The position numbers were made by a program, and so were the translations under genes. From Bacteroidales bacterium (GTDB lineage Bacteria; Bacteroidota; Bacteroidia; Bacteroidales; UBA3824), in NCBI GenBank assembly GCA_016286055.1, contig JAEERW010000002.1, positions 62,001-126,000 on the forward strand: DNA of 64,000 nucleotides, given 5' to 3'. The notes under the pieces are model-generated. The model saw nothing but the letters and a program-made list of their open reading frames with translations, was not told the origin of the DNA and searched no databases. Shown one piece after another: positions 1-64,000 of the stretch. Within the stretch, counting starts at the first letter, position 1, and each line of letters opens with the position of its first letter.

Positions 1-126
1 TTTGAATACGGTGTTGACATCGGACAGTATATCAGCACTCACGTTTACACAAAAAAACAATGGCAGAGTTGGACATTTCTTCCCTTTTACCACAATGTGG
101 AACACGATAAAATTGTATTGAAATGA
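1..126 (+). CDS. C-terminal end of an MNT-type nucleotidyltransferase (partial)
   Basis: The last 41 codons of a small protein are open from base 1 to a TGA at 124-126; its 5' end lies outside the window. The tail contains EYGVDI and then a K-x-W followed by PFYHNV. I associate this pattern with the end of the minimal nucleotidyltransferases (MNT) that act as antitoxins by adenylylating a partner HEPN toxin. The stop overlaps the start of the next gene as ATGA, the usual layout of MNT-HEPN pairs, and that next gene does read as a HEPN start. The catalytic GSxxRG region is not in view, so activity cannot be judged. Confidence 0.55.
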   Translation, partial: FEYGVDIGQYISTHVYTKKQWQSWTFLPFYHNVEHDKIVLK

Positions 127-297
127 GCTTATCCGACGAAGAACGCACTACTCTTGTAGAATTAGAATTAGAAAAAGCCAAAAAAACTTTTTCCGAAATA
201 TCATTGCTTATAAATGCTGAATAAATCCAAACTTTATCCTGCCAAAAACCTCATCGACCATATCGACAAAATTGTAACAGAATGGCTCAAACAATAG
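123..297 (+). pseudogene. HEPN-domain gene with an internal deletion (toxin half of an MNT-HEPN pair)
   Basis: The start ATG overlaps the stop of the MNT gene. The first 33 codons read MSLSDEERTTLVELELEKAK and onward, typical of the N-terminus of Bacteroidales HEPN proteins, then stop at 222-224. In another frame, 226-297 encodes [18 protein letters not shown] and a stop, which reads as the C-terminal helix of the same kind of protein. The middle of a gene normally near 125-140 codons is therefore missing, including the RxxxxH region expected for RNase activity. The protein is almost certainly not functional. Identification of both halves is by eye. Confidence 0.6.
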
Positions 298-317
298 TTT
301 TATTCTGATTAATCTTT

Positions 318-694
318 CCGGGAACTTTGGTAGCAAATCTGCCTTCACTTTATTAAACCGCTCCATATTCTCCGGCTTAACAGGGTCAACGGGCGGAGCA
401 TCAAGGTTGAGGGGGTTGACGGGTTGACCGTTTTTCCATACGCGGAAATCAAGGTGCGGACCGGTGCTCAATCCTGTGCTGCCAAAAGCACCACGCCATC
501 GCCGATTGCCCTTACAGGTGTGCCCTGCGGTGCTGAATAGTCTACGCCATAATGCGGACGCACAATCTTTAAAATCGGGTGCATACGGGCAGGATTAAAA
601 TACGAGGCTATGCGCGAATATTCCAACGGGGCTTTGAGAAACGAGCGGCGCAGCGAAGTGCCGTCTTTGTCGTAGTAACTTGTGAGGCTGTCTT
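318..694 (-). pseudogene. Broken duplicate of the M23 peptidase gene
   Basis: The complement matches the intact M23 gene at 4366-5586 in two blocks. One (about 486-694) corresponds to residues ~234-303, the other (about 335-485) to residues ~354-395. The stretch between them, about 48 residues including the catalytic His of the HLH segment, is absent. The break lies on the sequence CTGCCAA (479-485). In the intact gene CTGCCAA occurs twice, at 4532 and 4677, 145 bp apart, which is the size of the loss and is not a multiple of three. The two halves are therefore in different frames. The 5' two thirds of the gene are also missing; homology stops near 694. Confidence 0.85.
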
Positions 695-748
695 TGATCT
701 CCAACGGCAAAAAGTCGGGGTTTAAAATTATTGTGGAATAATATATAT

Positions 749-2689
749 CTATTTTACAATTAGTTTAAAGGGTACTTTTTCACCGTTTTGAATATACACG
801 CCCGAATAGTTGCCGGTGGGCAGTTGCACTTTGTTAATCTCTTGGGGAGACGAAAGGTGTTTGGCAAGCGTGCCATTGAGATTGTAGATATATATCTGCT
901 TGTTGGCTTCGGGGTTATAATTTTCCGACACCTCCACGGTAATGTCGTTGCCTTGGGTGGCAGGATTGGGATAAACTACCAGTCGGGCTGTAGAATTGCC
1001 AACCGAAATGCGTGACAGGTCGAGCGGACAGGTTTCGTAACTGCCGCCATCGGTTTTGGTGAGTATTGCTGTGTATACCGACGATTTATTGAATGTGTGC
1101 TGCAATATTCTGCCGTTTGCACCTGATATTTCGCTGCCATTTTCGGTCCATTTGTATGCCGAAAACTCGCCTGCAAGTTGGTTTACCGCTGCCACATCGT
1201 TGTAGAGGGTTACGATGGTATAAAACGGGAGATTGATTATTACCCTAATTGGTAGTTTGCCTGTGGAATTGCCGTCGTTGCTGGTCAGCTCCATAAAGCC
1301 GTTGTATGTGCCGGGGAGTAGACCTTTGGGCAATGCAATTTCAATGCTGTTGCCTTTGATGGCTCCGTTCTGGACTGGTATTATGTCGCCATCAAACTCA
1401 ATGCTGTAATTGTTGAGCGTGCCGTTTTGAATAGTAAAGTCGATCACAGCCTTACCTTTGCAGAAATACTCGTTTGATGCGTCGGCAAGGATTGCACCGT
1501 CGGTATCTGTATTAGCGGCGGTGATATATATAGGACCGGGCGTTATGGCAAACGGAGTTGTGCCGCTGATGGTAAAATTGCCGTTTGGATTGTCGGTGAT
1601 AATCACTGTGGCTGTGCCTACATTGGTGTTGTCCTTGTAAGAAACGGTGTATTCGGTGGTGGGAATAGTTGTGCCGTTGTAGGTGATTGTAACCTTGGGG
1701 TCAATCGGAGAGCCGGTAAATTTATAGGTGTCATTTTCAAGAACAATCGACAGATTCGGGTCGGACGGGTCTACAACTAACGGATTGATAGTGAAAGGCG
1801 CATATCCGTTGATGGTATAGTTTCCACCAGGATTGTCGGTAATTATTGCCTTGGCTGTACCAGCGTTGATATTATCTTGATAAGTAACAGTATATTCCGT
1901 GGATGGAATTTCTGTGCCGTTGTAGGCGATAGAAACGTCTGGCTCTTTCTTTTTACCATCATAAATATATGAATCGGGGTTAAGTACTATGGAGAGCAAA
2001 GATGCTATATTGGGGTCGTTGAGGTCGATTTCAAGAGGAGTAATAGTAAAATCTTTGCTACCGCTAACAGTATAATTGCCACCCTGATTGTCGGTAATAA
2101 TTGCTGTGGCTGTGCCTACGTTAATATTATTATCGTAAGTGACGGTGTATTCGGTGGATGGAATATCCTTGCCGTCGTATTTCACTGATACTGAAGGTTC
2201 TTTTTTGGTGCCATCGTAGGTAAAAGATGTAGGATTGAGGGTGATGGAGAGTTTCGGGTCGGTTGGGTCGATGACCAAGGGGGTGATTTTATAAGACAGC
2301 GAGGTAGAAACAGCGGCCTCACCGCCGCCGTTGTTCCAAACTTTAACTACTGTGATATTTTTTGTACCTACGTTTATCACATCGTCGGGATAAACAGCCT
2401 TGCATTTGCTGGCTTCGATAGTTATGGCCGACGAGCCAGTACCTGCCTTTGCGGTAACGTCAGGTTTCTTTGCGGTGCCGTCGTACTTAAATTCCGTTAC
2501 GGTCAACGGGTTGATTGTAATATCAATGAGTTCCGCCTCAATAGCCACGTCATAGTCGGGCATAGTAAATTGCCACGTGCCGTCGGACTGCTGCGTTGGC
2601 ACAGGAACACTCTGTGCAGAAATGTTTTGTGTAGCGGCTACGGCTACAATCAGAGGTAAGACAAAGGAAATTAGTAGTTGTTTGTTCAT
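749..2689 (-). CDS. Secreted tandem-repeat protein with type IX sorting domain
   Basis: A 646-residue protein. Residues 1-25 form a signal peptide ending ISAQ. Residues ~57-385 are four tandem modules of about 80 residues with a shared plan: YDGT-KEP-V near the start, then YNG-x-x-IPSTEYTV and INVGTA-AIITDN, then a GNYT stretch, ending ITPL. These resemble MBG/YDG beta-sandwich modules of bacterial surface proteins. After a less regular region, residues ~569-646 form a type A C-terminal sorting domain (VYPNPA near its start, KLIVK at the end), the signal for type IX export and surface attachment. Domain naming is from recognition. A ligand cannot be inferred; a structural or adhesive role is likely. 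No partner operon is evident. Confidence 0.8.
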   Translation of the reverse strand: MNKQLLISFVLPLIVAVAATQNISAQSVPVPTQQSDGTWQFTMPDYDVAIEAELIDITINPLTVTEFKYDGTAKKPDVTAKAGTGSSAITIEASKCKAVYPDDVINVGTKNITVVKVWNNGGGEAAVSTSLSYKITPLVIDPTDPKLSITLNPTSFTYDGTKKEPSVSVKYDGKDIPSTEYTVTYDNNINVGTATAIITDNQGGNYTVSGSKDFTITPLEIDLNDPNIASLLSIVLNPDSYIYDGKKKEPDVSIAYNGTEIPSTEYTVTYQDNINAGTAKAIITDNPGGNYTINGYAPFTINPLVVDPSDPNLSIVLENDTYKFTGSPIDPKVTITYNGTTIPTTEYTVSYKDNTNVGTATVIITDNPNGNFTISGTTPFAITPGPIYITAANTDTDGAILADASNEYFCKGKAVIDFTIQNGTLNNYSIEFDGDIIPVQNGAIKGNSIEIALPKGLLPGTYNGFMELTSNDGNSTGKLPIRVIINLPFYTIVTLYNDVAAVNQLAGEFSAYKWTENGSEISGANGRILQHTFNKSSVYTAILTKTDGGSYETCPLDLSRISVGNSTARLVVYPNPATQGNDITVEVSENYNPEANKQIYIYNLNGTLAKHLSSPQEINKVQLPTGNYSGVYIQNGEKVPFKLIVK

Positions 2690-2753
2690 TTTATTAGATA
2701 TTTATGTTTTATTGGTAAAAAAAGAATTTCTGTTATTTTTAATTGTTTCATTT

Positions 2754-2815
2754 GTAGAGACGTGCCATGGCGCGTCTATTTATATTGTTAGAGACGCGCC
2801 ATGGCACGTCTCTAC
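2754..2815. repeat. Palindromic repeat element (pair of inverted arms)
   Basis: Two arms of about 25-27 bp, 2754-2778 and 2789-2815, are near-perfect inverted repeats of each other. Each arm is itself palindromic around CCATGG (core ACGTGCCATGGCGCGT). A third full arm and a partial one occur at 4181-4230. The element lies between two genes read in the same direction and could fold as a large hairpin in RNA or DNA. It looks like a dispersed REP- or MITE-like repeat rather than a gene-specific terminator. Confidence 0.8.
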
Positions 2816-2834
2816 GGACGAAAAACGGTAAATT

Positions 2835-4073
2835 CTACAGACCACGGACAAGACGGACAGAACGACCGCCGCAACGGTTGTAGTAGCTCGTGCCCACGTA
2901 GCCCGAGTGGAAGCGCAGGTTGCGCGCGCTGTTGGTGTCGTTAGCCGACGAAGACCAGCAGTAGCCGTCGTCGCCAACGTAGTAGAGCGACGTACCGTAG
3001 CGGTAGCCCGCAGCAGGAAGGAACACAGCCCCAGCCGACTCCATCTGCACCCATTGAGCCGCTGTGTACTCGTTTACAGTTTTATAATAATCTACACCAT
3101 AACTGCTTGCCACCCCGCTCTTGAACTCCTTGCCGTCTGGCTTAGGGTCAGACCACTCATCGGGCAGGAGTATCAAACCGTTGACTCCGTTTACCGTGGC
3201 TACGCCTAAAAGTTTGGAGGCATTGGTTCGAGTGTATCGAAGGTAGTCCCACTCGCTATACGATAGAGTTTTCCACTCAGAGCCGATGCCTTCCTTGCAG
3301 ACGTTTTCAAAATCGCCCGAACTTTCCACGCCTGTCTTGTAATCTGCATTTGTTGTGGATGTGCTGTTTGGCGCGATGCCGTTCTTAGTCCACGTACCCC
3401 AGCCGAAGAGGTCGATCCAAGGTCCGGCGGCGCTTGTATTGGTATTGCACCCCATATTGCCTGCCGATGAGCCGCTGCCACCAACATAATCCCACTGGTG
3501 GTTGGCAAAACGCCACGTCTGTTCGTTGACGTTGTATTGCAGGTTGCCCTTGCTGAAATAAACCTTTTTTGTGCTGGATACAGAAAACGCTTTCTCTACA
3601 AAGGTGTTGGACGGGGCTGCTACATTTATGACAAGCGCGTCAGTCTTGTTGTTGGTGTTTGTTGTTACGGTTACTGTGGCGGTGCCTTCTGATACTGCCG
3701 TCACCTTGCCGTCAGCGTCGATGGTTACGGCGTTGCCTGAGGTTAATGCCCAAGTTACGTCTTTGTCCACGCCGGTAATATCGGGGTATATATCGGCTGC
3801 GAGGGTTGCCGTTTCGCCTACTATCATCGTCAGGCATTTCGGAGTTATGGTAACGGTTGTGGGCAGCGGCACCACCTTCACGCTTTTGAGGTACTTGTCG
3901 CCGGTGTACTTGATGTTCACGTTGTCGTCTTTTTGGGCGGAGGAAGGGATGTCCCAGCCTTCTGTGGCAGGCTTGGTGATGGTGTGGGTTTCGTTGGTGT
4001 TTTGTGCTAATACAGGGTTTGCCGCAAGCAACAATAGTGCGAGGGCGGCGGTGATGGAATGGAGGGTTTTCAT
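2835..4073 (-). CDS. Secreted protein with Ig-like (BIG2) domain and FISUMP-like C-terminal domain
   Basis: A 412-residue protein. Residues 1-23 are a signal peptide (AANPVLAQ). Residues ~70-150 are a BIG2 Ig-like domain: TVTITPKCLTMIVGETATL, then AVSEGTATVTVTTNT. Residues ~158-412 begin with KAFSVSSTKKVYFSKGNLQY and end CWSSSAND, ARNLRFHSG, GGRSVRLVRG. This is the pattern of the FISUMP/C-type-lectin-like domain common in secreted Bacteroidales and Fibrobacter proteins. No lipobox and no type IX sorting domain are seen. The lectin-like fold also serves as the target of diversity-generating retroelements, but no reverse transcriptase or template repeat is present here. Ligand unknown. Confidence 0.75.
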   Translation of the reverse strand: MKTLHSITAALALLLLAANPVLAQNTNETHTITKPATEGWDIPSSAQKDDNVNIKYTGDKYLKSVKVVPLPTTVTITPKCLTMIVGETATLAADIYPDITGVDKDVTWALTSGNAVTIDADGKVTAVSEGTATVTVTTNTNNKTDALVINVAAPSNTFVEKAFSVSSTKKVYFSKGNLQYNVNEQTWRFANHQWDYVGGSGSSAGNMGCNTNTSAAGPWIDLFGWGTWTKNGIAPNSTSTTNADYKTGVESSGDFENVCKEGIGSEWKTLSYSEWDYLRYTRTNASKLLGVATVNGVNGLILLPDEWSDPKPDGKEFKSGVASSYGVDYYKTVNEYTAAQWVQMESAGAVFLPAAGYRYGTSLYYVGDDGYCWSSSANDTNSARNLRFHSGYVGTSYYNRCGGRSVRLVRGL

Positions 4074-4126
4074 TTTTAGTTGAATGTGTGTGTTTAAATG
4101 GTGGAGATTTGTTTTTCTTTTGATGA

Positions 4127-4134
4127 CAAAGGTA
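4127..4134 (-). promoter_or_regulatory. Promoter -7 element (TACCTTTG)
   Basis: The complement reads TACCTTTG, an exact match to the Bacteroidota -7 consensus TAnnTTTG. It lies about 55 bases upstream of the start of the Ig/FISUMP protein gene at 4073. Confidence 0.6.
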
Positions 4135-4180
4135 ATAACAATTATCTATTAAACAAATTATTTTCAGGGGATTTGGGTAT

Positions 4181-4230
4181 GTAGAGACGCGCCAGGTAAA
4201 TTGTAGAGACGTGCCATGGCGCGTCTCTAC
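4181..4230. repeat. Palindromic repeat element, second locus
   Basis: 4203-4230 is a complete copy of the CCATGG-centred palindrome seen at 2754-2815. 4181-4194 is a truncated copy starting GTAGAGACGCGCCA. The element sits in the 290-bp gap between two minus-strand genes. Apart from it and the promoter at 4127, I see only a short direct repeat (CACCATTCCAA, near 4316 and 4350) in this gap. Confidence 0.75.
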
Positions 4231-4365
4231 GGGGGGAATGATATTCTATTAGAGCAATGGTGTCATATAGAGGGGGAGATATACAATAACTATGTTGCAT
4301 TTAGTTGACATTTTACACCATTCCAAAGATTTTATTTGTTAAATTTCGCACCATTCCAAGGATTT

Positions 4366-5586
4366 TTATTGAGGCAGCAGTGGCAACAACTCTCCTTTTA
4401 CCTTATTAAACCTCTCCATATTTTCGGGCTTTACGGGGTCAACGGGCGGAGCATCAAGGTTTAGCGGGTTTATAGGCGTTCCATTTTTCCACACACGGAA
4501 ATCCAAGTGCGGACCGGTGCTCAATCCTGTGCTGCCAACATATCCTATCACCTGACCTTGCTTTACCAATGCGCCTTTGCGGATACCTTCGGCAAATTTC
4601 AAAAGGTGCAGATAGCCGGTTTCATACACGCCGTTGTGACGGATTTTGATCCAATTGCCCGACTGCGATGCTCGTTCTGCCAAAAGCACCACGCCGTCGC
4701 CAATGGCTCTTACAGGTGTACCTTGCGGTGCAGAATAATCCACGCCATAATGCGGACGCACAATCTTTAAAATCGGGTGCATACGCGCAGGATTAAAATA
4801 CGATGCTATGCGGGAATATTCCAACGGTGCTTTGAGAAACGAGCGGCGCAGCGAAGTGCCGTCTTTGTCGTAGTAACTTGTGAGGCTGTCTTGATAAAAC
4901 GGAATGGCGTAAATATCTTTGCCATAGTGATTAAACAAAGCCACGTGCACATCGCCAAATTTTACGAAAGTGGTGTCAACATAAAGTTCATCAAAAACCA
5001 CCTTAATATAGTCGCCGTTTTGGATTCCAAAAAAGTCAACCGTCCAAGCATAAATATCCGAAAGGTCGTTGGATAACAACGGATTAACCCCCGCCTTTTT
5101 AAAATCTGTCCAAAGATTTGAACTTATGGTTACCGATGCCGTGCGTGTGAGAGTATCCACTTTGAGCGAACGGTTGTAAACTCCGAGGGTGTCGGTAAAA
5201 TCAAACACAACAAAGTCTACCAAGTTTTTTTGATAAACAATGTAACTGACTTTTGAAGTGTCTTTTTTGCTGCGAAAAACGGCGTAAGGCTGACCACGGC
5301 GCATCTTGCGGATGTCCCACACGGGTTTGGCTTTTTGCAAAATGGTAGTAACAGATTTGTTGTCGATTTTTTCGTCGGCAAAGAGTTTACCAAGATATAG
5401 CCCGTCGGTAATCTTGCCCTGATGTATATCAAACGAATCTACATTAAAGCCGTAGAGCAATGTGGCGGTTTTTTCTTCAACAGCAAGAGTATCAGCATTG
5501 TTAACATCCCCATTATTATTTCCGCCGCAGGAAGCCAGCACCAAAGCAATGGCAAAAAACACGAATAAAAATCTAAAAACTTTCAT
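4366..5586 (-). CDS. M23-family peptidase lipoprotein (LytM-like)
   Basis: A 406-residue predicted cell-wall endopeptidase. I start it at the ATG at 5586 rather than the GTG at 5607 because the signal peptide then begins directly and ends in the lipobox LASC, with Cys20 as lipidation site. Residues ~265-375 form the M23 domain: HYGVDYS supplies His279 and Asp283, the HLHLLKF region gives His327 (YLHL), and GPHLDFR gives His360. The usual HxH at the last position is HLD here. The 230-residue region before it has no catalytic motif. It stands alone between the repeat element and the recA terminator. A mutilated second copy lies at 318-694. Confidence 0.85.
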   Translation of the reverse strand: MKVFRFLFVFFAIALVLASCGGNNNGDVNNADTLAVEEKTATLLYGFNVDSFDIHQGKITDGLYLGKLFADEKIDNKSVTTILQKAKPVWDIRKMRRGQPYAVFRSKKDTSKVSYIVYQKNLVDFVVFDFTDTLGVYNRSLKVDTLTRTASVTISSNLWTDFKKAGVNPLLSNDLSDIYAWTVDFFGIQNGDYIKVVFDELYVDTTFVKFGDVHVALFNHYGKDIYAIPFYQDSLTSYYDKDGTSLRRSFLKAPLEYSRIASYFNPARMHPILKIVRPHYGVDYSAPQGTPVRAIGDGVVLLAERASQSGNWIKIRHNGVYETGYLHLLKFAEGIRKGALVKQGQVIGYVGSTGLSTGPHLDFRVWKNGTPINPLNLDAPPVDPVKPENMERFNKVKGELLPLLPQ

Positions 5587-5627
5587 TATTTTATAACTTA
5601 AATTCACCCATCAAAGATTTATAAAAC

Positions 5628-5659
5628 AAAAAAAGGCCAACGCCGTAAGACGTTGGACC
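5628..5659 (-). terminator. Rho-independent terminator of recA
   Basis: Read on the minus strand: a stem built on CCAACG/CGTTGG, with flanking GG/CC and one bulge, followed by seven T. It starts about 20 bases after the recA stop codon. Confidence 0.8.
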
Positions 5660-5678
5660 GTAAAAAATCTAATTAATA

Positions 5679-6734
5679 TTAAGCGATATCGTCGTCGGCA
5701 GATTCGGGTGCTGCGCCGCCTTTAAGTTGTTCGCGTACCTTCGACTCGATTTCTGATGCCACGTCGGTATTGTTTTTAAGCATAGTGATAACCGCATCGC
5801 GACCCTGACCAATCTTGTTTTCGCCGTAAGAGAACCACGAACCAGATTTCTTGATGATATTCATCTCCACAGCCAGGTCGATAAGTTCGCCTATCATAGA
5901 GATACCTGTGCCAAACATAAGGTCGAATTCTGCCTTCTTGAACGGAGGCGCAACCTTGTTTTTTACAACCTTTACCTTGATACGTCCACCAATAACATCC
6001 TCGCCATCTTTGATTTGACCTGTGCGGCGAACGTCCAAACGTACCGAAGAGTAGAATTTAAGCGCATTACCGCCGGTGGTGGTTTCAGGATTACCAAAGA
6101 GAACACCGATTTTGTCGCGCAACTGGTTGATAAATATTACACAAGTATTTGTTTTGCTGATATTTGCGGTAAGTTTGCGGAGTGCTTGGCTCATTAGGCG
6201 TGCTTGGAGACCCATCTTGCTGTCGCCCATATCGCCTTCAATTTCGGCACGAGGTGTAAGCGCTGCCACAGAGTCGATTACGATAATATCCAAAGCACCG
6301 CTGCGGATAAGCGAGTCGGCAATTTCCAAAGCCTGCTCGCCACAGTCGGGCTGCGAAATCAAAAGCGATGAAACGTCTACACCAAGGTTTTCGGCGTATG
6401 TACGGTCAAAAGCGTGCTCGGCGTCGATAATAGCGGCAATTCCGCCCATTTTTTGTGCCTCGGCAATGGCATGGATAGCGAGAGTGGTTTTACCTGACGA
6501 TTCAGGTCCGTAAATTTCAATAACTCTGCCTCTTGGATAGCCTCCCACACCGATAGCGTAATCAAGACCTATCGAACCTGTGGGGATTGAGGGTATATCG
6601 TCAACGGCACGGTCGCCGAGTTTCATAATAGTGCCCTTGCCGTAGTCTTTATCTATTTTATCGAGCGTTAGTTGTAGGGCTTTAAGTTTCTCAGCCTTAG
6701 CGTCTACGGGTTCTTCGTTTTTTTCTTTTGCCAT
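5679..6734 (-). CDS. recA: Recombinase RecA
   Basis: A 351-residue RecA, the ATP-dependent strand-exchange protein of homologous recombination that also triggers SOS cleavage. Walker [10 protein letters not shown] is at 76-84 and the Walker B strand [10 protein letters not shown] near 150. The L2-region motif around [20 protein letters not shown] is intact. The C-terminal ~25 residues are acidic, ending SADDDIA, as usual for RecA. It is followed by its own terminator. The upstream gene is the RelE-like toxin, 33 bases away, so recA probably has its own promoter in the AT-rich gap; I see no clear SOS operator. Confidence 0.98.
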
Positions 6735-6767
6735 GATGGTAAATTATAATATTATATTAATAATCAA

Positions 6768-7100
6768 TTATTTATATTGTTCAACAAGCCAATTAATATA
6801 TTTATCGGAAACATTTTCCATTTCACTTTTATCATAAATTGTAAGTAGTGTTATTTCAGCGTCATCACTTACTAATATTGTTAGTGTTAAAACACGTGCG
6901 CCACCACTTTTACCTTTTCCTTTGGCTCCAATAGCCATGCGAACTTTTCTGACTCCACTACCTAAATCAACACCTTGAAAAGGATTTGAAATCAAATCTT
7001 CTCTAAAAATACGATAATCGTCAACAAGTGAGCGATATTTTTTTGACAGACGTTTAAAGTGTCGGTAAAATTCTTCCGAAGGTTTAATTTTCACATTCAT
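6768..7100 (-). CDS. RelE/HigB-like toxin of a type II toxin-antitoxin pair
   Basis: A 110-residue basic protein. The N-terminal half is rich in Lys/Arg and carries a helix pair with F-x-x-x-x-K-x-L-x-K-K-Y-R-S. A central strand-rich part (VRKVRMAIGAKGKGKSGGARV, then LTLTILVSDDAEITLLTIYDKSE) matches the layout of RelE-superfamily toxins that cut mRNA or block translation. Its start overlaps the stop of the upstream small gene as ATGA (7097-7100), so the pair is translationally coupled with antitoxin first. Family assignment is by pattern; the catalytic residues of this branch are not certain. Confidence 0.7.
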   Translation of the reverse strand: MNVKIKPSEEFYRHFKRLSKKYRSLVDDYRIFREDLISNPFQGVDLGSGVRKVRMAIGAKGKGKSGGARVLTLTILVSDDAEITLLTIYDKSEMENVSDKYINWLVEQYK

Positions 7101-7351
7101 GCTATCCCATCAGCCTTTAAACGTTCAAAAAACTCTTCTTCTGTCATCAACTGTTTTCCACCTCGCTTAGCCTCCTTAACTTCATCAAGTGCACGGTAAA
7201 GTGAATCCTTAACAAACTCTTGTTGACTTTTGGTTTCGATTTCGTCGGCAGAAGGCTCCATAAGTTTACCTGCCAACCACTCACGGTCGGCACGTGCCAA
7301 TGTAAGACCTTGAATATAAGTCCAAAGATTGTTTAATGCGAATGTTGTCAT
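7097..7351 (-). CDS. Antitoxin of the RelE-like pair
   Basis: An 84-residue protein starting MTTFALNNLWTYIQGL. I prefer this start to one 21 codons upstream, because a TATCTTTA promoter-like element (7375-7382 on the complement) would lie inside the longer reading frame and because family members begin at this point. Residues 1-35 form a helical region; residues 40-84 are charged (EVKEAKRGGKQLMTEEEFFERL), typical of the part that wraps and neutralises a RelE-type toxin. It overlaps the toxin gene by 4 bases. Confidence 0.7.
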   Translation of the reverse strand: MTTFALNNLWTYIQGLTLARADREWLAGKLMEPSADEIETKSQQEFVKDSLYRALDEVKEAKRGGKQLMTEEEFFERLKADGIA

Positions 7352-7422
7352 AACTTTTGCAATTTTTCCGGTTGTAAAGATACAAAAAAATCTTTCTTTA
7401 CACCAAAAATGCAAAAAAAAAT

Positions 7423-8496
7423 TTACATCGATTCGTAATACTCTTTTTCGTCGATTACGCGGGGAGCAACAAATTTTTCTTCGGCAACGGCGGGAGCATC
7501 ACCCTTGTCGAGCAAGTCCCAAATGCCATATACCAACTGCTTGATGCCTTCCTGAGTATACGATGAGAAAAAGAAATGCGGAATGCCCTCGGGCAAATGC
7601 TTCTCGATGTCGGCGCGGATTTCGTCGTCTATAAGGTCGCACTTGGATATGGCGAGTATGCGTTGCTTGTCTAAAAGTTCGGGATTGTATTCACCAAGTT
7701 CGTTGAGCAGCACCTCATAGTCGTGAGCCACATCGTCACTGTCGGCAGGCACAAGAAACAGCAGCAAAGGATTTCGCTCAATATGGCGCAAAAATCTTAT
7801 ACCCAAGCCTTTACCCTCTGACGCACCCTCTATAATTCCGGGAATATCAGCCATCACAAACGAGTGCTTGTTGTCAACGTTTACCATTCCAAGATGCGGC
7901 ACAAGGGTGGTGAATGGATAGTCGGCTATTTTTGGACGCGCTGCCGAAACGTTGCTCAGCAGAGTAGATTTTCCGGCATTAGGAAATCCCACCAAGCCTA
8001 TATCGGCAAGCACTTTAAGTTCAAGAATTTTCCAACCCTCTTCGCAATCTTCGCCGGGCTGAGCATAACGAGGCGTTTGATTGGTGGCAGATTTAAAATG
8101 TACGTTACCCAATCCACCGCGTCCGCCTTTGGCAAGTATCTCCTGCTGTCCGTCTTCGATTATCTCAAAAAGGAACTCCTCGGTTTCGCCGTCCTTAGCC
8201 ACCGTGCCGAGGGGAACGTCTATGATAACGTCCTTGCCGTCGGATCCGTGCCACATATCGCGCATACCCGACACGCCGTCTTCGGCAAAGATATGTTTCT
8301 GATATTTAAGGTGAAGGAGAGTCCAAAACTGTTTGTTGCCACGCACAATAACGCTTCCGCCTTTGCCGCCGTCGCCACCATCGGGACCAGCCTTAGGACG
8401 GTATTTTTCTCGTTTCAAATGCGCCGAGCCTGCTCCTCCCCTGCCCGAACGGACGTAAATTTTTACATAATCGATAAAGTTGCCGTTGTCTGCCAT
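7423..8496 (-). CDS. obgE: GTPase Obg/CgtA
   Basis: A 357-residue ribosome-assembly GTPase. Residues 1-160 are the glycine-rich Obg fold ([25 protein letters not shown]). The G domain follows with G1 GFPNAGKS at 170-177, G3 DIPG at 217-220 and G4 at 284-287. G4 reads SKCD instead of the classical NKxD. The C-terminal ~30 residues are short and acidic. The gene lies 4 bases downstream of clpX and is probably transcribed with it. Obg acts on the 50S subunit and in the response to nucleotide levels. Confidence 0.97.
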
Positions 8497-8500
8497 AGAG

Positions 8501-9736
8501 TTACGCTCTTATTCGTGCATAATTAAAATGCTCCAACTTCGATTTTGCGTAGTCGAGCGTTACTGTAAAAGAAGAAATCTTTTGCGAAGGAATGTCGTAC
8601 ATAATGTCGAGCATAACAGCCTCGCATATAGAGCGTAAGCCGCGTGCGCCGAGTTTGTATTCCACAGCCTTGTCTACAATGTAGTCGAGCACCTCAGGGT
8701 CGAACGAGAGTTTCACCTTATCCATCTCAAACAAACGGATATACTGACGTATGATGGCGTTTTTGGGTTCGGTGAGGATATTGCGCAAAGCCGTGCGGTC
8801 GAGCGGTTCAAGGTGTGTCAACTGCGGCAGACGACCAATGATTTCGGGTATAAGTCCGAATGATTTGAGGTCTACGGGAGTAATATATTGAAGAAAATTG
8901 TTGCGGTCGATATTGTCGTTTTCGCGTATAGAGTTGTAGCCCACAACCTCGGTGTTGAGGCGCTGAGCAATTTTTTTCTCAATGCCGTCGAACGCGCCGC
9001 CGCAGATAAAGAGAATATCCTTGGTGTTAACCTGAATCATCTTCTGCTCAGGGTGCTTGCGACCACCGTTTGGCGGAACGTTTACCACACTGCCCTCCAA
9101 CAATTTGAGCAAACCTTGCTGCACGCCCTCTCCCGAAACGTCGCGAGTGATAGAGGGGTTGTCGCCTTTGCGGGCAATCTTGTCGATTTCGTCGATAAAC
9201 ACAATACCGCGCTCAGCCTGCTTAACGTCGTAGTCGCACTCTTGCAAAAGTCGCGAGAGAAGGCTCTCAACGTCCTCGCCCACATATCCTGCCTCGGTGA
9301 GCACCGTAGCGTCAACAATGGTAAACGGAACGTTTAAAAGACGTGCGATAGTTCTTGCCAAGAGGGTTTTGCCAGTACCGGTTTGACCCACCATTATGAT
9401 ATTGCTTTTTTCGATTTCCACATCGTCGGTCTTAACCTTCTGGTTGAGACGTTTGTAATGGTTGTAAACAGCCACCGAGAGGGTTTTCTTAGCCATCTCC
9501 TGACCAATAACATACTGGTCGAGAAACGCCTTGATTTCGGCAGGCTTGTAGTTGAAGTTAGGCGAGCCTGAATGCGATTTTGATACAGGCGAGTCTTGGA
9601 GTTCAGTGTTAACAATCTGATACGCCTGCTCCACGCAGTAGTTGCAAATATAAGCCTCCTGCCCTTCTACGAGCAGTTCGGTTTCGGATTTAGGCCTTCC
9701 GCAGAACGAACATCTGCTAATATTCTGTTTTGCCAT
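8501..9736 (-). CDS. clpX: ATP-dependent Clp protease ATP-binding subunit ClpX
   Basis: A 411-residue unfoldase that feeds substrates to ClpP. The N-terminal zinc-binding domain has Cys9, Cys12, Cys31 and Cys34. Walker A GQTGTGKT is at 117-124, followed by the Walker B motif [11 protein letters not shown] and the pore-loop region GYVGEDVES. Length and domain order are normal. A TACCTTTG promoter element lies 40 bases upstream. clpP is not in this window. obgE follows after 4 bases. Confidence 0.98.
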
Positions 9737-9775
9737 TGTCTATGGTATGAGTTTTCAATAAATTTTTTCAGGGGG

Positions 9776-9783
9776 CAAAGGTA
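9776..9783 (-). promoter_or_regulatory. Promoter -7 element of clpX (TACCTTTG)
   Basis: The complement reads TACCTTTG, an exact TAnnTTTG match, 40 bases upstream of the clpX start. Confidence 0.65.
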
Positions 9784-9807
9784 AAAAAAAATTTGGAATT
9801 TGAAGAG

Positions 9808-9877
9808 TTATCCCCCATCAATTTTTCTAAACTTTTCTCTTGCCTGCATGGCATAGATGCTGCCGGGGTAGTCGGTC
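9808..9877 (-). pseudogene. Duplicated 3' end of the TPR-protein gene (about 23 codons)
   Basis: The complement encodes TDYPGSIYAMQAREKFRKID, then two Gly and a stop. It matches the last codons of the TPR protein that ends at 13212 (TDYPGSIYAVQAREKYRKID). By eye the DNA identity is about 85% over 66 bases, and the two copies have the same orientation. The rest of a gene is missing. The two copies bracket the AT-rich island at 9880-13211. Confidence 0.7.
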
Positions 9878-9881
9878 AAGT

Positions 9882-9965
9882 GTTTGTTGATATCCAATAA
9901 AAGGGTTGAAAACATTGGTTATATTGTTATGTGCGAGTTGGGTAGGTTGAGTGTTGCTATTGTAT
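9882..9965. repeat. Direct repeat R1, copy 1
   Basis: About 84 bp, starting GTTTGTTGATATC and containing TTATGTGCGAGTTGGGTAG, is repeated in the same orientation at 11094-11185. It directly abuts the duplicated TPR-gene tail. On the minus strand both copies read PMFS, then LLDINK, so the repeat may be a remnant of coding sequence, but no gene can be reconstructed. Confidence 0.7.
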
Positions 9966-10004
9966 GGAATTCCGTGGTCGCCGGAGGCGAAACATATGGA
10001 TTGG

Positions 10005-10430
10005 CTATTCCTTGTCGTTTTTTTCGTCGACTTTTTCCATAATATTCTTCAGTCCAAATTTAGACATGAATAATTGCACGAAATATAAATCCGCACCAAA
10101 ATTTTTAAAAATTGCAAAATGGTCGCCAGATCCTAATCCCGAGACAAGCAAACACAATCCTAAAATGAAAACTAAATCACCGAATGAAAAAAACAAAATT
10201 AATGGTCTAATATTAAAATTAAGACAATGTCCTAATCCGTAACACAAAAGATAAATTCCTGACTGTATCAGAAAAATAAAAAAATATACGATTGTAGCCT
10301 TATCATCATATATAAAACTACTTCTTGAAATAAATAAATCTAAATGCAATGATATTAATGGTATCAAACAACTCAAAAATGAAAAAATGATTGCCACTTT
10401 GAGATAGTATTTATTTTTGATTTTATTCAT
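10005..10430 (-). CDS. Hypothetical membrane protein
   Basis: A 141-residue protein I do not recognise. It has about four hydrophobic segments (roughly residues 10-32, 45-65, 72-98 and 100-115) and a charged C-terminal tail ending KVDEKNDKE. The start overlaps the stop of a remnant upstream frame as ATGA (10427-10430). Base composition is clearly more AT-rich than in the flanking housekeeping genes, as expected for acquired DNA. It lies between the two R1 repeats. Confidence 0.5.
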   Translation of the reverse strand: MNKIKNKYYLKVAIIFSFLSCLIPLISLHLDLFISRSSFIYDDKATIVYFFIFLIQSGIYLLCYGLGHCLNFNIRPLILFFSFGDLVFILGLCLLVSGLGSGDHFAIFKNFGADLYFVQLFMSKFGLKNIMEKVDEKNDKE

Positions 10431-10560
10431 TTCTTCTTAATTATTAATTCTATATAACTTGGTGTTTTATTGGTTTTATCGCCTTTAACATGATTAACAG
10501 TATTTGAATCAACCACTTCATAACCATTTGTAGCAAGATATATTTCCAATATGCCTTTTT
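10427..10560 (-). pseudogene. 3' remnant of an unknown gene
   Basis: About 43 codons are open on the minus strand, from roughly 10560 to a TGA that overlaps the start of the membrane protein gene. The peptide contains YLATNGYEVVDSNTV and ends in KKK. Upstream of this point the frame runs out of phase through RhuM sequence, so the beginning of the gene seems to be lost at the fusion point near 10565. No family recognised. Confidence 0.35.
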
Positions 10561-10569
10561 GATTTACCG

Positions 10570-10823
10570 CACTCTTTGTAAAGATCACCATCCGAACCCT
10601 TATATGCAAATTTTGCACTTGTGATATTCTGTTCTAACTCTTGTTCACTGTATATATTCCTAATGTGCCTGCCTATGACTGTGCGGTCTTTGTCAAAGAG
10701 TTCAGCCATTTGCTGCTGCGTCAGCCATACGGTTTCGTTGTCGAGCCGAACTTCCAACTTTACCGTCTCGTCGGGCTGGTACAACACTATCTCGCCTTTG
10801 CTGTATTCGTCGGTATCTGCCAT
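10570..10823 (-). pseudogene. RhuM-family protein, N-terminal fragment
   Basis: The minus strand from the ATG at 10823 encodes about 84 residues with LDNETVWLTQQQMAELF and DKDRTVIGRHIRNIYSE-EL, the conserved N-terminal DNA-binding-like region of RhuM proteins. These proteins are often found on pathogenicity islands and beside restriction systems. After GSDGDLYKE the similarity ends and the frame soon stops, where about 300 residues should follow. This is a truncated, inactive gene in the AT-rich island. Confidence 0.75.
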
Positions 10824-11093
10824 TGTGTATTGTTTTTCTGCAAAGTTAGCGGTTTGCTTCCTATTCTCCAAATTTTTACCTTCTTTAACACCGAATTAAA
10901 CGAAGGAAACGAAGATTTCTTTAACCACGGAAAGCACTAAATGACACTGATAAAGCATTGTGCAACAGCGTTGCAGAATGCTTTGACGAATGGAACGAAT
11001 ACGCAGAATGACGATGACCTTGGGGCAATACCGAGGGACACCCGTTTTTTGAAGGGGTCTGGGATATTGGGTACAACATGCTGTTTGTCAATG

Positions 11094-11185
11094 GTTTGTT
11101 GATATCTAATAAAGGGGCTGAAAACATTGGTTTATATTGTTATGTGCGAGTTGGGTAGTTTTAGTGTTGTAGGTGCTATTGTATG
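11094..11185. repeat. Direct repeat R1, copy 2
   Basis: Second copy of the segment at 9882-9965, with a few substitutions and a small insertion near the end. The 440-bp gap around it (10870-11308) holds no convincing gene. On its left is a TTAACCACGGAAAGCAC stretch of the kind found as intergenic debris; to its right I see nothing further. Confidence 0.7.
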
Positions 11186-11308
11186 AGGGCTATTCCTTTT
11201 CAAGGTGTGTTTGTTGTAGTATCTGATATGCTATTTGTACTAGTGCCTGCTTTCGCAATATTTTAGATATGCGACAGAGATAAGGTAGTATTATAGTTTT
11301 ATAATATT

Positions 11309-12394
11309 TCATAAATACCCTCTTATTCTTGTAGTTGTAATATATTCTTTGTTGTAATAGTTTTTTTCGATCGCAATCTTGTTGTTTTCATCGTATGTGA
11401 TGTTGAAGAAAAAAATGCGGATATCTTGATGAGCAAGTTTTTGATAAAACATCATAGTTGATGTGTTGAAAAGTTTTTCTAAATCATTAAAATTGTTCAC
11501 AATATAATTCATATTATTAGAACTCATATCCAATAAATATTTAGAAATTAAACGCCTACGATCATTTGAAAGATGTTCATATTTATATAATCGAGCCAGG
11601 CCATTTAAATCCTCGTCAAAATCACAAATGTATTGTTTAAAATCGTTGAAATTTAATACTTTATATGTATTTAAATCAAAATTGTAAGAATATCCCATAA
11701 TAATGGGATAAATATCATTATAATCTCTCTCTAAATCAAAAAAGTAATCAACATACTGAATCTGGGTAATTTTAATCAATTGACACAACAAATCAATCTT
11801 ACTTTCTTCGCTGACAATGTCATTATTTTTAAAAAAAAGCGAAGTATTATAATAAGCAGACAATTCTTTTGCATCATCACATTGTGATATTATCCTGTAA
11901 TACTCCTCATTGTGTTTGCGCATCGAAGGGATGTGTTCATATTTTGATGACCATAGCATCGGCATGTCAGGTTTGATATACTCTGGCACTCCACTCCATT
12001 CACTTACCAGTATACAACCAGCCAATTCTGTAGAAATAAAATCAAGCCCCAAATCATACGATGATGAATCATAAGGAGGTATCCAATTGTATTTTATTGC
12101 ATCATCCATTTTCAGATAATAAATCTGTTTTTCAGAACCAACATGTTCCAATATAAAACAATGGTAGATTGCTGGTGGTTCCATAATCAATGTCATAGAA
12201 ACCATATTGTTGAACAAATAAATGTAGTCGTTATCTAAATTAAGATAATTTGATAGAACCGTTGAATCGGGCATACCAATTAGCCTAACAGAATCACCAA
12301 AAAACAAAACTTTCTTATGCTCATCTTCGTGCTGGATCGAACAAGAACATATTAATACTAAGAGTGAAAGTAAATAAGAATGCCATTTTATCAT
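11309..12394 (-). CDS. Hypothetical lipoprotein
   Basis: A 361-residue protein with a signal peptide ending in the lipobox LICSC (Cys near residue 18), so probably anchored in the outer membrane. The remainder is rich in Tyr, Asp, Asn and Ile, with no motif I recognise. It contains acidic-aromatic stretches such as YDSSSYDLGLDF and long helical segments in the C-terminal third. Its start overlaps the upstream lipoprotein gene as ATGA (12391-12394), so the two are co-translated. Composition is strongly AT-rich, unlike the TPR and ligase genes next door, suggesting acquisition. Confidence 0.65.
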   Translation of the reverse strand: MIKWHSYLLSLLVLICSCSIQHEDEHKKVLFFGDSVRLIGMPDSTVLSNYLNLDNDYIYLFNNMVSMTLIMEPPAIYHCFILEHVGSEKQIYYLKMDDAIKYNWIPPYDSSSYDLGLDFISTELAGCILVSEWSGVPEYIKPDMPMLWSSKYEHIPSMRKHNEEYYRIISQCDDAKELSAYYNTSLFFKNNDIVSEESKIDLLCQLIKITQIQYVDYFFDLERDYNDIYPIIMGYSYNFDLNTYKVLNFNDFKQYICDFDEDLNGLARLYKYEHLSNDRRRLISKYLLDMSSNNMNYIVNNFNDLEKLFNTSTMMFYQKLAHQDIRIFFFNITYDENNKIAIEKNYYNKEYITTTRIRGYL

Positions 12395-13050
12395 AATTCG
12401 TTAAAACTATAAGATGTTATATTATGGGGATTCAATTTGTCATATAATTGGGATATAGGATCGTTGTCGATATTATATATATATTTATCATTTTTGAATT
12501 CAAGGATGCTCTTCATTCTAATATCACATATAGTATCTACAAGAACAAACGAATACGATTGAGTATCAACATCTTCAACATAGCAGGTATCAACAATATG
12601 ACGCAATTTATAATAACGTTTTTTAACTGTATATGAATATTTGCCATAAATGAATTCCATGAAAAAAGTATAAGCAATTATCTTTTTAATTATTGTATAA
12701 TCGTTAGCCGTCAGAGGCCAATGATTACAATAGGTATTAATAAAATTTTCAACAAATGCTTTACGTAACGATGGGCTATCAAATAAAGGTATATTTAACG
12801 TTGTATTATAAAACGTATCGTATAGATAAAAATTTGTAGTCCTAAAATTTATATTAATAATGAGATTTGAATCTATATAATCAACTATCGGAAAATAATA
12901 ATTCCAAACATAACCAGCATTCATATATATTTGTTGATGATTATTATAATATATCACAGTATCCCGAGTTTGTTGGTTAATCGAATCCGACTTTATACAA
13001 CAATTGCTCAACCCAAGGATAAAACATAGAATATATAAATATATTTTCAT
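12391..13050 (-). CDS. Hypothetical lipoprotein, first gene of a two-gene unit
   Basis: A 219-residue protein. Residues 1-18 are a short signal peptide ending LSNCC, a plausible lipobox. No domain is recognised. The body is rich in Tyr, Asn and Ile with an early DTVIYYNN stretch and a late DTQSYSF segment. It overlaps the 361-residue lipoprotein gene by four bases. Both are AT-rich and form a likely operon in the acquired island. The 160 bp between it and the TPR gene hold nothing I can identify. Confidence 0.6.
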   Translation of the reverse strand: MKIYLYILCFILGLSNCCIKSDSINQQTRDTVIYYNNHQQIYMNAGYVWNYYFPIVDYIDSNLIININFRTTNFYLYDTFYNTTLNIPLFDSPSLRKAFVENFINTYCNHWPLTANDYTIIKKIIAYTFFMEFIYGKYSYTVKKRYYKLRHIVDTCYVEDVDTQSYSFVLVDTICDIRMKSILEFKNDKYIYNIDNDPISQLYDKLNPHNITSYSFNEL

Positions 13051-13211
13051 TTTCTGGAAGACTGCTTTAGTTATTGTAGTTATTAATTTAGTAACGCATT
13101 ATACATGACATAACGTCTAAATGAATTGTAAATAAAAAATGTACCTTGCGTTTTAATCTCTTTAGTCAACAAATATATGACAAAGAATCTTAATCTACAA
13201 ATCAGCAAACA

Positions 13212-15038
13212 TTATCTCCCATCAATTTTTCTGTATTTTTCTCGTGCTTGCACAGCGTAGATGCTGCCGGGGTAGTCGGTTAAAATCTTTAAATAATATG
13301 TCTTGGCGGTTTCGGGGTCGGCAAGGTAAGTGGAGGATATTTCGGCAAGGCGAAAGGCGGCTTTGTCGGCAAGATTGTCGTAGGCATAGTCGTCGGCTAC
13401 TTTTTGATAGAGCGAGGCGGCTTCGGCATAATCTTTCTGACGCTCACGGATTTGCGCCTGACGGTAGAGCGACTCATCTACAAGGGGACTGCTCTTAAAC
13501 TGCGTTACAATAGTATCGTAACAGCCCAAGGCATCGCTCCAACGGTTTTGAAACATATGCATATCGCCACGGGCAAAAATTTTCAATTCGTGGTCGGGCT
13601 CGGTCGATAATGTGTCGGCAACAAACGCTCCATCAGACACTTCCATATTGTCGTTTATAATAATGGCGAGTTCCATAGCATCGTTTGCCACAAGTTTTGA
13701 GGTGGCGGCTTTGAGCACGTCTAATTGCGAGAGTGCCCATTTGAAACTGCCTGTGTAATAGGCTACTTTGGCTTTGCGGAGTTTTGCCTCGTCGCCTTTT
13801 TCGTTTTGCTTGTTGTCGGTTTCCACTTTGGCGTATATCATCAGAGCCTCCCATTCATCTCCCGAAAATAGGTAAATATCAGCAAGTTGTAGATTTAAGT
13901 CGGCTTTTATGGCATAGTTGAGCGGCTGTTGCAACGCCTTGTTGATGATAGACTTGGCGGTGTCGGCGTGGTTAAGATAATAGGTTTCTAAGCGAGCGTA
14001 ATTAATTACGTGCTGCACTGTGGAGGCATTGATTCCCTGCTTGGCAAACACCGAGCAGTATTCGTTTTCGAGATATGCAAGTTGCTCTGAGTCAGTGATA
14101 GAACCGGCTACAACCTGCTGATACATAGTATTTAACACACCGAGTTTGGCGTGGAGATAATACGGAGATTTTTCACCGAGTTCGATCACATACTTGTATG
14201 CGTCGGATGCAGTAGCAAAGTCGCCTGCGTCAACAGCCTGCTGACCAAGCGAAACAAGATAACGTCCCTGTCCGTTGGTTCGGCGGTCTAACGCTTTGGC
14301 TTGATTTACAGCCATTTTAAAGTTCTTTTTCTGCACGTAGACCCAAATGAGCATTTCGCTGAGGGCGGTGGAAGGCGTTTTTTGAATACGTTGCATTAGC
14401 GACGACCGCAAAACGCTGTAAAGTTCGTCGTTGGTGTCGTTGTTGAGATAGTATTGCAGCATATTCTCCACAGTGGCAAGGCGCGATGCATCGGCAGAAA
14501 CTACATCAAGCGATGTTTCTGACATTTTTTTATAATTTCGCGACGAGGCATACACCGAAAACAATTCCATACTAAAATCGGTGTGGGCAATAGTAGCACC
14601 TTCTACAAGTGCTTTTTCGGCATAATCGGGTTCGTCGGCTTGCAAAAAACTGTTACACAGCGAAATTATGGAATTTCGGTCTCGAGGAAGTGCAGAAATT
14701 ACACCATCGAACTGCTCGGCGGCCTTGTCTAATTTTCCTTGACTCTTGTATACCGAGCCGAGGGTTATCTTGTACGAAAGGTCGTTTTTGTTGGCAGAGA
14801 TTTGTTTTTTTACAGCCTTCTCTGCCTTGTCTAATTCGCCGAGCGATTCGAGGCACTTGATATAATAGTTAAAATAATTCTTGGCATGTGTCTGATTAAA
14901 AAGATTTTCAAACAGATAGACCGCTTTGTCGAACTCGCGGCTGTTGTAGTACGAATAGGCAAGCGACACGTCTTCTTGATTTTGGGCATTTACCCAAAAA
15001 GGAAGCGCTAACGCCAAGATTATCAACAGTTTTTTCAT
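13212..15038 (-). CDS. Secreted tetratricopeptide-repeat protein
   Basis: A 608-residue protein with a signal peptide (residues 1-19, ending VNAQ). The rest is a chain of helical repeats with TPR spacing, for example AYSYYNSREFDKAVYLFENL near residue 30, LGSVYKSQGKLDKAAEQF near 95, and a C-terminal set around SLYRQAQIRERQKDYAEAA and FRLAEISS. No enzymatic motif; a periplasmic scaffold or assembly role is likely. It starts one base after the stop of the acyl-ligase gene, so it is the last gene of that operon. Its final ~23 codons are duplicated at 9808-9877. Confidence 0.8.
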   Translation of the reverse strand: MKKLLIILALALPFWVNAQNQEDVSLAYSYYNSREFDKAVYLFENLFNQTHAKNYFNYYIKCLESLGELDKAEKAVKKQISANKNDLSYKITLGSVYKSQGKLDKAAEQFDGVISALPRDRNSIISLCNSFLQADEPDYAEKALVEGATIAHTDFSMELFSVYASSRNYKKMSETSLDVVSADASRLATVENMLQYYLNNDTNDELYSVLRSSLMQRIQKTPSTALSEMLIWVYVQKKNFKMAVNQAKALDRRTNGQGRYLVSLGQQAVDAGDFATASDAYKYVIELGEKSPYYLHAKLGVLNTMYQQVVAGSITDSEQLAYLENEYCSVFAKQGINASTVQHVINYARLETYYLNHADTAKSIINKALQQPLNYAIKADLNLQLADIYLFSGDEWEALMIYAKVETDNKQNEKGDEAKLRKAKVAYYTGSFKWALSQLDVLKAATSKLVANDAMELAIIINDNMEVSDGAFVADTLSTEPDHELKIFARGDMHMFQNRWSDALGCYDTIVTQFKSSPLVDESLYRQAQIRERQKDYAEAASLYQKVADDYAYDNLADKAAFRLAEISSTYLADPETAKTYYLKILTDYPGSIYAVQAREKYRKIDGR

Positions 15039-15039
15039 C

Positions 15040-16686
15040 TTACTGATAGAGAAAACGTTTTATGCTGCGTTTGGGCGTTTTTTCAAATTCTTCGTTATAA
15101 ATTTTTACACCTTTTATTTGGCTGTAAGCGGGTAATTCTTTGTTGAGTTGCAGCACATATTTTTCGATAGTGGCGGGGATTTCTGCCTCGGCAACATTTT
15201 GACTGCGCAGCGAATCAAAGTCGGGATATACCAACGCCACAAGTTTACCCTCTTTCTCCACCACAATCGACTCGTTGACAAAGAAAAGGTTGTTGATTTT
15301 GTCCTCAATTTCTTCGGGATAGATATTCTGACCGCTCGGGCCAAGTATCATATTTTTGATTCTGCCTTTGATAAAGATATTGCCGTCTTTGTCCATCAGA
15401 CCGAGGTCGCCGGTGTGACCCCAACCATCTTTGTCGATAAACTGAGCGGTGGCTTCGGGATTTTTGTAGTAGCCCACCATCATATTTTCGCCACGTGCAA
15501 GTATCTCTCCAACAACGTTTTGCGGGTCGGAAGAATCTATTTTGATTTCCATACGGTCGATAGTGCGTCCGCAAGATGTTTCGGCAAACTTGTCCCAAGG
15601 AGAGTATGCCAAAAGAGGTCCGTATTCTGTCATACCATAGCCCACGGTATATTCAAACTTGATTTTTTTCAAGAAATGCTCTATTTCGCAGTTGATAGGT
15701 GCGCCTCCCACAATCAATTGACGGAAGTTGCCGCCGAGTGCCTGACGAAGCGAATCGTGTATTTTTTTATAAATTTTTTCGCTGATAACCGGCACTTTGA
15801 GCATAAAGTTTACAGTAGGACGCTCTATTTCGGGGAAGATTTTTTTCTTGATAATTTTTTCCACTACCAACGGCACAGTGATGATAAGCGACGGCTTTAT
15901 CTGCTGCATTGCGTCGATAAGTATCTTTGGCGAAGGCACTTTGGTAAGGAAGAATATGTGAACGCCCGAGATAAAATGGTGGATAAACTCAAATGCCAAA
16001 CCGTACATATGAGCCATAGGCAGCATAGCAATCATAGTTTCACCAGCCTTAGTGCCAAGGTTGTCGATGGTAAACTGTATGTTTGACATTATGCTACGGT
16101 AAGGCAACATAACGCCTTTTGATGCGCTGGTAGTGCCTGATGTATAGTTGATGATTCCCACTTCCTCGGGATTGTCTTCAAAAAAGGAGATATTGTCGGC
16201 TGTAAAGCGTTCGGGGAAACGCTCGCCAAATATACGGTTGAGGTTTTGGCGTGTTTCGGTGAGTTGCTCGCTACGCGACACTCTAAGGCTGTAATCTTCG
16301 ATACGGATAACGCCAATGAGCGCAGGCATAGAAGCCTCGTCGAGACCAGACCACACTTCGTCGCCGCAGAAAAGCAGTTTTGCCTCGCTATGGTTTACAA
16401 TATTGTGAACATTGTCGGGTTTGAATTCGTGCAGAATTGGCACTGCCACTGCTCCATAGGTAAGTGCAGCAAGGAATGCTACTCCCCATTGTGCTGAGTT
16501 TTTGCCACAAAAAGCCACTTTGTCGCCTTTTTGGATACCTGTTTTTTCAAACACAATGTGTATTTTTACAATTTTGCGGGCAACATCTTTATAGGTAAAG
16601 GTAGCACCACCGAAATTAGTAAGCGAAGGCATGTCCCAATACTTGCGCAACGCCTTTTCTATTACTTTAATAATACTTTTTTCCAT
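15040..16686 (-). CDS. AMP-forming acyl-CoA synthetase / acyl-acid ligase
   Basis: A 548-residue member of the ANL adenylate-forming superfamily, which activates a carboxylic acid with ATP and usually transfers it to CoA. The P-loop motif YTSGTTSASKGV is at 181-192 and the A5 motif YGMTEYGP at 350-357. The GHTGDLG motif and a C-terminal KNMILGPSGQNIYPEEIED segment with the hinge follow. Sequence resembles long-chain fatty-acid CoA ligases, but the substrate cannot be read from sequence. The gene follows a 118-residue unknown gene by 12 bases and precedes the TPR gene by one base. Confidence 0.85.
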   Translation of the reverse strand: MEKSIIKVIEKALRKYWDMPSLTNFGGATFTYKDVARKIVKIHIVFEKTGIQKGDKVAFCGKNSAQWGVAFLAALTYGAVAVPILHEFKPDNVHNIVNHSEAKLLFCGDEVWSGLDEASMPALIGVIRIEDYSLRVSRSEQLTETRQNLNRIFGERFPERFTADNISFFEDNPEEVGIINYTSGTTSASKGVMLPYRSIMSNIQFTIDNLGTKAGETMIAMLPMAHMYGLAFEFIHHFISGVHIFFLTKVPSPKILIDAMQQIKPSLIITVPLVVEKIIKKKIFPEIERPTVNFMLKVPVISEKIYKKIHDSLRQALGGNFRQLIVGGAPINCEIEHFLKKIKFEYTVGYGMTEYGPLLAYSPWDKFAETSCGRTIDRMEIKIDSSDPQNVVGEILARGENMMVGYYKNPEATAQFIDKDGWGHTGDLGLMDKDGNIFIKGRIKNMILGPSGQNIYPEEIEDKINNLFFVNESIVVEKEGKLVALVYPDFDSLRSQNVAEAEIPATIEKYVLQLNKELPAYSQIKGVKIYNEEFEKTPKRSIKRFLYQ

Positions 16687-16698
16687 AGTTATAAAATT

Positions 16699-17055
16699 TT
16701 AATCCACCCATGTTGGCACATCGGTATCGCTTGTGATGATATGCGCCCACTGGCAGATGGTTTCGTAATTATAATCGTGAATTATATGGTAATTAACTGC
16801 ATTTATATCGCTGTGGTCTTCGTAGAGCAAACGTCCAGTATGAATAAGTTGTTCTGTTTGGTCGCCGGCATTAGCATCGGCTTGTTCAAAAATATCTTTC
16901 GTAATTTCGTAAAGGTAGTAGCCGCCAATGCAGCCGTTGGTAAAATAACACTCAGCAGTATAGCGGTTGTTTAAAGTGTCGAAACACACTGTCCACGACG
17001 ACGCTCCGGGTTGCGTTCCCCTACCTTTTTTTAATACAAACTGTTGTTGCTCCAT
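16699..17055 (-). CDS. Hypothetical protein in the GHL10-ligase operon
   Basis: A 118-residue soluble protein without signal peptide or membrane segment; I do not recognise the family. It begins MEQQQFVLKKGRG and has aromatic and acidic clusters (EDHSDINAVNYHIIHDYNYE). Spacing to its neighbours is tight (11 bases after the glycosidase, 12 before the ligase), which supports a real gene in the operon. Confidence 0.65.
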   Translation of the reverse strand: MEQQQFVLKKGRGTQPGASSWTVCFDTLNNRYTAECYFTNGCIGGYYLYEITKDIFEQADANAGDQTEQLIHTGRLLYEDHSDINAVNYHIIHDYNYETICQWAHIITSDTDVPTWVD

Positions 17056-17066
17056 ACTCTATGTGT

Positions 17067-18620
17067 TTATTCTACTCGGTCTTTTTTGCCATATTTTACA
17101 ATGATGGCTCTACTTGGCTGGCTCTCCACATGGTAGCGGTTAAACGCCGTTATCTTATACGTATAAACTTTTTTCTTGAACGAAAATTTGCTCTTAAAAA
17201 GCGAAAGGTCGTTTTGAGAAATATACTTTAAGAAGTTGCTCTTTGATGGTACAAAGTTGGGATTGTTTCCCTTAACCCTGTATACAGAGTAAAATATCGC
17301 AGTGTCGGCAGGTGGAAGAGTTTTGCCATTGTCTTTTTGCCAATACACGTGATATTGATTGCGCATCTTAACCATCGAAATTTTAGGACTTTCGGGGAAA
17401 ATGCTCAACCACGGCATCTGCGGCATCATCACATTCTTATTAAAGCAACTCTGTTTTACGCTCGACACCATATTGAGCGGATTTTTGGCAACAGTGGTGG
17501 ATCGATAAACTATTACTCCCTGAACATTAGGATATTTTCGGGTAATGCGTATCTGATTTGGAATTTCTTGCGGGTCGGTCCATCCATTGGCGGGATTCTC
17601 CTGATTATATGCGCCAAGACCTATGTAGATATTGCGTCCGTAGGCGTGGTTGTTCCACCATTTAACTACGGTTTCAAAATCGTTGTAAACGTGACCAATA
17701 TTCCAATAGATTTGCGGTGCGCAGTAGTCTACCCAGCCGTTTTTGAGCCATGTAAGGGCGTCGGCATAAAGGTAGTCGTAACCCGAAAGACTATTTGTGG
17801 GACTTCCATCGGGGTCTTCCCTCTTATTGCGCCACACACCAGCAGGACCTACGCCAAATTTTACCCAAGGTTTCTCGTTTTTGATGGCAATGTAGCACTC
17901 TTTGATAAACTCATTGATATTGTTTCTGCGCCAATCGGCTATGTTGCTGAATCCTTTGCCGTATTTTTTAAATGTGGCTTCGTCGGGCAAGGGAACAATC
18001 TTTTTGTTGTCGCCCGTAACGGGATAGGGGTAAAAATAGTCGTCGAAATGCACACCGTCGATGTCGTAACGCTTTACCACATCTACTATGATGCGTATCA
18101 GATAGTTGCGCACCTCAGGAATACCAGGGTTAAAATACTTGTTGGCACCGTAGGTAAAAAACCATTCGGGATTAGTGTTGGATATATGCTCCTTGCACAC
18201 GTCGGCATACTGGATTGTAGCCACAGCACGGAAAGGGTTGAACCATGCGTGATATTCCATTCCCTTAGCGTGAGTCTCTTTTACCATAAATTCGAGCGGG
18301 TCGAAATATGGCTCAGGGGGGCGACCTTGTTTGCCGGTAAGCCATTCGCTCCAAGGCTCATATTCAGAGGCAAAAAAAGCATCGGCAGCAGGACGCACTT
18401 GAAAAATAACGGCATTGTAACCTGCGTTTTTCCAAGCGTTGAGCAAATCGAGATAATTTTGCTTGAGCACCTTGCTGTCGGTGGTAGCCACAGTGGGATA
18501 GTCGATACGCTTGGATGTAGCCACCCAAACGCCACGAAATTCGCGTGTAGTATCTGGATAGTTCTGCGCGGCGGCTTCATACACCACCATAAACAGAATA
18601 AAAACAAGTAGATGTCTCAT
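17067..18620 (-). CDS. Glycosyl hydrolase-like family 10 (GHL10/DUF187) protein, secreted
   Basis: A 517-residue protein with a signal peptide (residues 1-18, EAAAQ). Residues ~25-370 form the GHL10 TIM-barrel: REFRGVWVAT, then YNAVIFQVRPAADAFF, EYHAWFNPFRA, DGVHFDDYFYPYP and YCAPQIYWNIGH. The acidic DYF and the YW motifs are typical. The last ~120 residues look like a beta-sandwich (YSVYRVKGNNPNF, then YTYKITAFNRYHVES), similar to a fibronectin type III domain. The protein probably acts on glycans in the periplasm or at the surface. It is first in an operon and is preceded by a leader with a strong hairpin. Confidence 0.85.
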   Translation of the reverse strand: MRHLLVFILFMVVYEAAAQNYPDTTREFRGVWVATSKRIDYPTVATTDSKVLKQNYLDLLNAWKNAGYNAVIFQVRPAADAFFASEYEPWSEWLTGKQGRPPEPYFDPLEFMVKETHAKGMEYHAWFNPFRAVATIQYADVCKEHISNTNPEWFFTYGANKYFNPGIPEVRNYLIRIIVDVVKRYDIDGVHFDDYFYPYPVTGDNKKIVPLPDEATFKKYGKGFSNIADWRRNNINEFIKECYIAIKNEKPWVKFGVGPAGVWRNKREDPDGSPTNSLSGYDYLYADALTWLKNGWVDYCAPQIYWNIGHVYNDFETVVKWWNNHAYGRNIYIGLGAYNQENPANGWTDPQEIPNQIRITRKYPNVQGVIVYRSTTVAKNPLNMVSSVKQSCFNKNVMMPQMPWLSIFPESPKISMVKMRNQYHVYWQKDNGKTLPPADTAIFYSVYRVKGNNPNFVPSKSNFLKYISQNDLSLFKSKFSFKKKVYTYKITAFNRYHVESQPSRAIIVKYGKKDRVE

Positions 18621-18676
18621 CTCAAAAATTTTTTACAAAGAAAAGAAATTATTTATTACCCACATCGCAAAAACTC

Positions 18677-18719
18677 AAAAAAAAGCGGACGACGTACATT
18701 ATTACCGCCGAACCGCTTT
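18677..18719 (-). terminator. Strong hairpin with U-tract in the leader upstream of GHL10
   Basis: On the minus strand AAAGCGG pairs with CCGCTTT, with an inner GGCG/CGTC stem, followed by eight T. It lies 57 bases upstream of the GHL10 start and about 200 bases beyond the exbD stop, after exbD's own terminator. It could be a backup terminator or an attenuator. A second hairpin lies just upstream at 18725-18751. Confidence 0.6.
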
Positions 18720-18724
18720 CTTTC

Positions 18725-18751
18725 AATACCTGAGAGATATTTTCAGGTATT
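18725..18751 (-). promoter_or_regulatory. Leader hairpin AATACCTGA/TCAGGTATT
   Basis: A perfect 9-bp inverted repeat with a 9-base loop, just before the terminator-like hairpin. An alternative GAGA/TCTC pairing overlaps it. Together with the hairpin at 18677 this has the shape of an attenuator or riboswitch leader, but I recognise no known aptamer. Confidence 0.35.
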
Positions 18752-18855
18752 TCTCCCATATAAACCTAATGCTACAAACTTAATAAAAACCTATGTCTAA
18801 ACCTTAATTATGATATACTATACGGCATAAACGCAAAAAAGTTGACTTATGGGCA

Positions 18856-18889
18856 ACAAAAAACGGCAGAAATATACATCTCCACCGTA
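18856..18889 (-). terminator. Terminator of the exbB-exbD operon
   Basis: On the minus strand a ten-pair stem, with wobbles, joins ACGGTGGAGA to TTTCTGCCGT, followed by six T. It starts 28 bases after the exbD stop. Confidence 0.6.
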
Positions 18890-18916
18890 ATTTGTTATAG
18901 ATACTAGCAAATAAAA

Positions 18917-19387
18917 CTATTTGCGTGCAACTTTCAATGTAGAATAGTTAAGTTTTAAAGCTTGCACTTTGCGAAGCTCCTGTTTAACGTCGGTGATGAT
19001 ACCCATTTTAGCATCTGAGTCAACCTTGAGCGAATAAGTCATAAAAGGTCTATCGGCCTCTTCATGGCTCTGACGCTCAGCCTCGATATAGTCAGGAATA
19101 TCGTAAAGGTCGGAAATCTTATCGTTGAGCTGTACACGGGGCTCAGTACCGAATTTCGACTGGAAAGCGGCAAGGGGAGCTCCCACATAGATATAGCTAA
19201 CAAGAGATTTCTTCTCCAACTTCTTAACCTCAGTAGCGGCAGGAAGTTTGATTTTCACCTTGTAGTCGGTCTCTTTCATTGAAGTTACCGACATGAAGAA
19301 GAACAGAAGCATGAACACGATGTCAGGGAGCGATGCGGTAGAAAGACCGCTAACCTTACGTCCGCCTTTTTTTCTAAATTTTGCCAT
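18917..19387 (-). CDS. exbD: ExbD/TolR-family biopolymer transport protein (second copy)
   Basis: A 156-residue inner-membrane protein. A short basic N-terminus (KFRKKGGRK) precedes one membrane helix at about 20-40. The helix carries the Asp of SLPDIVFMLLFFF, the residue that couples proton flow to TonB energisation. The rest is periplasmic. It is the last gene of the exbB operon, 21 bases after the other exbD, and ends in a terminator. Two different ExbD proteins per ExbB are common in Bacteroidota. Confidence 0.88.
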   Translation of the reverse strand: MAKFRKKGGRKVSGLSTASLPDIVFMLLFFFMSVTSMKETDYKVKIKLPAATEVKKLEKKSLVSYIYVGAPLAAFQSKFGTEPRVQLNDKISDLYDIPDYIEAERQSHEEADRPFMTYSLKVDSDAKMGIITDVKQELRKVQALKLNYSTLKVARK

Positions 19388-19408
19388 TTTTAAGTCCTCC
19401 TTCTTTAA

Positions 19409-20038
19409 CTATTTAACACTTCGTGGTTCAGCCTCAGAAATATTGAGCGGGAAAACAGTTTTAACGATTTTCTGCTCGTCGGCAGAAATCTCGTCGTACA
19501 CTTTACCGAAATATTCTTTGGCAAATTCATCGCGACATATATTGAAAGCAGCCACGATAGAGTTCTGCACCTGTATATAAGTCTCGTATTTAGTACCACG
19601 GTCGTTTTGGAGAGAAACCACTCCACGAGTGATGTTCACATCACCGCAATTGTCTAAAACGGCTTTCATAGCCTCTGCTTCTGCCTTTTTATCTGGCTTA
19701 CTAGCAAGTTCATCATATTTAACCGAAGCTTTAACCTGCTCTGCAAGGTTTTCAGAGTTGGCAGGATTGGTCAAAAATTTGATGGTTCTGTCGGTAAGCT
19801 CATTGAAATCAGCTTGCTCGCCTTCGATAGCCAACTGGTTGTCCTTGTTGATAAGCACAATAAAGATATTGCGCTCGTTGATCTGCTCAGTCTTAGGCTG
19901 CTCCTCAGTGCTGGGAGGCGGCAACTGACGCAACAAACCTTGATCAACGTCCATAGACGTGGTAACAAGGAAGAAGATCAACAGAAGGAATGCGATGTCG
20001 GCCTGCGAACTTGCATTAATGTCACCTACTTGTCTCAT
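19409..20038 (-). CDS. exbD: ExbD/TolR-family biopolymer transport protein (first copy)
   Basis: A 209-residue protein. The membrane helix starts almost at the N-terminus: MRQVGDINASSQADIAFLLL, with Asp at residue 14. A longer periplasmic part follows, with a Pro-rich start (RQLPPPSTEEQPKTEQ) and a ~60-residue insertion rich in Lys and Ala (EQVKASVKYDELASKPDKKA) not seen in the other copy. The two ExbD proteins are therefore not interchangeable by length. It shares the operon with the ExbB-like gene. Confidence 0.88.
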   Translation of the reverse strand: MRQVGDINASSQADIAFLLLIFFLVTTSMDVDQGLLRQLPPPSTEEQPKTEQINERNIFIVLINKDNQLAIEGEQADFNELTDRTIKFLTNPANSENLAEQVKASVKYDELASKPDKKAEAEAMKAVLDNCGDVNITRGVVSLQNDRGTKYETYIQVQNSIVAAFNICRDEFAKEYFGKVYDEISADEQKIVKTVFPLNISEAEPRSVK

Positions 20039-20096
20039 CTGTATAGTTTTAAAAGGCAGCCGCCGAAAAGTGACGGCCGCCGAAAATTCAACTTAA

Positions 20097-20561
20097 TTAT
20101 TTTAATTTAGACGAAATCTCGAGCCAGATGATGGCGAGAAGATTAAGTCCGAGAATAATGTACAATGAAATCAAACCTGTGCCAGAACCTTTGAGTTCGC
20201 CAGGAGTAGGTTTGGCCATTGTTGCGGGCGAAATAGAGTCCATAGAGTCGCTAGCTACTGCATAAGATACGATAGCAATCAATGCTAAACCTGCGACAAC
20301 TATACCAGTGCTAATGCTCTTTTTGGGATTCATAATAATATCCCAAATGAAAGCGAGTACAGCAAGACCAGCAGCAACGAAAAACAGGATTTCAGTCCAT
20401 GTAAGAACTAATGCTGTTGTGCCGTGCTCAATCTTTTCCTCTTCAAACTGATCCTCTATAGGTACTACTTGGTAGTAGAACAAACCTATCAAAACGATAG
20501 ATATAGCAAATAATACTATAAGGATGTACTTTGATATTTTTTGTAAGAAAGATGTCTCCAT
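20097..20561 (-). CDS. Small inner-membrane protein between exbB and exbD
   Basis: A 154-residue protein with four hydrophobic segments (about 11-31, 50-72, 84-104 and 126-148) and a short acidic stretch EDQFEEEKIEHG between the first two. No named function; similar genes sit between exbB and exbD in other Bacteroidales. It starts 5 bases after the exbB stop, so it belongs to the operon and may be part of the motor complex. Confidence 0.7.
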   Translation of the reverse strand: METSFLQKISKYILIVLFAISIVLIGLFYYQVVPIEDQFEEEKIEHGTTALVLTWTEILFFVAAGLAVLAFIWDIIMNPKKSISTGIVVAGLALIAIVSYAVASDSMDSISPATMAKPTPGELKGSGTGLISLYIILGLNLLAIIWLEISSKLK

Positions 20562-20566
20562 ATTAA

Positions 20567-21370
20567 TTATTTATTTTTCTCTTGGTATTTAACAAGAATG
20601 TCAATGAATGATATAGAAGCGTCTTCCATATCGTTTGTGATAGATTCAATTTTAGAAAGGATGTAGTTACAGAACAACTGCAAAACGATAGCAGCGATCA
20701 AACCAGTTACAGTTGTGATCAACGCAACTTTGATACCTTGTGCAACCAAAGAAGCCGAAACGTCACCAGCCTGCTCGATAGCGTCGAACGCCTGAATCAT
20801 ACCGATTACAGTACCCATGAATCCCAACATAGGAGAAAGTGCGATGAAGAGGTTGATCCAGGTTACACCGCTTTCCATCTGTCCCATCTGTACGCTACCG
20901 TAAGAAACAACTGACTTTTCAATAAGGTCGATGTTGTTTTCTTTATCTGCATCGTAGCGGTCGAGACCTTGATAGAATATGCTAGCAACAGGTCCACGGG
21001 TGTTTCTACAAATTGTTTTAGCATCCTCAATGGGGTTTTGGCTCTCAGTGTTGTCGAGGGCGTCTTCTATTTGATTGAGAAGTTTCTTGGTGTTGGTTGA
21101 AGAAAGACCTAAATAGATGATTCTTTCAATTGCAATTGCAAGACCGAGAATCAAACAGATAAGAACTGATGCCATAAAGCCGGCACCACCTTCGATGAAT
21201 TTGGTCTTAATTTCCTTGTGAATTGGAACTTCTTCGGGCTGAGCCTGAGAACCTGATTGAACGTTTTCTGTAGAAGGAGCTTGAGATTGTGCCTCTTCCT
21301 GCGCAAACAAATCTGCACTTCCGAAAAAGAGCATTCCTGATATTGCCAATAATGAAAATAGCTTTTTCAT
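20567..21370 (-). CDS. exbB: MotA/TolQ/ExbB proton channel family protein
   Basis: A 267-residue protein. An N-terminal hydrophobic stretch reads like a signal sequence (ending DLFAQEEAQ), followed by a Gln/Glu-rich linker. The first channel helix is at ~65-88, and two long helices at ~175-235 carry SPMLGFMGTVIGMIQAF and ALITTVTGLIAAIVLQ, the TolQ/ExbB signature. With ExbD it forms the proton-driven motor that powers TonB-dependent outer-membrane receptors, such as those at 31 and 37 kb. First gene of the operon. Confidence 0.9.
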   Translation of the reverse strand: MKKLFSLLAISGMLFFGSADLFAQEEAQSQAPSTENVQSGSQAQPEEVPIHKEIKTKFIEGGAGFMASVLICLILGLAIAIERIIYLGLSSTNTKKLLNQIEDALDNTESQNPIEDAKTICRNTRGPVASIFYQGLDRYDADKENNIDLIEKSVVSYGSVQMGQMESGVTWINLFIALSPMLGFMGTVIGMIQAFDAIEQAGDVSASLVAQGIKVALITTVTGLIAAIVLQLFCNYILSKIESITNDMEDASISFIDILVKYQEKNK

Positions 21371-21426
21371 GTTGTGTTTTTAGTTTTAATTATACGATAA
21401 TTGATACTTTAATTTAATTTTTTTTG

Positions 21427-21514
21427 CGGAGAGAGGGGGATTCGAACCCCCGATACACTTTTGGCGTATACACGCTTTCCAGGCGTGTTCCTTCAACCAC
21501 TCGGACATCTCTCC
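21427..21514 (-). tRNA. tRNA-Ser (anticodon GGA)
   Basis: The complement folds as an 88-base class II tRNA. The acceptor stem is GGAGAGA/TCTCTCC. The anticodon stem CACGC/GCGTG encloses the loop CTGGAAA, giving anticodon GGA for Ser. The long variable arm is typical of tRNA-Ser, and the T-loop GTTCGAATCC is intact. CCA is not encoded. The 175 bases between it and fabD hold nothing I recognise. Confidence 0.97.
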
Positions 21515-21690
21515 TCGATGCCATTTAGCAAAAATTTACGGCAACGAAATTACAAAAAGAAAATGTACTTAAAAAAAAATTAACAAAAAAAATACAACTT
21601 TTTTTTATTTTTGTATTGAAGTAATACACTAACACACTATATAACAATACATTAAGTACATAAACAATTTTAACTTCAAACGCTACATTT

Positions 21691-22581
21691 TTATGCTCCG
21701 AAGTGCGAAGAGTTCACATTTCGGTCAATTTTGCGCATTAATCCTTGCAAAACGCTTCCTGGTCCGCACTCAATTACTTCGTTTATACCTGCTCCTACCA
21801 TGTTTTGAATGGTCTTTGTCCAACGTACAGGAGAGGTCAGCTGCTTGATAAGGTTTTGCTTTATTTCGTCGGGATTAGTATGAGGCATTGCGTCAACATT
21901 TTGATATACAGGGCATTTTGGTGTTGTAAATATAGTGTTGTCGATAGCTTGCTGCAATTCTTGCTGTGCCGGTTGCATCAATGGAGAGTGGAAAGCTCCG
22001 CTTACGGCGAGTTTTACAACGCGCTTTGCTCCTGCCTCTTCGAGTTTCTGTGAGGCTTTGTCAACGCCTTGTTCGCTACCAGAAATTACTATCTGTCCTA
22101 TGCAGTTGTAATTTGCTGCCACTACAACGTCGCCTTCTTGTGTGATTTGAGCGCATATCTGCTCTATCACAGCGTCGTCGAGACCCAGTACTGCTGCCAT
22201 TGAACCCTTTTGGGTTTCACAGCATTTCTGCATGGCTGCTGCGCGTTTTGCCACTAGAGAGAGACCGTCGGCAAATGTGAGGGCACCAGCTGCTGTAAGT
22301 GCTGAGAACTCACCGAGCGAGTGTCCAGCTACGGCGTCGGGGGTAAAATTGGCGGAGTCGGCCATCACCGATATTACCGAATGGATAAAAATACAGGGCT
22401 GTGTTACCTTTGTCTGCAACAACTGTTCTGCCGTACCTTCGAACATAAGGTTGGTGATGTCGAATCCCAAAACCTCGTTGGCTTTGCGAAACAGTTCTTT
22501 GGCTATGTCAGATTTTTCGTAAAGGTCTTTGCCCATACCCGGAAACTGTGATCCTTGTCCGGGAAAAACGTATGCTTTCAT
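21691..22581 (-). CDS. fabD: Malonyl-CoA:ACP transacylase FabD
   Basis: A 296-residue enzyme that loads malonate on acyl carrier protein for fatty-acid synthesis. The N-terminal FPGQGSQFPGMG is the oxyanion loop; the nucleophile elbow GHSLGE at 86-91 has Ser88; the catalytic His is in SGAFHSPLM near residue 196. Normal length. A TATCTTTG promoter element lies 28 bases upstream. It stands alone in its transcript as far as I can see. Confidence 0.97.
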   Translation of the reverse strand: MKAYVFPGQGSQFPGMGKDLYEKSDIAKELFRKANEVLGFDITNLMFEGTAEQLLQTKVTQPCIFIHSVISVMADSANFTPDAVAGHSLGEFSALTAAGALTFADGLSLVAKRAAAMQKCCETQKGSMAAVLGLDDAVIEQICAQITQEGDVVVAANYNCIGQIVISGSEQGVDKASQKLEEAGAKRVVKLAVSGAFHSPLMQPAQQELQQAIDNTIFTTPKCPVYQNVDAMPHTNPDEIKQNLIKQLTSPVRWTKTIQNMVGAGINEVIECGPGSVLQGLMRKIDRNVNSSHFGA

Positions 22582-22608
22582 TGGTGTCTGTTTTTAATAA
22601 TTCGAACG

Positions 22609-22616
22609 CAAAGATA
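22609..22616 (-). promoter_or_regulatory. Promoter -7 element of fabD (TATCTTTG)
   Basis: Exact TAnnTTTG match on the complement, 28 bases upstream of the fabD start. Confidence 0.6.
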
Positions 22617-22677
22617 GAAAAAAAAACTCTCCAAACGAGAAATCTTCTTTTTTTTTCGATTTCTTACAAAAAAAACA

Positions 22678-23796
22678 TCACCTCACTGTGTACCTTTTGC
22701 CAGGTAACGATTTTACAAGGTCTTTGAATTCAAGGTTTAGCAGTGTAGGCGAAAGTTCCCACATAGGTATCTGTGTCTCCAAGGCTAAGGAGTCGATGCT
22801 GAGTTCGCCGTGTTTGCGGAGCACGTCAACAATTTTAACCTCTTGTGGTTCAAGTGGTTCGTCAAGAGGCAGCTCTATCTGTACAGGAGCTGATTGCTTA
22901 AGGGGTAACCATCCCATCAAGCTCTCTACATCGGTATGCCGTGTAATGAGTGAAGCTCGGTTGTCGCGGATAAGTAGATTGCAACCTTGATAGTTGCGGT
23001 CGTTGGCACGCCCGGGGAATGCAAAAACAGTACGGCGATATTGCCGAGCGTATTCAGCAGTAATTAACGCACCGCCCTTATTACGACTCTGAACAACAAC
23101 CAAAGCATCACACAATCCCGCCACAATGCGGTTTCGCCGTGGAAAATTGGTCTTGCTTACAGGATGTCCGTAAAAATATTCGGTCAACATTATTCCTGCG
23201 CCATCAACTATCTTGTTAGCTATCGGGCGGTTTTCGGCGGGATAAATCATATCGAAACCGTGTCCTAGCACTGCCGCAGTGGGCACGCCACATTCCAAAG
23301 CAGCCTGATGTGCAAATGTGTCGGCACCAGAAGCAAGTCCGCTAACTATTATCACACGGATGCCATCATTTTTGAGTCCTTCTACAAGACTGAATATATT
23401 ATCGCGCCCCTCAGGATCGGTAAGCCGTGTTCCCACAATGCCAATGGTGTGGTTTGTATCAAAATTAACCACTGCTCCTTTTGTATAATATAATAAAGGT
23501 GCGTCGTCGCATTGTGCAAGTTTGCGAGGATAGTCACGATCGGTGTAAGATGTGATGCCAATGCCCTCACGATCAATAATATCCATTTGACGTTTGGCAG
23601 CATCCACCACATTGAGAGTTTTTAATGCCTCTAATGATTTCAACGAAAGAAGTCCCGTTTCGGGCAGCAGGTCAACCTTTTGAAATACCTGCTCAGCACC
23701 ACCAGCCCATGTTATAAGTTTTCGGGCTGTGCTGCCGCCAACTCCTGGTATCATGGTGACGGCCACTTGGTAAAGGGCTTCTTGATTGAGTTCCAT
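22678..23796 (-). CDS. dprA: DNA-processing protein DprA
   Basis: A 372-residue protein that loads RecA on incoming single-stranded DNA in natural transformation. I start it at the ATG whose first base is the last base of the lptG stop codon, giving MELNQEALYQVAVTMIPGVG; a longer frame upstream is lptG sequence. An N-terminal helix-hairpin-helix-like region is followed by the Rossmann-like core: IGIVGTRLTDPEGR, IIVSGLASGADTFAHQAAL, VLGHGFDMIYP, TEYFYGHPVSKTNFPRRNRI. A C-terminal winged-helix DprA domain follows (~310-372). Usual length. Confidence 0.95.
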   Translation of the reverse strand: MELNQEALYQVAVTMIPGVGGSTARKLITWAGGAEQVFQKVDLLPETGLLSLKSLEALKTLNVVDAAKRQMDIIDREGIGITSYTDRDYPRKLAQCDDAPLLYYTKGAVVNFDTNHTIGIVGTRLTDPEGRDNIFSLVEGLKNDGIRVIIVSGLASGADTFAHQAALECGVPTAAVLGHGFDMIYPAENRPIANKIVDGAGIMLTEYFYGHPVSKTNFPRRNRIVAGLCDALVVVQSRNKGGALITAEYARQYRRTVFAFPGRANDRNYQGCNLLIRDNRASLITRHTDVESLMGWLPLKQSAPVQIELPLDEPLEPQEVKIVDVLRKHGELSIDSLALETQIPMWELSPTLLNLEFKDLVKSLPGKRYTVR

Positions 23797-24875
23797 TATT
23801 TGGGAGCTTTGAAATATAGTACTACACCTATTATTGTATATATAATATTTGGAATCCAAACAGCCAGCAATGGAGGAAGCGAACTTCCCTTTGCAAATTC
23901 GCAGAACACCTGCATAAAGAGTATATAACTGAAACTCAATGCCAAACCTACTCCAAGGTTGATACCTATTCCACCCCTTACCTTTTTGCACGAAAGCGTA
24001 ACGCCTATCAATGTAAGTATAAAGCAGGCAAACGGAAATGCAATACGCTTGTAACTCTCCACAAGAAAAGCCTCAATATTGTCGCTACCACGCATACGTT
24101 GCTCGTCGATATATTCGTGGAGTTCGGGACTTGTAAGGGTTTCGATCTGGTTGAGGCGTTGGTTAAAATCTTTAGGAAGAATGGCGAGAGTGGTGTCCAT
24201 CTTGCGCCCAGTAACTACCGAATCGGAATCTCCGTTGAAATACCTTATATAATAGTTGTTTATAGTCCATTTGTTATGAATAGAATCCCAAACAATAAAG
24301 TCGCTCATAAGTTTCTCTTTGAGAATGTTACCGTCGAACTTTTCCCACGAGAACTTGTAACCCACATTCGAAGTGGTAACATAATTCTGCATATATATAA
24401 AGGTATCAGGCGATGTCTGCCTATGAATATTCTTAGAATCGTTGACGTAAGTACCTTTGATATAAATATTTTCAAACTTGAGTCTGATGTCGGTGGCAGG
24501 AGGAATAACGTATGCGCTCAAGAAAAATGACAATGCAGCAAGTATAGCCGCGCTCTCAAAATATGGCACAAGCATACGGCGGAAACTGATGCCTGCACTC
24601 AGGATGGCAATAATCTCGCTGTTGCCCGCAAGTTTCGACGTGAAGAATATCACCGAGATAAAAATAAACAAGAACATAAACATATTTGCGTAATAGGGCG
24701 CAAAGTTGAGGTAATAATCAAAAAGTATCGCCTCAAACGGTGCTTTTTTCTCGATAAAATCGTCGAGTTTTTCCTGAATGTCGAACACGATAATGATAGA
24801 AATCAGCAGCACAAGCGAATAGAAGAATGTGCCGAGAAATTTTTTCATTATGTAGCGGTCTAATATCTTGAACAT
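23796..24875 (-). CDS. lptG: LptF/LptG-family permease (LPS export)
   Basis: A 359-residue inner-membrane protein with the YjgP/YjgQ layout. Three membrane helices in the first ~120 residues (LDRYIMKKFLGTFFYSLVLL at the start) are followed by a periplasmic beta-jellyroll of about 150 residues. Three helices at the end include AFPFACFILTLIGVTLSCKK. It forms the channel part of the Lpt machine that pulls lipopolysaccharide from the inner membrane. It follows tgt by 33 bases, as in many Bacteroidota, and shares one base with the start of dprA. I cannot tell LptF from LptG with certainty. Confidence 0.88.
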   Translation of the reverse strand: MFKILDRYIMKKFLGTFFYSLVLLISIIIVFDIQEKLDDFIEKKAPFEAILFDYYLNFAPYYANMFMFLFIFISVIFFTSKLAGNSEIIAILSAGISFRRMLVPYFESAAILAALSFFLSAYVIPPATDIRLKFENIYIKGTYVNDSKNIHRQTSPDTFIYMQNYVTTSNVGYKFSWEKFDGNILKEKLMSDFIVWDSIHNKWTINNYYIRYFNGDSDSVVTGRKMDTTLAILPKDFNQRLNQIETLTSPELHEYIDEQRMRGSDNIEAFLVESYKRIAFPFACFILTLIGVTLSCKKVRGGIGINLGVGLALSFSYILFMQVFCEFAKGSSLPPLLAVWIPNIIYTIIGVVLYFKAPK

Positions 24876-24908
24876 TTTATTGTCTCTATTATATAAATGT
24901 GTATAAAA

Positions 24909-26039
24909 TCAAATTCGTTGCATCATCTCTTTGGCTGCGTCGTCTTTCCAATCGGCAAAAGTACCGTCGAGAATGCGCTCACGGATGGTTTTTACAAGGT
25001 TGAGATAGAATGCGAGATTGTGTATCGAGGCTATCTGCGCGGCAAGACGCTCGTTGGCTGTTACCAAATGACGCAGATAAGCCTTTGAGTAATAATGATC
25101 TACAAAAGAAGTGCCGTCGGGGTCAAGTTCCGAGAAATCCATCTTCCATTTCTCGTTTTTCATATTCATAGTACCTTTTGAGGTGAATATCATACCGTTG
25201 CGGGCATTGCGGGTGGGCATCACGCAGTCGAACATATCAATGCCGCGAGCCACACCTTCTATAATATTAGCAGGCGTGCCCACTCCCATCAGGTATCGGG
25301 GCTTGTCTTTGGGCAGGATATTGTTTACCACCTCAATCATCTCGTACATCATCTCCACGGGTTCGCCCACCGAAAGACCTCCGATAGCGTTGGCATCCAT
25401 CTCTTGCTTGGCAATAAACTCAGCCGACTGTTCACGAAGGTCGCGATATACACTGCCCTGAACAATAGGAAGATACGCCTGCGAATGACCGTAAAGAGGT
25501 TCGGTTTCGCGATAATGCTTAACACCGCGTTCAAGCCATTGATGAGTGAGTTTCAGCGACTTGGCTGCATATTTATAATCGCACGGATAAGGTGTGCATT
25601 CGTCTAACGCCATCATAAAGTCGCTGCCAATGGTGCGCTCAATGTCCACCACATTTTCGGGCGTGAAAATATGCTTGCTACCGTCGATATGCGAACGAAA
25701 TGTTACGCCCTCGGGAGTAAGTTTGCGGTTTTCGGCAAGCGAAAACACCTGAAATCCGCCGCTGTCGGTAAGTATAGGTCTGTCCCAATGTATAAATTTG
25801 TGCAAACCGCCAGCCGCCTTGATAACCTCCATACCGGGACGAAGATAAAGATGGTAAGTGTTGCCAAGTATAATCTGTGCGTTGATGTCGTCGCTCAATT
25901 CGGTTTGATGAACGCCTTTGACCGAGCCCACAGTGCCCACAGGCATAAATATAGGCGTAGGAACGCTTCCGTGGTCGGTGGTAATAACACCTGCGCGGGC
26001 GTTGGTGCGTGTGTCGCTATGTTTAATTTCGAACTTCAT
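24909..26039 (-). CDS. tgt: tRNA-guanine transglycosylase (queuosine synthesis)
   Basis: A 376-residue enzyme that swaps guanine 34 for preQ1 in tRNAs with GUN anticodons. The active-site stretch LTDSGGFQVFSL supplies one catalytic Asp; GGLSVGEP and YLMGVGTPANIIEGVARGIDMFDCVMPTRNARNG supply the second and the tRNA contact region. The usual bacterial CxCxxC-H zinc site is not evident; at the corresponding place the sequence runs FVDHYYSKAYLRHLVTAN. Length is normal. A TATCTTTG element lies 21 bases upstream. First gene of tgt-lptG-dprA. Confidence 0.95.
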   Translation of the reverse strand: MKFEIKHSDTRTNARAGVITTDHGSVPTPIFMPVGTVGSVKGVHQTELSDDINAQIILGNTYHLYLRPGMEVIKAAGGLHKFIHWDRPILTDSGGFQVFSLAENRKLTPEGVTFRSHIDGSKHIFTPENVVDIERTIGSDFMMALDECTPYPCDYKYAAKSLKLTHQWLERGVKHYRETEPLYGHSQAYLPIVQGSVYRDLREQSAEFIAKQEMDANAIGGLSVGEPVEMMYEMIEVVNNILPKDKPRYLMGVGTPANIIEGVARGIDMFDCVMPTRNARNGMIFTSKGTMNMKNEKWKMDFSELDPDGTSFVDHYYSKAYLRHLVTANERLAAQIASIHNLAFYLNLVKTIRERILDGTFADWKDDAAKEMMQRI

Positions 26040-26059
26040 TTACAAAAATTTCCAGTCTG

Positions 26060-26067
26060 CAAAGATA
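26060..26067 (-). promoter_or_regulatory. Promoter -7 element of tgt (TATCTTTG)
   Basis: Exact TAnnTTTG match on the complement, 21 bases upstream of the tgt start. Confidence 0.6.
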
Positions 26068-26151
26068 AACCATGAAATCGTTTTTGCATCAAACAATCAC
26101 AAAAAAAAACATATTTTTTTATTTTATAACAATTTATTAAAAAATGGTTTG

Positions 26152-26159
26152 TACATTTG
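26152..26159 (+). promoter_or_regulatory. Promoter -7 element (TACATTTG)
   Basis: Exact TAnnTTTG match. It lies downstream of the first in-frame ATG (26144) of the glycosyltransferase, so translation must start at the ATG at 26180. Confidence 0.6.
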
Positions 26160-26179
26160 CACCAAATAGACAAACATCA

Positions 26180-27328
26180 ATGTTGGAAGAAATAGCATCC
26201 TTGTTTAAGGATATATATAGTTGGGAATTTTGGCTAATATGCTGCCTGATACTTGTTTGGATAGTGCAGATGTGCTACTACCTCGGTGTATTTGTCCGCA
26301 TCCGCCGCAAGCCTAAGGCAAAACAATACCTCAGCCCCGTGCCCGTTTCGGTGGTAATATGCGCCCGCAACGAAGCCGCCAACCTCCGCGAAAAACTGCC
26401 CGCAGTGCTTGAACAAGACTATCCCGACTTTGAGGTGATAGTGGTAAACGACAGCAGCACCGACGACAGTGCTCTCGTGCTCGCCGAACTCAAACAGAAA
26501 TATCCAAAACTATACGTTACCGAAGTGCCGTTCGACCGAAAATTTTCGCACGGCAAAAAACTCGCCCTCACCGTAGGCATCAAAGCCGCTAAAAATGAAT
26601 GGCTTCTGCTCACCGACGCCGACTGTAAGCCGGTGTCGAAATGGTGGATAAAAACAATGAGCCAGAATTTCTCCAATCAGAACGACATTGTGCTCGGATA
26701 CGGAGGATACGACCAACGCAAAGGATTTCTCAACCGCCTTATACGCTACGACACCGTGTTCATAGCAATGCAATACTACACCTACACCGATATTGGAATG
26801 CCCTATATGGGCGTGGGCAGAAATATGGCTTACCGCAAATCATTGTTTGAAAAAACACGCGGATTTTCGAGTCACAGTTACCTGATGTCGGGCGACGACG
26901 ATATTTTTGTGAACCAGAACGCCCAGAAAGGCAGAATTGTGTGCGAAACCAACTCGGCATCGTTTACCCTCTGCGAACCCAAGGAGAGTTTCAGCCAGTG
27001 GAACAAACAGAAACAGAGACATTTTTCGGCATCAGAACGGTACAAAACCAAACACAAGGTGGTTTTGGCAATGGAAACACTGTCGCGCACTTGCTTCTAT
27101 ATTGGTTGCATAGCGCTTTCTTTTTTCCATCCGCTGTATTTTATTACACCAATTTTGTTTTTTACAAGATATTTTGTATATTTATACGCGATTTCAAAAG
27201 CCTCTTCCAAGTTTAACACCAAGGGAGTAGCAGCCGCTGGAATACTTTTTGACATAATACTACCTTACATAAACGCATTACAACTAATTTTAGGAAAAAT
27301 TCGCAAGGACAGACTCACATGGAAATAG
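26180..27328 (+). CDS. Family 2 glycosyltransferase, membrane-bound
   Basis: A 382-residue protein. A membrane helix near residues 13-35 precedes a GT-A domain: VPVSVVICARNEAANL, then VIVVNDSSTDDS, then LLTDADCKP (the metal-binding DxD-like motif), then GVGRNMAYRKSLF, and QXXRW-like HFSASERYKTKH. Two or three C-terminal membrane helices follow (residues ~300-370). It probably builds a surface polysaccharide or lipid-linked sugar. It overlaps the start of the ECF sigma gene by 10 bases, forming an operon with it and rsmG. Confidence 0.88.
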   Translation: MLEEIASLFKDIYSWEFWLICCLILVWIVQMCYYLGVFVRIRRKPKAKQYLSPVPVSVVICARNEAANLREKLPAVLEQDYPDFEVIVVNDSSTDDSALVLAELKQKYPKLYVTEVPFDRKFSHGKKLALTVGIKAAKNEWLLLTDADCKPVSKWWIKTMSQNFSNQNDIVLGYGGYDQRKGFLNRLIRYDTVFIAMQYYTYTDIGMPYMGVGRNMAYRKSLFEKTRGFSSHSYLMSGDDDIFVNQNAQKGRIVCETNSASFTLCEPKESFSQWNKQKQRHFSASERYKTKHKVVLAMETLSRTCFYIGCIALSFFHPLYFITPILFFTRYFVYLYAISKASSKFNTKGVAAAGILFDIILPYINALQLILGKIRKDRLTWK

Positions 27329-27966
27329 AAAACGAAAACACAGGAAACAGTTCATTCTCGGAAAAAGCAAAAGCCGACTACAAACTCGTGCTCGAAGCGC
27401 GGGCGGGCAATCAGAAGGCATTTGCCGAACTGCTTGGAAAATACCGCGACTCGGTATACTATATGATAGTGAAGATGGTGCGCAACCCCGACGATGCCGA
27501 AGACCTCACAATTGAGTCGTTTGGCAAGGCGTTTAAGAACATCAAGTCGTATATGCCGTCAAACGCATTTAGCACATGGCTGTTCAAGATTGCATCAAAC
27601 AACACCATCGACTTTCTGCGTAGCAACAAAATGCAGAAAAACAACATATCTATCGACAAGCCGAGCCCAACAAGCGACCGTGAATCCACTTCGTGGGCAG
27701 AAAACACCCTCACCGCTCCCATCAAAGACCCCGAAGAGAGTATGATGAAAGAGCAGAAAGAAAAACTGATGCGCCAGGTGGTTAAGCAACTTCACGACGA
27801 TTACCGAATTATCACCGAAATGAGATATTTTGATGAAATGTCGTACACCGAAATTGCCGAAAAACTCGACCTCCCGCTCGGCACTGTAAAAGCACGACTT
27901 TTCCGCAGCCGCGAACTATTGCTCAGCATTGTTAAAGACATCAATCTCAACAAAGACCGCATTTAA
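27319..27966 (+). CDS. ECF-type RNA polymerase sigma factor
   Basis: A 215-residue sigma-70 family protein. Region 2 (about 40-105) includes FAELLGKYRDSVYYMIVKM, NPDDAEDLTIESFGKAF and FSTWLFKIASNNTIDFLRSN. Region 4 (about 150-210) includes YRIITEMRYFDEMSYTEIAEKL, then LPLGTVKARLFRSRELL, the helix-turn-helix for -35 recognition. The ~20-residue N-terminal extension before region 2 is acidic. No anti-sigma gene lies next to it; it overlaps the glycosyltransferase gene and is followed by rsmG one base later. Confidence 0.9.
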   Translation: MEIENENTGNSSFSEKAKADYKLVLEARAGNQKAFAELLGKYRDSVYYMIVKMVRNPDDAEDLTIESFGKAFKNIKSYMPSNAFSTWLFKIASNNTIDFLRSNKMQKNNISIDKPSPTSDRESTSWAENTLTAPIKDPEESMMKEQKEKLMRQVVKQLHDDYRIITEMRYFDEMSYTEIAEKLDLPLGTVKARLFRSRELLLSIVKDINLNKDRI

Positions 27967-27967
27967 G

Positions 27968-28585
27968 ATGGACAACGCCATAGTGCTAAAATATTTTCCT
28001 AACCTTACCGAAACGCAAAAAGAGCAATTTGCCGCACTTGGCACTCTATATCCCGAATGGAACGACAAAATAAATGTGATTTCGCGCAACGACATCGACA
28101 GCCTCTACACGCGACACATTCTACATTCGCTCGCCATAGCCAAATTTAACCTTATAGACCAAAGCCAAAATATCCTCGACGTGGGCACAGGCGGAGGTTT
28201 CCCCGGAATACCCCTTGCTATTATGTATCCCGAAAAACGCTTTACCCTTATTGATTCCATAGGCAAAAAAATTACTGTGGTTCAAGACGTTATAGAAAAA
28301 ACAGGTCTCACCAACGCCACAGCCATAAAACTCAACAGCAACGACCTCAAAGACAAGTTCGACACCATAGTGAGCCGCGCCGTAACAGCCTTCCCCAACT
28401 TCTTAAAACAGACCCGCAAGGCATTAGAAAAATCACCCACATCGTCAATCGTCTACCTCAAAGGCGGCGACTTTGACGAAGAAATCGCCCCCTTCCGCAA
28501 GCACATCACACTATACAACATTCCAGATGTGTTTGAAGAAGAGTTTTTTGAAACTAAGAAGGTGATAAGGTATAGGGTGAATTAA
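27968..28585 (+). CDS. rsmG: 16S rRNA (guanine-N7)-methyltransferase RsmG
   Basis: A 205-residue methyltransferase that modifies G527 of 16S rRNA. I start it at MDNAIVLKYFPNLTE, directly after the sigma-factor stop; a longer frame would overlap that gene. It contains the RsmG pattern WNDKINVISRNDIDSLYTRHILHSL and the SAM-binding loop ILDVGTGGGFPGIPLAI, followed by DTIVSRAVTAF. Length is normal. Third gene of the operon. Confidence 0.95.
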   Translation: MDNAIVLKYFPNLTETQKEQFAALGTLYPEWNDKINVISRNDIDSLYTRHILHSLAIAKFNLIDQSQNILDVGTGGGFPGIPLAIMYPEKRFTLIDSIGKKITVVQDVIEKTGLTNATAIKLNSNDLKDKFDTIVSRAVTAFPNFLKQTRKALEKSPTSSIVYLKGGDFDEEIAPFRKHITLYNIPDVFEEEFFETKKVIRYRVN

Positions 28586-28614
28586 TTGATACACAAATAT
28601 AATCCCAGAATCAA

Positions 28615-29058
28615 ATGATAAAACCAATACTTAAAGCAACACTGTTATTTATTGTTATAGCAACGCTATCAAGTTGTGATTACTTTGGTTCTTGGTATTT
28701 TGAAATACAAAATAATACCCAAGACACTGCCTATATATTTTACTCTGAACAACTTAGAGATTTAGAGGATATTTTACCTACATACGAGCACGGAGAAGAC
28801 TACGAGGTGGTTAGACTTGCACAATCAGATTCTATAATAATTATTGAACCAACAAATTTCATAAAAATAGAATATGGCGCTGGGATAGTCTACAAAGATT
28901 TCCCTGAAGATGATGATATGCCAGAATACTATGGAATTGAGCCTCTTTGGAACAGAATAAAATTCATTATTATTAAATCAGACACACTTGATAATTCTGT
29001 TTTCGCAAAAGATAATTGGGTACGTACCAATTGTATATATAGACTGGAATTAAAATAA
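28615..29058 (+). CDS. Hypothetical lipoprotein
   Basis: A 147-residue protein with a signal peptide ending in the lipobox LSSC (Cys21). After it comes a beta-rich, acidic body starting DYFGSWYFEIQNNTQDTAY. No family recognised. More AT-rich than rsmG. It lies between rsmG and the 32-bp periodic repeat. Confidence 0.65.
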   Translation: MIKPILKATLLFIVIATLSSCDYFGSWYFEIQNNTQDTAYIFYSEQLRDLEDILPTYEHGEDYEVVRLAQSDSIIIIEPTNFIKIEYGAGIVYKDFPEDDDMPEYYGIEPLWNRIKFIIIKSDTLDNSVFAKDNWVRTNCIYRLELK

Positions 29059-29066
29059 CAAAAAGC

Positions 29067-29146
29067 AATTTTGTCGATAAATCGGAGAGAATTATGGTAA
29101 TTTTGTCGATAAATATGGTGTTTTTTGGGTAATTTTGTCGATAAAT
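29067..29146. repeat. Three copies of AATTTTGTCGATAAAT at exactly 32-bp spacing
   Basis: Identical 16-bp units start at 29067, 29099 and 29131, each separated by a different 16-bp stretch. The second and third share GGT just before the unit. It fills the short gap between a plus-strand lipoprotein gene and a minus-strand regulator gene. Confidence 0.8.
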
Positions 29147-29167
29147 CAAAATGACAAAAGCCCTCCC

Positions 29168-30733
29168 CTACTTCCTCATCCCTTCAATCCTTGATTTCAT
29201 CGACCTAAAACTTGATTCTTCAATAGTCATTATCTGCATTATCTGTTCTTTGGTTTTAGGGATATGTTGGAGTATGAGAAACACCTTTTGACGGTCGGTG
29301 AGACGTATATAATCGGTTTCAAACGAATATACAAACAAAAAGTCGAGAGTTTGGTAATATTCAATAAAATATTGGTAATCGTCTTTGCTCCAACGTCCTA
29401 TTTTTTTGTCGGCAAGTATCTGACTAAAAAGTTCTTTGCCTCGCACATAAATATCCGAAAATTTGGACTCCAAGGCGCTCACCTTCTGCCGCAAAAATGA
29501 TATTTCATTTTGGTCGGTTTGCGTATTTGACTGTTGCAATTCACTGATTTTCTGATTGTAAGATTTGATAGTCTGTTGTGTTTCGGAAATCTTGCGAGCA
29601 CGCTCGGCAAGTTTCGACTTTTGATAGTACAATGCCGACACCAACACTGCCAACACTATAGCCGCTATCAAAATAATCATAAAAATCTTTTTCTCAAATG
29701 CAGATTTAAGTTTGAGGTTTTCGATTTCGCCCTCAAATTTGACTTGAATAGGTTTAATGTCGCTTTTTTCTAAACGGTTGATAACTGACCTTTGATTGTT
29801 GATATATTGCAAGGCATAATGGTATGCTGTTTCATAATCTCTTTTCCCGGCGTAAAACTCATATTTCCATTGGTTGATGTAGCCCTCAAATTCAATACCC
29901 CGATTCGATTCACTTGCCTTTGTAAAATATTCATTTGCAGTATTTAAGTCGCCGCGCATAAGATAAATTTTGCCCAAAAGCATAAAACCACGTTGCAACG
30001 AATCAATCGCCATTGCCTTTTTGAGATAGTTTTCGGCAGCGTAATTGTCTTCATCACAAATAATTGAGGCATAATGATAATAATAGAAAAACATATTCCA
30101 AGTTTTTACGGTGGCGTTTTCTGCAAAATCCAACGCCTTTTTGCCATAGTACTTTGCGCTGTCTAAACCAAGTTTATTAAGTTGATAACCAAAACATTTC
30201 CAACTATAATATTCCGCTTTATTGTAATCAGTTACGGCATATTTATTTAATTTTTCAATTACCTCGTCGTAAAAATCTGAATTTTGAGAATCAACATTTA
30301 GTGATGCCAACTGATTGTATATCAAAAATTTCAATTCGTCACAATCAATATTTTCGGCAAGTTTTTCGGCGGTTCGGGTTTCTATTATCGCTAAATCAAT
30401 ATAATTATAAATGTACAAATAAGTACCTTTTAACAAGTGTGCCCACGCCGATTTTTCATCATCGCTGTCAAAAAGGGTGATACATTTTTCAATTCCAGTG
30501 CTGTCGTCGTACCACTCCGAATCGGCTGCAGTCATTGCCCATCGCACAATGCAATACATTGCACTGTCAGCGGTTGTTTGGCGCGGTGCATTTTCGGCAA
30601 GCGTTTTAGCCGTATTAAAATCACCTTTTTTAATACACTCAAAAGCCGTTTGCAAATCTTGGTTTGTGTGCGGAGGTTTGCCGCAGGCTGCCAACAATAG
30701 CAAAAACAATATCAAGAGTTTAAAGAATTTCAT
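29168..30733 (-). CDS. TPR membrane regulator with C-terminal helix-turn-helix-like domain, lipoprotein-type signal
   Basis: A 521-residue protein. The start at 30733 gives a signal peptide ending LLLAAC; an in-frame start 20 codons upstream lies beyond the TATTTTTG promoter element and is unlikely. Residues ~20-335 are TPR-like repeats (FECIKKGDFNTAKTLAENA; FMLLGKIYLMRGDLNTANEY). A membrane helix lies at ~350-372 (IFMIILIAAIVLAVLVSALY), then a coiled coil, then a ~100-residue C-terminal domain ending FLILQHIPKTKEQIMQIM and SSFRSMKSRIEGMRK. The latter looks like a helix-turn-helix. A paralogue is at 33237-34688. It diverges from the barrel protein gene at 30941, which it may control. Confidence 0.75.
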   Translation of the reverse strand: MKFFKLLILFLLLLAACGKPPHTNQDLQTAFECIKKGDFNTAKTLAENAPRQTTADSAMYCIVRWAMTAADSEWYDDSTGIEKCITLFDSDDEKSAWAHLLKGTYLYIYNYIDLAIIETRTAEKLAENIDCDELKFLIYNQLASLNVDSQNSDFYDEVIEKLNKYAVTDYNKAEYYSWKCFGYQLNKLGLDSAKYYGKKALDFAENATVKTWNMFFYYYHYASIICDEDNYAAENYLKKAMAIDSLQRGFMLLGKIYLMRGDLNTANEYFTKASESNRGIEFEGYINQWKYEFYAGKRDYETAYHYALQYINNQRSVINRLEKSDIKPIQVKFEGEIENLKLKSAFEKKIFMIILIAAIVLAVLVSALYYQKSKLAERARKISETQQTIKSYNQKISELQQSNTQTDQNEISFLRQKVSALESKFSDIYVRGKELFSQILADKKIGRWSKDDYQYFIEYYQTLDFLFVYSFETDYIRLTDRQKVFLILQHIPKTKEQIMQIMTIEESSFRSMKSRIEGMRK

Positions 30734-30753
30734 TGTTCCATTTATTTCTGCCA

Positions 30754-30761
30754 CAAAAATA
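30754..30761 (-). promoter_or_regulatory. Promoter -7 element of the TPR regulator (TATTTTTG)
   Basis: Exact TAnnTTTG match on the complement, 21 bases upstream of the preferred start at 30733. Confidence 0.5.
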
Positions 30762-30803
30762 GGTCTTTTTTTCGGGTGGTGCAATAGAACCATGTGTTTT
30801 ATA

Positions 30804-30886
30804 GTTGCAAAATCAACCGTTGCAATATTGCAACATGGTAATTATCAGTTTGTTATTATTTCAATAATTGCAACGCCTATTGCAAT
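30804..30886. promoter_or_regulatory. Cluster of TTGCAA sites including a 16-bp perfect palindrome
   Basis: GTTGCAATATTGCAAC at 30819-30834 is a perfect palindrome. TTGCAA or its near match also occurs at 30805, 30868 and 30880, in the 207-bp gap between divergent genes. The last site ends 17 bases before the -7 element of the barrel protein gene. This is a likely operator region; the binding protein is unknown. Confidence 0.5.
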
Positions 30887-30902
30887 AGGGAAATGACCAC
30901 AG

Positions 30903-30910
30903 TAATTTTG
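30903..30910 (+). promoter_or_regulatory. Promoter -7 element of the barrel protein gene (TAATTTTG)
   Basis: Exact TAnnTTTG match, 30 bases upstream of the start at 30941. Confidence 0.6.
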
Positions 30911-30940
30911 CATCACAAAACTTTTTAAACCATTACCGAT

Positions 30941-33232
30941 ATGAAAAACTTTTTAATCACAATAATTTTGGTGGCAACATTTAACACCGCCGCTTTTGCC
31001 CAAACAATCACGGGCGGAGTTTTCAACGAAGACCTTTCGCCCGTTTCTTTTGCAAATATTGTTTTGATGTCGGCTGATTCAATTTTTATCGACGGCACAA
31101 TTACTGACCAAAACGGATTATTTTCGGTTGATAAAAATGAGAATGCAAAATATATAATTGTTTCGTGTCTTGGTTATGAGACTAAAACACTGAGTATCAA
31201 TACAAATTTAACAAAAATCATTTTAAAAAATGTAGATTTGGAGTTAGACGAAGTCAGCATAGTTGCCGAACGCAAAAAAATACAAATAAAAGGTGATGCG
31301 TTGGTAACCAATATCAGCGGTTCGCCTCTTGCAAAACTTTCTGATGTTCAGCATATTTTAAATATTGTTCCAGGTGTTGTTTCGCAAAACAAAAAAATAA
31401 TAGTATTTGGCAAAGGCGAACCGTTGATTTACATCAATAATCGTAAAATCAGAGACTTATCAGAAGTTTACCAACTATCGCCCGACAATATCAAAAATAT
31501 AGAGTTGATTACTAATCCCGGTGCAAAATACGATTCTGAGGTGAAGGCGGTGATCAAAATAAATACTCTAACGCCCACCGGCGAAGGCTTTTCTATTGAT
31601 AACAAATTGTCAGTGGGTTATCAATACAGACCATATTATACAGATAATCTGAAACTTAACTATCGGCATAAAAATCTCGATGTGTTTGCTTCCGTGGGAT
31701 ATTCCAAAAACAAACACAAAGAAAATGTCCATTCCACCGATGAAACTTTTTTAAGTTCATATTATAATATGTATACTGTGCTTGATGATTATTTTTATCG
31801 GAAACCGTTTTCTTCAAAAATCGGTACGAATTATAGTTTCAAATCGGGCAACTCATTGGGGTTTGAATATTCTAATAAACTGCATAATAATGATAGAGAA
31901 TCAAACACAATTACTAATTTACGTCAAGACGGAACTTTATCAGATAATCTTATTTCTAATGAAAATGGCAGCAAACAAACTGGTTATCATTCAATAAATA
32001 TTTATAATTCAGGTAGTTTGCTATCATTAGATTACGAAGTAGATTTTGATGCAATGCTCAATTTTTCGGATTATAATCATAAAATCAACGAAATTTCCGA
32101 TGCTGGTGAAACTATTGATTGGGACTGCAACGAAGAAGAAGATGCATCTTTATATGCTTTTAAAGCAGAACTTTATAAAGATATTTTAAATGGCGGGATA
32201 ACTATTGGCACCGAACATAGTTTTGTGGACCGCAAAGGTATCTGCGAATATTTACAAAAGCCCGACAATAATTCTGATTGTCGTGTAAAAGAAAATAATT
32301 CAGCCATTTACAGCGAGTTTCATCAAGATTTTGATAGTTGGAGTTTTACTCTCGGATTAAGATACGAAAATGTTAAAAGCGATTATTATGAATATGAAAT
32401 CAAGCGTGAAGAATGTTGCAAACACTATCATAATCTGTTTCCATCGGTTTCGTTTGATCTTAGTTTTGGAAAAGCAGACCTTTCGCTAAGTTACGATAGA
32501 AGTATACAACGACCTTATTACGAACAACTTAGCAATAATATCGGATTTATAAACCGATATTCATACGAAACAGGTAATCCTCTTTTGAAACCAACCTATT
32601 TTGATGATTTCTGTCTAAATGTAATATATAAAGATTTAACTTTTATGGCATATTTCTTTATAAATTATGATTACATCTACGACTCATATATCGATTACGG
32701 CAGCAATTCGCAAGTGTCGCTCATCAAACCGGATAATTACAACAAGTTCAATAGTTTCCAATTTTTGCTCAACTATAATCCTACATTTGGTTTTTATCGT
32801 CCAAATTTTACCGCCTCACTGTCCCGTCAGGATATGTCGATAATATTTTGTGGCGAAAAAAAGTCGTTAAACCATCCCTACGGTGATTTCCGTCTCGATA
32901 ATCTATTTGAACTCCCTTGGCAAACCACTATGAACATCGGTTTTAATTATTCAACTTCGGGCGATGACGAACTCGGATGGTTTGACGATAGTTTTACTTG
33001 CAACTTTGAAATATCTAAAACTCTGGGTAACTGGACTTTTTCGTTTTTGTGTGACGATGTATTCAAGACCGAAAATCACTATTTTAATATGTACGGCAAT
33101 ATTAGAAAATGCACTATTGAAAAACTATACGACACCAGAAAGGTCGAATTCTCAATACGTTATAAGATTAACTCATCTAAATCCAAATACCTCGGCACCG
33201 GCGCGGGCAACGACGAAAAAGAGAGAATGTAG
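30941..33232 (+). CDS. Outer-membrane beta-barrel protein with carboxypeptidase-regulatory-like domain (TonB-receptor-like)
   Basis: A 763-residue protein with a signal peptide (residues 1-20, AAFAQ). Residues ~22-105 form a CarboxypepD_reg-like beta-sandwich (ITGGVFNEDLSPVSFANIVL). Residues ~110-215 are a plug-like region (ISGSPLAKLSDVQHILNIVPGV; YINNRKIRDLSEVYQLSPDNIKNIELITNPGAKYDSE). The rest is a beta-barrel of the OMP_b-brl_3 type with alternating aromatic strands. Such proteins resemble TonB-dependent receptors but often lack a clear TonB box; substrate unknown. It diverges from the TPR regulator and ends 4 bases before the convergent second regulator. Confidence 0.85.
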   Translation: MKNFLITIILVATFNTAAFAQTITGGVFNEDLSPVSFANIVLMSADSIFIDGTITDQNGLFSVDKNENAKYIIVSCLGYETKTLSINTNLTKIILKNVDLELDEVSIVAERKKIQIKGDALVTNISGSPLAKLSDVQHILNIVPGVVSQNKKIIVFGKGEPLIYINNRKIRDLSEVYQLSPDNIKNIELITNPGAKYDSEVKAVIKINTLTPTGEGFSIDNKLSVGYQYRPYYTDNLKLNYRHKNLDVFASVGYSKNKHKENVHSTDETFLSSYYNMYTVLDDYFYRKPFSSKIGTNYSFKSGNSLGFEYSNKLHNNDRESNTITNLRQDGTLSDNLISNENGSKQTGYHSINIYNSGSLLSLDYEVDFDAMLNFSDYNHKINEISDAGETIDWDCNEEEDASLYAFKAELYKDILNGGITIGTEHSFVDRKGICEYLQKPDNNSDCRVKENNSAIYSEFHQDFDSWSFTLGLRYENVKSDYYEYEIKREECCKHYHNLFPSVSFDLSFGKADLSLSYDRSIQRPYYEQLSNNIGFINRYSYETGNPLLKPTYFDDFCLNVIYKDLTFMAYFFINYDYIYDSYIDYGSNSQVSLIKPDNYNKFNSFQFLLNYNPTFGFYRPNFTASLSRQDMSIIFCGEKKSLNHPYGDFRLDNLFELPWQTTMNIGFNYSTSGDDELGWFDDSFTCNFEISKTLGNWTFSFLCDDVFKTENHYFNMYGNIRKCTIEKLYDTRKVEFSIRYKINSSKSKYLGTGAGNDEKERM

Positions 33233-33236
33233 CCCC

Positions 33237-34688
33237 CTACCCCTTCCTCATCTTCTCAATCCTTGATTTCAGCGACCTGTATGCTTGGTCGGAGAAGCCC
33301 ATAATGTCCATCACTTCGGTTTTACTTTTGCCTAAATGGTGAAGTATCAAGAAGATGTTGGCGTTGACTGAGAGTTTTTGGTAGCCGTTGGTAACTTCGG
33401 TGCCAAAGGCGGGATTCTCGGCAAAATAATACGATGAAACTATCTCGCGCTCGTCTTTCGACCACTGAGAGATATTTTCGTTTTGGAGCAACCGTTCGTA
33501 TAGTTGAGCACCCAACGACACCGATTCGCGTTTAACCTTGGCACGGCGTATGAGCAACATCACCGCAAGTGCAGCCGTAAGCACAGCGCACACTATCAGC
33601 CATATTTTCAGACGGTTGATATCGCCTTTCAAAAGTTCTGCATCTGATTTCTGCTCTGCAAAAATACGGTTGAGGTTGTCCATCTGCGTGAGCATATTGC
33701 GCTCTTTTACTCGGTAAAGCGAATCTTTCTCTACCGAAACCCTGCGGTAAATCGACGAAGCCGACGCCAAATCGCCCGAACGTTCTAAAAATCCGGCATA
33801 TACCGACATAATATCTATATTAGATTCGTATGCATCGGGGCGTAAAGCCTTGGCGTAGCACTCTTTGGCTTTTGCAAGGTCGCCACGGTGAAGGTAAATT
33901 TTTGTAAGTCCTTTGAATGCGTCGGCGTTTTCGATAATGCCAACCGACTCTAAATAATACTGTTCGGCAATCGAAAAATTGTCCTTATTAAACATAGCGT
34001 CGCCAAACGATGCGTACACAGACGCCTTAGCACCCATATTATAACAGTCTATCAAATTGAGACACACCGACATATACTTTTGAACGCTGTCCGACATATT
34101 CATATCGTTGTAGCACATAGTGATATAGTTGGCGGGATAGGCAAGTCGGCTCTTTTCGTGCATTTTTTCGCCTGTATGGTATGCCTGCATAGCGTACGAG
34201 AGACATTCCTGCGTGTCGAAACATCCGGCGGCAATGGTGTATCCATTAGAATAAATGTTGTATTTGAGAATATCGTCGTCGAGATTTTTGGCAATTTCTT
34301 CCGCCATCTTATTGTAAATCATTGCCGAAGATAGGTCGTAAGAATAATTCACAAGAAAAATACTCTTATAACAGTAAGAATAAGCAAGCCGTTTGTTGTC
34401 GCCGGTCTGCTTAAAATAGGCAATTGGGAGGTCAAGTACCTCAGGATCTTGATATTCGTAGTTTCGGCAGTTGATTCGCGACGCCACATAATTATAATAT
34501 GCAAGTTCTTCTGTGGTGTCTTCGGGCATATCCAATTGGTAAAAAAACATAGCCGCAAGAGAGTCGCAATCGGCTGAAAGAAGCGAATCTGCCGTTTCGA
34601 GGCTCAAAAACATATCACTCTTCTTGTGGCAGCACGAAAACAACACTGCAACAAAGGTTAAAAATGTTATGTATAATTTACATCTCAC
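33237..34688 (-). CDS. TPR membrane regulator, paralogue of the gene at 29168
   Basis: A 483-residue protein. The signal-like N-terminus ends AVLFSCCHKK. TPR-like helices run over residues ~30-320 (YLHRGDLAKAKECYAKAL; YAGFLERSGDLASASSIYRRV). One membrane helix, LKIWLIVCAVLTAALAVMLL, lies near 357-377, and the ~100-residue C-terminal domain ends NIFLILHHLGKSKTEVMDIM and QAYRSLKSRIEKMRKG. The match to the paralogue at 29168 is clearest in this last domain. The topology, sensor outside and DNA-binding-like domain inside, suggests a one-component membrane regulator. It diverges from the DUF2807 genes. A TATATTTG promoter element lies 26 bases upstream. Confidence 0.75.
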   Translation of the reverse strand: MRCKLYITFLTFVAVLFSCCHKKSDMFLSLETADSLLSADCDSLAAMFFYQLDMPEDTTEELAYYNYVASRINCRNYEYQDPEVLDLPIAYFKQTGDNKRLAYSYCYKSIFLVNYSYDLSSAMIYNKMAEEIAKNLDDDILKYNIYSNGYTIAAGCFDTQECLSYAMQAYHTGEKMHEKSRLAYPANYITMCYNDMNMSDSVQKYMSVCLNLIDCYNMGAKASVYASFGDAMFNKDNFSIAEQYYLESVGIIENADAFKGLTKIYLHRGDLAKAKECYAKALRPDAYESNIDIMSVYAGFLERSGDLASASSIYRRVSVEKDSLYRVKERNMLTQMDNLNRIFAEQKSDAELLKGDINRLKIWLIVCAVLTAALAVMLLIRRAKVKRESVSLGAQLYERLLQNENISQWSKDEREIVSSYYFAENPAFGTEVTNGYQKLSVNANIFLILHHLGKSKTEVMDIMGFSDQAYRSLKSRIEKMRKG

Positions 34689-34713
34689 GCTATTTTTTTA
34701 TTTTTTTTCAATG

Positions 34714-34721
34714 CAAATATA
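34714..34721 (-). promoter_or_regulatory. Promoter -7 element of the second TPR regulator (TATATTTG)
   Basis: Exact TAnnTTTG match on the complement, 26 bases upstream of the start at 34688. Confidence 0.55.
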
Positions 34722-34920
34722 AGGTATTAGAATAAAAAAAACAAATTTTTAAGCAACTTTATTACAGAAAGTTAAAAGAGTGACACAAGTTTGACACACT
34801 GGTTTTACACCATTGCCACAGTCGTGAAACAGCGTTGCAACCGCAAAAATTTGCACATCGTTTTTTTCCGCCGTTAATTTGCATCAGAAAAACAAATCGA
34901 AAATTTTAAAATCGAGAAAA

Positions 34921-35706
34921 ATGAAAAAAATAGTAGCAATATTAACAATGATGATTCTCGCCGCTCAGGTTTTTGGCGCAGGCACAAGATCAAGTAAGCC
35001 TCGCGACCTTATAACAGTAGAGCGCACAGTTGCTAAGTTCGACAGAATCAAAGTTGCCGGTCCAGTAGAACTTACTATAGTAACTGGCAAAGAACAGAAG
35101 GTGACTATTACCTGCGATTCCAAAAATCTGCACGCAGTAGAAACCACAGTCCACAATGGAGAACTCAACATAGCGGTAACAGGTGTTATAAAATTAAAAA
35201 ACATCTCTGAATCATACAAAGTAGAAGTATGGGTTGAGGATTTAAAACAATTGACGGCAGCAGGTTTGTCAAACGTAATTTTCCCAGAGAAAACCGTCGT
35301 TGAAAACTTTTCGATAACCTCATCAGGTGTGTCAAAAACCACATTTGCCGACTTAGAGGCATCTGGAAGGCTGTCGGTAGAAATCAATGGTGCAAGCCGC
35401 ATCGATATCAACGGACAAGCCAACCGTGCAATATTTGAAGGAACTGGCGCTTGCAACATATCTTTTACAGGCAAAGCTACCTCTATTTCACTTGAAATAT
35501 CGGGAGCAGGAAAGTCAACAATTGCTGCCGAAACCGAACAACTGGACATTGAGGCATCAGGAGCCTGCAAAGTTACGCTCTCAGGAAGTACAAAATCATT
35601 AAGGCTGGAGGCTTCGGGTGCAACATCGGTAAAATCCGAAAAGTTCAAAGCCGACAACCGACAGGTTAGTTTCTCCGGCGCTGCAAAAATTACAATAGTA
35701 GATTAA
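34921..35706 (+). CDS. DUF2807 (head GIN domain) secreted protein
   Basis: A 261-residue protein starting MKKIVAILTMMILAAQVFGA, with the signal peptide cut near residue 20. A frame that begins 14 codons earlier has no signal peptide at its start, so I use the ATG at 34921. The body is the DUF2807 pattern: TVAKFDRIKVAGPVELTIVT, then recurring GA/GV-S turns (ASGVSKTTF, INGASRIDI, GTGACNISF, SGAGKSTI, ASGACKVTL, ASGATSVKS) about 20 residues apart, which form a right-handed parallel beta-helix. It is followed by a related gene after 40 bases. It diverges from the TPR regulator. Confidence 0.85.
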   Translation: MKKIVAILTMMILAAQVFGAGTRSSKPRDLITVERTVAKFDRIKVAGPVELTIVTGKEQKVTITCDSKNLHAVETTVHNGELNIAVTGVIKLKNISESYKVEVWVEDLKQLTAAGLSNVIFPEKTVVENFSITSSGVSKTTFADLEASGRLSVEINGASRIDINGQANRAIFEGTGACNISFTGKATSISLEISGAGKSTIAAETEQLDIEASGACKVTLSGSTKSLRLEASGATSVKSEKFKADNRQVSFSGAAKITIVD

Positions 35707-35746
35707 AAAATAAATAAATTATAAACATATAAAACACAAAACGATT

Positions 35747-36454
35747 ATGAAACTACTTACATTATTAGCTGGATTGTTATTGTCAGCAACAACAGCATTA
35801 TCTTGCACAGATCCAAACACTTTCGTAACAGAGACACGCAATTTGGACAAATTTGACAAAATCACAGTTGCCGCACCTGTAGAGGTTAACATCACTTGCG
35901 GACAAAAACAAGCGTTAACCATAACAAGCGACGACAAATCTATCGCAAGAGTGATTACAGAAGTTATTGACGGAGAACTCATCATTAAAGTTGATGATCA
36001 CCACAAACGCATCAGCACAAAAACAAAAATCGACATTTGCGTAGAATCGCTCAACTCTCTCCGTGCAAGTGGCGCATGCGATGTAAACATTCCGCAATAC
36101 ACTTTCTGCGAAGATTTTGAACTGCGTGTAAGCGGTGCAAGCGATGTTTTGATTGGTAACCTCGAAGTTAAAGGCTCTTTAAACGCACAAATAAGCGGAG
36201 CAAGCGACTTAGACATTATTTTCAAGGCAGGCAAATCGATATTCCAAGTTTCTGGTGCCAGCGATGTAGACATCGACCACATCGACGCAGAAGAAATTGA
36301 AGTAATAGCTTCGGGAGCAAGCGACGTTGACATTCGCGGAAAGGTTGACAACCTAATTATCAACGCATCAGGTGCATCCGAAATAAACCTTCGCCATCTA
36401 ACATTCAACAACCGTGAAATTCACTCCTCTGGAGCAAGCGACGTAGATTTTTAA
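35747..36454 (+). CDS. DUF2807 (head GIN domain) secreted protein, second copy
   Basis: A 235-residue paralogue of the preceding protein. The signal peptide (1-19) ends TALSC, a possible lipobox. The body opens NLDKFDKITVAAPVEVNITC and then carries a very regular series of GASD turns (at about residues 104, 128, 148, 167, 186, 205 and 231), each followed by V/L-D/N-I and a strand, giving a beta-helix with repeated acidic corners. The Asp ladder may bind metal ions; that is inference. It is probably co-transcribed with the first copy. Confidence 0.85.
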   Translation: MKLLTLLAGLLLSATTALSCTDPNTFVTETRNLDKFDKITVAAPVEVNITCGQKQALTITSDDKSIARVITEVIDGELIIKVDDHHKRISTKTKIDICVESLNSLRASGACDVNIPQYTFCEDFELRVSGASDVLIGNLEVKGSLNAQISGASDLDIIFKAGKSIFQVSGASDVDIDHIDAEEIEVIASGASDVDIRGKVDNLIINASGASEINLRHLTFNNREIHSSGASDVDF

Positions 36455-36555
36455 ACCTCTATGAAAAAATCTCAAAGAAATTATACACTATTTTTTGACA
36501 TCTTTATCAGATATATCCATATCTAATTCTTTCCAAACATTATAACACATTTTCT

Positions 36556-38844
36556 ATGAAAACCATATTAGCATTAGTATTTACACTGATGTCGCTCTCA
36601 GTGTGCGCTCAGTCTGCCAAAATTTCAGGTGTAATTGCCGGAAACGACGGAAAACCGATCTCTTTTGTTTCGGTTGCCGAAAAAGGAACAACCAATGGAA
36701 CCATCTCTGACTCAGAGGGTAACTTCATTATCAAGGTAAAACAACTGCCCGCAACTTTATATTTTAGCTGTTTAGGATATGAACCGCAAGAATATCAAGT
36801 TTCTTCTGAAAACACTAAAATTAATATAAAACTCGAAGAAGAAACCACTGAACTTTCAGAGGTGCAAGTAACAGCAAAACACGGCCGTAGCCGTACCGAC
36901 AACGTGATTATTGGTGTTGAAAACATTCAAATGTCGGAGATGGCAAAAGTGCCCGCTCTTATGGGCGAGAGGGATGTGATAAAATCCATTCAACTCTTGC
37001 CCGGCATCAAGAGCGAGGGCGACGGTTCATGCGGCTTCCAAGTTCGCGGAGGCACAGCTGCTCAAAACCTTATCCTCATCGACAACGCTCCTATCTACAA
37101 CGCCGGTCACCTTATGGGCGTATTCTCTACCTTCAACGACGAGGCTCTTACCAACGCTTCGCTATACAAAGGTGCAATTCCAGCTCAGTTTGGCGATGCT
37201 TCTTAATCGGTGTTTGACATAAAAACACGCAGCGGTAATATGGAGCACATTGGATTAAACGCTTCTATTGGCTTGCTATCGTCAAAATTTGCATTCGATG
37301 GACCTATTATCAAAGACAAAGCTTCGTTTTTCTTGGCTGCACGCCGTACTTATTTCGAACTTTTCTTGAAACCAACAGAAAAATATGGCGACAAGGTGTT
37401 AAACTTCTATGATGTTAACTCAAAAATAACTGTAAAACCTTCCAAAAATGGAACATTGAACCTTATGTTTTTCCGCGGACGCGACAATATGGAAATGGAC
37501 AACCATATTGCTGAAGTTCACTGGGGCAACACTGCTGCCGCCGCCGACTATAAACACAATTTTGGTAGATCGTTCAGCGCAAAAACTTCGATTGTGTACA
37601 GCAACTATGATTTTGTTGAATCAATGGACGTTCTTAAGGTGAGAGAGAGTTTCGATGGATACCTAAGACACCAAATTGCAAGAGAAGACATTGCTCTTAC
37701 ACCTTCCGAATATCAAAAAATTAACTTAGGTTTTCAGTTCGACCATATCGACCTCAAATCTGGTGAACTAAAAGCAAGCAACGGCCTTATCGAAAAAGAA
37801 AACCGCAACGGTGACGAAATATCTTTCTGGGCTGGCGAAGACATCAAAACCAATTTCGGACTTGAAGTTTCGTTCGGTGCTCGTGGAGTGATTTTCAATG
37901 CGTTAGGCGGTAATCCTTATTACAATCTCGATGCCGACGGCTTAATTACCGACACCCTTTTCTATGGCAAAGGAAAATTGGTAAAACGCTACTTCGGTTT
38001 AGAACCACGCCTCAGCATGAAGTACGAACTATCAGAACATCAGAGCATTAAAGCAGGATACTGCCGCACTTCGCAGCACATTCAGAATATATTAAACAAC
38101 GGAATGTCGTCTCCAATAGGTCGCTCTGTACTTTCAAGCAACATTATCAAACCGCAAACCGCCGACCAAATCAGCATAGGATATATGGCTGAAACAAAAA
38201 GCAAAACATACGAATTTTCTGTGGAAGCTTACTACAAAAACATCGAAAACGTGTACGACTACAAAGACGGGAAAAACCTCGTTTCGGCCATCGAGATGGA
38301 GAGCCTACTGCTCAACGGCAAAGGAAGAGCTTACGGAGTGGAACTATACGCTAAGAAAAACCTCGGCAATTTTACTGGATGGGTTTCGTACACACTTTCT
38401 TGGGCTGAAAACAAAATCGACGGACTCAACAACAACGAATGGTATACAGCATCAAACGACCGCCGTCACGACATTTCTATCGTAGGTATGTACAAAATCA
38501 ACCACAAGTGGGACCTCTCCGCAACTTGGGTATACACTTCTGGTCAGGCTCTTACAGCTCCGAGCTCAAAATACGACATCGACGAGTGGACTCATTACTA
38601 CTATGCTGAGCACAACGGTTATAGAGCTCCTGCTTATCACAGATTAGATGTTGGCATCAACAACACAAAAGAACGTCCTAAATATACTAGAATCTGGAGC
38701 TTCGGTGTTTACAACCTCTACAACCATTACAACCCTTACTTGATAACTTTTGAAAACGACGATGAAACTGAAACAGGAACAAAAACCGTTCAAACATCTC
38801 TCTTCGGTCTAATTCCGTCGGTAACATATACTATCAAATTCTAA
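36556..38844 (+). pseudogene. TonB-dependent receptor interrupted by one in-frame stop codon
   Basis: A single frame of 763 codons broken only by TAA at 37204-37206 (codon 217). Residues 1-20 are a signal peptide (SVCAQ), ~21-100 a CarboxypepD_reg-like domain (ISGVIAGNDGKPISFVSV), and ~115-240 the plug (DVIKSIQLLPGIKSEGDGSCGFQVRGG; FNDEALTNASLYKGAIPAQFG). The barrel follows to the C-terminal ending VTYTIKF. The stop falls in the conserved SSV(F/L)DIKTR segment at the plug's end; TCA (Ser) to TAA is a one-base change. Everything after it is intact with no other lesion, so the mutation is recent, an assembly error or tolerated. A DUF4249 partner gene follows. Confidence 0.85.
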
Positions 38845-38880
38845 TAATTGGTAATTGAAAATCTAAAAAACAAAACAACA

Positions 38881-39675
38881 ATGAAAAAAATTATATACAT
38901 ATTAGCAATTGCAAGCACTTTGGTTTCATGCACAAAAGAGATAGAACTCGACTATAATGACATTGATCCGATACCCGTAATTGAGGGACACCTTACTCCT
39001 GAATATGCCGAGGTAAAAATCACCAACACCCGCAACATGGACGACTCTACCAAAACAGCCGGCATAAGGGTTGACGATGTAAGAATTATATCACCCGACG
39101 GCACCGAAACTCCTTTGAAATACCAACAAGACGGCTGCTATCGTCCTGACAATAAAATAGAAACAAAAACAGGCGAAACATACAACCTCAAAGTTACTAT
39201 CAACGGTGTGGAATATCTTGGGTCTTCAACTCTGATGACCAAGATAGAAATAACTGAGCCACAATTTTTATGGGCAAACCTTATGGACTGGATGCAGATT
39301 TTAGAATTTGAAACCACCAATATTCCAGAAGGTTACGAGGCTTATGGCTGGGCTCGAATTCATAAAAACGGTGAAATATATTTTTCAGATGCTGGCAAAT
39401 GCAAGGGTGATTCTCCGTTCGACATTGGTCTCTACTACGACAGCAATATGGAAAACGACGAAGAAGCCATACTACACAACGGCGACATCATCAAATTGGA
39501 ATTCCGCACTATCGACGAAAAAACATACCACTATCTTGCAGAATATAATCAAACCAATAATAACCCGAAACAGTTTTTCACACCATCGGTAGAAGGCAAA
39601 GTGTGCTTAGGTTTCTTCGCTGTGTACGATAGTGTTAAATTTGAAACTGTATACCAAAAAACCGAACACGAATAG
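38881..39675 (+). CDS. DUF4249 lipoprotein, partner of the TonB-dependent receptor
   Basis: A 264-residue protein starting MKKIIYILAIASTLVSC, a lipoprotein signal with Cys17; an in-frame start 11 codons upstream would put charged residues before the signal. The DUF4249 pattern follows: IPVIEGHLTPEYAEVKITNT near the start, then VDDVRIISPDGTETPLKY and TGETYNLKVTINGVEYLG. Such proteins are usually coded directly after a TonB-dependent receptor and probably cap it on the cell surface, as SusD does for SusC. It ends before a bidirectional terminator. Confidence 0.85.
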   Translation: MKKIIYILAIASTLVSCTKEIELDYNDIDPIPVIEGHLTPEYAEVKITNTRNMDDSTKTAGIRVDDVRIISPDGTETPLKYQQDGCYRPDNKIETKTGETYNLKVTINGVEYLGSSTLMTKIEITEPQFLWANLMDWMQILEFETTNIPEGYEAYGWARIHKNGEIYFSDAGKCKGDSPFDIGLYYDSNMENDEEAILHNGDIIKLEFRTIDEKTYHYLAEYNQTNNNPKQFFTPSVEGKVCLGFFAVYDSVKFETVYQKTEHE

Positions 39676-39715
39676 ACACATAATAAACAACAGATATTTA
39701 CAGTATTACTTTTTT

Positions 39716-39752
39716 TAAAAACAAAGGGGAATAAAAATTCCCCTTTGTTTTT
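39716..39752. terminator. Bidirectional terminator
   Basis: A 12-bp perfect stem ACAAAGGGGAAT/ATTCCCCTTTGT with an AAAA loop, A-rich before and T-rich after. It lies between the convergent DUF4249 gene and the GH43-like gene, and can end both transcripts. Confidence 0.9.
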
Positions 39753-39778
39753 ATTATAGATTTGATTATCATAATCAG

Positions 39779-41446
39779 CTATTCTCCAAACACAAAGCTT
39801 TCAAATGTACAAACGGATTTTCCTTCTTTAGGTGACGAAACTACAAAGAATAACGCATGCTTACCAGAGATATTAGCCAATTGAGGCAATTCTACCGACA
39901 TCTGTGTAAGCACCTTGGGCATTTGAGGAGTTATCTCTATACTACCTATGCATCTGCCACCGTCAAACGTCCACGGACGGTCGATACAAATATCGATATT
40001 ACCCTCTATTCCTTGTGGTATAAGATTGATATACAATCGTATATCTTTTTTACCTTTTGCCTTGGAAAAATTAAAATATTTATAACCGACTATAGAACCA
40101 TCGGTATTATTCACCACGGGATTGATATTGTTTTTTAAAGCGTAAGGTTCTGTTAAATTGGTTTCAGTGCCGTATGCCGAAGCGATATACGAACCATAGA
40201 ACACATTGTTTGGCCATTCATGTTCAGCCCTTTTAGGCCCAGTATACCAGCAAGCGATTCCAGCAGGATGCCATTGAAATGGATCAAGACCCTCTGTCAT
40301 AAAGCCTTCAGAAGTGTATTCGCCCTCTGAAATCACCACTCTGCCTCCTTCGCCCTCTTCTACTTTAACAGTAATTGGGGCAACCATAGCCTGACGGGCA
40401 TATTCGTCTAAGCCTGTTTGACGGTGGTAAAAAACCCACCACTGACCATTGATTTCGCAAATACTTCCATGAGTATTGCCGTTAACTGTGGCGGATTCGA
40501 TAATAGAGCCGTCATCAGCTCTTTCGCGGGCACGTCCGTCGATAATAGTACCACCATAGGTCCATGGACCAAGCGGATGGTCGCTATATGCGTATGCGAG
40601 AGTGTAATTTGATTCGGGCAATCCAAAATTGCCGTCAGCGGTCCACCTGCTGTATACAAACACATATTTATCCTTGATTTTGCGGATCGATGATGCTTCA
40701 AAAAACCTAAACAACTTGTCTTTCTGGTATCCTGGAATCATATCCTCAATAATCTGAGTGCCTTTTTTCACAGTTGCCATAGTTTCGGGGTCTAGTTCGG
40801 CGGCATAAGAGCGGCGGAATCCCCAATAGCCGTACACGCGTCCATCGTCGTCTACAAACACAGCGGGGTCAAATTCTAAAACACCTATTGTTTTGTTGGG
40901 ATTGTTAGGGTTCCAGTTGCAAACTTCGAACGGTCCGTCGGGACGTTTGCTCTTGGCTACCATTCCGTTACGTCCAGATTCTTGGTTGTTGGGATAGAGA
41001 TAATAGGTTTTGGTGCTGTCGCTTTCTATCTTTACAGCAACGTCGGGAGCGTAAAGCATATCGGCGGTTTGCTGTTCTTTGCCTTTGCCATTTTTATCCA
41101 CCTTAAAAATAACGCCATCATAGCGCCAATTGTTAAGGCTGTCGACAGGAGCCGACCATACCACTTGATTGCGACCACAGTAGTTAGAAATCTCGATATC
41201 GTGAGAACCATAAAGATACACGCGGTATTTACCGGGATTGTCAGGGTCTTCAAATACGTAAGGTTCGCCGTCGGGGATATGTTCCCACAAAGGCATAAAC
41301 GGGTTGCCGATAACTTCGAAATTGTCAGGCGTAGGAATCACTTTATTTTCAGACCCGCCGCACGACTGCATAGTACACAAAGCAACTGCAGTTAATGCCA
41401 AGCCGCAATTGTATCTATTCATCATTTTTATTGGTTGTAACTTCAT
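39779..41446 (-). CDS. GH43-like glycoside hydrolase lipoprotein
   Basis: A 555-residue protein; the start may also be codon 8 or 9. The signal peptide ends in the lipobox TMQSC. Residues ~45-350 form a five-bladed propeller of family 43 type. GEPYVFEDPDN carries the putative base Asp, EFDPAVFVDDDGRVYGYWG the second Asp, and RFFEASSIRKI the putative acid Glu. The last ~150 residues look like a carbohydrate-binding beta-sandwich (YKYFNFSKAKGKKDIRLYIN). It probably acts on arabinose- or xylose-containing glycans at the surface. It stands alone, not in a polysaccharide utilisation locus. Confidence 0.82.
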   Translation of the reverse strand: MKLQPIKMMNRYNCGLALTAVALCTMQSCGGSENKVIPTPDNFEVIGNPFMPLWEHIPDGEPYVFEDPDNPGKYRVYLYGSHDIEISNYCGRNQVVWSAPVDSLNNWRYDGVIFKVDKNGKGKEQQTADMLYAPDVAVKIESDSTKTYYLYPNNQESGRNGMVAKSKRPDGPFEVCNWNPNNPNKTIGVLEFDPAVFVDDDGRVYGYWGFRRSYAAELDPETMATVKKGTQIIEDMIPGYQKDKLFRFFEASSIRKIKDKYVFVYSRWTADGNFGLPESNYTLAYAYSDHPLGPWTYGGTIIDGRARERADDGSIIESATVNGNTHGSICEINGQWWVFYHRQTGLDEYARQAMVAPITVKVEEGEGGRVVISEGEYTSEGFMTEGLDPFQWHPAGIACWYTGPKRAEHEWPNNVFYGSYIASAYGTETNLTEPYALKNNINPVVNNTDGSIVGYKYFNFSKAKGKKDIRLYINLIPQGIEGNIDICIDRPWTFDGGRCIGSIEITPQMPKVLTQMSVELPQLANISGKHALFFVVSSPKEGKSVCTFESFVFGE

Positions 41447-41466
41447 AACTTATGATAATTAAAATG

Positions 41467-41934
41467 TTAAACAATCCGTTTTTTCCCGAAAAAGGTCTTC
41501 ATAAGAGAGGAGCACTCATTTTCCAAAACACCACCAACAACCTCAGTTTTAGGATGTAGTATTTTAATAGAATCATCTGACAAAGAGTTTTGAAAACGCA
41601 TATAGCCTTTCTTTGGGTCAGAAGCACCGTAGACGATTCGCGAAATCTGCGACCACGCCAAAGCACCAGCGCACATTAGGCACGGTTCAAGGGTAACATA
41701 TAGCGTAGCACCGGTAAGATACTTGCCGCCGCTGGCCGCCGTAGCCGCGGTAAGAGCCTGCATTTCGGCGTGCGCGGTAACGTCGTTGAGGTGTTCGGTG
41801 TAGTTATACGCTCGCGCCACAATTCGTCCGCCCGACACCACCACAGCGCCCACAGGTATCTCGTCTTGCTCAAAGGCTATCATTGCCTGTTCGAGCGCGG
41901 CTCGCATAAAACGCTCATCGTCGGTTTGTTCCAT
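41467..41934 (-). CDS. tadA: tRNA-specific adenosine deaminase TadA
   Basis: A 155-residue zinc deaminase that converts A34 to inosine in tRNA-Arg. It has the zinc/catalytic motif HAE (within DVTAHAEMQAL) and PCLMCAGAL with the two zinc Cys. Other conserved segments are IPVGAVVVSGGRIVARAYN and KKGYMRFQNSL. Length is normal. It starts 8 bases after the stop of the small secreted protein gene upstream. Confidence 0.93.
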   Translation of the reverse strand: MEQTDDERFMRAALEQAMIAFEQDEIPVGAVVVSGGRIVARAYNYTEHLNDVTAHAEMQALTAATAASGGKYLTGATLYVTLEPCLMCAGALAWSQISRIVYGASDPKKGYMRFQNSLSDDSIKILHPKTEVVGGVLENECSSLMKTFFGKKRIV

Positions 41935-41942
41935 ATTATCAA

Positions 41943-42368
41943 TTATTTAACCTCAACGGTAAGGTCTGTATCTACTTGTCCGAGGCGGTTGTTGTACTGA
42001 TAGCTAAAATATCCTGGCATTTGATATTTGCCAGCTGCCAATTTGCTGTCGGAAGAAAGATTGAATCTTAGTTCCACGTTGTTGCGGTCAACTGGAAGTT
42101 TGTACCATTGATATAGCACCTTGCCGTTTTCGTAATAGTAGTTGGCATTGTCAGAGCCGCCAGAAATTTCCTCAGGTGTAAACCCAGAAGGTATTTGAAT
42201 TTGGTACTGAGCAAAGCACGAAAGATCCAATTTAGAGATATTTACAGTAACGGTAAATTTTTCTCCCGCCTTAATTGTCTGAGCAGCTGACACCGAAGCG
42301 GTTGGCGATTGGGCATTTGCCATAAATGCCATAAGAACTAATGCAAATATAAAAAAAAGTTTCTTCAT
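41943..42368 (-). CDS. Small secreted beta-sandwich protein
   Basis: A 141-residue protein with a signal peptide (residues 1-19, MANAQ). The remaining ~120 residues read as one beta-sandwich domain: IKAGEKFTVTVNISKLDLS, IQIPSGFTPEEI, then a Tyr-rich final part. It resembles cohesin- or BatD-like immunoglobulin folds, but I would not assign a family. A TATCTTTA promoter-like element lies at 42402-42409 on the complement. tadA follows closely. Confidence 0.65.
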   Translation of the reverse strand: MKKLFFIFALVLMAFMANAQSPTASVSAAQTIKAGEKFTVTVNISKLDLSCFAQYQIQIPSGFTPEEISGGSDNANYYYENGKVLYQWYKLPVDRNNVELRFNLSSDSKLAAGKYQMPGYFSYQYNNRLGQVDTDLTVEVK

Positions 42369-42431
42369 ATTAATGATGTTTATGTTATTATGTTTATGCC
42401 GTAAAGATAGCGTTTTTTTTATAACCTACTA

Positions 42432-43457
42432 CTATTTGTAAAAATTCCTCACAAAACCAAACGTGTCGCCTTTTTTGCGTATCAGTCCGTGCCATACCGC
42501 CTTCAGGAATCCTAAGCCATAGGCTGTTAATTGTACATAAACAGCAATTACCGATAGCAACCCTACTTTAAAACCGTTTTGACGGGTAGAATCCACCAAC
42601 ACTATCAATGCAAAAAGCACCAACGGCGCCACACATATCAACGGTGCTATTATATTCTTGAATATCAACGCAGTAACCAATGCCGCCAAAATGCAAAAAA
42701 CATTACCCAACAAAAACAGCGATGGAAATGTGTGTATAAGCTTCAACGACCCTTTATGCCTGAGTTTCAAATTTATGCGCGCACAGCCTGAATTGAATAT
42801 CTGCTTAAAAAACTTTCTAAAATCTGTTCTGCGCTTATGATAAACAAAGGCGTCTTTAATTAGCTTTGTTGTATAACCTTGTTCTAATATCCTGAGAGTC
42901 ATATCGATATCCTCTCCAAACCGCATATTTGAAAACCCAGAAGTGTTTTCAAACACCTTGCGCGAAAATCCCATATTAAAACTTCTCGGATGAAATTTAC
43001 CAGCCTTCTCGCTTGCTCCGCGTATGCCGCCAGTAGAGAGTATCGAGGTCATAGCATAGCTAATAGCCTTTTGCACAGGTGTAAAAGTAGGTAATGCGGC
43101 ATCAGGTCCACCGTATGCGTCAACATATTCTGTTGTAAGACTTTCGGTAACAATCTTAACATAATCGGGAGGAATAATGCAGTCGCTGTCGAAAAAAACT
43201 ATATAATCGCCATCGCTACGTTCCGCACCGTAATTACGCGTAAGTCCAGGTCCTGAATTCTGCTTAAATAAATATTTTACATCAAGCTTATTAGAATATT
43301 TTTCTACAATATCTTTCGATGGCTTATCGCTGCCGTCTTCCACTACTATCACATCAAAATTATTAGATGTTTGTTTTTCAAGACTATCTAACAATTCGTC
43401 TATCTCATCAGGACGGTTATATAGAGGTATTACTATGCTTATTTTCGAATTATCCAT
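42432..43457 (-). CDS. Family 2 glycosyltransferase
   Basis: A 341-residue protein. The GT-A domain begins at once: ISIVIPLYNRPDEIDELLDS, then FDVIVVEDGSDKPS, then YIVFFDSDCIIPPDY with the DSD metal site, and GFSNMRFGEDIDMTLRI with the ED base motif. Two or three membrane helices follow at ~245-325 (LFLLGNVFCILAALVTALIF). Likely a lipid- or cell-wall-glycan transferase. Its start shares one base with the miaA stop. Confidence 0.88.
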   Translation of the reverse strand: MDNSKISIVIPLYNRPDEIDELLDSLEKQTSNNFDVIVVEDGSDKPSKDIVEKYSNKLDVKYLFKQNSGPGLTRNYGAERSDGDYIVFFDSDCIIPPDYVKIVTESLTTEYVDAYGGPDAALPTFTPVQKAISYAMTSILSTGGIRGASEKAGKFHPRSFNMGFSRKVFENTSGFSNMRFGEDIDMTLRILEQGYTTKLIKDAFVYHKRRTDFRKFFKQIFNSGCARINLKLRHKGSLKLIHTFPSLFLLGNVFCILAALVTALIFKNIIAPLICVAPLVLFALIVLVDSTRQNGFKVGLLSVIAVYVQLTAYGLGFLKAVWHGLIRKKGDTFGFVRNFYK

Positions 43458-44362
43458 TAGCCTAAAATTTTACAATTACAATAATTGATTATATCATCAA
43501 CCTTATCTGGCTGAAACCACACAATATTGTTGTCGCCGTTGAACCACGAAATCTGTTTGCGGGCATACCGGCGTGTGTTGCGTTTGATAAGTTCTACTGC
43601 GGTGCTGAGATCGGTTTTATTGTCAAAATAATCAAACAACTCTTTATAGCCCACAGTGTTGAGCGAATTAAGATGTTTCAATGGGTATAACGAGCGCGCC
43701 TCATCAACAAGCCCCTCGCCTATCATCTTGTCAACGCGCTGATTTATACGATTGTGCAGCACCTCCCGTGGCATATTCACGCCAATTTTAATGATATTAA
43801 AACTGCGCTGTTTGGTTTTGCCAGTGCGGAATGTAGAATAAGGTTTGCCAGTTTGAATACTCACTTCCAATGCTTTGATAATACGCTTGTGATTGTTTAG
43901 GTCGCATATTTTGTAATATTCTGGGTCGAGATTCAAAAGCATCTCTTGCAATGGCGCAATTCCCTCATTGTCAAACTTTTGCCAAAGGTTATTGCGAATT
44001 TCCATATCTGGGTCGGGAATTAGGTCAATACCGTTGCACACTGCATCTACATACATCATTGACCCACCGCACATTATCACGGTGTCGAATTTAGCAAACA
44101 GAGCCTTTTCGAGAAGGTTTATGACTTCTGTTTCGTACATAAAGGCATTGTAATAATCATGTACAGAGCGAGTTTGAATAAAGTAGTGTGGCACACGAAG
44201 CAACACCTCTTTGTCGGGAACAGCAGTTCCTATACGCATCTCCTTGAAAATCTGACGGCTATCGGCAGAAATAATCTCTGTGCTGTAATGTTCGGCAAGA
44301 TTCACCGCCAAATCGGTTTTGCCGCTCGCCGTAGGACCCGTTATTATAATAAGGTGTTTCAT
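43457..44362 (-). CDS. miaA: tRNA dimethylallyltransferase MiaA
   Basis: A 301-residue enzyme that adds an isopentenyl group to A37 of tRNAs reading UNN codons. The P-loop GPTASGKTDLA is at 8-18, followed by STEIISADSRQIFKEM and VIMCGGSMMYVDAVCNG. The C-terminal tRNA-binding segment contains NTVGYKELFDYFDN and IKRNTRRYARKQISWF. Normal length. It overlaps the permease gene by 4 bases (ATGA) and shares one base with the glycosyltransferase start. Confidence 0.96.
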   Translation of the reverse strand: MKHLIIITGPTASGKTDLAVNLAEHYSTEIISADSRQIFKEMRIGTAVPDKEVLLRVPHYFIQTRSVHDYYNAFMYETEVINLLEKALFAKFDTVIMCGGSMMYVDAVCNGIDLIPDPDMEIRNNLWQKFDNEGIAPLQEMLLNLDPEYYKICDLNNHKRIIKALEVSIQTGKPYSTFRTGKTKQRSFNIIKIGVNMPREVLHNRINQRVDKMIGEGLVDEARSLYPLKHLNSLNTVGYKELFDYFDNKTDLSTAVELIKRNTRRYARKQISWFNGDNNIVWFQPDKVDDIINYCNCKILG

Positions 44363-45555
44363 TGTGATAGTTTGCGACGTAGTTTCAGCAGGTTTTTGGG
44401 TTTTCCTTGTTGCGGGTCGGGAATCGGCAATTGCACATCGTTAAGGGCATTGAGCCTCAACGAACGGTTGTGCTGTTTGGCAACAAACTCTGTGTAATAG
44501 GTTTTTACCATACAAGTAAACGGCAGAGCGGCAAGCAACCCAAGGAACCCGAGCAATTTGCCCCAAATCGACAGCGAGAGCAGTATCATCGCCGGATTAA
44601 GTCCTGTATTTTTACCCATAATCCGGGGCGTAATTATCAAATCCTGAAGAATTTGCACCACTACAAACACAGCCGCTGTCATAGCTATCACTGCCCACAC
44701 CGAAGATCCTGTTTCCAACGAACGGATAATGGCGAGGCAGAGGGCTGGCAAAAAACCGAGTATCTGCATATATGGTATAAGGTTTAGAAATCCGATCAAA
44801 AGTCCGAGCATAAGACCCATAGGCAACCCTATAATCGAAAAGCCCGCACAATAAAGTATAGTTACAATGCCAACCACGCACAACTGTCCGCGAAAATAAC
44901 GGTGCATCTCTATCTCAAATCTCGCTGCGAACTTAAACACCGATCCGCGATAACGGTGAGGAATTAAGCGGTGCCAGCCCTGCTTCAAATTGTCGTAGTC
45001 GATCATTATAAAAATTAGGTACAGAATAACAATTGCGAATCCGAGCGAACTTGCAATCACATTGAAGGTTTTGGAAAAAAACGCCTGAATTTCAGGCACT
45101 ATCATAGCCGCAATCTTTTCTACTGCCGACGAAACATTGTCAGAAGATAGAATATCTTCCAACTCCACATTTTCGGAAAAACGGTCGAGAATATTGGTTA
45201 CAAATTCTGGCATCACGGTAAGTTCGTTTTGCCAGTTGTTTTGAATAGCAGTATCCTTAATCAGCTGATAAAGATGCACGCTCTCGTCGTAAATTAAAGG
45301 CGTAAAAACCAACGCCAAAAGAGTAAACAATGCCGCCACCGAAATCAAAGTCACCACCACCGAAATAGCTCGATTTTTAAGAAACCTTTGAAAAAAACGC
45401 ACCACTGGATTAAGCAGATAGGCAAATAAAAACGCCACTGCAAAAGGCAAAAGCACGTTTCGCAGGTAGTAGACCAAAAAGAGCATCGCTCCTATGGCTG
45501 CGATTTTCAATGCCTTCGACACCGCCGATGAAAATGTTATCTTGCTCTCTTCCAT
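44359..45555 (-). CDS. AI-2E family (PerM-like) membrane permease
   Basis: A 398-residue polytopic protein. Hydrophobic helices lie near 15-75 (FLVYYLRNVLLPFAVAFLFAYLLNPV) and form several more spans in the second half (IGLPMGLMLGLLIGFLNLIPYMQILGFLP; GLNPAMILLSLSIWGKLLGFLG). The conserved NLIPY and PxI-G-x-x-x-x-L motifs are those of the UPF0118/AI-2E exporter family. The substrate is uncertain; family members are linked to AI-2 export or Na+/H+ exchange. Located 3 bases after the LuxC-like gene and overlapping miaA. Confidence 0.88.
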   Translation of the reverse strand: MEESKITFSSAVSKALKIAAIGAMLFLVYYLRNVLLPFAVAFLFAYLLNPVVRFFQRFLKNRAISVVVTLISVAALFTLLALVFTPLIYDESVHLYQLIKDTAIQNNWQNELTVMPEFVTNILDRFSENVELEDILSSDNVSSAVEKIAAMIVPEIQAFFSKTFNVIASSLGFAIVILYLIFIMIDYDNLKQGWHRLIPHRYRGSVFKFAARFEIEMHRYFRGQLCVVGIVTILYCAGFSIIGLPMGLMLGLLIGFLNLIPYMQILGFLPALCLAIIRSLETGSSVWAVIAMTAAVFVVVQILQDLIITPRIMGKNTGLNPAMILLSLSIWGKLLGFLGLLAALPFTCMVKTYYTEFVAKQHNRSLRLNALNDVQLPIPDPQQGKPKNLLKLRRKLSQ

Positions 45556-45558
45556 AGT

Positions 45559-46614
45559 CTAACGGTTCAAATTTTTTAAAAACTGAATAGTGTCAACACC
45601 GTCGGCAAAATCGTCGATGGCGGGATGTTGCGATTGTCCAAACGTAACAGTGGCAACGCCTTGTAAATCAACATTTGACACCACGCATTGCAGATTGTCG
45701 GCATTTTGCACGAGCAATTGGGCAAGAGCATCAGCGTTTTGATACTCCTCACAGAAAACCACCCCCACAGGCGACGACAGTCCAGTATCCTTTTTCAAAA
45801 TCAAAAATCCATTGTCCAAAATATCCGCGCCGCTCATCAGGTACACAGCCTTATTGTAGGTGTAATTATCTGAATATTTGGCATTTGACATAACGTCGCT
45901 TTTATGGTAAATTCCCTTAAAAAACATATCGTAATTATACCCCTTGGGAACATAAATCTTTGCCACACTGCGACAGCCGAGTCCGTAATAAGCAAAAATA
46001 TCATCGGCGAGCAAGCGGTAATCATCTTCCAACTCGTTGCCCAAAAGCACCGCCACCGAACTGCGGCTACGCCTTATAATATTAGGATACTTAGAAAAAT
46101 AGTAGTCGAAATACCGTGCCGAATTGTTGCTACCAGTAGCAATAATAGCGTCAAAGGGGATACGCTCACCATCCTCCTCCTCTATCCTATCGCCAAGTTC
46201 TGGTGAAATCATTTTGATAATCTCCAAAACAGAATGAGGAAGCAGGCGATCTTTCGACGATGGCTTCAATACCAAACGGCAACCCGCCATCAGCACGCAC
46301 AAAATGTCGTGAAAGCAAACTAACGGAATGTTGCCTGCAGCAATCACCTTCACTTTTTTGTTGCACTTAGCAATATCGTTGAGCTGATACTTGGCAGAAA
46401 AATTATTTAGAGAATCTTCGGAAAGCATTTCGGCGAGCGAACGGAATTGCATTTTTACAAACTCTGGGGTAAACCAGCCATTATAATTGTGAACGATGTC
46501 TACGCACTGAGACAACGTCCTAGCCTGCTGTTCACAGCCGTCGCAGCTATTAAAGTTGCCGTCAGCAGCAGCTTTCAATACCTTTCCTAATATAATAAAA
46601 GCGTTAGAATACAT
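45559..46614 (-). CDS. Acyl-CoA reductase, LuxC-like
   Basis: A 351-residue protein of the LuxC/aldehyde-dehydrogenase fold, which in luminous bacteria makes fatty aldehydes. Recognisable parts are VKVIAAGNIPLVCFHDILCVLMAG, KPSSKDRLLPHSVLEII and AIIATGSNNSARYFDYYF (cofactor site). A later GCRSVAKIYVPKG carries a candidate catalytic Cys. No luxD, luxE or luciferase genes are here. Such proteins are common in non-luminous Bacteroidota, and their role there is unclear. First gene of a four-gene operon. Confidence 0.8.
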   Translation of the reverse strand: MYSNAFIILGKVLKAAADGNFNSCDGCEQQARTLSQCVDIVHNYNGWFTPEFVKMQFRSLAEMLSEDSLNNFSAKYQLNDIAKCNKKVKVIAAGNIPLVCFHDILCVLMAGCRLVLKPSSKDRLLPHSVLEIIKMISPELGDRIEEEDGERIPFDAIIATGSNNSARYFDYYFSKYPNIIRRSRSSVAVLLGNELEDDYRLLADDIFAYYGLGCRSVAKIYVPKGYNYDMFFKGIYHKSDVMSNAKYSDNYTYNKAVYLMSGADILDNGFLILKKDTGLSSPVGVVFCEEYQNADALAQLLVQNADNLQCVVSNVDLQGVATVTFGQSQHPAIDDFADGVDTIQFLKNLNR

Positions 46615-46730
46615 TGTTTTGTTAACATTACGCCATATAGGCGCCCTATATATATTTCAAAGTGTAAAAATATATGAAATCTCTCAATAAAGCAACTTCT
46701 TTATGGTTGATTCAAAAATAAATATTTTTA

Positions 46731-46776
46731 ACGTAAATTTAACAAAAAACCGGTGACAAAATTTAGCGATTTACGT
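46731..46776. promoter_or_regulatory. Inverted repeat ACGTAAAT ... ATTTACGT upstream of the peptide genes
   Basis: Eight-base arms at 46731-46738 and 46769-46776, 30 bases apart, in the 240-bp gap before the first Gly-Gly peptide gene. They could be two half-sites for a regulator of peptide production. A small GGCTCTGAGCC palindrome follows near 46795. I see nothing else definite in this gap. Confidence 0.35.
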
Positions 46777-46854
46777 AATACATAGCACATTAAAGGCTCT
46801 GAGCCTCAATGATACAAATAAACTGAGTTACAAACAATTTTAAACACAAACACC

Positions 46855-47022
46855 ATGGAACCGAAAATGCAGGAGCAACTTACGGAGTTGACGGAAAAGG
46901 AACTTTTGGAAACAGATGGTGGGTTTTTCAAGTTTGGCTTCGGCCTCAGACTTATTATTGCTTTCGCTAGACCAGGCGGCCCCGGCGACAAAGAACCCAA
47001 CCCTGGCTTCCCCAGGTTATAA
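46855..47022 (+). CDS. Gly-Gly leader peptide 1 (outlying member, long core)
   Basis: A 55-residue precursor. The 23-residue leader ends LTELTEKELLETDGG, with Leu at -15, -12 and -7 and Thr at -4 relative to the expected cut. The 32-residue core differs from all the others: it begins FFKFGFGLRLIIAF, then becomes Pro/Gly-rich and ends NPGFPRL. It has a net positive charge of about +3. It has its own terminator (47096-47139), so it can be expressed apart from the main array. Likely exported by the C39 transporter at 50936. Confidence 0.7.
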   Translation: MEPKMQEQLTELTEKELLETDGGFFKFGFGLRLIIAFARPGGPGDKEPNPGFPRL

Positions 47023-47095
47023 CATTTTTGCACTAACAACGCTATAAATCTATAACCGAACAACAGTATTAAAGACATTATTTAACTCTATCCGG

Positions 47096-47139
47096 CTGCC
47101 CGAAGCAAATCAAACGATTGCTTCGGGCAGTTGTTTTTT
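47096..47139 (+). terminator. Terminator after peptide gene 1
   Basis: A perfect 13-bp stem CTGCCCGAAGCAA/TTGCTTCGGGCAG with a 9-base loop, followed by TTGTTTTTT. Confidence 0.92.
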
Positions 47140-47231
47140 GATTCGCACTATAAAACAGATGTTTAGGAGACTTCTTAAATTATTAATATTTATTTAACTA
47201 TTAATAAACATTAAATTAACCATACTGTGCT

Positions 47232-47239
47232 TATCTTTA
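47232..47239 (+). promoter_or_regulatory. Promoter-like element of the peptide array (TATCTTTA)
   Basis: Differs from TAnnTTTG only in the last base; the same TATCTTTA form precedes the antitoxin gene and the gene at 42368. It lies 60 bases upstream of peptide gene 2, after the terminator of gene 1. Confidence 0.4.
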
Positions 47240-47299
47240 CAGCAAGTTAAAATTCACTTTTAACGAAATACTTTTTCTTAACATTTAAACTTAATCACC

Positions 47300-47410
47300 A
47301 TGGAAATACAAGAACTCGAAGAACTCACCGAACAAGAAATGGTTGAAGTAGAAGGCGGTGTAAGTCCGAAATTAATCTCTGAAAAAATGAGATCACAAAT
47401 CCGCGGTTAA
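47300..47410 (+). CDS. Gly-Gly leader peptide 2
   Basis: A 36-residue precursor. The 20-residue acidic leader, starting MEIQELEELT and ending VEVEGG, precedes a 16-residue core VSPKLISEKMRSQIRG (about +3). Leader positions -15, -12, -7 and -4 are Leu, Leu, Met and Val. First gene of the main array of eight. The start is preceded by an A-rich AAACTTAAT stretch that recurs in front of several other members and probably serves translation initiation. Confidence 0.85.
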   Translation: MEIQELEELTEQEMVEVEGGVSPKLISEKMRSQIRG

Positions 47411-47429
47411 ATTTAAAAACTTCATCGAT

Positions 47430-47534
47430 ATGGAAATACAAGAACTCGAAGAACTCACCGAAACCGAAATGGTTGAAATTGATGGTGGAGTACGCTATAG
47501 TAAAAAATCTAAAGACCAAAAAGAAATTAACTAA
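47430..47534 (+). CDS. Gly-Gly leader peptide 3
   Basis: A 34-residue precursor. The 20-residue leader ends MVEIDGG, with Leu -15, Leu -12, Met -7 and Ile -4. The 14-residue core is VRYSKKSKDQKEIN, polar and about +3. It lies 19 bases after peptide gene 2. The 94 bases to the next member hold an ATATTGTTTAACTTTA segment repeated before gene 6, a sign of duplication. Confidence 0.85.
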   Translation: MEIQELEELTETEMVEIDGGVRYSKKSKDQKEIN

Positions 47535-47628
47535 AAATTATGCGATGTGTTGTTTTCCACACCTACAAAAGGCAGACAATACCAACGCCTAATTTATAAT
47601 ATTGTTTAACTTTAAAAACTTAATTATC

Positions 47629-47736
47629 ATGGAAATACAAGAACTCGAAGAACTCACCGAAACCGAAATGGTAGAAATTGATGGTGGAGGTGTTATCAAA
47701 GCAGCAAAAAAAGCAGAGAAAAAAGCTAAAAAATAA
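47629..47736 (+). CDS. Gly-Gly leader peptide 4 (Lys/Ala-rich core)
   Basis: A 35-residue precursor. The leader of 20 residues is identical to that of peptide 3. The 15-residue core GVIKAAKKAEKKAKK has seven Lys and one Glu (about +6) and could form an amphipathic helix. AAAACTTAAT precedes the start by a few bases. The next gene starts 6 bases after its stop. Confidence 0.85.
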   Translation: MEIQELEELTETEMVEIDGGGVIKAAKKAEKKAKK

Positions 47737-47742
47737 ATCATC

Positions 47743-47832
47743 ATGGAAATACAAGAACTCACAGAAGAAGAAATGGTAGAGATTGATGGTGGCTTAAGTC
47801 AGAATTTAGTCTCAGGAAAAAAGAGAAAATAA
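47743..47832 (+). CDS. Gly-Gly leader peptide 5
   Basis: A 29-residue precursor, the shortest. The 17-residue leader MEIQELTEEEMVEIDGG lacks the three-residue EEL insertion of peptides 2-4 but keeps hydrophobic residues at -15, -12, -7 and -4. The core has 12 residues, LSQNLVSGKKRK (+4). Confidence 0.82.
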   Translation: MEIQELTEEEMVEIDGGLSQNLVSGKKRK

Positions 47833-47867
47833 TCATATATTGTTTAACTTTATAATTTTAAATCAAC

Positions 47868-47966
47868 ATGGAACTTCAAGAACTCACAGAACAAGAAATG
47901 GTAGAAGTTGAAGGTGGAGCAGCCATCAGCAAAGTAGGAAACGTTACAGTTAAATTTGTTAAGTAA
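47868..47966 (+). CDS. Gly-Gly leader peptide 6
   Basis: A 32-residue precursor. The 17-residue leader MELQELTEQEMVEVEGG precedes a 15-residue core AAISKVGNVTVKFVK (+3). The core is closely related to that of peptide 8: the same AAISKVGN start and KFVK end, with VTV replaced by TCP. It is preceded by the same ATATTGTTTAACTTTA segment as peptide 4. Confidence 0.85.
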   Translation: MELQELTEQEMVEVEGGAAISKVGNVTVKFVK

Positions 47967-47994
47967 TTTACTAACTATCAAAAACTTAATTAAA

Positions 47995-48108
47995 ATGGAA
48001 ATACAAGAACTCGAAGAACTTACCGCTATGGAAATGGTGGAAATCGAGGGTGGCGGTATCAGCAAAAAAGCAAAACCCACTCTTCCGCCTCAGTACAAAA
48101 CCAGCTAA
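47995..48108 (+). CDS. Gly-Gly leader peptide 7 (Pro-containing core)
   Basis: A 37-residue precursor. The 20-residue leader contains LTAMEMVEIEGG. The 17-residue core GISKKAKPTLPPQYKTS (+4) has three Pro, unlike the other array members. Preceded by AAAACTTAAT. Confidence 0.85.
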   Translation: MEIQELEELTAMEMVEIEGGGISKKAKPTLPPQYKTS

Positions 48109-48119
48109 ATCTCATCACT

Positions 48120-48230
48120 ATGACAAAAGAATTTGAAATCATAGAACTCACAGAACAAGAAATGGTAGAGGTAGATGGCGGCGCTGCCATTAGCAAAGTA
48201 GGCAACACTTGCCCAAAATTTGTTAAATAA
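48120..48230 (+). CDS. Gly-Gly leader peptide 8 (single Cys in core)
   Basis: A 36-residue precursor with a variant 21-residue leader that begins MTKEFEIIELTEQEM and ends VDGG. The 15-residue core AAISKVGNTCPKFVK is a sister of peptide 6. It holds the only Cys in any of the nine cores, so a disulfide-linked dimer is possible but an internal disulfide is not. It starts 11 bases after peptide 7. Confidence 0.83.
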   Translation: MTKEFEIIELTEQEMVEVDGGAAISKVGNTCPKFVK

Positions 48231-48263
48231 CTTAATTTATTAACTTTTAAAAACATCATTAAA

Positions 48264-48362
48264 ATGGAACTTCAAGAACTCACAGAACAAGAAATGGTTG
48301 AAATTGAAGGTGGTGCATCTGGTTCAAAAGGTGGCTTGAAAAAATCAGGTGGAATCCTTTAA
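48264..48362 (+). CDS. Gly-Gly leader peptide 9 (Gly/Ser-rich core)
   Basis: A 32-residue precursor. The 17-residue leader is that of peptide 6 with one Val to Ile change. The 15-residue core ASGSKGGLKKSGGIL (+3) is rich in Gly and Ser and contains two further internal Gly-Gly pairs. Last member; a terminator follows after 32 bases. Confidence 0.83.
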   Translation: MELQELTEQEMVEIEGGASGSKGGLKKSGGIL

Positions 48363-48394
48363 GAATGTATTAAACATTCCCACACCATCCAACT

Positions 48395-48441
48395 CAACAG
48401 CCCAAAACATATCGAAAGATTGTTTTAGGCTGTTGTTTTTT
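48395..48441 (+). terminator. Terminator after the peptide array
   Basis: A 15-bp stem CAACAGCCCAAAACA/TGTTTTAGGCTGTTG with one mismatch, followed by seven T. It separates the peptide genes from the export genes. Confidence 0.9.
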
Positions 48442-48455
48442 TATCAGATTTTTAA

Positions 48456-48463
48456 TAACTTTG
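48456..48463 (+). promoter_or_regulatory. Promoter -7 element of the export operon (TAACTTTG)
   Basis: Exact TAnnTTTG match between the array terminator and the TolC-like gene, 29 bases before its start. Confidence 0.6.
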
Positions 48464-48492
48464 TGATGGAAATTTAACGAATATTCCTTCAA

Positions 48493-49794
48493 GTGAAATT
48501 ATTTTGGCTAATATTAATATCATTTGGTTGCATTCTAAGCGCTCATGCTCAATCATTTACCTTAAATGATTGCCTCGACACCGCCATAGCCCACAGCCCC
48601 GCTCTTACCGCTGAGGAATTAAACATCGAATCGACAGAGGTGAATCTAAAAGCCGAGCGGCATACCTATTTGCCTACCGCTGTGGCAACTATAAACAACG
48701 GAATATCAGGAGGTTTTCAACAAACTTTCAACGAAACAATGTCGGGCGAATATAGTAGCAATAAAAGTTATACCAACAGCGCTACGGTTGATGTAAGCGT
48801 TACTCTATGGAATGCAGGAGCAAGGCGAACTCTTATTAAACACAAGCAATTGCTGAAAAATGCCGCTGAAAAGCAACGTCAATATCGCGAAATTGAGGTG
48901 AAAACCAATGTGATAGAAAAATTCTTTACCCTCGCAATGGCGCAAAAACGTCTTGAAATTGCCGTGGAAAACTGTGCTATGCAAGATTCTAATGTGATAA
49001 CTGCACAAAAACTATATAACCTCGGTCACCGCTCGCAACGTGATGTAATGGACGCCAAAACCAACCTTGCTCAAGACGTTATGGAGCGCAAAAAAGAGCA
49101 AGACAATGTGGTAATCAGCGAGTTGCAACTGCGCATTGCTATCAATCACGCCGATTCTATTATTATTGATATTCAAGATATTGAAAACGAACGAATTATA
49201 CCGCCGTTTGAGGATTTTTACAACAAGGCTTTGGAAATTAATCCCGAAATTGCGACTTACAAAACTCAAATAGAGGCTGCCGAAATTGAGAAAGAATATT
49301 ACAAACGCCTGCAATATCCATCGTTAACGCTTAATTATGAGGCTGGTACGCAAGGGCAAAAATTCTTTCACGAGGAAAACAAAGATTTTGGCAAACAATG
49401 GAAAGATAATGCATACCAAACAATATATCTTTCGCTCAAAGTGCCGATTTTCAGTCAGTTAAACAACAAAGACAATATTGCCAAAAGCGAAATAGAAATC
49501 CGTCGCCGTCGCAACGACCTCGACCAAATACTTCTCGACCTCAGAGGCGAACTTCGCAATGTTTGGCTTGGCGTAGAACAAAGTCGCTCCACAGCCGATT
49601 TAGCAGCGCAAACCGCCGAACTTGCCCGTCAGCAGTACGAATTTGCACAAAAAGATTTCAAACTTGGAAATATTGCCAGTTACGAATTGTATGTATATAA
49701 AAACAAATTCGTATCTTCGCAGTTGCAAGCCGTGGGTGCCGAATACGAGTTTCTGTACCGACTTGCAGTATTAAAACTATTTACAGAACAATAA
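48493..49794 (+). CDS. TolC-family outer-membrane efflux protein of the peptide exporter
   Basis: A 433-residue protein that starts with GTG; the only nearby ATG upstream (48466) runs into a stop at once. Signal peptide 1-19 (LSAHAQ). Two long helical halves follow the TolC plan: FTLNDCLDTAIAHSPALTAEE at the start of the first and FYNKALEINPEIATYKTQIEAAE in the second, with strand regions between. It forms the outer-membrane channel through which the trimmed peptides would leave. Its stop overlaps the start of the HlyD-like gene by one base. Confidence 0.88.
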   Translation: MKLFWLILISFGCILSAHAQSFTLNDCLDTAIAHSPALTAEELNIESTEVNLKAERHTYLPTAVATINNGISGGFQQTFNETMSGEYSSNKSYTNSATVDVSVTLWNAGARRTLIKHKQLLKNAAEKQRQYREIEVKTNVIEKFFTLAMAQKRLEIAVENCAMQDSNVITAQKLYNLGHRSQRDVMDAKTNLAQDVMERKKEQDNVVISELQLRIAINHADSIIIDIQDIENERIIPPFEDFYNKALEINPEIATYKTQIEAAEIEKEYYKRLQYPSLTLNYEAGTQGQKFFHEENKDFGKQWKDNAYQTIYLSLKVPIFSQLNNKDNIAKSEIEIRRRRNDLDQILLDLRGELRNVWLGVEQSRSTADLAAQTAELARQQYEFAQKDFKLGNIASYELYVYKNKFVSSQLQAVGAEYEFLYRLAVLKLFTEQ

Positions 49795-50939
49795 TGCAAC
49801 TACCCGAAGACATAGAAAACACCATCGACGTGCTTTATTCGCGTTATCGTCAGCGTACCAATTGGATATACATTCTTTTGGTGTCGGCGGTGATTATTGC
49901 TGTGGCGTTGTTGCCTATTATCAAAGTTGACGTTACAAGTCAGAGCCGTGGCATTATCCGTTCCAAAAACGACAACCTCAAAATTGTACCAATCGTCAGC
50001 GGACGTGTCAGGAGCGTAAACATCACCAACAATATGCCCGTAACCATCGGCGACACACTTTTAATAATAGAATCGGATAACATCAAGGTGCAACTCGAAG
50101 CGCAAAAGAATTTAAAATCAGACCTTTCGGACCGCATTGCCGATTTAAAGATACTAACCTCGGGAGCAAACAATCCGATACTCCGCACACCGCTCTATAT
50201 TCAAGAACTTGCTGATTATAAGGAACGTACCAAAGGCGAAAGAGCTAAGGCAGAGCAAGCCGAGCGCGACTATCAGCGGTTAAAAGAGTCGTACAACAGC
50301 GGACTTGCCTCCAAAGCCGACTACGAACAGGCAGAAGACCGTTGGCGCAATGCCAAAAACTCGCTCGAAACCGCATCTCAACAGCAGTTGGCCACTTGGC
50401 AAAACACCAAGAAACAACTTGAACAGCAACTTATTACCTGCAACGGAGAAATCAACCGCATAGAATCAGAACTTAGCAACTACATTGTTACCGCACCCGC
50501 ATCGGGCACGCTCATTACGCAAACGCAAATTCAACCAAACTCGTATATCTATACAGGTCAGGAACTTGCATCAATTTCGCCCGACGAGAGCCTGATAGCC
50601 GAATGTTACGTTTCGCCCGCCGACATAGGTTTTTTAGAAAAAGATCAAGAGGTGAAACTATCTTACGATGCATTCGACTACAATCAGTGGGGTCTCGGAC
50701 TTGCCGCAGTTGAGGACATCGACAAAAACATCAGTATCGAAAGCACTTCGTCGTATTTTGTAGTGCGCTGCCGCCTCATAGGCAACACCCTCAGCCTCAA
50801 AAACGGCTACACAGTGGAAATCAAAAAGGGTATGACCCTCACGGCACGTTTCCTCATCACACGACGCACATTGTGGCAATTGCTATTCGACAAAGTTGAC
50901 GACTGGTTTAATCCCAAACAAATACCGCTACAAAAATGA
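49794..50939 (+). CDS. HlyD-family periplasmic adaptor of the peptide exporter
   Basis: A 381-residue membrane-fusion protein. A membrane helix lies at ~22-42 (NWIYILLVSAVIIAVALLPI). A biotinyl-lipoyl-like half follows (IVPIVSGRVRSVNITNNMPV), then a long coiled-coil hairpin at ~95-215 (EQAERDYQRLKESYNSGLAS), the second lipoyl half (ITQTQIQPNSYIYTGQELAS) and a beta-barrel domain. It bridges the ABC transporter and the TolC-like channel. It overlaps the transporter start by 4 bases (ATGA), so the three genes are tightly coupled. Confidence 0.9.
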   Translation: MQLPEDIENTIDVLYSRYRQRTNWIYILLVSAVIIAVALLPIIKVDVTSQSRGIIRSKNDNLKIVPIVSGRVRSVNITNNMPVTIGDTLLIIESDNIKVQLEAQKNLKSDLSDRIADLKILTSGANNPILRTPLYIQELADYKERTKGERAKAEQAERDYQRLKESYNSGLASKADYEQAEDRWRNAKNSLETASQQQLATWQNTKKQLEQQLITCNGEINRIESELSNYIVTAPASGTLITQTQIQPNSYIYTGQELASISPDESLIAECYVSPADIGFLEKDQEVKLSYDAFDYNQWGLGLAAVEDIDKNISIESTSSYFVVRCRLIGNTLSLKNGYTVEIKKGMTLTARFLITRRTLWQLLFDKVDDWFNPKQIPLQK

Positions 50940-53089
50940 ACAAGAACGTACTTCAACACGATTATTACGACTGCGGAGCGGCGTGCCTCAAATCAATAGC
51001 GGCGCACTACAAACTTGATTTGTCGATAGCCCGCATACGTCAGTACGCCTGCACCGATATGCGCGGAACTAATGTTTTGGGAATGATAAAAGCGGCTGGA
51101 AAAATTGGATTCACCGCCAAGGGCGTAAAAGGTACAAAAGCCGCACTGCCAAACCTGCCGTTCCCCACTATCGCACACGTTGTCAGACAAATAGACGATG
51201 CCGTATTGTATCATTACGTGGTAATTTACGGCTACAAAAAAGGTGTGCTCAAAATAATGGACCCAGCCCTCGGACGCACCGAAAACGTTAAGGAAGAGGA
51301 CTTTTTGAAAGAGTGGTCGGGCGTGCTGATTCTTTTGCGTCCTTCGGAAAATTTCGAAACAGGCAAAAAACGTATTTCGGTGTTCACCCACCTCAAAAAC
51401 CTTGTGATTCCTCATCGCAAAGTATTGATACAGGCTATTATAGGAGCAATCTGCTTTACTGCGCTCGGACTTTCGATGTCGATATATATCGAAAAAATCA
51501 CCGACTATGTGCTTGTAGGCGGCAACACCAACTTACTCAACCTATTGGGACTCATAATGTTAGTATTGCTGATTTTGCAGTTTGCAATAGGCATTTTCCA
51601 AAATATGATGGCGCTGCGCACAGGTCAGATGATGGATGCGCAACTTATAATGGGTTATTACAAACACCTTCTGCAACTGCCGCAGCAGTTTTTCGATACA
51701 ATGCGTGTGGGCGAGATTATTTCAAGGGTAAACGATGCGTTTAATATCAGATATTTTATCAATTCTACCTCTATTAAAATGATAGTCAATGGATTGATAG
51801 TGATATTATCGTTTGGTATGATGTTTTTTTACCATTGGCGACTTGCGCTCATAATGCTTGCGGTTATACCGCTGTATGTTATAATATATTATATCACCGA
51901 CAAAGTAAACAAACGAGTGGAACGCAAGGTGATGGAAGATACCGCCTCGCTCGAAAGCCAGTTGGTGGAGTCGCTCAATGCTGTGCGAACCATAAAGCAG
52001 TACGGCATAGAGGATTACACCAACAACAAGACCGAAAACCGCTTTGTTAAGATGATGTACACCACTTACGGGTCGTCAAAAAATGTGGTCTTCTCAGAAA
52101 ACGCATCTATGTTCGTGTCGCGGCTGTTTACCATAATACTCTTGTGGACAGGTAGTTACTTTGTGCTCGGCGGCGACATTACGGCTGGCGAACTGATGTC
52201 GTTTTATGCTCTTGCAGGATATTTCACAGGGCCTATTTCCGAACTGATTAGTTCCAACAAGTCGTTCCGTGAGGCAGAAATCGCTGCCGACCGTCTGTTT
52301 GAAATCATCGACCTTGAACGCGAGGAAGCCACCGACAAGATTCCCCTCACCCGCGAAAACATTGGCGACATAGTCTTCTCCGACGTGTCGTTCACCTACG
52401 GCACACGCAAAAAGATTTTTGAAAAACTCAACCTCCGCATTGCCAAAGGCAGCACCACCGCCATCGTGGGCGAAAGCGGTTGCGGCAAAACCACCATCGC
52501 CAACCTTATCCAAAACCTCTATCCCCTCAACGAAGGTTCTATCTTTATCGGCGACCTCAAACTCAGCCACCTCTCCAACACCAGCATACGCAGTCTTATT
52601 TCCACTGTACCTCAGCAGATTACATTATTCTCGGGAACAATACTATCAAACATCGCCATTGGCGAATACTCACCCGATATTCCTAAAATTCAAGAAATTA
52701 TCAACCTTCTTGGACTCAACGACTTTGTGGAATCGCTGCCCGAAGGCTTGGAGACACTCGTGGGTGAAAACGGCTCAAAACTATCTGGTGGCGAAAAACA
52801 GCGTCTTGCCATAGCCCGAGCCATCTATAAAGACCCTGAAATATATATTTTCGACGAAGCCTCGTCGGCGCTCGACTCTATCGCCGAAAAATACGTTCTC
52901 AATGCCGTGCAAACCCTTCGTGCCAAAGGCAAAACCATCATCACCATAGCCCATCGCCTCAGCACCATCAAAAATTCCGACACCATTATAGTAATGTCGA
53001 AAGGCAAAATAATGGAACAAGGTGATTTTCAAACACTAATCAACAACAAAGGCGAGTTTTATAAGTTGTGGGAAAATCAGGTATTGTAG
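50936..53089 (+). CDS. Peptidase-containing (C39) ABC transporter
   Basis: A 717-residue fusion of protease, membrane domain and ATPase. The C39 peptidase (1-~135) has oxyanion Gln7, catalytic Cys13 in YYDCGAACL, His93 in YHYVVIYGY and Asp109 in IMDPALG, so all catalytic residues are present. The membrane domain with about six helices spans ~160-440. The ATPase has Walker A GESGCGKT near 512-519, signature LSGGEKQR near 615 and Walker [13 protein letters not shown] near 636. It should cut leaders after Gly-Gly and export the cores. It is the only such transporter in the window and directly follows the nine peptide genes. Confidence 0.95.
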
Positions 53090-53138
53090 ATTATCGCATT
53101 TTTTTTTCGCAACTGCGCACTATTCCCAAAAAAAACTA

Positions 53139-53146
53139 TACCTTTG
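53139..53146 (+). promoter_or_regulatory. Promoter -7 element of aspS (TACCTTTG)
   Basis: Exact TAnnTTTG match 36 bases before the aspS start. It excludes the longer frame that would begin at 53068, inside the transporter gene. Confidence 0.6.
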
Positions 53147-53181
53147 CATTTTACAAAAGAAAGTTTTTAAACAATTTAGAA

Positions 53182-54936
53182 ATGTACAGGACACACGATT
53201 GCGGACAACTGCGTATTGCAGACGTAGATAAAACCGTAACCCTCAGCGGATGGGTGCAGAGGGTTAGAAATCTTGGAGGTATGACATTTGTTGACCTCCG
53301 CGACAGATACGGTATCACCCAATTAGTTTTTAATATGGAAACCAACGCCGAACTTTGCGAACGCGCAAGAAAACTCGGCCGCGAATTTGTTATCCAAGCC
53401 ATCGGAACGGTAACTGAGCGAACAAGCAAAAACAAAGACCTGCCTACTGGCGATATAGAAATTACTGTAAACCAATTAAATATACTCAACAAGTCTGATG
53501 TTCCGCCTTTCACTATTGAAGACAACACCGACGGCGGCGAAGACCTTTTGATGAAATACCGCTACCTCGACATCCGCCGCAAACCCATCATTTCGGGATT
53601 GCTGATGCGCCACAAAATGAGCCTCGAAGTAAGAAAATACCTCGACGCACAAGGATTTATGGAGGTGGAAACGCCGGTGCTCATCAATTCAAGCCCTGAG
53701 GGCGCAAGAGACTATGTAGTGCCTTCTCGACTTCATCACGGTGAGTTTTACGCACTTCCGCAGAGTCCACAGCAGTACAAACAGTTATTGATGGTGGCAG
53801 GTGTGGACAAATATTACCAGATAGCAAAATGTTTTCGCGACGAAGACCTCCGTGCCGACCGTCAGCCCGAATTTACCCAGATCGACTGCGAGATGAGTTT
53901 TGTTGAGCAAGAAGATATTTTGCAAATATTTGAAGGTCTTGCTAAACACCTTTTCAAAGAGGTTAAGGGCATAGATATGAATTATCAGTTTCCCCGTATG
54001 GTTTGGCAAGACGCTATGGAACAGTACGGTAGCGACAAGCCCGACATCCGTTTTGGAATGAAAATCCACGACGTTACCGCCGAGGTTAAAGGTCATGGGT
54101 TCAAAGTTTTTGACGATGCCGAATATGTATGCGCCATTGCAGTTGGCGGATGTGCCAACTATTCGCGTAAACAAACCGACGAACTTACAGAATGGGTAAA
54201 ACGTCCTCAGGTTGGTGCCAAAGGTCTTGTTTTCATCAAATACAATGAAGACGGCACAGTAAAATCATCGGTTGACAAATTTTACACTCCCGAGCAACTC
54301 ACCGAGATTGCCAAAAAAGCCGGAGCAGGCACAGGCGACCTCGTTCTTATACTCTGTGGCAAAAAGATGCCTATCCTCAACGCAATGGGAACTCTCCGTA
54401 TTGAAATGGGCAACCGCCTCGGACTCAGAGACAAAAACATTTTCGCACCCCTTTGGGTTATCGACTTCCCTCTATTTGAATGGGACGACGAAACTCAGCG
54501 TTTCTACGCTATGCACCACCCCTTCACCTCGCCCAAGAAAGAGGACATCGCGCTTTTGGATACCGACCCCGGAAAAGTTCGCGCCAACGCATACGACCTC
54601 GTTATCAACGGCACAGAGGTTGGTGGCGGCTCAATCCGTATACACGACTCGCAGTTGCAAGTTAAGATGTTCAACCTTCTCGGCTTCACCCAAGAACGCG
54701 CACAGAGCAACTTCGGCTGCCTAATCAACGCATTCAAATTTGGTGCGCCTCCTCACGGCGGTCTCGCCTTCGGATTAGACCGTTGGGTAGCAATCATGTA
54801 CGGCTGCGACTCTATCAAAGACGTTATCGCATTCCCCAAAAACAATGCGGCACGCGACATCATGATGGGTGCTCCGTCGCTCATTGCTCCCGAACAGTTA
54901 GACGAACTTTCACTCGCTATAACCCCTGAAAAATAA
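53182..54936 (+). CDS. aspS: Aspartyl-tRNA synthetase
   Basis: A 584-residue class II synthetase. The N-terminal OB-fold anticodon-binding domain begins [20 protein letters not shown] with [16 protein letters not shown]. The class II core follows with motif 2 [20 protein letters not shown], the bacterial GAD insertion (about 290-420), and motif 3 [13 protein letters not shown] near the end. Normal bacterial length. The promoter at 53139 and the alignment of the N-terminus fix the start. The next gene starts 1 base after the stop. Confidence 0.97.
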
Positions 54937-54937
54937 T

Positions 54938-55279
54938 ATGGCAAGCAACGAACAAACAACAAAAGCACTACTCACAGCAATGGCTCAGGCCTGCGAAAAC
55001 ATCATTGCAGTTGCCTCGCCGTTTGCTGCGGCGTGCGATTTTGCCAACCAAGAAAACGCGGCAGACAATATCTACATGAACCTCGTGATTATCAGCGAAC
55101 TCTACGCCAAAAACGATGACGATACCAAGGCTCGTCTCGCCACTGTTAATTGGACAGAAATCAAGCGAAATATAGACATCGTTACCGCAGACTACAAAAA
55201 CGCCGACCAGAAGGTTTTGTTCTATGTTTCAAAATCGCTGATACCAAGGCTAAAAGACCGTATCGACGAACTAATCTAA
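54938..55279 (+). CDS. Hypothetical helical protein downstream of aspS
   Basis: A 113-residue soluble protein, probably all-helical, with no signal peptide. Features: an Ala-rich first half (LLTAMAQACENIIAVASPFAAAC) and a Lys/Arg-rich last part ending LIPRLKDRIDELI. No family recognised. Its position one base after aspS and 12 bases before the metallo-hydrolase gene makes it a genuine operon member. Confidence 0.65.
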   Translation: MASNEQTTKALLTAMAQACENIIAVASPFAAACDFANQENAADNIYMNLVIISELYAKNDDDTKARLATVNWTEIKRNIDIVTADYKNADQKVLFYVSKSLIPRLKDRIDELI

Positions 55280-55291
55280 CCCACCCCCAAA

Positions 55292-55957
55292 ATGCAGATA
55301 GAAGTTTTCAGATTCAACGACATTGCTGTTAACACTTATGTGCTGTCTGACAACGGCAAATGCGCTATTGTAGACCCTGGTTGCCATACCGAAAAAGAGC
55401 AGCAGACTCTCTGCAATCATATCGACTCAAAAGGTTACCAGCCGCAGTTTATTATCAACACGCACTGCCACTGCGACCATATTGTTGGTGTACAGTTTGT
55501 TAAGGAGCATTACAATATTCCGTTTATTGCAAATCCTGCCGATCAATATTGGCTTGATAATGCCGCTGAAACAGGAATCCGTTGGGGATGGTACGATGTG
55601 GTAGCACCCGTAATCGACAAACCTTCTAACGATGGCGACACTTTTAAATTGGGTAACGCCGAACTCAAAGTGATGCACACGCCGGGACACTCACGCGGTC
55701 AGCAAGCAATTTATTCCGAAAAAGATAAATTTGTGATAGTTGGCGACACCATTTTCAAGGGCACAATTGGACGCACCGACCTTGCCGATGGAAATCTCGA
55801 CGACCTAATGGACAGCATCAAAAACAAGATAATCCCCCTTGGTGGCGATTATACTATTTTCCCAGGACATGGGCCTATTACCAAAATAAGCATAGAGGTA
55901 AGAGAAAATCCGTTTCTGAGCTTCTTTGGAGAAGATTTGGTGATGGATAATATGTAA
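55292..55957 (+). CDS. Metallo-beta-lactamase-fold hydrolase (glyoxalase II-like)
   Basis: A 221-residue hydrolase. The metal-binding motif THCHCDHIVG is the classical HxHxDH. Further ligands are in HTPGHSRGQQAIY, VIVGDTIFKGTIGRTDL and FPGHGP, all in proper order for two-metal hydrolases. It is shorter than true glyoxalase II, which has a C-terminal helical domain, so substrate assignment to S-lactoylglutathione would be unsafe. Third gene of the aspS operon. A GCGTTG/CAACGC hairpin without U-tract lies 20 bases after it. Confidence 0.88.
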   Translation: MQIEVFRFNDIAVNTYVLSDNGKCAIVDPGCHTEKEQQTLCNHIDSKGYQPQFIINTHCHCDHIVGVQFVKEHYNIPFIANPADQYWLDNAAETGIRWGWYDVVAPVIDKPSNDGDTFKLGNAELKVMHTPGHSRGQQAIYSEKDKFVIVGDTIFKGTIGRTDLADGNLDDLMDSIKNKIIPLGGDYTIFPGHGPITKISIEVRENPFLSFFGEDLVMDNM

Positions 55958-55977
55958 AAAATTGCTATTAAAGGGAA

Positions 55978-55994
55978 GCGTTGACACGCAACGC
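55978..55994. repeat. Small palindrome GCGTTG-ACACG-CAACGC
   Basis: A perfect 6-bp stem at the junction of two convergent genes, within a GGAAGCG...CGCCCCTAC context. It lacks a T-run on either strand, so it is not a clear terminator; it resembles dispersed palindromic repeats. Confidence 0.4.
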
Positions 55995-55996
55995 CC

Positions 55997-57253
55997 CTAC
56001 TCACCATAAATCAATGTTATATTTCCTTCGCTGGTGTAATACTCTCCGTTTACGAATGTGTAGGCGGCTTTGTAGACGTATACTCCGGCTGAGAGTTTGC
56101 CTCCGTTGTAATAGCCGTTCCATCCAAACGAAGGATTATTGCTCGAGAATACCTCCTTGCCAGCCTTGCTGTATATCCTAAGGCTGTAACGGTCAATCAT
56201 ATTAATGTCGCCTTTGGGCAAAAATGGAGCAAATTTTGGTTGCCCTCCACCAAAGCCGTCGGTAGCACCAGATACCGAGGCGTATAATGCGTTGGGGAAC
56301 GATATAGAGTACTCAGGCACAGTAACTTCGATAGATTCGTTGATAGTGTCGGCACAAAACTGATTGCTAACAATTAAGCTTAGAGTAAAGTTACCTGCAC
56401 TTTTGTAAGTATGTGCAGCCTTGGTAGATACGCTTAAAGCATCGTCACCGAAAAGCCATTTTATGTGCGAAGCGTCTTGTACATTGCGAGCCTCCACAAT
56501 CATAGGCGAATTTACACGCGCCTTAGTGTGGGCAATATCCGCCTTGGGCATAGGATTGATGGTTACAGTTTGAGCCGAAACCTTTGATTTTGTGCCTTTT
56601 ACAGTTTTTAGAGTAACGTAATAAGTACCTGCTGCGCGGTATGAGGCAGTGGCATTGTAATCGTAAGATGTAGAGCCGTTGCCAAAGTTCCAAACGCAAT
56701 AGTCAACGTTTTTAGAACGATTTACAAACCTTACAGTGCTTGGCGAACAAGCGTCAGGTATTTCGGCTACAAAATCGGCAGAAAAATCCAAATCAACCTT
56801 GGGTTCAGAATTATCTTCCGCCAACTGAGATTCGGCGATATATTGAACATTAACTTCGGTATCGTAGCAAGTTTCAGTATTCGGCTGTGCAAAATTATTA
56901 TTGTCAATTACCTGAATTCTATTATTTTCGGAAGTCGACGACGAACCATTGCCACGTTGAACGGGTATATCCTTTATAATCACCTTTCGTTGCGATGCCG
57001 AAATGGTGTTTGCACTCTCTTGGATGCTGCTGATAGTGATAGGCTCAGTGTTGCGGTCGGCAATGCCAAAATACAATGCCGTTGACAACACAGCTATTGC
57101 AGCTGCGGTATAATATATGTTCAATCTTTTGGGATAGAACTTAAAAAAACTTTTGAACGCCACCTCGCGGCTGATATTGCTCCACGCATCTTCGGGCGGG
57201 GCTGATTCAAAGTTTTCAAATGCGTTTTTAAATAAATCTTCGGGACTATTCAT
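55997..57253 (-). CDS. Membrane-anchored protein with PKD domains and gliding-type C-terminal domain, coded with an ECF sigma factor
   Basis: A 418-residue protein. Residues 1-43 are a cytoplasmic segment (SPEDLFKNAFENFESAPPEDAW), of the kind seen at the start of Bacteroidota anti-sigma-like proteins. One membrane helix lies at ~47-66 (IYYTAAAIAVLSTALYFG). Two PKD-like Ig modules follow at ~155-320 (VWNFGNGSTSYDYNATASYRAAGTYYVTL; IKWLFGDDALSV). Residues ~330-418 match the gliding-motility-associated (type B) C-terminal domain: LRIYSKAGKEVF, WNGYYNGGKLSAGVYVYKA, GNITLIYGE. There is no cleavable signal peptide. It overlaps the sigma gene by 8 bases. Confidence 0.8.
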   Translation of the reverse strand: MNSPEDLFKNAFENFESAPPEDAWSNISREVAFKSFFKFYPKRLNIYYTAAAIAVLSTALYFGIADRNTEPITISSIQESANTISASQRKVIIKDIPVQRGNGSSSTSENNRIQVIDNNNFAQPNTETCYDTEVNVQYIAESQLAEDNSEPKVDLDFSADFVAEIPDACSPSTVRFVNRSKNVDYCVWNFGNGSTSYDYNATASYRAAGTYYVTLKTVKGTKSKVSAQTVTINPMPKADIAHTKARVNSPMIVEARNVQDASHIKWLFGDDALSVSTKAAHTYKSAGNFTLSLIVSNQFCADTINESIEVTVPEYSISFPNALYASVSGATDGFGGGQPKFAPFLPKGDINMIDRYSLRIYSKAGKEVFSSNNPSFGWNGYYNGGKLSAGVYVYKAAYTFVNGEYYTSEGNITLIYGE

Positions 57254-57797
57254 CTCTGCCTCCCATTTTTTGTAGTTTGTTTAGCTCTTTAATTATAAAT
57301 TTCCGCGCTCTCAAAAACTGCGTTTTGCTTGTATTGATATCAATACCAAGCATTTCGGCTATCTCTCTGTGTTTTAGACCTTCCACAGCAAAGAGGTTAA
57401 ACACCATCTTGTATCCCTGCGGCAGGCGGTTGATAACACCGAGAAGTTCTTCGCGGGTAAAATCCGCACGGTCGAAACTTTCGTCTTCGGCGGGTATGTC
57501 GTACATCTCGTCCACGTCGTAGTTGTGACGGTGACGAAGATTTTTGTGATAATTGGTTATGGCTGTGTTGATAACAATACGTTTCATCCAACCTTCAAAA
57601 GAGCCTTGTGCGGAATAATCTTTAACGTTGAGAAAAATTTTCACAAACGCTTCTTGCAGAATATCCTGAGCAGCGGGGCGGTCGGGGGCATAACGCAGAC
57701 AAATACCCATTAAAACCGCGGCGTACTTTTTGTAAAGTTCCTTCTGCGCTGCGGGCTCGCCTTGTATGCATCTTCGTATAAGTAGTTCATCAACCAT
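57246..57797 (-). CDS. ECF-type RNA polymerase sigma factor
   Basis: A 183-residue sigma-70 family protein. Region 2: PAAQKELYKKYAAVLMGICLRY, then AQDILQEAFVKIFLNVKDY and GWMKRIVINTAITNYHKN. Region 4: LPQGYKMVFNLFAVEGLKHREIAEML, then DINTSKTQFLRARKFI. It overlaps the PKD/gliding-type membrane protein, which by position and N-terminus is a candidate for its control. A TAATTTTG promoter element lies 24 bases upstream. Confidence 0.92.
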   Translation of the reverse strand: MVDELLIRRCIQGEPAAQKELYKKYAAVLMGICLRYAPDRPAAQDILQEAFVKIFLNVKDYSAQGSFEGWMKRIVINTAITNYHKNLRHRHNYDVDEMYDIPAEDESFDRADFTREELLGVINRLPQGYKMVFNLFAVEGLKHREIAEMLGIDINTSKTQFLRARKFIIKELNKLQKMGGRDE

Positions 57798-57820
57798 AAC
57801 GTTGTCTTAGTTTAAGACCA

Positions 57821-57828
57821 CAAAATTA
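57821..57828 (-). promoter_or_regulatory. Promoter -7 element of the ECF sigma operon (TAATTTTG)
   Basis: Exact TAnnTTTG match on the complement, 24 bases upstream of the sigma-factor start. Confidence 0.55.
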
Positions 57829-57895
57829 ATGAATTGGTTGCAGAGGTGGAGGAAAAAGTTAAAAAAAACTATCAAGCAGAAGCCAAATCCTCTAA

Positions 57896-58723
57896 CTATT
57901 TCAGCACAATAGATTCGCTTCTTACCTCGCGTTCCATAAACACCGAAGCAGAGCGGTTGAATAGTGTGCTGTCGTCGGTGGTGAAATATCTGATAGATGA
58001 ATTTTTGGATAATCGGGCATCCATATCGGGATGACGGCAGAGATAATCGCGTAGGCTCTGCGCCACAATTTCGTTTTGCTTAACTATTGAAACACCGGCA
58101 GGCAAAAATTTTTTGAAACTATTGATTAGCAGCGGATAATGAGTGCAACCAAGCACAATGGTGTCGATATCAGCATCTTGTGCAAAAAGTGAGTCGGTGT
58201 ATTTCTTAACAAAATAGTCGGCACCCGGAGTGTCGATTTCATTGTTTTCTACTATTGGCACAAGCAACGGGCACGCCTGCTGATACACCTTTATATTAGG
58301 AAAAAGTTTTGCGGTTTCTAAAATATACGACTGCGAGTTTACTGTGCCGGCAGTGCCAAGCACGCCCACCTTGTTGGTTTTGGTAATGTTACCGAGCATT
58401 TCGGCAGTGGGGCGTATTATGCCGAGAACGCGGTTTTGAGGGCATTCTTTGGCAATATAATCTTGCTGAATAGTGCGGAGAGCCTTGGCAGAGGCGGTGT
58501 TGCAGGCAAGCACCACAAGCGGACAGCCGAGTTCAAAAAGTTTTTTTACAGCCTGCAAAGTGTAATTATAAACAGTGGCAAACGAACGCGAACCATATGG
58601 AGCACGGGCATTGTCGCCAAGGAAAACATAGTCGTAGCCAGGCATAAGTTCCACAATCTTTTTGAGGATAGTGAGACCGCCGAAACCCGAATCAAAAACT
58701 CCTATCGGTGCAAATTTGCTCAT
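57896..58723 (-). CDS. murI: Glutamate racemase
   Basis: A 275-residue enzyme making D-glutamate for peptidoglycan. IGVFDSGFGGLTILK opens the first domain. The two catalytic Cys are in VLACNTASAKALR and VLGCTHYPLLI. GDNARAPYGSRS and GVLGTAGTVNS are further conserved segments. Normal length. It follows two ompH genes and bamA in the same direction, an arrangement conserved in Bacteroidales, although a terminator-like hairpin lies between ompH and murI. Confidence 0.96.
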   Translation of the reverse strand: MSKFAPIGVFDSGFGGLTILKKIVELMPGYDYVFLGDNARAPYGSRSFATVYNYTLQAVKKLFELGCPLVVLACNTASAKALRTIQQDYIAKECPQNRVLGIIRPTAEMLGNITKTNKVGVLGTAGTVNSQSYILETAKLFPNIKVYQQACPLLVPIVENNEIDTPGADYFVKKYTDSLFAQDADIDTIVLGCTHYPLLINSFKKFLPAGVSIVKQNEIVAQSLRDYLCRHPDMDARLSKNSSIRYFTTDDSTLFNRSASVFMEREVRSESIVLK

Positions 58724-58737
58724 CTACAATATAATAA

Positions 58738-58770
58738 GGGGAACAAGACAGACACACTGCCTTATTCCCC
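58738..58770 (-). terminator. Possible terminator between ompH and murI
   Basis: On the minus strand GGGGAA pairs with TTCCCC, with further AAG/CTT and CAG/CTG pairs inside, followed by TTATTAT. The U-tract is weak, so read-through into murI is possible. Confidence 0.45.
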
Positions 58771-58792
58771 GATGGTTTACAATATTTTACAA

Positions 58793-59317
58793 TTAGATAC
58801 CGAGTTCTTTTTTCACAGCGCTTGTGAGGTCGGTGCTGAGTTCGGTATTGATAAAGAGCACACCGTTTTTGTCGAAAATGTAGATGTAGCCTCCTGTTGT
58901 AGCCACCTTCTTAACTGCATTGTCGATCTTGTCCATAATAGGTGCGTAGAGTTCTTTCTGTTTGTTCTGGAGCGAAACCTGTGCATTTTGCTCAAATTTT
59001 TGGATACGTTCTTGCAACTGCATGATTTCTTGGTATTTATCGGCTTTAATAGCCTCACTCCATTTTTCTACTGCCTGAGGTGCAAGGTTTTCGTTTTCTT
59101 GAAAAGCCTGAACTTTGGCCTGATACTCCTGACCCATAGCCTGATACTGAGAGTCGAATTTTTTAGATTCGTTTTCTAATGCAGTTTGAGCGGCCTTAGT
59201 ATCGGGAAGGGCTTGTATAATGGCCTCGCTGTCGATATGTCCGAATTTTTGTGCCGAAACGCTTTGTACGCCGCACAATGTGATTAACGAAATTGCTAAT
59301 GCTATGATCTTTTTCAT
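58793..59317 (-). CDS. OmpH/Skp-family periplasmic chaperone (second copy)
   Basis: A 174-residue protein with a signal peptide (1-22, SVSAQ). The mature part begins KFGHIDSEAIIQALPDTKAAQ and continues as a long charged coiled coil (AMGQEYQAKVQAFQENENLA; MQLQERIQKFEQNAQVSLQNK), then returns to a short beta segment (GGYIYIFDKNGVLFIN). This is the Skp jellyfish design that holds unfolded outer-membrane proteins. It starts 21 bases after the first copy. Confidence 0.9.
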   Translation of the reverse strand: MKKIIALAISLITLCGVQSVSAQKFGHIDSEAIIQALPDTKAAQTALENESKKFDSQYQAMGQEYQAKVQAFQENENLAPQAVEKWSEAIKADKYQEIMQLQERIQKFEQNAQVSLQNKQKELYAPIMDKIDNAVKKVATTGGYIYIFDKNGVLFINTELSTDLTSAVKKELGI

Positions 59318-59338
59318 CTTCGAAATTATAAGTAATTG

Positions 59339-59842
59339 TTATTTAATAATTTTGTTCAAAACTTCATCGGATTCGTCGTACTTTTCGTTGGCGTAAATGA
59401 TGTCGCCGGTCACCTTGTCGAAAATATAGTCGTAACCAGCGTCGGCAGCTACGCTTTTGAGAGCGTTGTACACATTGTCTTGGATGGGTTTGATAAGTTC
59501 CTGACGTTTTTTGGCGAGTTCGCCATTGGAGCCGAAGTATTTTTTCTGAAGGTCTTTGGCCTCTTTTTCCTTGGCTATGATTTCGTCCTCGCGTTTCTGC
59601 TTGGTGGCGTCGGGAAGGATGTCAACTTCGGCCTGATACTTTTTGTACATTTCGTCGAGTTCGTTGAATTTTTTCTCCACCTCGGTCTGCCAGTCTTTCG
59701 AGAGGTTGTCTAACTTGGTTTGCGCCTGTTGGTATGCCGGAATTTTACCCAAGATATATTCGGTGTCAACGTGTGCGAATTTCTGCGCAAATGTGGTGCC
59801 GCAAACAAGAGCAGCAACTAAGAGTAAAAATAATCTTTTCAT
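59339..59842 (-). CDS. OmpH/Skp-family periplasmic chaperone (first copy)
   Basis: A 167-residue protein. I start it at MKRLFLLLVAALVCGTTFAQ; a start three codons earlier is possible. The mature part begins KFAHVDTEYILGKIPAYQQAQ, followed by the coiled coil (EVEKKFNELDEMYKKYQAEV) and an end segment AGYDYIFDKVTGDIIYAN. It is a paralogue of the next gene and works with BamA in outer-membrane protein assembly. Confidence 0.9.
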   Translation of the reverse strand: MKRLFLLLVAALVCGTTFAQKFAHVDTEYILGKIPAYQQAQTKLDNLSKDWQTEVEKKFNELDEMYKKYQAEVDILPDATKQKREDEIIAKEKEAKDLQKKYFGSNGELAKKRQELIKPIQDNVYNALKSVAADAGYDYIFDKVTGDIIYANEKYDESDEVLNKIIK

Positions 59843-59953
59843 ATTCGTCAAATTTTTGTGGTTATAAAAAACTGTTTTATTCTATTGTTGTTTTATTTAA
59901 CGGTTTTAGTAATCCTTTAGGCGTTAAAAACTATGTTATTAAGTTAAAAAATA

Positions 59954-62401
59954 TTAGAAACTTTGTCCCATAGTAAACTGCAAAGTGCTGCCGCTAGGTT
60001 TAAACTCGCCATCTTTCCACACTTTGTCGAATCCCCAGCCCCAGTCTAAGCCGAGCATACCGAGCATCGACATAAACACTCTGAGGCCAACACCCGCCGA
60101 ACGGTAAACGTTGAACGGTTGAAGTTGGTTGATCTCTTTCCAGCAGTTTCCGCCTTCCATAAATACAAGTCCAAATACTGTCGCCGATTCTTTGAGTGTA
60201 ACAGGGTAACGCAATTCCATCGTGTATTTTACATAAGAGTTGCCACCAGCCGAAATAGATTCGGCATCATATCCGCGCATTCCCACCACATCTTTGCCGT
60301 AGGTGTAGTAGTTCATACCATCGCCACCCATAGTAAATCCTTGAAATGGCGAATAGCCGAGGTCTCTTGTAAAGAATCCGCTAATACCCAAAGCGATTTT
60401 GGTGTGGAGCACGAGGTCGCCAACAAGCGGTGTAAATGTCTTAGCTTCGAATCCCCATTTGTGATACTCCACCCATTTCCATTTTATCGAGTCGGCTATA
60501 TGGGCGTAATCTTTGCCGTTGAACTTAGAGTATGGCGGTGTAATATCCAACGACAGCGAGAACGAAGAGCCACGGCGCGAATAGATTGGTGCGTCGATGC
60601 TGTTGCGCGAGAACACAGTACGTAGGGCAATTTCGTTGGCTACACCGTCGGCATCAAGTCCATCGAAATAGGGATAATTTTGCAGTTTGTAACGTTTGTA
60701 CTGAATCTCTTCGTAAAGCGAGAAGTTGTTGTCAGGCCATTTTAAGCGGCGACCGAAACCTATTGCACCACCTACCACCTGCATACGGTAGTTGAGGTAG
60801 CTTGAATAGTGGAGGTAGTTGACATCGGTGTAATAGAAACTTACAGACAGAGAGTTACGTCTGCGTCCGCCGAGCCAAGGCTCTACAAACGACAAACTGT
60901 ATGTTTGGTAATATTTGCCGTTGCTCTGAAACGAGAGGCTGAGTTTTTGACCATCGCCACCAGGTAGGGGTCGCCAAGAACTTTTGTCGAAGAAGTTTCT
61001 AGTGGAAAAGTTATTGAATGACACACCGAGACGTCCGACGAACGAACCTCCGCCCCAACCAGCCGAAAGTTCAAATTGGTCGTTGCCTTTTTCTGTGAGG
61101 GCGTAGTTGATATCTACGGTGCTGTTGTTGTAGTTAGGTACAGGCGACGGTGCAAGTTTTTCAGGATCGAAGTTTCCAAGGTTGGCAAGCTCACGCACAG
61201 AGTTGATGATGTCGGTACGGCTAAACAGCTCACCCGGAAGGGTGTAAAGCTCGCGTCGTGCCACATGGTCGTTGGTGCGGGTGTTGCCGGTGATGTTAAT
61301 TCTGTCGATATATGCCTGAGGACCTTCTACAATCATAATCTCCACATCGATAGAGTCGTTGACAACGGCAGTTTCGCGAGGCATGGCACGGAAAAACAGA
61401 TAACCATCATCCATGTAAATATTGCCCACAGCGTCGAGATCGTTGTTCAAGCGGTCGTCTAAGCGGTTTTGGTCGTACAGGTCGCCTTTTTTGATATCGA
61501 GACGTCGCTGGAGTAAATCGCTCGCATATTTAGTATTGCCCACCCAAGTGATTGAGCGATAATAATATTGATGTCCTTCTTCGAGGTTTATTTTTACACC
61601 CACAAGTCTATTGTTGATTCTGTAAACCGAATCGCTGAGAATCATCGCATCGCGGTAGCCATACTTGTTGAACTTTTTGATAAGTGACACTTTGTCTTCT
61701 TCAAACTTTGTGCGGATAAACTTAGAAGGCTTAAACATGCCGTACCAACGTTTTTGCTTAGTGTTTTTAAGAGCCTTGCGCACTTTTTTGTCGGCGAATT
61801 TTACATTGCCTTCGGGCACTATCTCTTTGATTTTTACTTTGTGACCTTTGTCTACGTTTACAATCAGTTTTACAACGTTTTGCATCATAGTGTCTTCAAC
61901 CTGAGCAATGCGCACGTCCACATTATAAAAACCTTTTTCGTAAAAATGGGATTCAATTATATTTTTGGTATTGGTGATTACATGTTCGGTAACTTTGGTT
62001 CCCGCTGTAAGTTTCACCTTTTCTTCAACGTCGTTACGCTCACCATTTCTCAAGCCCTTGTATTCCACTTTGGATAGTTTTGGACGTTCTTCAAGTTTGA
62101 TATCCAAATAAACGTTGTTTCCAGAAATAGAGGTAATTGCAATTCGCACATCGGAAAAAAGACCTTGTTTCCAAAGTTTTTCGATACTACGCGAAATTTG
62201 GTCGCTCGGGATTTTGATACTCTGCCCCACCTTCAAGCCAGATATTTGTACAATAGCTTGTTTGTTGAGGAATTTTACACCCGAAACAGTAATACCGCCG
62301 ATAATATAATCTTTAGGCGCATTGTAGTTTACGTCTGTCTGAGCGTTCACCGATAAAAACGATGTCAATAAAAATAAAATAAGAAGCAGTCTGCTTTTCA
62401 T
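59954..62401 (-). CDS. bamA: Outer-membrane protein assembly factor BamA
   Basis: An 815-residue Omp85 protein. I start it at MKSRLLLILFLLTSFLSVNA, which gives a proper signal peptide; a frame 23 codons longer would put non-signal residues first. Residues ~30-430 are five POTRA domains, starting DYIIGGITVSGVKFLN. The 16-strand barrel follows, with the Omp85 motifs FTMGGDGMNYYTYG (equivalent of the VRGF region near MRGYDAESI) and a C-terminal GSTLQFTMGQSF ending in Phe, the barrel signature. It is followed by two ompH genes and preceded by uppS. Confidence 0.95.
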   Translation of the reverse strand: MKSRLLLILFLLTSFLSVNAQTDVNYNAPKDYIIGGITVSGVKFLNKQAIVQISGLKVGQSIKIPSDQISRSIEKLWKQGLFSDVRIAITSISGNNVYLDIKLEERPKLSKVEYKGLRNGERNDVEEKVKLTAGTKVTEHVITNTKNIIESHFYEKGFYNVDVRIAQVEDTMMQNVVKLIVNVDKGHKVKIKEIVPEGNVKFADKKVRKALKNTKQKRWYGMFKPSKFIRTKFEEDKVSLIKKFNKYGYRDAMILSDSVYRINNRLVGVKINLEEGHQYYYRSITWVGNTKYASDLLQRRLDIKKGDLYDQNRLDDRLNNDLDAVGNIYMDDGYLFFRAMPRETAVVNDSIDVEIMIVEGPQAYIDRINITGNTRTNDHVARRELYTLPGELFSRTDIINSVRELANLGNFDPEKLAPSPVPNYNNSTVDINYALTEKGNDQFELSAGWGGGSFVGRLGVSFNNFSTRNFFDKSSWRPLPGGDGQKLSLSFQSNGKYYQTYSLSFVEPWLGGRRRNSLSVSFYYTDVNYLHYSSYLNYRMQVVGGAIGFGRRLKWPDNNFSLYEEIQYKRYKLQNYPYFDGLDADGVANEIALRTVFSRNSIDAPIYSRRGSSFSLSLDITPPYSKFNGKDYAHIADSIKWKWVEYHKWGFEAKTFTPLVGDLVLHTKIALGISGFFTRDLGYSPFQGFTMGGDGMNYYTYGKDVVGMRGYDAESISAGGNSYVKYTMELRYPVTLKESATVFGLVFMEGGNCWKEINQLQPFNVYRSAGVGLRVFMSMLGMLGLDWGWGFDKVWKDGEFKPSGSTLQFTMGQSF

Positions 62402-62482
62402 CTGAAATAGTATAATATAGTAAGTATAATATCTTATTAAACCGCACCGTTGCAAAAAACGGGCTTGCAAATTTAAAACAAA

Positions 62483-63232
62483 TTATTTTAAAGTTGCAAT
62501 TTGTTGCGAAGTTTTCCCAAATCGTCGTTCGCGTTGTTGATATTGGTAAATAGCTTCAAAGAAATCTTCTTTGGAAAAATCTGGCCACAAGGTGTCTGTG
62601 AAGTAGAGTTCGGAATATGAAATCTGCCAGAGCAGGAAGTTTGAAATACGAAGTTCGCCGCTTGTGCGAATCAGCAGTTCTGGATCTGGAATATCGTAGG
62701 TGTATAAATATTTTGAAAAATCCTCTTCTGTCAAGCTGTCAATGTCGAAAGGATTGTTTTGGTATTTTTGTAGTAATTTTTTTGCGGCGTTTAGAATTTC
62801 GTTTCTGCTTCCGTAACTCAACGCTATGACAGCAGTAAGGCCATTGTTTTGCTGCGATTTAGCTACGGCGTTGTTCACTTGGCTTAACACCTCAGGCGGC
62901 AGAAGGGAAGTGTCGCCGATAATTTTTAACCGTATGTTATTTTTTATAAGGTCGTCTAACTGTGAAGCGATAGAGCTAAGCAACAGAGCCATAAGCCCCG
63001 CTACTTCTTCTTTTGGGCGGTTCCAGTTTTCCATAGAAAAAGCGTAAAGGGTAACATATTTCACGCCTATTTCTGCGGCTGCCTCCACGGTAGTTCTGGC
63101 GGCTTTAGCACCTTGATTATGACCTTCTAATCTATCTTTGCCTCTCTGGGCGGCCCATCTGCCGTTGCCGTCCATTATGACTGCCACATGCTGGGGAATT
63201 TTAGTTGTGTCTAGTTTTTCTTTAATTGACAT
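62483..63232 (-). CDS. uppS: Undecaprenyl diphosphate synthase (isoprenyl transferase)
   Basis: A 249-residue cis-prenyltransferase that makes the lipid carrier for cell-wall synthesis. I start it at MSIKEKLDTTKIPQH; a frame 10 codons longer would overlap the end of the upstream gene. It has HVAVIMDGNGRWA (catalytic Asp), then YVTLYAFSMENWNRP, ALSYGSRNEI, and PELLIRTSGELRISNFLLWQ followed by SELYFTDTLWPDF. Normal length. It is 11 bases after the DUF6089 gene and 81 bases before bamA. Confidence 0.96.
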   Translation of the reverse strand: MSIKEKLDTTKIPQHVAVIMDGNGRWAAQRGKDRLEGHNQGAKAARTTVEAAAEIGVKYVTLYAFSMENWNRPKEEVAGLMALLLSSIASQLDDLIKNNIRLKIIGDTSLLPPEVLSQVNNAVAKSQQNNGLTAVIALSYGSRNEILNAAKKLLQKYQNNPFDIDSLTEEDFSKYLYTYDIPDPELLIRTSGELRISNFLLWQISYSELYFTDTLWPDFSKEDFFEAIYQYQQRERRFGKTSQQIATLK

Positions 63233-63243
63233 TTTTCTGTTGT

Positions 63244-63939
63244 TTACATATATGCGCCGCACTTCTGCGACTGTGTGCTTCCTACCTGGAATGCCAGCAC
63301 CACTCCTAAGAACGAGTACATATCGGTATTGCCAAGGAACGAGCGCTGCTTGGTATATTCAACGCCGTATTGCGGGTCGTAGAGGTCGTCGTCGATGTGG
63401 TCGAGCATGTCGGTAAAGAGTTTGCGGTATTTCCACTCAAACGAAACGGTGAATTTTTGGGTGGGACTGATTTTTACGCCCAAGCCAAACGGTATACAAA
63501 ACTGCAATCCTTCGTGCGGGAAAGATCCAACTGCAAGTCCGGGACCTGCTGCTATGTATGGCGACACAAAGTTGGTTTTAGATCCTTTGATCAGCGGCAG
63601 GAAGTTAAACTCCATTTGCAGAGATAGTTCTACAACTTCGTTTTCAAACTTGGCATTGCGGGCGTTTTGATATGGATTGTCAAAATCGGCATCACTGCCT
63701 TCGAACTTGAGCCTCAAAGCTTCGAACGATAATGCTAAACGGGGGTTGAATCCGTGGCGTATGTTAGCACCAAAAGCTATCTGGGGATTGTAAAACGGTT
63801 TTACCGGACAGATTTCTCCATTATAATAACAAGTTCCCACGGCGAGGCCTATCTCGTCGAACTGGTAGTTGCGGTGCTGCTGCGCATATGCGCGTACCGA
63901 CATTACCATAATTATCAATATGGCAACAATACGTTTCAA
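63244..63939 (-). CDS. DUF6089-type outer-membrane beta-barrel protein
   Basis: A 231-residue protein with a signal peptide (1-19, RAYAQ). The mature part is a small barrel: DEIGLAVGTCYYNGEI, PFYNPQIAFGANIRHGFNPRLAL, EFNFLPLIKG, SPYIAAGPGLAVGSFP and FTVSFEWKYRKLFTDMLDHID. The last resembles a motif seen in DUF6089 proteins that lie upstream of uppS and bamA in Bacteroidales. Function unknown, likely envelope-related. It has a TATCTTTG promoter element. Confidence 0.82.
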   Translation of the reverse strand: MKRIVAILIIMVMSVRAYAQQHRNYQFDEIGLAVGTCYYNGEICPVKPFYNPQIAFGANIRHGFNPRLALSFEALRLKFEGSDADFDNPYQNARNAKFENEVVELSLQMEFNFLPLIKGSKTNFVSPYIAAGPGLAVGSFPHEGLQFCIPFGLGVKISPTQKFTVSFEWKYRKLFTDMLDHIDDDLYDPQYGVEYTKQRSFLGNTDMYSFLGVVLAFQVGSTQSQKCGAYM

Positions 63940-63959
63940 TGCCGAAATGTTTTTCGCTG

Positions 63960-63967
63960 CAAAGATA
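63960..63967 (-). promoter_or_regulatory. Promoter -7 element of the DUF6089-uppS genes (TATCTTTG)
   Basis: Exact TAnnTTTG match on the complement, 21 bases upstream of the DUF6089 start. Confidence 0.6.
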
Positions 63968-64000
63968 GATGAAACTTTGCAGCCACAGTAATTAAAAAAA

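Follow-up and report, generated by a model that had tools for sequence, protein, structure and literature searches.

Among the described systems closest to the present locus are the class II Gly-Gly bacteriocins, which likewise combine a Gly-Gly leader with a C39 peptidase-ABC exporter (PCAT) and whose cargo varies between relatives, as it does here; sister loci of the present one hold class II-like genes, and the pneumococcal blp locus is organized as a variable-cargo locus. In contrast to class II systems, the short cores described below are 9–17 aa in length and lack a hydrophobic segment, and no immunity or two-component genes were recognized beside the array. Streptococcal Gly-Gly peptides also have short cationic cores, in their case without a TolC/HlyD arrangement. 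CSP, BIP, BriC, and VP1 are Gly-Gly peptides exported by PCATs of the ComAB/BlpAB type, and receptors are known for CSP and BIP, unlike here (PMC7595303, in excerpt).

A second point of comparison is the bacteroidetocins, which resemble the present peptides in their Bacteroidales origin, Gly-Gly leader, PCAT, and, judging from excerpts of the report, apparent lack of an immunity protein (PMC6671954). The same excerpts describe cores of 42–48 aa that contain two or four cysteines, along with a five-helix protein and, in most cases, a thiol oxidoreductase (PMC6671954). Here, in contrast, there is one cysteine in 11 short cores and a TolC/HlyD pair instead, and the bacteroidetocin traits (a 42–48-aa cysteine core, a TM protein, and a thiol oxidoreductase) were not seen in the window's cores and the neighboring proteins scanned.

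Dense arrays of Gly-Gly precursors, in one to sixteen copies with C39/HlyD genes, have been described in cyanobacteria (PMC3140520, in excerpt), and 30 substrates share one system in Prochlorococcus (PMC6363468, in excerpt). As excerpted, both resemble the present locus in having many precursors with a conserved leader and diverse cores served by one C39/HlyD exporter; the cyanobacterial clusters often possess modification enzymes, with precursors of 28–164 aa, whereas no such enzyme was recognized here (PMC3140520). Finally, the Naps of Neisseria, compared by their description in part of the source, are cationic Gly-Gly peptides, one of which, NapB, has a 16-aa cationic core; they differ in comprising three peptides and no array, with an immunity-like NapI and a putative regulator, NapR (PMC11798529). 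With arrays known from cyanobacteria and Prochlorococcus and a 16-aa core from NapB, at least as excerpted in these sources, an earlier, sequence-only reading of the locus went too far in stating that it could not be matched to a described system. Precursor arrays and single 16-aa cores have already been described; what is new is a single exporter with eight short, unmodified cores that all differ.

Organization of the locus

The DNA analyzed here, a 64-kb stretch hereafter called the window, comes from a gut bacterium whose genus, in the order Bacteroidales, inhabits mainly ruminant stomachs. Nine plus-strand ORFs of 29–55 aa with Gly-Gly leaders lie at 46855–48362, upstream of genes for TolC, HlyD, and a C39-ABC protein. 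The ORF listing begins the third and sixth array ORFs at an upstream TTG; the starts used are the ATG codons at 47629 and 47995. The features are as follows:

46855..47022, plus strand: pep1, Gly-Gly precursor and conserved partner gene; 23-aa leader, 32-aa core FFKFGFGLRLIIAFARPGGPGDKEPNPGFPRL
47096..47138, plus strand: end of the pep1 unit, a terminator-like hairpin with a T run; 13 perfect pairs, 47096–47108 with 47118–47130
47300..47410, plus strand: a1, short-core Gly-Gly precursor; core VSPKLISEKMRSQIRG
47430..47534, plus strand: a2, short-core Gly-Gly precursor; core VRYSKKSKDQKEIN
47629..47736, plus strand: a3, short-core Gly-Gly precursor; core GVIKAAKKAEKKAKK
47743..47832, plus strand: a4, short-core Gly-Gly precursor; core LSQNLVSGKKRK
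47868..47966, plus strand: a5, short-core Gly-Gly precursor; core AAISKVGNVTVKFVK
47995..48108, plus strand: a6, short-core Gly-Gly precursor; core GISKKAKPTLPPQYKTS
48120..48230, plus strand: a7, short-core Gly-Gly precursor, paralogue of a5; core AAISKVGNTCPKFVK
48264..48362, plus strand: a8, short-core Gly-Gly precursor; core ASGSKGGLKKSGGIL
48395..48442, plus strand: end of the array, a terminator-like hairpin with a T run, from folding against shuffles
48433..48463, plus strand: match to a Bacteroidales-type promoter, TTG...TAACTTTG, before tolC
48493..49794, plus strand: TolC-like outer-membrane channel (Pfam PF02321, 2.9e-39)
49794..50939, plus strand: HlyD-like membrane-fusion protein (Pfam PF13437, 1.2e-12)
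50936..53089, plus strand: C39 peptidase-ABC exporter (PCAT; Pfam), with no second C39 match elsewhere in the genome

A generic leader pattern found nine ORFs on the plus strand and none on the minus strand of 46601–48490 (nine and one, respectively, in the whole window), as against a mean of 0.006 and a maximum of one in 1000 first-order Markov sequences with matching dinucleotide composition, which bears out the nine genes of the sequence-only reading. The cores of a1–a8, in ascending length, measure 12, 14, 15, 15, 15, 15, 16, and 17 aa, in support of its description of them as unusually short, and have a net charge of +3 to +6, compared with −6 to −8 for the leaders; successive genes are separated by 19, 94, 6, 35, 28, 11, and 33 bases. 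The hydrophobic positions that it had listed were also found, with I/V at −4, M at −7, L at −12, and I/L at −15 in all 12 short-core leaders compared (8 from the window, 4 from the related genome G015). A Gly-Gly end with hydrophobic residues at −4, −7, and −12 is a trait of PCAT substrates, and the array leaders match the LahT150/ComA rules as measured in the excerpted report (PMC6363468). In the adjoining ABC protein, Pfam and phmmer upheld the proposed C39 domain with Q7, C13, H93, and D109 all present and the catalytic Cys/His/Asp intact; C13, H93, and D109 align with Cys, His, and Asp residues in 4ry2, a transporter of solved structure.

The view of all nine genes as a single array was only partly sustained: the eight short-core genes form one, but pep1 stands apart, since a strong hairpin and T run of its own follow it, its core belongs to a different family, and it is distributed independently. 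The pep1 hairpin (−29.4 kcal/mol, z −7.5; 0/200 shuffles equally stable) was represented in a generic pattern scan only by a weaker, overlapping stem. The hairpin at the array's end (−19.9 kcal/mol, z −7.0; 0/200) was absent from that scan's output, and a similar element lies directly 3′ of pep1 on contig C137 of the related genome G012. The pep1 core is hydrophobic at first and then Gly/Pro-rich, and its leader, as read from the sequence, carries L at −15, −12, and −7; at −4 it has T, a substitution tolerated by LahT150 (PMC6363468, in excerpt). Homologues of pep1 occur in G015, G012 (two contigs), and G017, with a similar gene in G009; in G017 it is the only Gly-Gly gene before tolC, without an immunity candidate. 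Few changes separate the pep1 cores of G000 and G015 (synonymous, 2.3 on 23.2 sites; non-synonymous, 3.7 on 72.8). pep1 is a separate conserved unit, and the interchangeable cargo consists of the eight short genes.

Fourteen window proteins were scanned with Pfam, and the other window ORFs were inspected as listed, by their first 50 residues. No maturase, immunity, or sensor gene was recognized beside the precursors by these means, which agrees with the sequence-only reading for the window itself; for the locus type, the lack of an immunity gene does not hold, since three relatives (L019, L020, and L088) have zincin-like genes at this place that may serve immunity or maturation. Among the 14 proteins there was no modification enzyme of the lanthipeptide, prochlorosin, rSAM, YcaO, or graspetide type and no sensor kinase or response regulator, and no immunity-gene candidate lies within 46615–48492. 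When all nine precursors were searched against NCBIfam, only a1 passed a cut-off (TIGR03949; 22.8 bits against 21.5), through residues 7–23, which is almost the leader alone. None of the six precursors scanned with Pfam reached the PF10439 cut-off, and no curated class II precursor family matched over leader plus core (NCBIfam, nine precursors; Pfam, six). The array profile found no further leaders of the array type elsewhere in the genome, a result that leans on this one profile, since a TIGR01847 search recovered only one of nine known precursors, below its cut-off, and is too weak to exclude other leaders.

Constraint on leaders and cores

Across all pairs of the 12 leaders, which are not independent pairs, pN/pS is 0.25, and on this comparison the array leaders are under apparent purifying constraint. 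For the a5 and a7 cores, the sole related core pair in the window, the counts are 5.8 changes on 10.3 synonymous sites and 6.2 on 34.7 non-synonymous sites, with amino-acid change limited to three neighboring codons; some six synonymous changes on 10 sites, with change in three codons only, argue that the cores are not noise. Together with the leader ratio, these counts give no ground for rejecting the reading frames, whose conservation the sequence-only reading had put forward as a check. The positive charge of 11 cores (3 from G015) is higher than expected from the intergenic DNA of the locus (matched in 0/4000) and shows no excess over their own core-DNA base composition (P = 0.29); core charge is weak evidence of selection.

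Distribution and exchange of the cargo

Within the genus, 3 of 18 genomes have the short-core array, and two larger genome samples yielded no further carrier. The exact degenerate leader pattern matched four of the 18, the fourth being G008 with a single match, around which (L092) no Gly-Gly ORF was recognized. Profile A2 matched two of 393 genomes of the order at E <= 1e-5 (the genome itself and the pep1-like gene of G009) and one of 395 genomes of the class at E <= 1e-4 (the genome itself); G012 and G015, missing from these matches, were evidently not drawn into the samples. The leader pattern was found in 0 viral contigs, and the array DNA had no match among plasmid or phage records.

In other species, this position is occupied by Gly-Gly genes of class II-like type or by zincin-like genes; in L019 and L088, class II-like genes with hydrophobic or glycine-rich cores lie beside zincin-like genes. 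The cargo is unreadable in G005, where the contig ends in hlyD, and in G009, where it starts ~180 bases before tolC. Eleven genus members lack the transporter; 10 of them have aspS and the luxC-like gene on separate contigs, and in the eleventh, G011, the luxC-like gene was not found. Outside the genus, no array was recognized before hlyD in L023 (transporter identity 57%) or the short locus L024 (51%), and visual inspection of L025 (46%) showed two GG-type ORFs whose cores exceed 35 aa. More broadly, 158 of the 393 genomes of the order have a C39 match, and 80 neighborhoods were taken from among the matches listed, roughly in E-value order, with a good number left out, many near contig starts. 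The largest same-strand cluster contained 0, 1, or 2 genes in 47, 29, and 4 loci by a strict pattern and 0, 1, 2, 3, or 4 genes in 23, 48, 7, 1, and 1 loci by a looser one, sizes that are lower bounds because leaders of non-canonical form escape both patterns. In L105, the cluster of four, the cores are 36–38 aa long and near-identical.

What distinguishes the arrays of relatives is deletions with endpoints in the repeated leaders. For example, G015 has the 5′ region of a1 joined to the a3 gene, contig C72 of G012 has the 5′ region of a2 joined to a3, and two G015 cores between two nearly identical leaders are missing from the window. The 426 bases from a3 to the a6 leader (47629–48054) show 0 differences to G015 and 1 to G012 C72, in a species comparison where the luxC-like gene is 84% and tolC 80–84% identical. 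This near-identity amid more divergent neighbors, together with the leader-bounded deletions, suggests that the peptide genes behave as cassettes that are reshuffled and pass between related species. The cassette reading is limited by the array's presence in only three genomes, two of which may not be independent, since G012 C72 and G015 C229 are 98.8–99.3% identical over most of their shared stretch.

Proposed function and alternatives

In the proposed mechanism, each of the nine precursors would present an acidic Gly-Gly leader ahead of a basic core; the C39 domain would bind the leader via −12, −7, and −4 and cut after Gly-Gly, and the released core would exit through ABC-HlyD-TolC, steps that are established for the transporter class. 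Given the fitting leaders, the kept Cys/His/Asp, and the genome's sole C39 match beside the precursors, cleavage and export by the neighboring transporter are very probable. pep1 would be the standing substrate, and the eight-gene array would gain, lose, and exchange cores by recombination at the repeated 5′ region and leader, passing between related species.

The 12–17-residue cationic cocktail would then serve in competition with close relatives, as an unmodified multi-peptide bacteriocin- or microcin-like system, a putative role that is the likeliest of those considered, though the case for it is evenly balanced. The class II-like genes beside zincin-like genes in L019 and L088 are content expected of a bacteriocin locus. 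Known unmodified bacteriocins are longer and more hydrophobic than the array cores, which counts against competition, and the reading is further weakened by the missing immunity candidate beside the array and by a core charge no greater than base composition gives. Lack of an immunity gene is not decisive in Bacteroidales, since bacteroidetocin producers also inhibit themselves (PMC6671954, in excerpt). In the excerpted report, no antimicrobial activity was detected for the neisserial Naps, one of which is comparable at 16 aa, which again counts against competition (PMC11798529).

The main rival is multi-peptide signaling, rather doubtful yet conceivable, in which pheromone-like cores would be read by a receptor whose gene lies elsewhere, and pep1 or array members would be the strain-specific words. 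In length and charge the cores are similar to competence- and bacteriocin-inducing pheromones, signaling needs no immunity gene, and the conserved pep1 may stand before tolC with no other Gly-Gly gene, as in G017; the pneumococcal Gly-Gly peptides VP1 and BriC are without known receptors in the excerpted source (PMC7595303). However, the 14 proteins scanned included no two-component sensor or regulator, and eight freely gained and lost cores per genome would be unusual for a receptor-matched pheromone. Another job for the secreted peptides (self-lysis or programmed death, action on rumen protozoa or the host, or metal or nutrient scavenging) is unlikely; the Naps (cores of 36, 16, and 31 aa) offer a precedent in their autolysis role (PMC11798529, in excerpt), but no napI- or napR-like gene, as compared by description, was recognized beside the array. 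Least likely, and improbable, is that the array acts through its leaders, as decoy substrates or regulators of the transporter with by-product cores, or is a decaying remnant of longer bacteriocins: leaders are far better conserved than cores and the core charge is in line with the A-rich core DNA, but the a5/a7 cores keep their amino acids through several synonymous changes, the a6/b7 cores (a stretch chosen by eye) show 4 synonymous and 2 non-synonymous changes, and the genes are tightly packed, with all 12 compared (8 from the window, 4 from G015) open from ATG.

Returning to the cassette reading, the full picture of a Gram-negative cassette system, in which one exporter would serve a fixed pep1 and a library of 9–17-residue linear, unmodified cores, reshuffled by recombination at the repeated leaders and exchanged among rumen Bacteroidales species to give each lineage its own secreted combination, is offered tentatively. 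If the cores are secreted, the locus would amount to a small natural library of such peptides, served by one tolerant C39 exporter in an order that is abundant in the gut, with cassette recombination visible, and would illustrate how a Gram-negative bacterium can diversify what it secretes without modification enzymes. The cores are short enough for direct synthesis and testing.

Other sequence signals

The generic pattern scan gave 2 terminator-like sites against 1.4 in shuffles and 4 sigma-70-like sites against 6.5, counts that are uninformative, and Rfam reported nothing at gathering score in 40000–60000. TTG...TAnnTTTG, the Bacteroidales-type promoter consensus, matched once in 46600–48500, with ~0.1 expected. 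By itself, TAnnTTTG is also present immediately upstream of tolC in L088, L019, and L090, and in L020 the match with TTG precedes a DUF3267 gene instead of tolC. The tolC start codon is GTG in the window and ATG in the L019 and L020 relatives.

Organization of the peptide genes

The genome is of 4.18 Mb in 36 contigs, of which C35 contains the window, and the locus comprises the following features:

46855-48362, plus strand: nine small ORFs with acidic-rich leaders ending in Gly-Gly
46855-47022, plus strand: pep1, the first of these, with a 32-aa core that is hydrophobic and then Gly/Pro-rich
47096-47138: hairpin of 13 perfect pairs plus a T run, after pep1 (-29.4 kcal/mol, z -7.5)
48395-48442: second hairpin, closing the short-core genes a1-a8 (-19.9 kcal/mol, z -7.0)
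48493-49794, plus strand: TolC, 3' of the nine ORFs
49794-50939, plus strand: HlyD, 3' of TolC
50936-53089, plus strand: C39-ABC protein, 3' of HlyD

On the nine-ORF stretch a generic leader pattern recovered nine genes on the plus strand and none on the minus strand, versus a mean of 0.006 and a maximum of 1 in 1000 random sequences of the same dinucleotide frequencies; the nine Gly-Gly ORFs are therefore not a chance occurrence, and the gene order given in the sequence-only reading, nine plus-strand Gly-Gly genes and then TolC, HlyD and C39-ABC, was borne out. What that reading took for a single array of nine is, however, made up of two parts: pep1, set apart by its own hairpin and longer core, and then the eight short genes a1-a8, closed by the second hairpin.

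Homologues of pep1 occur in three other genomes of the genus, namely G015, G012 (contigs C72 and C137) and G017, and a pep1-like gene in a fourth, G009, matches in its leader and has a core that is likewise hydrophobic and then Pro-rich. In G017 (locus L090), no Gly-Gly gene other than pep1 was recognised between the luxC-like gene and tolC; the next ORFs there have at most 39 codons. The stretch ATAAACTGAGTTACAAAC upstream of pep1 is common to the window's genome, G012 C137 and G017. No promoter was recognised in it. A Bacteroidales-type promoter match lies 5' of tolC.

Exporter, leaders and constraint

The C39 domain resembles chains of solved structure from ComA and from PCATs, the C39 peptidase-ABC exporters (best E 2.7e-30), and its protein is the sole C39 match in the genome. 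The catalytic residues first read from the sequence, Cys13, His93 and Asp109, are all kept, and the hydrophobic leader residues noted there at -4, -7, -12 and -15 from the cut site recur in all 12 short-core leaders compared (eight from the window, four from G015), as I/V, M, L and I/L, respectively. The hydrophobic groove of LahT150 is described as taking leader positions -4, -7 and -12 (PMC6363468). Because the C39 residues are kept and the leaders fit these groove positions, the peptides would very likely be cleaved and exported by the neighbouring PCAT.

Non-synonymous change was less frequent than synonymous change, as the sequence-only reading had expected of conserved frames: leader pN/pS was 0.25 over all pairs of the 12 leaders (pairs that are not independent), and the a5/a7 cores show 5.8 synonymous changes per 10.3 sites versus 6.2 non-synonymous changes per 34.7 sites, the latter all within three neighbouring codons. 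A stretch shared by a6 and b7 (a G015 member), picked by eye, holds four synonymous and two non-synonymous changes. Between the window's genome and G015, the pep1 core has 2.3 synonymous changes and 3.7 non-synonymous ones, which lie in two codons close to the cut site. On the basis of two pairs (a5/a7 and a6/b7), the core changes argue against pure noise; the positive charge of the cores does not exceed what the composition of the core DNA itself yields. We judge the Gly-Gly genes to be real and under constraint.

Mosaicism and probable cassette recombination

Between the window and G015/G012 C72, the luxC-like genes are 84-85% identical, the stretch from ahead of pep1 to ahead of a1 95-97.5%, that after 48054 up to the a7 leader 96-97%, and tolC 80-84% (80-81% over long stretches). 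Gene a1 is 100% identical in G012 C72, and the 426 bases of 47629-48054 hold 0 or 1 differences from G015/G012 C72. The window's tolC is 94-95% identical to those of a further genome, G004, and G012 C137; its ABC gene is closest to that of G015 (94.8%, versus 86.0% for G004 and 83.2% for G012 C137); and its hlyD is about equally close to G015/G012 C72 (92-94%) and G004 (93%), with G012 C137 distant (82%). On such identities the locus reads as a mosaic, export genes (48493-53089, compared with L017, L019, L020 and L089) included, and the array tract as one that moved recently between species. Mis-assembly is a residual possibility for the shared tract, but this is found in separate genome records, G015 and G012, though perhaps of one population.

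Together, the window and G015 hold 11 distinct short cores (a6 and b6, one residue apart, counted once). In G015 the 5' region of a1 is fused to the a3 gene, and the a1 and a2 cores of the window are missing; in G012 C72 the fusion joins the 5' region of a2 and the start of its leader to the a3 gene, and the a2 core is missing. G015 and G012 C72 also have the cores LSFKAHGQVPPPPPP and GGFRPKKQK, absent from the window, flanked by two leaders that are almost the same. These differences match the products that would be expected of recombination between repeated 5' regions and leaders; which array state is older we could only infer.

Cargo in related genomes

Transporter orthologues (76-99% identity) occur in 6 of the 17 other genomes of the genus. 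Among named genomes, those with the nearest transporters are MAGs of Bacteroidales from yak rumen, reticulum and omasum, goat abomasum and horse faeces. Three of the 18 genus genomes carry short-core arrays: the window's (eight members), G015 (contig C229, seven) and G012 (C72, eight). G012, with a listed contamination of 8%, has two versions of the locus (C72 and C137). The G015 array and transporter lie on different contigs; G012 C72, near-identical to the G015 array contig, unites array, tolC and most of hlyD. The cargo comparison leaves aside G005 and G009, whose contigs end or start too near the transporter genes.

G012 C137 has no array; there, pep1 is accompanied by a zincin gene of the DUF3267 family (1.6e-19; L020:4276-4956). 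In G004 the stretch before tolC encodes a complete class II-like Gly-Gly precursor, a second, similar ORF truncated where the contig ends, and a HEIMH-containing protein (L019:349-1125) with no Pfam family over the cut-off. In G015 and G012 C72 the array is followed 3' by an AAA_14/DUF4143 ATPase gene and then a hydrophobic Gly-Gly peptide gene; in G015, where it was read, a HELTH-containing protein (PF04450, 2.2e-7; L088:4580-5380) also follows the array. The ATPase gene (L088:2990-4177), between the array and the class II-like Gly-Gly gene, is possibly an insertion. A common position before tolC is occupied by three different HExxH-bearing genes: DUF3267 (L020), HEIMH (L019) and HELTH/PF04450 (L088). 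Since a DUF3267 protein is reported in a recent preprint (PMC13252029) to remove the leader of TMcin, another, membrane-made RiPP, these zincin genes may be candidates for maturation or immunity.

Rarity, known systems and role

In the order sample, 158 of 393 genomes had a C39 match at E <= 1e-20. At 80 loci among the C39 matches listed, the largest same-strand Gly-Gly cluster was two genes under a strict pattern and four under a loose one; the window's was nine under both. The leader profile found no further array in 393 genomes of the order or 395 of the class, and no such Bacteroidota array was described in the literature searched, subscription journals being mostly outside its coverage.

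The sequence-only reading found no described system to match the array to, which is too strong. The PCAT/Gly-Gly kind is itself known: Bacteroidales RiPP clusters are described as widely carrying Gly-Gly motifs with PCATs (PMC10352776), cyanobacterial arrays as having one to sixteen precursors (PMC3140520), and Nap cores as being of 36, 16 and 31 aa (PMC11798529), with pneumococcal Gly-Gly peptides (PMC7595303) and Hungate1000 bacteriocins (PMC13289728) as further known neighbours. Two more are the bacteroidetocins, whose producers are described as inhibiting themselves (PMC6671954), and the bacteriocin-type signal proteins of Treponema denticola, reported as secreted, with bactericidal activity not detected (PMC11879956). 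What is new within this kind is a set of eight very short cores, all distinct, with no modification enzyme recognised nearby, together with the cassette recombination and transfer that the comparisons between genomes point to.

A role of the peptides in competition has about an even chance. Signalling is rather unlikely.

Other Gly-Gly loci were also seen. Four tandem genes near a C39 gene (L105:10537-11458, loose pattern) have near-identical 36-38-aa cores, and single precursors lie near C39 genes at 4 of 80 surveyed loci (L155:5037-5165, L159:4937-5056, L168:10683-10835 and L177:8593-8724). The cores of these four, of 15-24 residues, are strand-like with a common Asp-Gly, e.g. GRWVVVDGELVFVNN, and the precursors are possibly another short-core family. 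Finally, at 36556-38844 of the window, a TonB-dependent receptor-like gene appears as two successive ORFs of 216 and 544 aa, the former with carboxypeptidase-regulatory-like and plug domains.
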